Shown here piece after piece: positions 1 to 21,899 of a stretch of DNA of 21,899 bases; position 1 is the stretch's first letter; every line of letters starts with the position of its first letter. The notes under the pieces were generated by a model. That model saw only the letters and a list, made by a program, of their open reading frames with translations, was not told where the DNA came from and did no database searches. This stretch comes from a virus, in IMG/VR virus record IMGVR_UViG_3300010413_000195, positions 1-21,899 of that record, one strand, 5' to 3'. A program made the translations under genes and the position numbers.

Positions 1-78
1 TATTCATCAGGCACTCTATCCGCCTGGAATATATAGATAATTTTTGATTAATATTAATCACGTCAATGATAACTATTT

Positions 79-95
79 GGCACAAAAATTGTGCC
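79..95. repeat. Perfect inverted repeat GGCACAA-AAA-TTGTGCC
   Basis: Seven base pairs with a three-base spacer. As DNA it has the dyad shape of an operator for a small dimeric repressor. As RNA it would be a short hairpin. No T run follows, so it is not an intrinsic terminator on the + strand. Confidence 0.5.
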
Positions 96-117
96 ATTTG
101 GAACATCGCCGGAGTGC

Positions 118-227
118 TAGACTTGATATAATTACTAGACTATCCGGCGGTGGATATATCCGGTGTGCATAGTCAACTATTCTATCATTCTATACCCTAC
201 ATATTGACTATTATTATATCAAGTCTA
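118..227. repeat. Perfect 15-bp inverted repeat with 80-base spacer
   Basis: TAGACTTGATATAAT at 118-132 is the exact reverse complement of ATTATATCAAGTCTA at 213-227. The spacer holds another 8-bp inverted pair (ATAGTCAA at 169-176, TTGACTAT at 204-211), so the arms are nested. A perfect 15-base match at this distance is unlikely by chance even in AT-rich DNA. It could be paired binding sites for one protein, an extrudable cruciform, or a structured transcript. Confidence 0.6.
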
Positions 228-443
228 TTGTTTACATTTTACATATAGCTATTTTGTTCTGGATAGTCTATCAGCCTGGATTTATAGCGTAACCCACCGG
301 AATATATAGCCAATTCAGGAAAAACCCGAAGAAACGTCTAGACCTTACTTTACCACTAAAAGAATGACCTCGCAACAATCGGCTACGCACCGTACAGACG
401 TCTGGCAGAAAATTAAACGGTCACCACCTTGTATATCCACTAC

Positions 444-457
444 ACTGCTGTAGCAGT
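444..457. promoter_or_regulatory. TGTA-loop hairpin, copy A
   Basis: ACTGC-TGTA-GCAGT, a perfect five-base-pair stem around a TGTA loop, preceded by TAC and followed by TATAAGG. It matches the architecture of the hairpins at 668-681, 6594-6607 and 13783-13794. Its last base is the first base of the first TTATAAGGT repeat. Confidence 0.45.
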
Positions 458-604
458 TATAAGGTTAGATATTACTTATATATTAAATACTTACAGATAT
501 TATAAGGTTTTTAGACATTTATAAGGTGGCAGTATCTACAAAAGTACCGCAATTATAAGGTGGTGGAAGTATGCGGATCTACGATCCTTTTTGTATTATA
601 AGGT
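457..604 (+). repeat. Five direct copies of TTATAAGGT
   Basis: Identical nonamers begin at 457, 500, 519, 553 and 596, all in the same orientation, with intervals of 43, 19, 34 and 43 bases. Copies 3 to 5 extend to TTATAAGGTGG. All are untranslated and lie just before the HTH and terminase genes. Repeated same-strand sites of this kind are typical of protein-binding arrays such as replication iterons or small-terminase packaging sites. The HTH protein encoded at 695 is a natural candidate ligand, but that is inference. They could instead be repeated -10-like promoter elements, since each contains TATAAG. Confidence 0.65.
575..592 (+). terminator. Weak intrinsic terminator candidate
   Basis: GGATC-TAC-GATCC followed directly by TTTTT. 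The stem is only five base pairs and the T run five, so efficiency would be low. It lies inside the TTATAAGGT array and upstream of the TTGACA promoter, a sensible place to shield the late operon from upstream transcription. Confidence 0.3.
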
Positions 605-616
605 GGATGTGCTCCC

Positions 617-645
617 TTGACATGGAAAGTATAAGTGTCTATAGA
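617..645 (+). promoter_or_regulatory. Sigma70-like promoter for the head operon
   Basis: TTGACA at 617-622 matches the -35 consensus exactly. After 17 bases comes TATAGA at 640-645, matching four of six -10 positions. It is the best promoter-like pair I see in the untranslated region, about 50 bases before the first gene. A TATAAT at 649-654 is also present but its spacing to the -35 box is too long. Confidence 0.4.
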
Positions 646-667
646 ACTTATAATGATTAAAATCTAC

Positions 668-681
668 GGACCTGTAGGTCC
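668..681. promoter_or_regulatory. TGTA-loop hairpin, copy B
   Basis: GGACC-TGTA-GGTCC with TAC before and TTAATAT after. The gene start at 695 is 13 bases downstream and its Shine-Dalgarno is weak (AGAG), so the hairpin could sit in the 5' leader and affect translation. Compared with copy C (GCACC/GGTGC), one stem pair differs on both sides with pairing kept. Confidence 0.55.
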
Positions 682-694
682 TTAATATAGAGAT

Positions 695-1099
695 ATGAAA
701 GACGAGCACATACATCCGTCAGATGTACACATTAAGGACATAGGGATAGATAAGACGCGCTACAGGGCAAAGAGCATATTGCCGCTGCTTAATATATCTT
801 TCTATCAATTAAATAAGATAGTAAACCGTTATCATATACCGTGCGAACAGGACCAGCGGTACTACCGGTCATGGAAGTACTATCGCGCAAGGGAAGTCTT
901 TGAAATAGCGGAAATACGGCGCCTGGAGCTTACCGGCGAATATACCGTCAAGGGAATAAAGCGTAAGTTGCAACAGTTGCGCGATGGACGCAAGCATTAT
1001 ACGTTCAGGGAGAACGGTATTAAATACCGGTATGGACGCAAGGCCGGCAAGCATAAGAAGGGTATAGAAGAACTGAAGCGCGAAGGGATACTATACTAA
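695..1099 (+). CDS. MerR-like HTH protein, candidate small terminase or regulator
   Basis: A basic protein of 134 residues. Residues about 24-100 look like a MerR-type winged helix: a first helix around YRAKSILPLLNIS, a wing region rich in Tyr and Arg, then EVFEIAEIRRLELTGEYTVK, which resembles the MerR helix following the wing ('L...G.ti..I+..L'). The last 30 residues are Lys/Arg-rich. It sits directly before the large terminase, the usual place for a small terminase subunit, and directly after a direct-repeat array that could be its DNA target. Equally it could be a late-operon regulator. ATG 695 has only a weak ribosome binding site (AGAG), with a hairpin just upstream. The HTH reading is moderately sure; the small terminase role is inference from position. 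Confidence 0.6.
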   Translation: MKDEHIHPSDVHIKDIGIDKTRYRAKSILPLLNISFYQLNKIVNRYHIPCEQDQRYYRSWKYYRAREVFEIAEIRRLELTGEYTVKGIKRKLQQLRDGRKHYTFRENGIKYRYGRKAGKHKKGIEELKREGILY

Positions 1100-1118
1100 C
1101 GTCGCTAAGGAGTATTAA

Positions 1119-3320
1119 ATGTCACAATATTACGCACTATGGTTGAGGAATTACGAGATCTACCAGTGCAAGCAGAAGAAGTATTCCATCAAACAGCTCC
1201 AGCAGAAGTTTGGGCTTTCCTACTCTACCATTCAGCACGCCTATAAGTGGACTAAGAATATATTAGACACCTATACAACGCGTTTGGACGAAATCAAGCC
1301 GAGCGAAGTGCTTATGATGTTTGACCAGGGACTTGATATCCGTACCATATGCGACAAGTACCGCGCCACTCCGGAAGTAATTAATATTATTTTAACACGT
1401 AACGGTCGTACTATCCCTGAATCCCACGCCATGCCGACAAGGTCTAAAGATCCTGCCGCAACTGCCGACAAGAAGGAAGAGCGGCGCAAAGTGGTAGAGG
1501 CCATGTACGACAAAGGCATGACTAAGAGAGAGATCGCTGATGCTGCAGGCGTATCGGTCCGCACCGTAGAGAGCTCCCTGCACGACAGCGGGGTTATACC
1601 GGTAGACAACGTCGTCAAACTTAAAGGTAAGAGACAAAAACTTTCACAGAACGTTGCCTTTAACAAGGTTGATTACTGCCATACCGGTATACTTGATTTT
1701 GTCCGCAGAAAAGACTTCCTCAACTTCAACCTCTTCCCCATGCAGGAGCTTATATTAAAGATATTCTACGGCCTGGACCTGACCGACCATGAGAAGAAGA
1801 TAGCTGAACAATTATATGACCACGACAAGAACGGAGCGCCCAACAGCGAGGGCAAGTCCACCTGGGATGGAACGCAGAAGGAATATAAGGAACTGGTGCT
1901 GGTAACCGGCATGCGTGGCGGTAAGACCGTACTAGCGTCGGTAATAGCATGTATAGAAGAACATGAACTGTACAAACATTATATTACGCGTGGGTCTGTC
2001 TCCGATTACTACGGGTTTGCCGGTAACCAGCAGGTGTTTATATTGATAGTGGCGACCAACGAGACGCAGGCGCTGGACACGTCCATGTCTGCCATCCGCA
2101 GCCGTGTAAGGGGTTCAGACTATTATAAGAACCGCGGAGGTGCTATTAAAGAGCTGGAAACCGACTTTAAATTTTATGACACTAACCTGGTTATACGGTC
2201 AGGACATTCCAACAGTTCGTCACTGGCAGGTAAGACATCGAAGGCTGTGATTATAGAAGAGTTATCCAGATTTAGAGATAGCCGCAGTGGGAGCAGAAGT
2301 TCACGTCCAGTCTATGAGACTGTTACGCGGGGAACCGCTTCGTTTGGTAATGATGGAAAGATCATAAATATTACATCCCCGCTGGAAGCGACTGATTTCT
2401 GTTTTGAGCTCTACGACGCAGCACGTGACGTGGACAATATGGTTGGATTTATACTGCCGACATGGAAGATGAACCCGAATATATTCCGCTACGCTTCACA
2501 GTGCACCAAGCGGAATCACGCCCACCTTCAGGCAGAGTACCGCAAGAACCCTGAAGGTGCTGCCCGTGATTATGGTTGTGACTGCTCCATGGCATTAGAA
2601 GCATACTTCCGCCGGCAGGACAAGATTGACAATGCACTGAGCAGCGAAAAACAGCCTATAGACGAGATGGGAAGGTTTGCCCCGTGGTTCCGCGGAAAGA
2701 GTGAATATACCTACTTTCTGCATGGTGACCCTGCCGTCAAGAATGATAACTTCGGCCTGTGCCTTGGCCACGCGGAAGAAGACAAGGTCGTGATAGACCT
2801 GCTGCACTATTTTAAGGCTCCGAAGGGCGGAGAGATAGACATGGAAGAGCTGCAGGAGTTCTTCAATAACCTCATGGACCTGTTTCAGATAGACACGGCC
2901 TCGTTTGACACGTGGGCCATACCGAGCATAAAACAGTCTATAGAAAAGCGGGGCGTGCAGTTTAAGAATCTATTAATCACCAAAGAGGTATACGATAATC
3001 TTAAAGGCATGATTTATAATGACCAGCTGGTGGCGCCCAAGAACGGTGACCTTGAAAAGGAGCTGAAAGAGCTGGTATTGATCAACGGTAAGAAAGTAGA
3101 TCATTTAAAGAAAGGCAGCAAGGACCTTGCAGACAGCCTTGCCGGCGTATGTTTCCACTGCTTTAATTACATGGAGCAGGACAGCGCGTATAAGGTTAAA
3201 TACGGACATAAGCGGATATTCGGCAATGAGCAGACTATAGCGGAAAAAGAGGGCCTTCGTGACGGCACCGGAAGTATAAGCGGTCGATTGCGAAGGATTG
3301 AAGACACATTTGGGATTTAG
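1119..3320 (+). CDS. Terminase large subunit with N-terminal HTH segments
   Basis: The motor and nuclease that package DNA into the prohead. The ATPase domain has Walker A GMRGGKT (264-270), Walker B AVIIEE (376-381) and a coupling motif NITSP (417-421). The RNase H-fold nuclease domain starts near 530, with D537 in HGDPA, acidic residues in IDTASFDTW (591-599), and D669/D672 in KDLADS. The first 160 residues are unusual: three helix-turn-helix-like units at about 22-42, 63-92 and 124-155 (the last, TKREIADAAGVSVRTVESSL, is the clearest). Large terminases usually lack such domains, so part of the DNA-recognition role of a small subunit may be fused here. RBS AAGGAG lies before ATG 1119. The protein is longer than most large terminases because of this extension. 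Confidence 0.93.
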   Translation: MSQYYALWLRNYEIYQCKQKKYSIKQLQQKFGLSYSTIQHAYKWTKNILDTYTTRLDEIKPSEVLMMFDQGLDIRTICDKYRATPEVINIILTRNGRTIPESHAMPTRSKDPAATADKKEERRKVVEAMYDKGMTKREIADAAGVSVRTVESSLHDSGVIPVDNVVKLKGKRQKLSQNVAFNKVDYCHTGILDFVRRKDFLNFNLFPMQELILKIFYGLDLTDHEKKIAEQLYDHDKNGAPNSEGKSTWDGTQKEYKELVLVTGMRGGKTVLASVIACIEEHELYKHYITRGSVSDYYGFAGNQQVFILIVATNETQALDTSMSAIRSRVRGSDYYKNRGGAIKELETDFKFYDTNLVIRSGHSNSSSLAGKTSKAVIIEELSRFRDSRSGSRSSRPVYETVTRGTASFGNDGKIINITSPLEATDFCFELYDAARDVDNMVGFILPTWKMNPNIFRYASQCTKRNHAHLQAEYRKNPEGAARDYGCDCSMALEAYFRRQDKIDNALSSEKQPIDEMGRFAPWFRGKSEYTYFLHGDPAVKNDNFGLCLGHAEEDKVVIDLLHYFKAPKGGEIDMEELQEFFNNLMDLFQIDTASFDTWAIPSIKQSIEKRGVQFKNLLITKEVYDNLKGMIYNDQLVAPKNGDLEKELKELVLINGKKVDHLKKGSKDLADSLAGVCFHCFNYMEQDSAYKVKYGHKRIFGNEQTIAEKEGLRDGTGSISGRLRRIEDTFGI

Positions 3321-3340
3321 AGATGCATGGAGGTAATATA

Positions 3341-3826
3341 ATGACCTTTCGTGAATGGATGTTTAATAAGTGGGGGCTTAAAGAGTTCTGCCCGGCAGGT
3401 ACCATGTTCTATGATAAGCAAATACCTCCGGCCAAGGAATACGGCAGGATATCCATGGAAGAATTGAGAGAACTACTGCCGGATACTTACATACAGGAAT
3501 CTGGTAAGACAGGAATAGTAAGAAAGTCTGACATATGGGACTATGAATACATACTTACGTCAGTAGAGGAAATACAGAGGTGGACCAGGCATAATCAGAT
3601 AGACCGCATTAAGTATGACATTAAGGGCTTTAATTGCAACCATTATGCCGTAGCAACGTGGGGATGTGCCAACATATGGACACCTACCGTCTGCCTTGGG
3701 CTTGCCCTTGAAATACGGCATGCCAAGAACTGGTTTGTAGACGCCGATAAGGTCTTATGGGAACTTGAAGGAATGAGTGATGGTATAAAGCTGAGGTATT
3801 CTGAATTTTATGAATATAAAATATAG
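3341..3826 (+). CDS. MOA-C-like papain-fold candidate (lectin MOA-related family)
   Basis: A protein of 161 residues. I use ATG 3341 rather than 3323 because GGAGGT sits six bases before 3341. The C-terminal half follows the pattern of phage 'lectin MOA-related' proteins, named after the cysteine-protease domain of Marasmius oreades agglutinin: LTSVEEIQRW, then a Cys in FNCNHYA (C99), a Gly/Trp-rich stretch, then RHAKNWFVD (H127, N130) and LWELEG (E141/E143). C99, H127 and E141 or E143 are in the order and approximate spacing of the Cys-His-Glu triad I know for that family. The usual C-D-D-F run is here C-N-H-Y, so activity is uncertain. It lies between terminase and portal. It could act in head maturation or DNA entry; neither is shown. 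Confidence 0.5.
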   Translation: MTFREWMFNKWGLKEFCPAGTMFYDKQIPPAKEYGRISMEELRELLPDTYIQESGKTGIVRKSDIWDYEYILTSVEEIQRWTRHNQIDRIKYDIKGFNCNHYAVATWGCANIWTPTVCLGLALEIRHAKNWFVDADKVLWELEGMSDGIKLRYSEFYEYKI

Positions 3827-3840
3827 ATAAGGAGATAAAC

Positions 3841-3870
3841 ATGAACGAGGATGAACCATGGCCACTCTAA
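3841..3870 (+). CDS. Nine-codon mini-ORF overlapping the portal start
   Basis: ATG 3841 follows AAGGAG at 3829-3834 with good spacing and reads MNEDEPWPL then TAA. It overlaps the first codons of the portal gene (ATG 3858) in another frame, and its ribosome binding site is stronger than the portal's own CGAGGA. It may be a leader peptide that hands ribosomes to the portal by termination-reinitiation. It is too short for any homology argument. Confidence 0.3.
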   Translation: MNEDEPWPL

Positions 3871-5618
3871 CCAAGGCCAAACTTTTAGAAGAGCTCGAAA
3901 AGGGGCTATCACAGACAGCTATCGCCAAGAAATACGGGTTAAGTCAGTCCGCTGTTTCGCAGAGGGTTAGACGTATCAACGCAGATGGAGTATCCACGGC
4001 CAGAAGGCCTTCCAGTAAGAGTAGGACCACTGCTGTAGCGGTTAAAAGTGAACCGTCTTCGCCGCCAATGAATGTAAGGGCAGTTTCTTCAGGAGGTCGT
4101 ATATTCCAGGGCGAGAAGGGCGAGATCTATAATCCGGACAGTTTGACTACGAACGTCTACCGGCAGATGACCTTTGACGCCCAGATAAGGGCAGGGCTGA
4201 CCGTACTCAAGTTGCCGGTTCAGACGGCTAACTGGGAAATAAAATGCAAGAATAAAGAGATTACCGATCTCATATATAACAATCTCATCCAGTGGTGGGA
4301 CCTGTTTATGACATCCCTGCTTACGGCCGTGGAATTCGGTTACTCGGCCTTCGAGAAGCGGTGGAAAGAGGAAGACGGCAAGTATTTATACAGGCATCCA
4401 TTAGACCTGTACCCTGACAGTGTTAAGATAAAGCAGAACGCCAAGACCGGCGACTTTGACGGGATCATACAGCAGGTCAGTTACGTTACTCAGGAAGAGG
4501 TAACCATACCGGCCACCAAGTCATTTATATTCACCAATATGAAAGGTGAGAGCTTCGGTAATTTATACGGTATAAGCAAGTTAAAGGCAGCCTACAAGTT
4601 CTGGTACGCCGCTAGATATAATTATGACTTTGCGAACACCTTTTTCGAGACATTCTCCTCACCACTCGTTAAAGGCTTTGCCCCCAAGGGTACACAGGAT
4701 ATAAGGGATGACCGCGGAAATAAGACCGGCGAGACATCTAATATAGACGCCATGATGGGGATTATCGCCAATTTAAGGACGCGTTCCGCGGCCACCCTCC
4801 CTTGGACGCCAGACAAGCGGTGGGATATCGAGTTCATGGAAGCCAAGAGGACAGGGGCCGATTTTGTTGACTATATAAGATATCTCGATTTAATGAAGAT
4901 ACGCGCCATGTTCGTGCCTGACCTGATATTCGGCCACGGCGGTGAACGTGGAAGCTACGCGTTGGGAAAAGTCCATTATAGAGTATTCTTAAAGTCTGTA
5001 GACGGCATGCTGTCTGCTGTCAAATTCCATTTGGACAGGTACCTTTTGCCGCAGCTGGTTGAATACAACTTCGGTCCTAACGCAGATCAGGCTGAGTGGA
5101 TATTTGAGCCTCCGTCAAAAGAAGACCGCGAGACATTGGAAACGGTATTTACCGAACTGGTCAAGGACGGTGCTATTAATCCGGACATAGATACCATGGC
5201 TGAACGTCTTGGTATTCCCATGCCGAAGAATGCGGACGGCAACGCGCCTAAGCGGTTTAAATCGAAGGTAACTGACATAGTAGACAAGCAGAATGACGCG
5301 GTGTTGAAGAAGGTGGCTGACATCACTCAATACAAGAACAAGGTTGCCAATGCGGAGCGGTGGTCTCAGTCTAAAGTACCGGTCGGATGGACAAAGGCGT
5401 TAGAGGATACGTTGAGAAATGAGCTGATTGAGCTTGGATATTCGGCTGCCAAGGCCAAGTACACCGCAAAGCGTGTGGCGCAGAGTCGTAATAGCGATGT
5501 AGTGTGCAAAGTGTTGGAAATGATAGAAGAGCACCAGCATGAGAGTAGCGATAAGATTGTCAGCAAGGTAAAGTCAGAGCTGATAGATATGAGAGACAGG
5601 ATAGCATATTATTTATAG
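3858..5618 (+). CDS. Portal protein, DUF935 (Mu gp29-like), with N-terminal HTH
   Basis: The portal forms the ring at the unique head vertex through which DNA enters and leaves. Residues about 90-420 follow the DUF935 pattern: an early YRQMTFDAQIRAGLTVLK segment, NWEI (125-128), a PLDLYP turn (181-186), KAAYKFWYAARYNYDFANTF with the following SSPLVKG, and the helical VHYRVFLKSVDGML region. Residues 4-41 form an unexpected HTH (LSQTAIAKKYGLSQSAVSQRV), joined to the portal body by a Ser/Arg/Pro-rich linker (45-75). The C-terminal 100 residues are charged and helical. The HTH recalls those at the N-terminus of the terminase, which must dock on the portal during packaging. A TGTA-loop hairpin falls in the linker codons (4029-4042). 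Confidence 0.88.
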   Translation: MATLTKAKLLEELEKGLSQTAIAKKYGLSQSAVSQRVRRINADGVSTARRPSSKSRTTAVAVKSEPSSPPMNVRAVSSGGRIFQGEKGEIYNPDSLTTNVYRQMTFDAQIRAGLTVLKLPVQTANWEIKCKNKEITDLIYNNLIQWWDLFMTSLLTAVEFGYSAFEKRWKEEDGKYLYRHPLDLYPDSVKIKQNAKTGDFDGIIQQVSYVTQEEVTIPATKSFIFTNMKGESFGNLYGISKLKAAYKFWYAARYNYDFANTFFETFSSPLVKGFAPKGTQDIRDDRGNKTGETSNIDAMMGIIANLRTRSAATLPWTPDKRWDIEFMEAKRTGADFVDYIRYLDLMKIRAMFVPDLIFGHGGERGSYALGKVHYRVFLKSVDGMLSAVKFHLDRYLLPQLVEYNFGPNADQAEWIFEPPSKEDRETLETVFTELVKDGAINPDIDTMAERLGIPMPKNADGNAPKRFKSKVTDIVDKQNDAVLKKVADITQYKNKVANAERWSQSKVPVGWTKALEDTLRNELIELGYSAAKAKYTAKRVAQSRNSDVVCKVLEMIEEHQHESSDKIVSKVKSELIDMRDRIAYYL

Positions 5619-5627
5619 GAGAGAAAA

Positions 5628-5873
5628 ATGAGCGAATGTACATGCCCACTCTGCCAGGGAAAAGGTTTAATAGCAATTAAGTGTCCTGTATGCAAGGAGA
5701 AAGGAACCGTAGATATGAGCGCACCCAAACAGTCTGGACCGCCGAAGGGTAAGATAAAAATTAACGAGAAAATCACAACCGCCATGACCGACGTAAGGAC
5801 CGGTGAGGAAGATAAGCAAGAAACCGGAAAGGTACTCACGTTTAAAAAACAGTCGGAAATCACAGGCCCATAA
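5628..5873 (+). CDS. Small zinc-ribbon protein
   Basis: An 81-residue protein. Two CxxC knuckles, CPLCQGKG (6-13) and CPVCKEKG (19-26), form a compact zinc finger of DnaJ central-domain type. The rest is Pro/Lys-rich and probably disordered. It has a clear AGGAGAG ribosome binding site, begins nine bases after the portal stop, and its 3' end overlaps the next gene by 71 bases. Such small zinc proteins are common in phage genomes; no partner can be named. Confidence 0.7.
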   Translation: MSECTCPLCQGKGLIAIKCPVCKEKGTVDMSAPKQSGPPKGKIKINEKITTAMTDVRTGEEDKQETGKVLTFKKQSEITGP

Positions 5874-5997
5874 GTGTGCCCTGTGCAAATATGCCAGCTG
5901 GAAACTTAGCAGCAGCATTGATATGTTGTACTGCACTAAATTAAATAAAAACATGCATTATAAGACTGAAAGTGGATGTGAATGTTTCAAACGGTGA
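5803..5997 (+). CDS. Overlapping small Cys-rich protein
   Basis: 64 residues from a GTG start inside the preceding gene, read in another frame. The part outside the overlap has KCALCKYAS, then LYCTK and GCECF, five cysteines in a metal-binding arrangement common among short phage proteins. It fills a stretch that would otherwise be empty and overlaps the methyltransferase start by 26 bases. The start is uncertain: AAGGA lies only three bases before GTG 5803. The Cys pattern is the main support for it being real. Confidence 0.5.
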   Translation: MRKISKKPERYSRLKNSRKSQAHKCALCKYASWKLSSSIDMLYCTKLNKNMHYKTESGCECFKR

Positions 5998-6532
5998 AAA
6001 AATCATTCTTGACCTGTGCGCCGGAACCGGCTCATGGTCTTTACCATACCGGAGGATGGGATACGATGTTCGCCTAATTACGCTGCCTGAATATGATGTT
6101 AGAACATATAGACCGCCAAAGCCGGTCTATGGAGTGCTGGCCGCACCTCCCTGTACTGAGTTTTCGTTGAGCGGGGCACGCTGGTGGAAGGAAAAAGGTA
6201 ATCAGGCTTTAATGGACGCACTTGCAATAGTTGATGCATGTATGAGAATTATATTACTATCAAGGCCTAAGTTCTGGTGTCTGGAGAACCCGGTGGGACG
6301 ATTAAAACACTACCTTGGCGAGCCCGTCATGCGGTTTGATCCATGTGATTTCGGCGATCATTATACAAAGAAGACATGCCTGTGGGGAAGATTTAACAAG
6401 CCTCGCAAGAACAGGGTAGAACCGACGGAAGGCTCTAAAATGCAGAAGCTGCCAGACTCTAAAGGCCGTGCAGAAAAGCGCGCCGAGACACCACTTGGAT
6501 TTGCAATGGCATTCTGGGCGGTTAATCAGTAA
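5972..6532 (+). CDS. Short DNA cytosine-C5 methyltransferase
   Basis: 186 residues. Motif I is LDLCAGTGSWS (13-23), the SAM-binding loop. The catalytic motif IV is APPCTEFSLSG with C61 as the nucleophile. Motif VI is ENP (105-107) where most have ENV. TKKTCLWG (132-139) matches the region after motif VIII. The protein is about half the length of bacterial Dcm-type enzymes and has little room for a target-recognition domain, as in other compact phage members. It would methylate cytosine in phage DNA, perhaps against host restriction. GTG 5972 is the probable start (GTG 5978 also possible). A GCCGC-TGAA-GCGGC hairpin follows the stop codon. Confidence 0.8.
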   Translation: MDVNVSNGEKIILDLCAGTGSWSLPYRRMGYDVRLITLPEYDVRTYRPPKPVYGVLAAPPCTEFSLSGARWWKEKGNQALMDALAIVDACMRIILLSRPKFWCLENPVGRLKHYLGEPVMRFDPCDFGDHYTKKTCLWGRFNKPRKNRVEPTEGSKMQKLPDSKGRAEKRAETPLGFAMAFWAVNQ

Positions 6533-6534
6533 AC

Positions 6535-6548
6535 GCCGCTGAAGCGGC
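6535..6548. promoter_or_regulatory. TGAA-loop hairpin after the C5 methyltransferase
   Basis: GCCGC-TGAA-GCGGC, a perfect GC-rich five-base-pair stem three bases after the stop codon. No T run follows, so it is not a classical terminator. Its size and flanks (AAC before, TGAATAC after) resemble the TGTA hairpins, one of which lies 45 bases downstream in the same gap. It may protect the upstream mRNA 3' end or belong to the same family. Confidence 0.45.
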
Positions 6549-6593
6549 TGAATACTTAGTAAGGTAATAACGCATACCAGGGTGGAGAGCTAC

Positions 6594-6607
6594 GCACCTG
6601 TAGGTGC
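6594..6607. promoter_or_regulatory. TGTA-loop hairpin, copy C
   Basis: GCACC-TGTA-GGTGC with TAC before and TTAATAT after. It matches copy B at 668-681 in loop, length and both flanks. The second stem pair is C-G here and G-C in copy B, a compensatory change. It lies 23 bases before the start at 6631, whose AGGAG site is outside the stem. Confidence 0.55.
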
Positions 6608-6630
6608 TTAATATATTAATAGGAGTTACT

Positions 6631-7020
6631 ATGGACAGGATATGGGAGTTCTTAGACAATACTATAGGAAGAAGGACAGTGAACGTATTATTAATACTGA
6701 TAGTAGTCTTAACTGCTATATTCACTATAGACAGGTACATAGTAACACCTGACTGCCTTACTAACACTACCAATGAGCTGTATGCCCAGATAAACACTAA
6801 AGCGCAAGCGTTAGAGAACAAGACGGTATGGAACCATTTACGTATAATAGACTTCCAGTTGGAATCTCTACGGCGTGAACGGTTGCAACTGCAGAACTTC
6901 ATCGACACCCAGCAGGCAGGGCAGGCAACCATGTCGCAGCAGACACGGTTAAAAGAGATAGATACTACTATTAACGATTTAAATAATAAACGCAGTCATT
7001 TACTATCACAACTGGAGTAG
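6631..7020 (+). CDS. Single-pass membrane protein with coiled coil (i-spanin-like shape)
   Basis: 129 residues from ATG 6631, chosen because AGGAG precedes it by five bases; the upstream ATG 6604 has none. Residues about 18-42 are one hydrophobic helix (VNVLLILIVVLTAIFTIDRY). The remainder is a long charged helix with coiled-coil character, e.g. IIDFQLESLRRERLQLQNF and RLKEIDTTINDLNNKR. A short cytoplasmic end, one membrane helix and a periplasmic coiled coil is the shape of inner-membrane spanins (Rz type), but also of many unrelated phage membrane proteins, and no lysin gene is seen nearby. The spanin role is only a suggestion. It ends two bases before the next gene. Confidence 0.6.
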   Translation: MDRIWEFLDNTIGRRTVNVLLILIVVLTAIFTIDRYIVTPDCLTNTTNELYAQINTKAQALENKTVWNHLRIIDFQLESLRRERLQLQNFIDTQQAGQATMSQQTRLKEIDTTINDLNNKRSHLLSQLE

Positions 7021-7022
7021 CC

Positions 7023-9650
7023 ATGAGCTTTAAGTCAGACATGCATAAGAAACTGAGTAATCACAATATATTTAAGACCATACCTATCTGCAAGTACTCA
7101 GGAGGGCGCGATGAGCATGCCGGGATTATATGCAGCTCTGTACCACAGTGGGTGCGTTCTGCTTACGACCCGATGTGCGGTACCGGTTCTATAGTGTTAG
7201 AGCTTGCACGGTCCGGTATTAAAATAGTGGCCGCTGATATAAACCCGTGTGCAGTGTTCGTAGCGCAATCTCGCTCCGGTATAACGCATGTGGATGACGC
7301 GTCTGTAGACGCTTTAATCAATGCGGAGCCTAAGCATGGATATCTTTCTAAAAGTACCATTACTAACCCAACATCTTTCTACACACGTAATTATATAGAT
7401 GGCCTTGTCTCCAAGGCCTGGGATATGCACAAGTCGGAAGCACCTGGTCACGAAATTGCCATGGGAGCCATATCTGCCATGCTCATTACCTGCTGCGGAA
7501 ATCTCGGCCAGTTCCGTTCTAATATGGAGCCGTATAAGGTATCGGATCTGAAGATACTGTTACGCCGGTGCATTGACTGGATACAGCACGATAGACACAT
7601 CAACCTTATGGCAATGACAGAATCTACCAATGAATATCACTTACCGGTCATTTCCATTTCAGATGCAACTCGTATCAAGAACATCCCGCGCTCAGACATG
7701 ATCTTCTACGACCCGCCGGTAAGCAAGGTAATGAGTAAATACAACATCATAAACTCTGTTCTGTTTCAGAAGGACTATCGGCTGGAGTGTAAGGTGCCTG
7801 AAATTAACAAGTACAAAGATATATGCAAGTTATTGACCTATACTACAGATACTCCTGTTGACAAGAAATACGTCAATAAGCGAGATATAGGGTGCATCAT
7901 TTCCACTGCCTGTGACAAGCCGCTGAAGTTATACGAGAAACTGTCACATGCTAATATTGATACATACGACCCAAGGTTAGCCTCTACAGAGGCTGAGATA
8001 CAATCAGTAAACGATGACTTCAAGCTCTGTCAGGCATGGTGGGCTACGATACGTTCCGGCGGTGTACCTCCCTGCCCCGAAGTGACCGAGGAACGTTGCA
8101 TACAGCTTGGCACTGACATTATGAAAATCATCGGCTCACACGGGCGCAAGCTCAACCTGCATGAAGACGGGTTCAGCGACTTTCATCAGGCAATCTATCA
8201 CCGGCTTGGAGAACGGCGCGACCTGATTACGCGGGCATCCATATTGTGCGATGATATCCAAGGGTCCCAGGTAAGGTTGCCAAAGAATCTAGACGTTTCA
8301 AGATATCTAGACAAAACAGTTTATCTACACGATAGTAAAGGATATTGTCATGGAATAGGCCGCTTAAGTACGCGTGAATTAGTAACTGAATTCACACGGT
8401 TTAATACACCAAGGGAGCTGGACGGAACGCTTGATGGCCAGATAATCAGGCAGGCAAAGTTCAAGGGTAATATAGATTTTGACGAAGTATATAAACATGT
8501 AGACATACTTGAGCTGAAGGAGCACGATATAGTAAAATTGCATGATAATCTGCATAATTACTACAATGGCTCTCCGCCAAAAGGGTGGACTATAGACGAC
8601 GTTACCAACATCCATGAAAATCTAACCGTTAGAATGCAGGAGATAAATATTATGCATGAGAGTATCGACGCGCTTGACAGCGCTTCACCAGGTAAAAAAT
8701 CAGTGACCATCAAACAGGTAGCGGATTTTATTGATCATTTGCCGGACAAGATAGAAATCAAAGGCATACGGGCAATCAGTGGCCATTTTGCCGAGCAATA
8801 TGCGGCAGCCCGTCTAGACGCTATAATGGGAAATAACACTCTAGACGTGATTGATCAGTCTATCGGCAGTCTAAATCCGAGCTTAACAGACCTGGCGGCC
8901 CCATGCTCAACCAATCACACAGTCGGTGAACCGGTAGGGCGGTATATTCCGATATATGACGCTATCTTCATTAAGAGGCCAGTTCTAGACGCGCAAGATC
9001 CGGTATATTTTATAGATTTTTCAGAGTCTAGATACGTTAAGCCGTCAAAGCCGCGCATATGTGAGATGACCGAGGACCAGCTGGTAGAGAGCTACGGGCA
9101 GAAGCCGTTGATAATCCAGCCATGGCCTGAAGGTAAGCAGGTGCTGTGCTACAAACATGAGTTTGGCAGCGACCAGTTATGGATGGCCATGGATGAGGAC
9201 GGGTTGGGGTATACGCTGCAGGAGCAGCTTAAGGATGAACTGCTTTCACAGGAGCCATCAACGCTGGTAGTGGATGGAATATTGTGCGAAGACACGTATA
9301 TAATTAACACAGTATTAAGGAAGAACTCCATAGAGCTTATTAACAATGTTACTACCAGCTACCAGCTTTCATTTCTGGACATGCTGCGTGAGACCAATCA
9401 TGTTAAGAAAAGTAAATATGTGAGAACTGACAGCGCTGAAGCGCTTCAATGTGCGTTCACACAGTTACGTGAGGATGGCCATAAACAGGTTATCATCAAG
9501 CATGCCAACAGCAGGTACATACCCAATGCAGAAAACACCGGCTGGCTGCTGTTCTCGCTGGACAGCGATGTACTTAGTTTAAAACGGTGTCTAAATACAT
9601 TTAACAGTATAGAAGACTTGAATAACTTTATAAGAGGAGATATGAGATGA
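7023..9650 (+). CDS. DNA methyltransferase fused to a degenerate ATP-dependent ligase-like domain
   Basis: 875 residues. The N-terminal third is a class I amino-methyltransferase: motif I DPMCGTGS (49-56), acidic ADINPCAVFVAQ (71-82), a helical insert around 115-200, and motif IV SDMIFYDPPV (224-233). The order matches N6-adenine/N4-cytosine enzymes with an INP.A signature. The last motif IV residue is Val, not the usual aromatic, so activity is doubtful. The middle (about 500-551) carries a phage-type LH..LH...HE helical segment. Residues 690-845 resemble the adenylation domain of ATP-dependent DNA ligases: WPEGKQ (701-706) in place of KxDG, VVDGIL (749-754) like motif III, QVIIKH (822-827) then SRYIP and WLLF (841-844) like motifs IV-V. 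The adenylated Lys of motif I appears to be missing. I see the motifs by eye only; a structural or binding role is more likely than ligation. Confidence 0.65.
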   Translation: MSFKSDMHKKLSNHNIFKTIPICKYSGGRDEHAGIICSSVPQWVRSAYDPMCGTGSIVLELARSGIKIVAADINPCAVFVAQSRSGITHVDDASVDALINAEPKHGYLSKSTITNPTSFYTRNYIDGLVSKAWDMHKSEAPGHEIAMGAISAMLITCCGNLGQFRSNMEPYKVSDLKILLRRCIDWIQHDRHINLMAMTESTNEYHLPVISISDATRIKNIPRSDMIFYDPPVSKVMSKYNIINSVLFQKDYRLECKVPEINKYKDICKLLTYTTDTPVDKKYVNKRDIGCIISTACDKPLKLYEKLSHANIDTYDPRLASTEAEIQSVNDDFKLCQAWWATIRSGGVPPCPEVTEERCIQLGTDIMKIIGSHGRKLNLHEDGFSDFHQAIYHRLGERRDLITRASILCDDIQGSQVRLPKNLDVSRYLDKTVYLHDSKGYCHGIGRLSTRELVTEFTRFNTPRELDGTLDGQIIRQAKFKGNIDFDEVYKHVDILELKEHDIVKLHDNLHNYYNGSPPKGWTIDDVTNIHENLTVRMQEINIMHESIDALDSASPGKKSVTIKQVADFIDHLPDKIEIKGIRAISGHFAEQYAAARLDAIMGNNTLDVIDQSIGSLNPSLTDLAAPCSTNHTVGEPVGRYIPIYDAIFIKRPVLDAQDPVYFIDFSESRYVKPSKPRICEMTEDQLVESYGQKPLIIQPWPEGKQVLCYKHEFGSDQLWMAMDEDGLGYTLQEQLKDELLSQEPSTLVVDGILCEDTYIINTVLRKNSIELINNVTTSYQLSFLDMLRETNHVKKSKYVRTDSAEALQCAFTQLREDGHKQVIIKHANSRYIPNAENTGWLLFSLDSDVLSLKRCLNTFNSIEDLNNFIRGDMR

Positions 9651-10060
9651 GAAGATTAATAGTGCTATTGACGATTATGGCGTTAGCTGGCTGTACTGCC
9701 GGTATAAGATATACATACGACACGGCCACCGGCGCAGTGATCAGCAAGGAACCTAATATCAGTATATTGCAGCTCCAGTTAAAGGCAGGGGCAGCTACCG
9801 TCTATTCAGACACTACTGCAGGGTTCAGGATTAAATGCCCGATACCTGGTGGTAGTGCTATAGACGTTCTTGATGCTACGCTTGGATACTTGCGCAGTAC
9901 CCGCGGAGTCGTTCCTATCAAACCTGACGGCGAACTCCCGGTAGTAATTGTAGACACTTCAGTCAATCCGTTTAACAAAGATGGTGTGACGGACACGTTC
10001 CTGCTGGGGTCTGAAGCAGTAAGGGAACTGTACGCCGAAGCATCGGAAGAGGAGGAATAG
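9647..10060 (+). CDS. Predicted lipoprotein
   Basis: 137 residues. The N-terminus MRRLIVLLTIMALAGC is a type II signal peptide: two Arg, a hydrophobic core, and lipobox LAGC with Cys16 as the lipidated residue. The mature part is mixed beta with an acidic C-terminal tail (EASEEEE). It would be anchored in the outer or inner membrane facing the periplasm. The ATG overlaps the previous stop codon (ATGA) and AGGAG lies upstream. Possible roles are an outer-membrane spanin (though longer than typical Rz1) or a superinfection-exclusion lipoprotein; neither is shown. Confidence 0.65.
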   Translation: MRRLIVLLTIMALAGCTAGIRYTYDTATGAVISKEPNISILQLQLKAGAATVYSDTTAGFRIKCPIPGGSAIDVLDATLGYLRSTRGVVPIKPDGELPVVIVDTSVNPFNKDGVTDTFLLGSEAVRELYAEASEEEE

Positions 10061-10062
10061 CT

Positions 10063-10395
10063 ATGTTTGAATTCTTACAGAATATATGGAACTCATTATC
10101 AGGCAACACTATTGGCCTTGTAGCTATCGGAATCGCTGCTCTGGCTGCCTACAAGAAAGTTATGAACGCCATAACCCAGTCAAGGGAGGCAGTGCAGGCA
10201 GTGATAGAAATCTCCACCGTATGGCAGCGGGCTTATGCCGACAAGGAGATCGACAACGAAGAGATCAAGCAGATCGAGGAAGCCATGAAAGGCGCTATGA
10301 AAGAAGGAAAAGAAGCTGTAGAAGCAATAACCGAAGCCAAGGACGAGATCGAAGGGCTGCTTGAGAAAGCTAATATTAAGAGAGCAGTTAATTGA
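10063..10395 (+). CDS. Small membrane protein with amphipathic helical tail (holin-like?)
   Basis: 110 residues. One hydrophobic segment at about 15-30 (NTIGLVAIGIAALAAYKK) is followed by a long charged helix with many Glu/Lys and the repeated EA[IV] pattern (VEAITEAKDEIEGLLEKAN). GAGGAGG precedes ATG 10063 and the gene starts two bases after the lipoprotein stop. Size and topology could suit a holin or a membrane-tethered scaffold. Proximity to the lipoprotein gene suggests a shared membrane job, but no family is recognised. Confidence 0.55.
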   Translation: MFEFLQNIWNSLSGNTIGLVAIGIAALAAYKKVMNAITQSREAVQAVIEISTVWQRAYADKEIDNEEIKQIEEAMKGAMKEGKEAVEAITEAKDEIEGLLEKANIKRAVN

Positions 10396-10422
10396 AATGT
10401 AGGACCTTAAAGGAGAATAATC

Positions 10423-12321
10423 ATGCCTTACCGTTCAAATAGGGAATTACCGCCATGGGTGCGTCGTATGCCAGTTGGTGCACAGAATATTTACCGTTCT
10501 GCGTTTAATGCAGCGTTCAACAAGTACAAGGACGATGGAACAGCTGCCCGCGTAGCCATTACTGCTGTTAAGAATAAATATGCCAAGACTAACGGTCAGT
10601 GGACCATGAAGGCCGGGGAAAATGTTGTCGTTGAGCCGCTGTATAAAGGCACCAGTATTATTATAGAATGTAACGGTAAGGATGAACAGAAGACAACCAT
10701 ACATGCTGCAGACTTCCCCCACGCTAAGACAGCCGAGATAATCGCGTCTGTGTGCAAGATACAATGGCCGGACGCGGCCTTTCGGCTGCATGGAACAGAA
10801 GTAAATGGAACAGTATATATCCACGACATAGAGTTCTCAGAGCCGATGATGTGGATAGACCGCCAGAGAGAACTGAGCAAGCTATTCCCTGAGAAATCGA
10901 CCGGATGTCTGACCAGGGTCCAGCCATACATAGTCTCCAATGAAAACAAGCTCATATCCAACATGTATGAACAGCTCTCAAAGGACGGAGTCTCAGGCAT
11001 TACCATTAAGAACACTATGCAGCTACACGTTGAGCCGGTAGCTCTCTACGACAACACGCACACATTTGATCTTAAAGTCATAGAGCGCAAAGACATCCAC
11101 GGTATGCATGTCTATAGATTCGATGTTAACGGCTTTAATGTGTGGTCTAATCCGTGCGCAATACTGGCACAGCCGGGCGCTATAGTGCAGGCTACCTGCG
11201 CAAAGATTGTCAAGAACGTTGATAAGCTTGACCTGTACTCAATAGACATCCTTGGGCCTGGTAAGTCATCCGAGCAGAGCACTTTCAACAACTCCACTGG
11301 CTATGATAATTATGAAATTAATTTCATTACCAACACGGTACGTTCACTTGACGACCCAGACCAGCATCATGCCATAAGAAATGATATTACCATGAATGTG
11401 GATATAAAGGAAGGCACCTACGAAGCTGTATTGCTGTCATGGACCGATGTGCCTGATCATAAATCAGCTAACAAGCATGTGTGCGGTATCATGGTTGATA
11501 ACGAAAGGTTACTATGCATAGACGGTTCTATTACTACTATAAATAATAACATCATAGACAAAAAAGTCATAGACACTGTCACCGCATCTAACGGAAAGAT
11601 CATCATACCGGCTAAAACCTTCAATCAGTTCATTGCTGGTAATCTTGACTTCTCCAACCGCCAGTCAGCTGCGCTTAAAAAGATAAAGCACTCAAAGCCG
11701 TCAGTCATGATGGTAAAAAACAAGCACAACCAGTACCAGTGGTCCATGTACTGGCATTGCTATGACGATAAGAAAGACCATATAGATTTCATATTCGAGG
11801 GCAATACCGGAGTCTATGGTTTTAAGATATATAACGACATTATGTCTACAATGAGCTCAAAGTGCGTACAGCATGATATGAACGATGGCCTTGAGTTTAC
11901 TAAAAACGAACTACGTATGGACAGTAATCTGGAGCTTGACAATATATTACTCAATGCTGATGCATATAACCTTGCTACTGATATTAATTTATACTTACTG
12001 CAGGCTGATGATACAATCAAGCCGAATGGACTGTCTATGCCTGAAAGTACATTCAAATTAATAGAGCATGGAACATTGCAGCATGGCTTCAAGCGTGCTG
12101 ACTTGACAGAGTACTGGTTAAGTTGTAAAAATGATTGCATAGCAGGTAGATGGCTTATAAAACTTCTAGACAAACATGTGTCTTTAGAAGGAGAGACAGT
12201 CTACCAGATGTACCGTCCGGAAAAGATGCAGGAATGGTACATCAAGACCCACGATATAAATAATGAAGAGTTGCCCGCCATATGGCAGGCAGATGGAATA
12301 GTTAAGTTAATCAATATGTAA
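10423..12321 (+). CDS. ChaB-domain protein with degenerate ligase-like and OB-like domains
   Basis: 632 residues. Residues 1-63 are a clear ChaB domain: MPYRSNRELPPWVRRMP, then AQNIYRSAFNAAFNKY, AARVAITAVKNKYAK and GQW. Residues about 66-200 again resemble an ATP-dependent ligase adenylation domain: EPLYKGTSIII (71-81) where ligases have KxDGxR, TEVNGTVYIHD (125-135) like motif III, and GVSGITIKN (189-197) like motif IV. The nucleophilic Lys is replaced by Leu, so it should not self-adenylate. A beta-rich stretch at about 228-275 could be the OB fold that follows in ligases. The remaining 350 residues are unrecognised; IAGRWLIKLLD (573-583) near the end is reminiscent of LigD phosphoesterase ends, weakly. 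AAGGAG precedes ATG 10423. It lies two genes after another ligase-like protein, so the pair probably shares a task. Confidence 0.6.
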   Translation: MPYRSNRELPPWVRRMPVGAQNIYRSAFNAAFNKYKDDGTAARVAITAVKNKYAKTNGQWTMKAGENVVVEPLYKGTSIIIECNGKDEQKTTIHAADFPHAKTAEIIASVCKIQWPDAAFRLHGTEVNGTVYIHDIEFSEPMMWIDRQRELSKLFPEKSTGCLTRVQPYIVSNENKLISNMYEQLSKDGVSGITIKNTMQLHVEPVALYDNTHTFDLKVIERKDIHGMHVYRFDVNGFNVWSNPCAILAQPGAIVQATCAKIVKNVDKLDLYSIDILGPGKSSEQSTFNNSTGYDNYEINFITNTVRSLDDPDQHHAIRNDITMNVDIKEGTYEAVLLSWTDVPDHKSANKHVCGIMVDNERLLCIDGSITTINNNIIDKKVIDTVTASNGKIIIPAKTFNQFIAGNLDFSNRQSAALKKIKHSKPSVMMVKNKHNQYQWSMYWHCYDDKKDHIDFIFEGNTGVYGFKIYNDIMSTMSSKCVQHDMNDGLEFTKNELRMDSNLELDNILLNADAYNLATDINLYLLQADDTIKPNGLSMPESTFKLIEHGTLQHGFKRADLTEYWLSCKNDCIAGRWLIKLLDKHVSLEGETVYQMYRPEKMQEWYIKTHDINNEELPAIWQADGIVKLINM

Positions 12322-12336
12322 ATAAACGGAGCAACC

Positions 12337-12519
12337 ATGGAAGAAAGAGAGCAACGACAGGAAGATTTTGCAGCACAGGGCGAAGTGTATGATTTTCTAG
12401 CAGAACTGTCAAAAAGAAAATACTCCGGTATTATAGAAATCCAGTTTAAGCGCGGTGAAGCAAGACGCTGGGCCAAACTAAGTAGATTTCGTCGCATGGG
12501 AGGTGACAACGGCAAATGA
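12337..12519 (+). CDS. Small basic protein, translationally coupled to the protease gene
   Basis: 60 residues. The centre, KYSGIIEIQFKRGEARRWAKL, is a short beta hairpin with the 'G.I.I.FK.G....' pattern seen in DUF2292-like small phage proteins. ATG 12337 has CGGAG upstream, and its TGA overlaps the next ATG (ATGA). It also contains GGAGGTGA near its 3' end, which serves the protease start. The overlap and the pattern make it likely real; function unknown. Confidence 0.55.
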   Translation: MEEREQRQEDFAAQGEVYDFLAELSKRKYSGIIEIQFKRGEARRWAKLSRFRRMGGDNGK

Positions 12520-13775
12520 ATGACATTGAATATGTATCATTAAGCGACATTGTGCTTGATGAAAACAGAAGAGCTATGATAGAGCTCCTTCCTGTAGGAG
12601 AATGGATTCACCCATCTGCTCCCAAGGGCAAGTTTACCGTAACTGAAACATTACTTGATGAATTTATTGCTAACTTTAAGAATAGGGTTGTTGGTAAAGA
12701 ACTGCCCATAGACTTCCGGCATGAAGGAGAAAGCGGGAATGGAGTCCCTTTCGTAGGCGGCTGGATCATAGACATGATCAAGAAAGTAGACGAAATGGGA
12801 AGAAAAGCTATCTATGCTATACTGCATGTAACTGATGGGGAAGCTGCAAAACGTATTAAGGAGAAATCTCTCAAATACATATCACCGTCTATCAAGCTGA
12901 AGTTCCAGAACCCGGAAGACGGTAAACTCTATAATATTATAAGGGCTGCAAGCCTGACAAATTGGCCGTACATAAAAAATATGTCACCGGTCTCACCAAT
13001 TAATTTTGAAGAAATCAAGGAGGTGAATGATATGAGCGATAATAAAGACCGTTTTAAAGAGCTGTCAGAGAAAGAGACTCTCAGCTTCGAAGAGTTTGAA
13101 GAGTACAGAACATTGCTCAATGACGACCCTGAGTTGGATGAACAGGAGGTCAACTTCAAGCTGAAAGAGGCTTACGACAAGCTCTCCAAGAAGGAAGAGA
13201 AAAAAGAAGAAAAGAAAATCGAAAACACTGACGATAAGGCGGACAAGCCTGAATCGCCTGATAATTCCAAGGATGACAAGGGAGGTGACGTTAACATGTC
13301 AGAGGAATTGAAACCCAAAGTAGAAGAACTCCAGAAGCAGATCGAAATGGCGGACAAAAAGCTGGAAGAGTCTAGTGCCAAGCATTTTGCCCTGCAGGAG
13401 AAGATCCGCTCACAGGAGATAGACGCAAAAGTTCAGCCTATGATTAGTTCCGGCAGAATTACACCGGCAATGGGCAAAATCGCCAAGACCATCCTTATGG
13501 CAGGCGATGCGGCTAAAGCAAAAGTAACTATCGAGCTTTCAGACGGTAAGACCGAAGAAGCGGAAACCAACGTGGCAGAATTATTTCTGCAGTTTGTAGA
13601 GTCTATGCCGAAGGAATGGAAGATCGAGATGGAACAGAAGGGCAAGAAAGGCGTAGTTATCGAAGACAAGCTGGAACTCTCTGAGGAAGACATTAAGAAC
13701 ATGCCTCCAGAAGAGTACGAGAAACACAGAAAGGCCATCTTCGCAAAGATGAACAACGAGATACGGCCTGAGTAG
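12516..13775 (+). CDS. Mu protein I-like head maturation protease with C-terminal scaffold
   Basis: 419 residues. Residues 20-155 follow the Mu gpI protease pattern: EWIHPSAPKGKFTVT, LPIDFRHEG with H69, GGWI (81-84), HVTDGEA, KYISPSIKL with S123 in a YISP motif, and AASLTNWPYIKN. H69 and S123 are the likely catalytic residues by analogy with assemblin-fold prohead proteases. Residues 173-260 are highly charged and low-complexity (runs of Lys/Glu around 225-235). Residues 261-419 form a helical scaffold-like tail. Two in-frame internal starts with strong ribosome binding sites (13032 and 13296) would give scaffold proteins without the protease, as Mu makes Z from within I. Expressed just before its substrate, the major capsid protein. 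Confidence 0.85.
   Translation: MNDIEYVSLSDIVLDENRRAMIELLPVGEWIHPSAPKGKFTVTETLLDEFIANFKNRVVGKELPIDFRHEGESGNGVPFVGGWIIDMIKKVDEMGRKAIYAILHVTDGEAAKRIKEKSLKYISPSIKLKFQNPEDGKLYNIIRAASLTNWPYIKNMSPVSPINFEEIKEVNDMSDNKDRFKELSEKETLSFEEFEEYRTLLNDDPELDEQEVNFKLKEAYDKLSKKEEKKEEKKIENTDDKADKPESPDNSKDDKGGDVNMSEELKPKVEELQKQIEMADKKLEESSAKHFALQEKIRSQEIDAKVQPMISSGRITPAMGKIAKTILMAGDAAKAKVTIELSDGKTEEAETNVAELFLQFVESMPKEWKIEMEQKGKKGVVIEDKLELSEEDIKNMPPEEYEKHRKAIFAKMNNEIRPE
13032..13775 (+). CDS. Nested in-frame product: long scaffold (Met173 start)
   Basis: ATG 13032 is preceded by AAGGAGGTGA at 13017-13026 with a five-base gap, a full match to the 16S rRNA 3' end and stronger than many gene starts in this window. 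The reading frame is that of the protease, giving a 247-residue protein (MSDNKDRFKELSEK...) lacking the protease domain. Independent scaffold starts inside the protease gene are known in Mu (gene Z) and lambda (Nu3). Confidence 0.6.
   Translation: MSDNKDRFKELSEKETLSFEEFEEYRTLLNDDPELDEQEVNFKLKEAYDKLSKKEEKKEEKKIENTDDKADKPESPDNSKDDKGGDVNMSEELKPKVEELQKQIEMADKKLEESSAKHFALQEKIRSQEIDAKVQPMISSGRITPAMGKIAKTILMAGDAAKAKVTIELSDGKTEEAETNVAELFLQFVESMPKEWKIEMEQKGKKGVVIEDKLELSEEDIKNMPPEEYEKHRKAIFAKMNNEIRPE
13296..13775 (+). CDS. Nested in-frame product: short scaffold (Met261 start)
   Basis: GGAGGTGA at 13281-13288 lies seven bases before ATG 13296, again in the protease frame. It yields 159 residues beginning MSEELKPKVEELQKQ, a coiled-coil-like helix typical of scaffold cores. 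Two strong internal sites suggest three products from one gene, though either site could be partly an effect of Gly-Gly-Asp or Glu-Val codons. Confidence 0.55.
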   Translation: MSEELKPKVEELQKQIEMADKKLEESSAKHFALQEKIRSQEIDAKVQPMISSGRITPAMGKIAKTILMAGDAAKAKVTIELSDGKTEEAETNVAELFLQFVESMPKEWKIEMEQKGKKGVVIEDKLELSEEDIKNMPPEEYEKHRKAIFAKMNNEIRPE

Positions 13776-13782
13776 AGTTACG

Positions 13783-13794
13783 GCGCTGTAGCGC
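13783..13794. promoter_or_regulatory. TGTA-loop hairpin, copy D, before the capsid gene
   Basis: GCGC-TGTA-GCGC, preceded by TACG and followed by ATTATAT, seven bases after the protease stop and 38 before the capsid ATG. It aligns base for base with copies B and C, though the outermost pair is G/A and therefore open. It is the only sizeable untranslated gap in the protease-capsid region, the junction where expression must rise most. Confidence 0.5.
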
Positions 13795-13832
13795 ATTATA
13801 TGTCTATCCCTTTATAAGGAGGTGATATTTAC

Positions 13833-14801
13833 ATGGCATGGTCAGGCAATTCATTTGACCCTATTTTTGCTGAGATATGGGCGAAAGAAGTAGAGCGGGC
13901 AGCAGAACCGTTGAAAACTATGCGGCGCTTTTGTGTCGTAAAGGAAGATCTGGTCTCTAACCCCGGCGATACTATCTGGATCTCAAAATTTGACCAGCTT
14001 ACCGGCAACGGCATTGCTGCCGGAACCGACATTGAGGGTAACGAACAGGATTATTCTGCCAAGGCTCTTGGACTCGTACCGGCTGAAGTTAAAAACGGTG
14101 TTAAAGTCCGTAAGTCAGAAATCCAGAAAACCCCTGTAGCCCTCAGAATGGAAGCAGCTACCGCCCTCGGTAACTGGTATGCTCGCAAAGAGGACTCAGA
14201 TATATGGACCGCAGCAGTGGACAACTCTATTGAGAACTCCGGCCTGTACAGCGGTTCTACCGATACTGTCACGACCAACGTGTACTACGGCGGTGATGCT
14301 ACAACCAGAGCTACCGTAGAAGCTACCGATACGATGACCAGTGCATTGCTTCGCAAAGCTGCTGCAAAGCTGGCTTCTAACAATGCTCCAAAGTTCATCA
14401 TTAACGGTATTGCATGTTACGTTGGTATTCTACATCCACGGCAGGTTTACGACTTGAAGGGTGACACTGATTATAAAAACGCCCAGAAAGATGCTGGTCT
14501 GAGAGGTAATGAGAACAGGCTGTTTACCGGCGCTATAGGAATGTACGACGGTATTCTTCTGTTTGAAAGCACCCAGACAAGTACAGCCAGTGGTTGGGGA
14601 TGTCCGGCATTGACGGTCTATCAGGGAGTAGTGTTCGGAGAACGCGCTCTCTGCATGGCAGTTGGTCTGCGCAATAACTGGATGGAGAAAGAGTTCGATT
14701 ACGGCAGGCTTGTCGGTATGGCAACTGAGTCCAGATATATGGCACATATCCTTAATTACAAACATATAGTAAGACTAGAAACCGCTGCTACCACGATTTA
14801 A
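13833..14801 (+). CDS. Major capsid protein, N4 gp56-like family
   Basis: 322 residues; forms the head shell (HK97 fold expected). The family signature is visible: ILHPRQVYDLKGDTDYKNAQ (199-218), LFTGAIGMYDGILLFES (230-246), and VVFGERALCMAVG (266-278). It also starts with the usual helix IFAEIWAKEVE and the KGDTI-like GDTIWI (45-50). The ribosome binding site AAGGAGGTGA (13816-13825), seven bases before ATG, is the strongest gene start in the window, as expected for the most abundant virion protein. A CCACG...CGTGG hairpin spans its stop codon. Pairing an N4-type capsid with a Mu-type portal and protease is a mosaic. Confidence 0.87.
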   Translation: MAWSGNSFDPIFAEIWAKEVERAAEPLKTMRRFCVVKEDLVSNPGDTIWISKFDQLTGNGIAAGTDIEGNEQDYSAKALGLVPAEVKNGVKVRKSEIQKTPVALRMEAATALGNWYARKEDSDIWTAAVDNSIENSGLYSGSTDTVTTNVYYGGDATTRATVEATDTMTSALLRKAAAKLASNNAPKFIINGIACYVGILHPRQVYDLKGDTDYKNAQKDAGLRGNENRLFTGAIGMYDGILLFESTQTSTASGWGCPALTVYQGVVFGERALCMAVGLRNNWMEKEFDYGRLVGMATESRYMAHILNYKHIVRLETAATTI

Positions 14802-14806
14802 CGTGG
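14791..14806. promoter_or_regulatory. Hairpin over the capsid stop codon
   Basis: CCACG-ATTTAA-CGTGG, with the TAA stop inside the loop. There is no T run after it. It could be an mRNA stabiliser or a mild attenuator lowering read-through from the highly expressed capsid gene into the glycosyltransferase cassette. Confidence 0.35.
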
Positions 14807-14831
14807 CTATCAGTTGGTGGAGATACAGTGA

Positions 14832-16052
14832 ATGAAGGCTATTTATTTAGGGCCTAAGAGAGAAAAGAAGGTTTGGCATAATTATGGAGACGATGCTGAT
14901 GGTTCTGTGTATGAATTTCATCGCGGTATACCAAGAGAAGTACCTCTATCACTTGCCAACTTTCTGAATTCAGCTCCTAATTTTCGTTTAGACGACGGGA
15001 CGGCTTTCATTAGTGACCCAATATTAAAAAAGGCTCACGATGATGGCCGTCCTATTACTATATTACTAATACGATATCTTGGCGGTATTGGTGATATATT
15101 AATGGTAACGCCGGCTATACGTGGTGTAAGGGAGAAATTCCCCAACGCTGAAATAACATTCGCTATTAATAAGCAGTATGCTGCCGGGTCTCTGTTCGAC
15201 ATAATAGAATTTAACCCGCATATAGACAAGATTGTCAATACGCATGGACTTACTATAGAACAGAAAAAGTCATATACTTCATGGACAGATCTTTCACATC
15301 CATGCGCCAGGTATGAGGCGCAGACAGCTCCAAATGTCGATCTTCACCGGTCGGAAATATACTGTGAAGAATGTGGAGTAACACCTTCCAGTATGAAGCC
15401 GGTATTGGTGCTACCAGAGCAGGACATGGAGTTTGCACATGACTTTTATAACCGGCATGGTCTTTATGGCAGTAAAGTAGTAGCCATACAGCCCTACGCC
15501 GCTGATCTTCGGCGCGTCTGGGGCCCTGACCGCATGCTGGCCGTAGCCGGACTGATGAGCGATGTCAAGTTTTTATGGATTGACTATTTAAACAAGCCGG
15601 TTAATCCTCCTGAGAATGTGATAGACTGTACCAGACTAAAAGTACGCCAGACAGCAGCGCTGGTAAAGAAATCAAATCTTGCAGTAGGATGTGATTCATT
15701 TTTACTGCAGATATCAGCGGCACTGGATGTGCCTTTAATCGCCATATTCGGTGCTACTGACCCGTACATGCGGTGCAAGTTCCACACAAACTGGACGCCG
15801 ATATGGCATAAGGATGAATGTTCAGATTGTCCATGCTGGTACGGCTATCCATGCCTGAATACCCACCTTAAAGATCTTGGCAACCTGGTAGTAATTGACC
15901 GCGACGGTCATGAGCTGACCAAACGTAAATGCCTTGAGACGGTAACCGTTCCTGAAGTTGCCGATACAATAAGAAAGATGCTAGACAAGCGGGAGGTAAG
16001 CAATGAGAAGACTGGAGATAGGATCGGGGAACAGTCCACAGCCGGAGCATGA
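14832..16052 (+). CDS. GT9-family glycosyltransferase (heptosyltransferase-like)
   Basis: 406 residues. After an atypical N-terminal 75 residues comes the GT9 Rossmann start ILLIRYLGGIGDILMVTPAIR (77-97), where heptosyltransferases read 'R.gglGD.l...P...'. The C-terminal donor-binding half has VAIQPYAADLRRVW and AVGCDSFLLQISAALDVPLIAIFGATDP (284-310), matching 'G.DSg..HlAaAlg.P.valFGpTdP', with Phe-Leu-Leu in place of Gly-Pro-x-His. A Cys cluster (C330, C333, C335, C341) suggests a structural metal site, as seen in some GT9 proteins. GT9 enzymes transfer ADP-heptose or related sugars in lipopolysaccharide core synthesis. Here the gene directly follows the capsid gene, with 30 bases between. 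Its end overlaps the next gene by 50 bases. The sugar and acceptor are unknown. Confidence 0.85.
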   Translation: MKAIYLGPKREKKVWHNYGDDADGSVYEFHRGIPREVPLSLANFLNSAPNFRLDDGTAFISDPILKKAHDDGRPITILLIRYLGGIGDILMVTPAIRGVREKFPNAEITFAINKQYAAGSLFDIIEFNPHIDKIVNTHGLTIEQKKSYTSWTDLSHPCARYEAQTAPNVDLHRSEIYCEECGVTPSSMKPVLVLPEQDMEFAHDFYNRHGLYGSKVVAIQPYAADLRRVWGPDRMLAVAGLMSDVKFLWIDYLNKPVNPPENVIDCTRLKVRQTAALVKKSNLAVGCDSFLLQISAALDVPLIAIFGATDPYMRCKFHTNWTPIWHKDECSDCPCWYGYPCLNTHLKDLGNLVVIDRDGHELTKRKCLETVTVPEVADTIRKMLDKREVSNEKTGDRIGEQSTAGA

Positions 16053-16527
16053 GCACCTAGAGATAAATCCAGACTGTCCACATGTAGAGTACAACTGTGA
16101 CTGCAGATCAATACCGGTAGATGACAATACCTTTGACGAGATATTATGCGTACATGTAATAGAGCACATGGAATGGCTGCAGGCACCGGTGGCATTGAAA
16201 GAGTGGTGCCGTGTACTCAAACCGGGAGGTAAGTTGCGGCTGTCCACTCCAAATTTTGACTACATTATTAAATCATACCTTGACGATACAGATACCAACT
16301 GGAAGAAAGAACTTAACACGCCCAACTGGACATTCCCTGAGCCATGCCATAAGAATAAATCGGCGTGGCTTAATTTTAAATTATTCTCAACCGACATACC
16401 ATTTAATCTGCATAAAGCATGCTTTGACCGTAAGTGGATGACAGAACTGCTTACCGAAGCTGGTTTTCATAATATAGAATTCAACCCTGAGCCTGCAAGC
16501 CTGAACCTGATAGCGTATAAGAAATGA
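16003..16527 (+). CDS. SAM-dependent class I methyltransferase (Methyltransf_11 type)
   Basis: 174 residues. Motif I is LEIGSGNSP (4-12), then EINPDC, the IPVDDNTFDEILCVHVIEHM segment (37-56) and LKPGGKLRLSTPNF (72-85). This layout is that of short methyltransferases in sugar and surface-polysaccharide clusters (cyclopropane/UbiE-like fold), which O-methylate sugars or act on small molecules. GGGAGGT lies five bases before ATG 16003, supporting this start in spite of the 50-base overlap with the GT9 gene. Its stop overlaps the next start (ATGA). Confidence 0.82.
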   Translation: MRRLEIGSGNSPQPEHEHLEINPDCPHVEYNCDCRSIPVDDNTFDEILCVHVIEHMEWLQAPVALKEWCRVLKPGGKLRLSTPNFDYIIKSYLDDTDTNWKKELNTPNWTFPEPCHKNKSAWLNFKLFSTDIPFNLHKACFDRKWMTELLTEAGFHNIEFNPEPASLNLIAYKK

Positions 16528-17222
16528 ACGCGGTTGTAACACTAACTACTATTCACTTTGCAGGACACGCCTATTCGCACCCATCATTCCTGTCATATGC
16601 AAACAGAATAGGTGCAGACTTTATAGTGATTAGAGAACGTAAGATGCAGCCGTGGGTAATCATGTTTGAAAAGTTCAGGGTAGGTGAGCTCTTTGATATG
16701 GGATATGATCGGGTATTATATATAGACTCTGACACCTTTATCAAACCTGACTGTGAGGACCTGTTCGAAGAAGTACCGGAAGACTGTATAGGTGCCGTAT
16801 ATGACTGCACTGAAAACATACCGGCCAATGAAGACAGGATACCACGTGTGCTTGACAGGTTAGGTCACATAGAATGGAAAAGTGGTTATTTAAATGCCGG
16901 TGTGTATGTTGCTTCAAAAATACACAGGGAATTATACAAAATACCAGGCAATGCTATCAACGAAGCATGGTGGGAACAGGACGTTTTTAACTATAATATA
17001 GTTAAGAATGGTTTTAAAATACATAAGTTACACCACAAGTACAATGCTATGCGGTTATATGGTTACCATACCCACAAAATATGTGACATGACAAACGCAA
17101 AAATAGCCCACTTTGCCGCACAGGGAGATGTAATTAAGAAACTACAGCATATGTATGAAAGGTACAAAGATGATATTGAGCGTTATAACGCGGGTTCATC
17201 CAAAAAGGCCATTGTTATTTGA
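16524..17222 (+). CDS. GT8-family glycosyltransferase
   Basis: 232 residues. The metal-binding DxD is in VLYIDSDTFIKPD (64-76). GYLNAGVYVAS (121-131) and WWEQDVFNYNI (149-159) are the next GT8 landmarks, and IAHFAAQGD (194-202) is in the place of the C-terminal His motif. This is a GT-A enzyme using a nucleotide-sugar donor and Mn2+, related to LPS galactosyl/glucosyltransferases and glycogenin-like proteins. ATG overlaps the methyltransferase stop by four bases. The 3' end overlaps the following gene by 53 bases, so the last 18 residues are encoded in shared DNA. Confidence 0.85.
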   Translation: MNAVVTLTTIHFAGHAYSHPSFLSYANRIGADFIVIRERKMQPWVIMFEKFRVGELFDMGYDRVLYIDSDTFIKPDCEDLFEEVPEDCIGAVYDCTENIPANEDRIPRVLDRLGHIEWKSGYLNAGVYVASKIHRELYKIPGNAINEAWWEQDVFNYNIVKNGFKIHKLHHKYNAMRLYGYHTHKICDMTNAKIAHFAAQGDVIKKLQHMYERYKDDIERYNAGSSKKAIVI

Positions 17223-17778
17223 TAAATGCGTTGCGTCTGTCAAGCGGCAGACGGTACCGGTAGAGCAGGTCTTCATACGTGACGATAATCCTGACGGCTG
17301 TGGAAGTGAAGCGGCCAAGAGAATGTTCATGAAGTTAAGGCCGGAAGAAGTCCATGGCGAGTATGTCATGATACTTGACGACGACGATGTGATGGTATAC
17401 GACGATCTTGCCAAGGATATATTCACCATATCATGCTCATGTGAGCCGGATATGTTTATATTCAGGGGAGAGCTTGTTGGCCTTGGCGTTGTGCCTGGCC
17501 CACACACGTGGAAGAAACCGCCGGTTATAGCACAGATTGGCTCATTCTGCTATGCGGTTAAAAAAAATTTATGGTTTAGAAATATTCATGTATACGCAGG
17601 TATGACCTTGCAGCAGGATGGTAATGTAAGTATATGTGCTTCAGTGGTAGGCGACTTCGAGTTCGCCAGTCAATGTTATAAAGACAGTAAGAATACATAC
17701 TGGCTGGACGTGATAGCATGTAAGACCCAGCATTCTGAAGACCAGCGCAAGAGGAGGGTACGTGGAATACTTAAATGA
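17170..17778 (+). CDS. GT2-like glycosyltransferase (GT-A fold)
   Basis: About 202 residues from ATG 17170, preferred over 17155 because GAAAGG lies seven bases before it and the protein then begins with the usual beta strand MILSVITRVHPKR. FDKCVASVKRQT (17-28) and VFIRDDNPDG follow the GT2 nucleotide-binding pattern, and YVMILDDDDVM (65-75) is the DxD-type metal site. The acceptor domain is short and lacks obvious membrane segments, so it is a soluble transferase. It overlaps the genes on both sides (53 and 17 bases). Confidence 0.78.
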   Translation: MILSVITRVHPKRPLLFDKCVASVKRQTVPVEQVFIRDDNPDGCGSEAAKRMFMKLRPEEVHGEYVMILDDDDVMVYDDLAKDIFTISCSCEPDMFIFRGELVGLGVVPGPHTWKKPPVIAQIGSFCYAVKKNLWFRNIHVYAGMTLQQDGNVSICASVVGDFEFASQCYKDSKNTYWLDVIACKTQHSEDQRKRRVRGILK

Positions 17779-18862
17779 TCCACGACCGGATCAGTATTTA
17801 TACTATAAACAGTTAGTGCAGCACTTAAAGTCTAGGGACAATATATATCCAAGACAGCTGGAGATACATTTACCTGCAGATCATAGGAGCTCGTGTAATT
17901 TAAACTGTCCCCACTGTGCAGGCCGATGGTTCGACAAGTCACTCGGTACATGGGAGGTGGATGCGTTATCGCTGCTGTTGCAACTTAAGGGTGCGGTTCC
18001 ATACCATATATACGGTGGGGCATACACAGAGCCGGTAATGAATCCATACCTGTTAACATTTATAGCCATGACAAAACGTTTCAACAATCACTTCGGAATA
18101 CATACAAATGGTACACAATTAGCTGGTTTGCAGAAGTTAAACGGATTCCTGTCAGAACTTAACCGGCTATCAACTGATGATACTGATTATTTATCTATCA
18201 GCATTGATGCAGGTAATCCGGTATCATGGTGCAGGACAAAGGGGACTAAACAGACCAGCCTGTTTTACGATATCATCAAAGGAATAGAACTGGCTGCCAG
18301 TATGTTCAACGACAACTCTCACGCATTGAGACTGTGTTATCTTATATCACCAGCCAGTGGAGATGATGAAAACTTTAAATCAATAGTAGAAATAGCACGT
18401 AAGTACCATGTTCATTCACTCAGGTTCTCAATACCTTTTGCTAATTATAATATAACATTTAATAATGTAAGAAAGTACAAGCGGAATATAGAACAGAAAT
18501 ATAATAGCGTCTATAGAGACATGTTAAGGCCATACCTGTCAAAGTCAAAGGATGAACGGCCATACATATTTTATACTGGTCCTGAGTTCACTGATATTGA
18601 CAGGTACACATTTGATAAGTGTTATTATTCTCTATACCAGATAACGCTTGGAGCAGATGGGCATATCTATCGCTGCTCTACTGTTGCAACTCCAACCGGA
18701 CAGCAGTGCCGGTTAGGGCGTATCACTGACGACAAAGACGAATTCGACAGGATAGTTGAATACAGCCAGCATACAGACTGGGACTGTTCTCAGTTATGCT
18801 TTAAACATAATTTACGATGCAATCGCATGGGACTGGAAATTAATACTGTACTGAATAGTTAA
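17762..18862 (+). CDS. Radical SAM protein with SPASM-like C-terminus
   Basis: 366 residues from a GTG start with GAGGAGG just upstream. The iron-sulfur motif CNLNCPHC (C45, C49, C52; CX3CX2C) binds the 4Fe-4S cluster that cleaves SAM. HIYGGAYTEPVMNP (82-95) replaces the usual GGEP. The C-terminus has Cys at 287, 305, 316, 342, 346 and 353, the layout of SPASM/twitch auxiliary-cluster domains (DGHIYRC is the typical strand). SPASM proteins modify peptides or oxidise sugars and small molecules. No precursor peptide is visible nearby. The substrate is unknown; the surrounding transferases suggest a sugar or a glycosylated protein. Confidence 0.82.
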   Translation: MEYLNDPRPDQYLYYKQLVQHLKSRDNIYPRQLEIHLPADHRSSCNLNCPHCAGRWFDKSLGTWEVDALSLLLQLKGAVPYHIYGGAYTEPVMNPYLLTFIAMTKRFNNHFGIHTNGTQLAGLQKLNGFLSELNRLSTDDTDYLSISIDAGNPVSWCRTKGTKQTSLFYDIIKGIELAASMFNDNSHALRLCYLISPASGDDENFKSIVEIARKYHVHSLRFSIPFANYNITFNNVRKYKRNIEQKYNSVYRDMLRPYLSKSKDERPYIFYTGPEFTDIDRYTFDKCYYSLYQITLGADGHIYRCSTVATPTGQQCRLGRITDDKDEFDRIVEYSQHTDWDCSQLCFKHNLRCNRMGLEINTVLNS

Positions 18863-19243
18863 ATGAAAAAACCAATACATACACTCACGACTGGTGAATT
18901 TTTTGATAGATTTACAATATTAATACGTAAAGATCATTTTGACCATAAAACATACGGTGCTCAATTAGACCAGTTTATACAACAGCTTGGTGACAATGGT
19001 AAGTTATTTTATTTATTATGTAAACTCATGATGGTCAATACAGATGTATGGAATCTTGAGTTTGATGTTAGACGTGGCCAAGAAGATGAGCTTGGACTTG
19101 CTGAAGTAGGAAGGCGAGCCATTAAGGTAAGAGAACATAACAATATTCGTATACAATGTATTAATGAAATATGTAGTTACTTCGGTGAATTCGCACATGA
19201 GAAAAAATACCAGCATGTAAGTGATATAGAAAATGAATCTTGA
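18863..19243 (+). CDS. DUF6165-like protein
   Basis: 126 residues. The sequence follows a family found next to glycosyltransferases and LPS genes: TTGEFFDRFTILIRK (9-23; usual form 'S.GEL.DK.sIL.iK'), NTDVWNLEFDVRRGQ (59-73; 'N..LW..Ed.iR'), AIKVREHNNIRIQCINEI (86-103; '.a..v...ND.R...K..IN') and EKKYQHV near the end. The family is helical with no known activity. It begins immediately after the preceding stop codon and overlaps the next gene by 11 bases. From here on the DNA is clearly AT-richer than upstream. Confidence 0.65.
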   Translation: MKKPIHTLTTGEFFDRFTILIRKDHFDHKTYGAQLDQFIQQLGDNGKLFYLLCKLMMVNTDVWNLEFDVRRGQEDELGLAEVGRRAIKVREHNNIRIQCINEICSYFGEFAHEKKYQHVSDIENES

Positions 19244-20216
19244 TTATATTCCGTATAGGATATTTTCATATTATACTGAAATAAAAGACTTGATTAAAGG
19301 TAAATCAATACGTCCACGCTTTGCTGACCTGCACACATCTAATAGATGCAATCATCGCTGCAATGGATGTGCGTATAAAGACATGCATGATGGTAATGTC
19401 ATGTCAAGAGATGATCATTTTACAATAGTCAATAATCTCATAGATTTTGGTATATCCAGCTTTGACTTTGCCGGTGGTGGTGAGCCATTAATGATCCCTT
19501 ACCTGCCTGAGCTCTTGCTTCATATTACCAATCGTAAATGTCATTTTGGTATTATTACCAATGGATCATTACTAACAGATGATCTGATTGATATTATTGC
19601 AGAATGTGGGACATATATACGCATATCCCTTGAAGCAAGCAATAGACTGGTATTCTCTGAATATAAGAATGTACCACCGGAACAATGGGACAATACTTTA
19701 AATAATATAACCAAGCTGGTTAGTAAAAATGGAAATGCAGATGTATCTATCAAATTCGCCGTTGGTAAATCGCTTAATGGTCCGATGCATTATGAGGATG
19801 GATTGAAACTGGCGGATGATCTTGGCGTTGACGGTGTACAATTTAAGCTATTAAGGCATGAACCGGAAGAGCTTTCCTATGAGGAAATAGAGCACGAATA
19901 TTCCATTGGGCCATTGCATCTTGGAGGTTATTCATGCGACAGGTATGAAGTTCCAGATCCATGTTGGTTGAATCCATTACATACCATGGTTGATCATACC
20001 GGTAATGCGTATATATGTTGTTACTATTATTACAGGTCTGAACAACATATGATCGGAAATCTGCTACAACATCCTATAGAGTATTACTGGATGAAGGATG
20101 ATCACATGAGTAAGATTAAGAATATCAGTCCATATGAATGCTCAAAGGTTGACTGCAAGTTCTTTCGACACCATGATACCGTAGATAAATACATACATAG
20201 ACTGGATTTTTTATAA
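19233..20216 (+). CDS. Second radical SAM protein with SPASM-like C-terminus
   Basis: 327 residues. CNHRCNGC (C39, C43, C46) is the CX3CX2C cluster motif, FAGGGEPLMIP (79-89) the classical GGEP motif, and FGIITNGSLL (105-114) the following strand. The C-terminal C235, C244, C262, C263, C303 and C308 with DHTGNAYICC suggest SPASM-type auxiliary clusters. It is distinct from the first radical SAM protein in the GGEP motif, spacing and base composition, so it is probably not a recent duplicate. The start is weak (no clear ribosome binding site) and likely coupled to the upstream gene. Confidence 0.84.
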   Translation: MNLDYIPYRIFSYYTEIKDLIKGKSIRPRFADLHTSNRCNHRCNGCAYKDMHDGNVMSRDDHFTIVNNLIDFGISSFDFAGGGEPLMIPYLPELLLHITNRKCHFGIITNGSLLTDDLIDIIAECGTYIRISLEASNRLVFSEYKNVPPEQWDNTLNNITKLVSKNGNADVSIKFAVGKSLNGPMHYEDGLKLADDLGVDGVQFKLLRHEPEELSYEEIEHEYSIGPLHLGGYSCDRYEVPDPCWLNPLHTMVDHTGNAYICCYYYYRSEQHMIGNLLQHPIEYYWMKDDHMSKIKNISPYECSKVDCKFFRHHDTVDKYIHRLDFL

Positions 20217-21148
20217 TGAAAAAAATTATTGTTACAACGACGATTAACCCGCCTACTGAAGCAGTTGAGAAATTTGATGCCATTCCTGATTGGCACTTAA
20301 TAGTAATTGGTGATGTTAAAACTCCGCATAATTACCGCTTAAAGCGTGGAGAGTACTGGGACATAGATAAACAGTTTGATAAATATCCAGATCTTTCCAA
20401 TGCAATAGGGCTCAATACTATCAGTAGACGTAATATCGGTTTTGTAGAAGCATACAATCAGGGAGCAGATATTATTGCCGTAATAGATGACGACAATATT
20501 CCATATGACTATTGGGGAAAGAACCTTTCAATAGGCCGTAAGATTGATGCTAGATGCTATTACTGCAAGGACGTTGTGTTTGATCCACTATCAGTTACCC
20601 ACCACTATCATCTATGGCACAGGGGATTTCCAATACAATTAGTAAATGGACGATCATACAGCATGTCAAAAACAATTACTATTAGTCCGCTTGTACAAGC
20701 CGATCTTTGGGATGGAGACCCAGATATTGATGCAGTATGTCGCATGATTTACAAGCCTGAGATTAAATTCTCTATAAAAGAGTTTTACACATCAAATAAA
20801 ATATCACCCTTTAATTCGCAGAATACATTTGTACATAAGTCAGTTATTCCATACTACTGTATGCTTACTGGTATTGGGCGAATGGACGATATATGGGCAA
20901 GTTATATCTTACAAACAATCATGTCATGTCCGGTTGTATATGGACCTGCAAGTGTATATCAGAAACGTAATAAACATGATCTAACCAAAGACATGATTAA
21001 TGAATTTCTTGGATATGAGAAGTCATTGTCATTTATCAATGATTTAAAATATTTGTCGTTACCGGCGTTATTCAACAAGTACATGCCGTACAGCGCTGCT
21101 AAGGTATGGGATGCATATAGAAAAGAATTCACAAAGGAGAGTGTATGA
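20216..21148 (+). CDS. STELLO-like glycosyltransferase
   Basis: 310 residues. MKKIIVTTTINPPTEAVEKF, HLIVIGDVKTP and SRRNIGFVEAYNQGADIIAV, followed by IDDDNIPYD (DDD at 91-93), match the STELLO/DUF288 family, whose GT-A domain resembles the reversibly glycosylated polypeptides (GT75 mutases). In plants STELLO proteins affect cellulose synthase assembly; bacterial members sit in polysaccharide clusters and are uncharacterised. The DDD is the presumed metal/nucleotide-sugar site. Start and previous stop share one base (TAATG). Confidence 0.75.
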   Translation: MKKIIVTTTINPPTEAVEKFDAIPDWHLIVIGDVKTPHNYRLKRGEYWDIDKQFDKYPDLSNAIGLNTISRRNIGFVEAYNQGADIIAVIDDDNIPYDYWGKNLSIGRKIDARCYYCKDVVFDPLSVTHHYHLWHRGFPIQLVNGRSYSMSKTITISPLVQADLWDGDPDIDAVCRMIYKPEIKFSIKEFYTSNKISPFNSQNTFVHKSVIPYYCMLTGIGRMDDIWASYILQTIMSCPVVYGPASVYQKRNKHDLTKDMINEFLGYEKSLSFINDLKYLSLPALFNKYMPYSAAKVWDAYRKEFTKESV

Positions 21149-21879
21149 TATCTTTACTCGTTCCAACAAGGGGAAGACCATCCAATATGCAGAGAGTATG
21201 GGACACTGCAAGAGAAACAGCTAATAGTAATAATATAGAAATAATATTCTATATAGATCATGACGATAAGGCATCAATAGATAAATACTTACATATGACT
21301 GAACTGGATAGCCGCGTAAAAGCGGTAGTGGCTGATCGTGTGTTTTTTGATATGAGTAAAGATATGTATTACGAAACATACAAGCTATCTGCCAAGGACA
21401 TTATATGGCTTGGTAATGATGATTTTATTTTCAAGACATATAATTGGTATGGGATTATTGCGGAGATCTTTAACAAGGTAAAAGACAAGATACTGCTTGT
21501 TTACGGTTGGGACGGCTTTCAAAACGCACGTATGGCAACTAATCCGTTTATACATAGGAATTATATTGATGTACTTGGCTATATATGTCCGCCTGAGTTT
21601 CCGTTTATAAATACCGATATATGGCTTGGTGAGGTAGTAAATGATATAAATAGAATGGTATATATTAACGATCTTAAGATTGAACACATACATCCTATAG
21701 CAGGTAAAGCACAGTATGATAAGATATATACTGATAAGGAAGAATTCAGGTCAAAGGTGCAGCATAATTTTTATAAATTAGGTGAGCTACGCAATACTGA
21801 AAAACAAAAGCTGTTGGACTTTATTAAACGTAATAATGGTGAACATATTAAATTTCCTAAACAAAATTTAGGGCATTAA
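21145..21879 (+). CDS. GT2-like glycosyltransferase
   Basis: 244 residues. MISLLVPTRGRPSNMQRVWD is a typical GT-A first strand and nucleotide-binding helix. IIFYIDHDD (33-41) and DIIWLGNDDFIF (85-96) provide acidic metal-binding positions, with NDD in the place of DxD. It lacks membrane segments. AAGGAG lies upstream and ATG overlaps the previous stop (ATGA). Acceptor unknown. Confidence 0.72.
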   Translation: MISLLVPTRGRPSNMQRVWDTARETANSNNIEIIFYIDHDDKASIDKYLHMTELDSRVKAVVADRVFFDMSKDMYYETYKLSAKDIIWLGNDDFIFKTYNWYGIIAEIFNKVKDKILLVYGWDGFQNARMATNPFIHRNYIDVLGYICPPEFPFINTDIWLGEVVNDINRMVYINDLKIEHIHPIAGKAQYDKIYTDKEEFRSKVQHNFYKLGELRNTEKQKLLDFIKRNNGEHIKFPKQNLGH

Positions 21880-21880
21880 G

Positions 21881-21899
21881 ATGAATAATATCGCATTAA
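21881..21899 (+). CDS. Start of a further gene, cut by the window end
   Basis: ATG 21881, one base after the previous stop, opens a frame reading MNNIAL up to the window edge. Continuation of the same tight spacing suggests that the operon goes on. Confidence 0.4.

Follow-up and report, generated by a model that had tools for sequence, protein, structure and literature searches.

A glycan gene cassette with a predicted GT75-type mutase directly behind the capsid gene of an uncultured phage: a candidate system for virion glycosylation

What does a phage modify with a set of glycosyltransferase, radical SAM and methyltransferase genes placed directly behind its major capsid gene? The locus that raises this question is the IMG/VR record IMGVR_UViG_3300010413_000195, which is classed as linear and whose entire 21,899-base sequence was analysed here (the window). 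Apart from small gaps, the window is filled with genes, all of them on the + strand. The first encodes a small protein of unassigned family and is followed by those for a terminase large subunit with N-terminal HTH domains (1119-3320), a Mu-type portal that also carries an N-terminal HTH (3858-5618; PF06074), a DNA methyltransferase (phrog_757), a methyltransferase-like, D12-like protein of 875 aa, a ChaB-domain protein, a Mu I-like protease/scaffold (PF10123) and, at 13833..14801, a major capsid protein of the PF13252 type (PF13252, 1.2e-23; phrog_334, 2e-32) with 25-32% identity to its nearest isolates. The initial annotation, a reading of the sequence by itself, had spoken of a Mu-type module; portal and protease agree with this but the capsid protein does not, no Mu-type capsid being found in the window, and the head module is Mu-like only in part.

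The capsid stop at 14801 and the start of the next gene at 14832 are separated by 30 bases, in which our scan predicted no terminator-like site. Nine + strand open reading frames, P1 to P9, follow and overlap at every junction except P5/P6, much as first described, though the long P1/P2 and P3/P4 overlaps hinge on the choice of start codons. This short gap and the same-strand packing argue for a link between the cassette and virion building. A further ATG is found at 21881, just past P9 and before the end of the record; the cassette reaches the cut end and may extend past 21879, where the record stops. By family assignment, its content is four transferase-like genes (GT9, GT8, GT2-like and phrog_14945), a mutase (P8), two radical SAM genes, a methyltransferase gene and a DUF6165-like gene.

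The explanation that we favour, with about an even chance of being correct, is that this is a late cassette whose product, a glycan containing furanose and tailored by radical SAM proteins, decorates the virion, the acceptor being the phage's own structural proteins. The cassette would be co-transcribed within the virion-building operon and expressed late. In the presumed order of steps, P8 would convert a nucleotide sugar, probably a GDP- or UDP-sugar of the host, to the furanose form; radical chemistry on the sugar would fall to P7 and possibly to P5; P1, P3, P4 and P9 would assemble a short glycan and P2 would methylate it, while P6 might have a supporting role of unspecified kind. The glycan would most likely be put onto capsid or tail proteins in the cytoplasm, at assembly. 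In keeping with this, phage-encoded glycosyltransferases do lie within a virion-building region. A complex glycan made from within the virion-building operon had already been proposed, and the proposal is strengthened by related cassettes in the head or tail modules of unrelated phages (see below), the acceptor being, as before, one that we infer. Against it, the capsid protein is no richer in Ser/Thr than its relatives; a raised content, looked for as a sign of O-glycosylation, was not seen.

The chemistry of the cassette can be approached through P8 (20216..21148, + strand), which its structural model, profile and catalytic residues identify as a probable GT75-type NDP-pyranose/furanose mutase (MtdL/UAM-like). 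Pfam gives a weak STELLO match alone (0.0018), and the family had previously been recognised here just as weakly STELLO-like. The AlphaFold2 model, built with 45 homologues (pLDDT 95.5), has a GT-A fold with an MtdL-like core and C-terminal helices; in the PDB it is matched best by six MtdL entries (TM 0.82-0.85, E as low as 7e-22) and next by rice UAM2, and the family profile aligns with MtdL over nearly the full length (E 1e-33). MtdL, which belongs to GT75, turns NDP-pyranose into NDP-furanose, and its R159K, D109N, D195N, R257K and D260N variants give no product (PMC9937993). In the alignment these positions correspond to R136, D91 (the first residue of D91-D93), D170, R222 and D225 of P8, and D91-D93, R136, D170, R222 and D225 are each conserved without exception in the 45 phage proteins. 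P8 thus shares with MtdL and plant UAM the fold and the equivalents of the DDD motif, Arg159, Asp195, Arg257 and Asp260; it differs in being viral and in its length (310 aa versus ~375 aa for GT75 mutases; PMC9937993), and its activity, the Mn-dependent conversion of pyranose to furanose that marks GT75 mutases, is predicted. By fold, profile and invariant catalytic residues, a STELLO transferase was rejected in favour of the mutase, which brings the five transferases of the initial annotation down to four. P8 probably makes a furanosyl donor. Its relatives in large phages adjoin NAD-dependent epimerase/GDP-mannose-dehydratase-like genes and GT10/GT11 fucosyltransferase genes, a neighbourhood that fits a GDP-sugar as substrate without proving it.

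The signature gene of the cassette is P7 (19233..20216, + strand), which encodes a radical SAM/SPASM protein (PF04055, 7e-18; SPASM, 6e-4, at 20.4 bits slightly under the Pfam cut-off of 21.5) with a CxxxCxxC motif, a GGGEP-type motif and SPASM cysteines. C39, C43, C46, C244, C262 and C303 are invariant among 20 aligned sequences, and C263 and C308 are present in 19 of them. The nearest structure to its model (pLDDT 88) is DesII, a radical SAM enzyme acting on a TDP-sugar, followed by SuiB and BlsE; the model hints at sugar chemistry, with peptide-modifying enzymes scoring nearly as high. Taken together, a mutase in P8 and a DesII-like fold in P7 argue for a tailored glycan as the product. The second radical SAM protein, P5 (17762..18862, + strand), is divergent (PF04055, 2.4e-6, 28.3 bits against a cut-off of 29.5), with CxxxCxxC cysteines at residues 45, 49 and 52 and more towards the C-terminus, and has no match among phage isolates.

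P1 (14832..16052, + strand) is a GT9-type transferase (PF01075, 4e-9) with an extra N-terminal domain of ~75 aa; its match to PDB 3tov (GT9, 1e-8) covers the protein from about residue 78 on. Within the extra domain, residues 24-53 are similar to the C-terminal end of the small protein whose gene comes right after the capsid gene in L004, a Bacteroides-type phage with one of the closest capsid proteins (42% over 31 residues; loci other than the window carry the prefix L). The similarity has an E of 5e-5 as a single comparison and of 0.3 in a blind search, ranks top among 2032 proteins and is reached by none of 5000 shuffles. That P1 is a capsid-neighbour domain fused to a transferase is plausible, and this weakly post-capsid-like N-terminus is a further argument for the virion as target. 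The match is weak once the positional argument is set aside. Single-protein scans of viral contigs recovered no relatives of the capsid protein or of P1.

Among the remaining genes, all on the + strand, P2 (16003..16527) encodes a SAM-dependent methyltransferase (PF08241, Methyltransf_11, 1.6e-10) and P3 (16524..17222) a GT8-type glycosyltransferase (PF01501, 4e-9) with homologues in the cassettes of L010 (3e-25) and L013 (2e-23). P4 (17155..17778), whose start codon is uncertain, is GT2-like (phrog_14775, 3e-5; PF00535, 6e-4, below cut-off); a TAGT identity was rejected (E 2.5 against the L009 TAGT). P6 (18863..19243) is DUF6165/DUF4254-like: DUF4254 is its sole profile match (0.0065), it can be aligned with a DUF6165 member, and its scan recovered relatives in L109 (48% identity, E 6e-36) and L110 (42%, E 4e-27) only. 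P9 (21145..21879) belongs to the phage glycosyltransferase family phrog_14945 (1e-36) and has a weak homologue in L008, directly behind P8 (2e-9); its relatives in Streptomyces phages adjoin DNA-metabolism or lysis genes and a nucleotidyltransferase gene, not a capsid gene. None of P1 to P9 has a likely membrane segment, the highest hydropathy stretch being 1.89 in P1 only and at most 1.14 in the others, and the Pfam and PHROG matches of P1 to P9 include no flippase, bactoprenol or polytopic glycosyltransferase of a seroconversion (Gtr-type) cassette. Such a soluble set counts in favour of virion proteins as the acceptor.

Does the arrangement recur? Scans of IMG/VR and one of GTDB genomes yielded about 24 further records with P7 relatives, most of them fragments, and more than 80 with P8 relatives. 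Virion modules that contain or adjoin P7, in most cases together with P8 and other sugar genes, span at least five capsid families: PF13252 in the window, phrog_14242 in L008, PF05065 in L010, PF17236 in L012 and phrog_371 in L096. In L008 and L093, a methyltransferase gene, P7, P8 and more sugar genes stand between terminase and portal. In L010, the HK97-type capsid gene (PF05065) is followed by three small genes, a P3-like GT8, DUF4422, a sulfotransferase, P7, P8, a methyltransferase, GT9 and a GT4-like gene, then other genes and, on the same strand, those for connector (PF05135), head completion (PF05521) and tape measure (PF10145), so that tail genes do lie downstream of a related cassette, a check that had been suggested at the outset. 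In L012, a glycosyltransferase with TPRs and P7 follow the SU10 capsid gene (PF17236); in L110, P6, P7, a methyltransferase and P8 lie between terminase and portal on one side and head morphogenesis on the other; and in L109, P6-P7-P8 accompany a tail-fibre-like gene and transferase-like genes. P7 is immediately upstream of a tail tube gene in L011 and L095 (in L095 by homology) and a few genes after the phrog_371 capsid gene in L096, the cassette of L097 is immediately upstream of a terminase, and L111 has a weak virion match upstream. The adjacency of P7 and P8 is conserved, whereas the other cassette partners differ among phages.

In the P7 tree, the window protein is grouped with seven others in a supported clade (96/97). 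Of these eight members, seven are beside virion genes and one, L009, is in a base-modification cluster. The recurrence of P7 at virion modules with unrelated capsids, together with this clade, is good but not decisive evidence for virion decoration. Because analogous junctions occur in independent contigs, misassembly at 14.8 kb appears to be less of a concern. As a proportion, seven of eight is unremarkable if virion genes make up half of a genome, and small phage genomes are largely virion genes. A bolder version, which we offer tentatively and consider doubtful, is that a transferable virion-glycosylation module, consisting of the DUF6165-like protein, the SPASM radical SAM protein and the GT75 mutase together with a GT9 that a one-time post-capsid domain anchors to the capsid, has been swapped among phages with unrelated capsids and gives the particle a furanosyl coat.

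Glycosylated particles have, to our knowledge, been proven in few phages only. In mycobacteriophages (Che8 and relatives), phage glycosyltransferases are reported to glycosylate the capsid and tail tube (Freeman 2023, cited in PMC12619734 and PMC11256854), and these virion glycans are a precedent that favours the same target here. The two systems are alike in their phage-encoded transferases; they differ in that the acceptor is proven there whereas here genes alone are read, in that the transferases of the Che8 relative Maravista are near the 3' end of the genome rather than behind the capsid gene, and in that the accessible text of PMC12619734 and PMC11256854 describes no set of radical SAM protein, mutase and methyltransferase. 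Both sugar genes in phage structural regions and glycosylated virions are already known. New, as far as our search extended, are two points, the presence of a cassette with a P7-P8 core in head modules whose capsids are unrelated and the placing of the phage P8 family in GT75: the open-licence literature searched contained no paper describing either, and the word 'phage' is absent from the text of PMC9937993 on GT75 mutases. If our explanation holds, dedicated sugar chemistry, with a furanose mutase and radical SAM tailoring as part of it, is present in many uncultured phages and could alter the recognition or stability of their particles.

Could the glycan instead be meant for the host surface? 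Remodelling late in infection might block superinfection or keep progeny from sticking to debris, with the structural operon providing just the timing, and we regard this as a somewhat unlikely alternative. GT9 and GT8 are families typical of the LPS core. Most P8 relatives belong to extensive sugar clusters that carry fucosyltransferases and nucleotide-sugar enzymes in large phages, among them the cultured Synechococcus phage S-T4; P8 is commonest in clusters of large T4-like phages that are interpreted as host-surface genes, an observation that runs against the virion as target. For pelagimyophages, too, islands of the structural region that contain transferase and radical SAM genes have been interpreted as having a host-surface role (PMC7029224). 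On the other hand, the cassette is without a membrane protein, flippase, polymerase or carrier transferase, a host-surface role has no need of recurrence within head modules of small phages, and it leaves the post-capsid-like domain of P1 unexplained. The window also falls outside the pelagimyophage host recognition cluster, which is T4-like, averages 44.6 kb and lies between VrlC and gp14 with tail fibres intermixed (PMC7029224), whereas here the cassette sits directly behind the capsid gene in a non-T4-like head with a Mu-type portal and a PF13252 capsid, family profiles finding no T4-like head gene in the window. Should the host surface prove to be the acceptor, the GT75 assignment would still give a viral family with at least 80 IMG/VR loci a testable enzyme function.

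An improbable reading is DNA hypermodification, in which modified bases of the phage genome would receive their decoration from the transferases and radical SAM proteins ahead of packaging. In its favour is L009, where P7-P8 stand behind genes for a thymidylate-synthase-like protein, a 5-hmdU DNA kinase helical-domain protein (PF18723) and a TAGT-like HMC glucosyltransferase, joining this pair to genes of the known base hypermodification clusters (hmdU kinase, TAGT and TET types); the pair in L009 also counts as an observation against the virion as target. The window itself encodes the phrog_757 DNA methyltransferase and the D12-like 875-aa protein, and P9 matches the N-terminal portion of phrog_2675, a family annotated as DNA methyltransferase. 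Against this, PF18723 occurs in one of 25 P7 records (L009), PF00303 in L009 and on a different contig of the bacterial MAG that holds L093 (1.5e-97), where it is likely a host gene, P4 is not TAGT-like, and L009 is one of the eight members of the P7 clade. No base-forming gene was found in the window (no PF00303, PF18723 or PF20691 above cut-off), a 21.9-kb fragment with replication genes outside its view, and a PF12851 (TET) search carries no weight, giving zero matches across the genomes and in the positive controls alike. The nucleobase route, named initially as a less likely option, thus has a real base-hypermodification cluster in L009 to point to, but no base-modification family in the window or in the other P7 viral records.

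About as improbable, in our judgement, is that the nine genes are not one pathway but a mobile cargo island that enters virion modules readily and whose products have separate roles, as the differing GC3 of P6-P9 and P1-P5 and the varying partners across phages would allow, but against which stand the conserved pairing of P7 with P8, the position of P6 immediately ahead of P7 in L109 and L110, the tight packing and the single chemical theme. GC3 is 0.22-0.33 in P6-P9, 0.40-0.49 in P1-P5 and 0.46-0.57 in the other phage genes; because of this difference, and because P6 adjoins P7 in L109 and L110 as well, the data suggest that P6-P9 were acquired as a block.

Relatives of P7 and P8, respectively the radical SAM/SPASM protein and the GT75-type NDP-pyranose mutase-like protein of the window's sugar cassette, are found in another viral record (L009) at 1228-6893, where they follow genes encoding a TS-like protein, a PF18723 protein and a TAGT-like protein (phrog_842). 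This stretch, which also encodes a 316-aa protein without family, is likely a base-hypermodification cluster, whose product may be a furanosyl or radical-SAM-modified base.

MW202512.1 also encodes a capsid protein distantly related to that of the window. At 9055-17392 of that genome, TPR, FkbM methyltransferase and galT-like genes separate the capsid gene from the head-stabilisation gene.

Before the capsid gene, the window encodes a terminase large subunit (1119-3320), whose N-terminal HTH domains may constitute an integral small terminase, and a Mu-type portal (3858-5618) whose N-terminus matches HTH_28 at 26.1 bits (cut-off, 25 bits); an HTH domain at the start of a portal protein is unusual. 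Also encoded there are an 875-aa protein (7023-9650), weakly D12 adenine methyltransferase-like at its N-terminus and with a weak DNA ligase-like stretch at its C-terminus, and, in the head module, a 632-aa protein (10423-12321) with an N-terminal ChaB domain (1.8e-14).

The record opens with a non-coding region (window 1-690) that may be regulatory or serve in packaging; it contains four TTATAAGGT-type direct repeats (at 454, 516, 550 and 593), as well as an inverted repeat whose 15-bp arms match perfectly (at 118/213).
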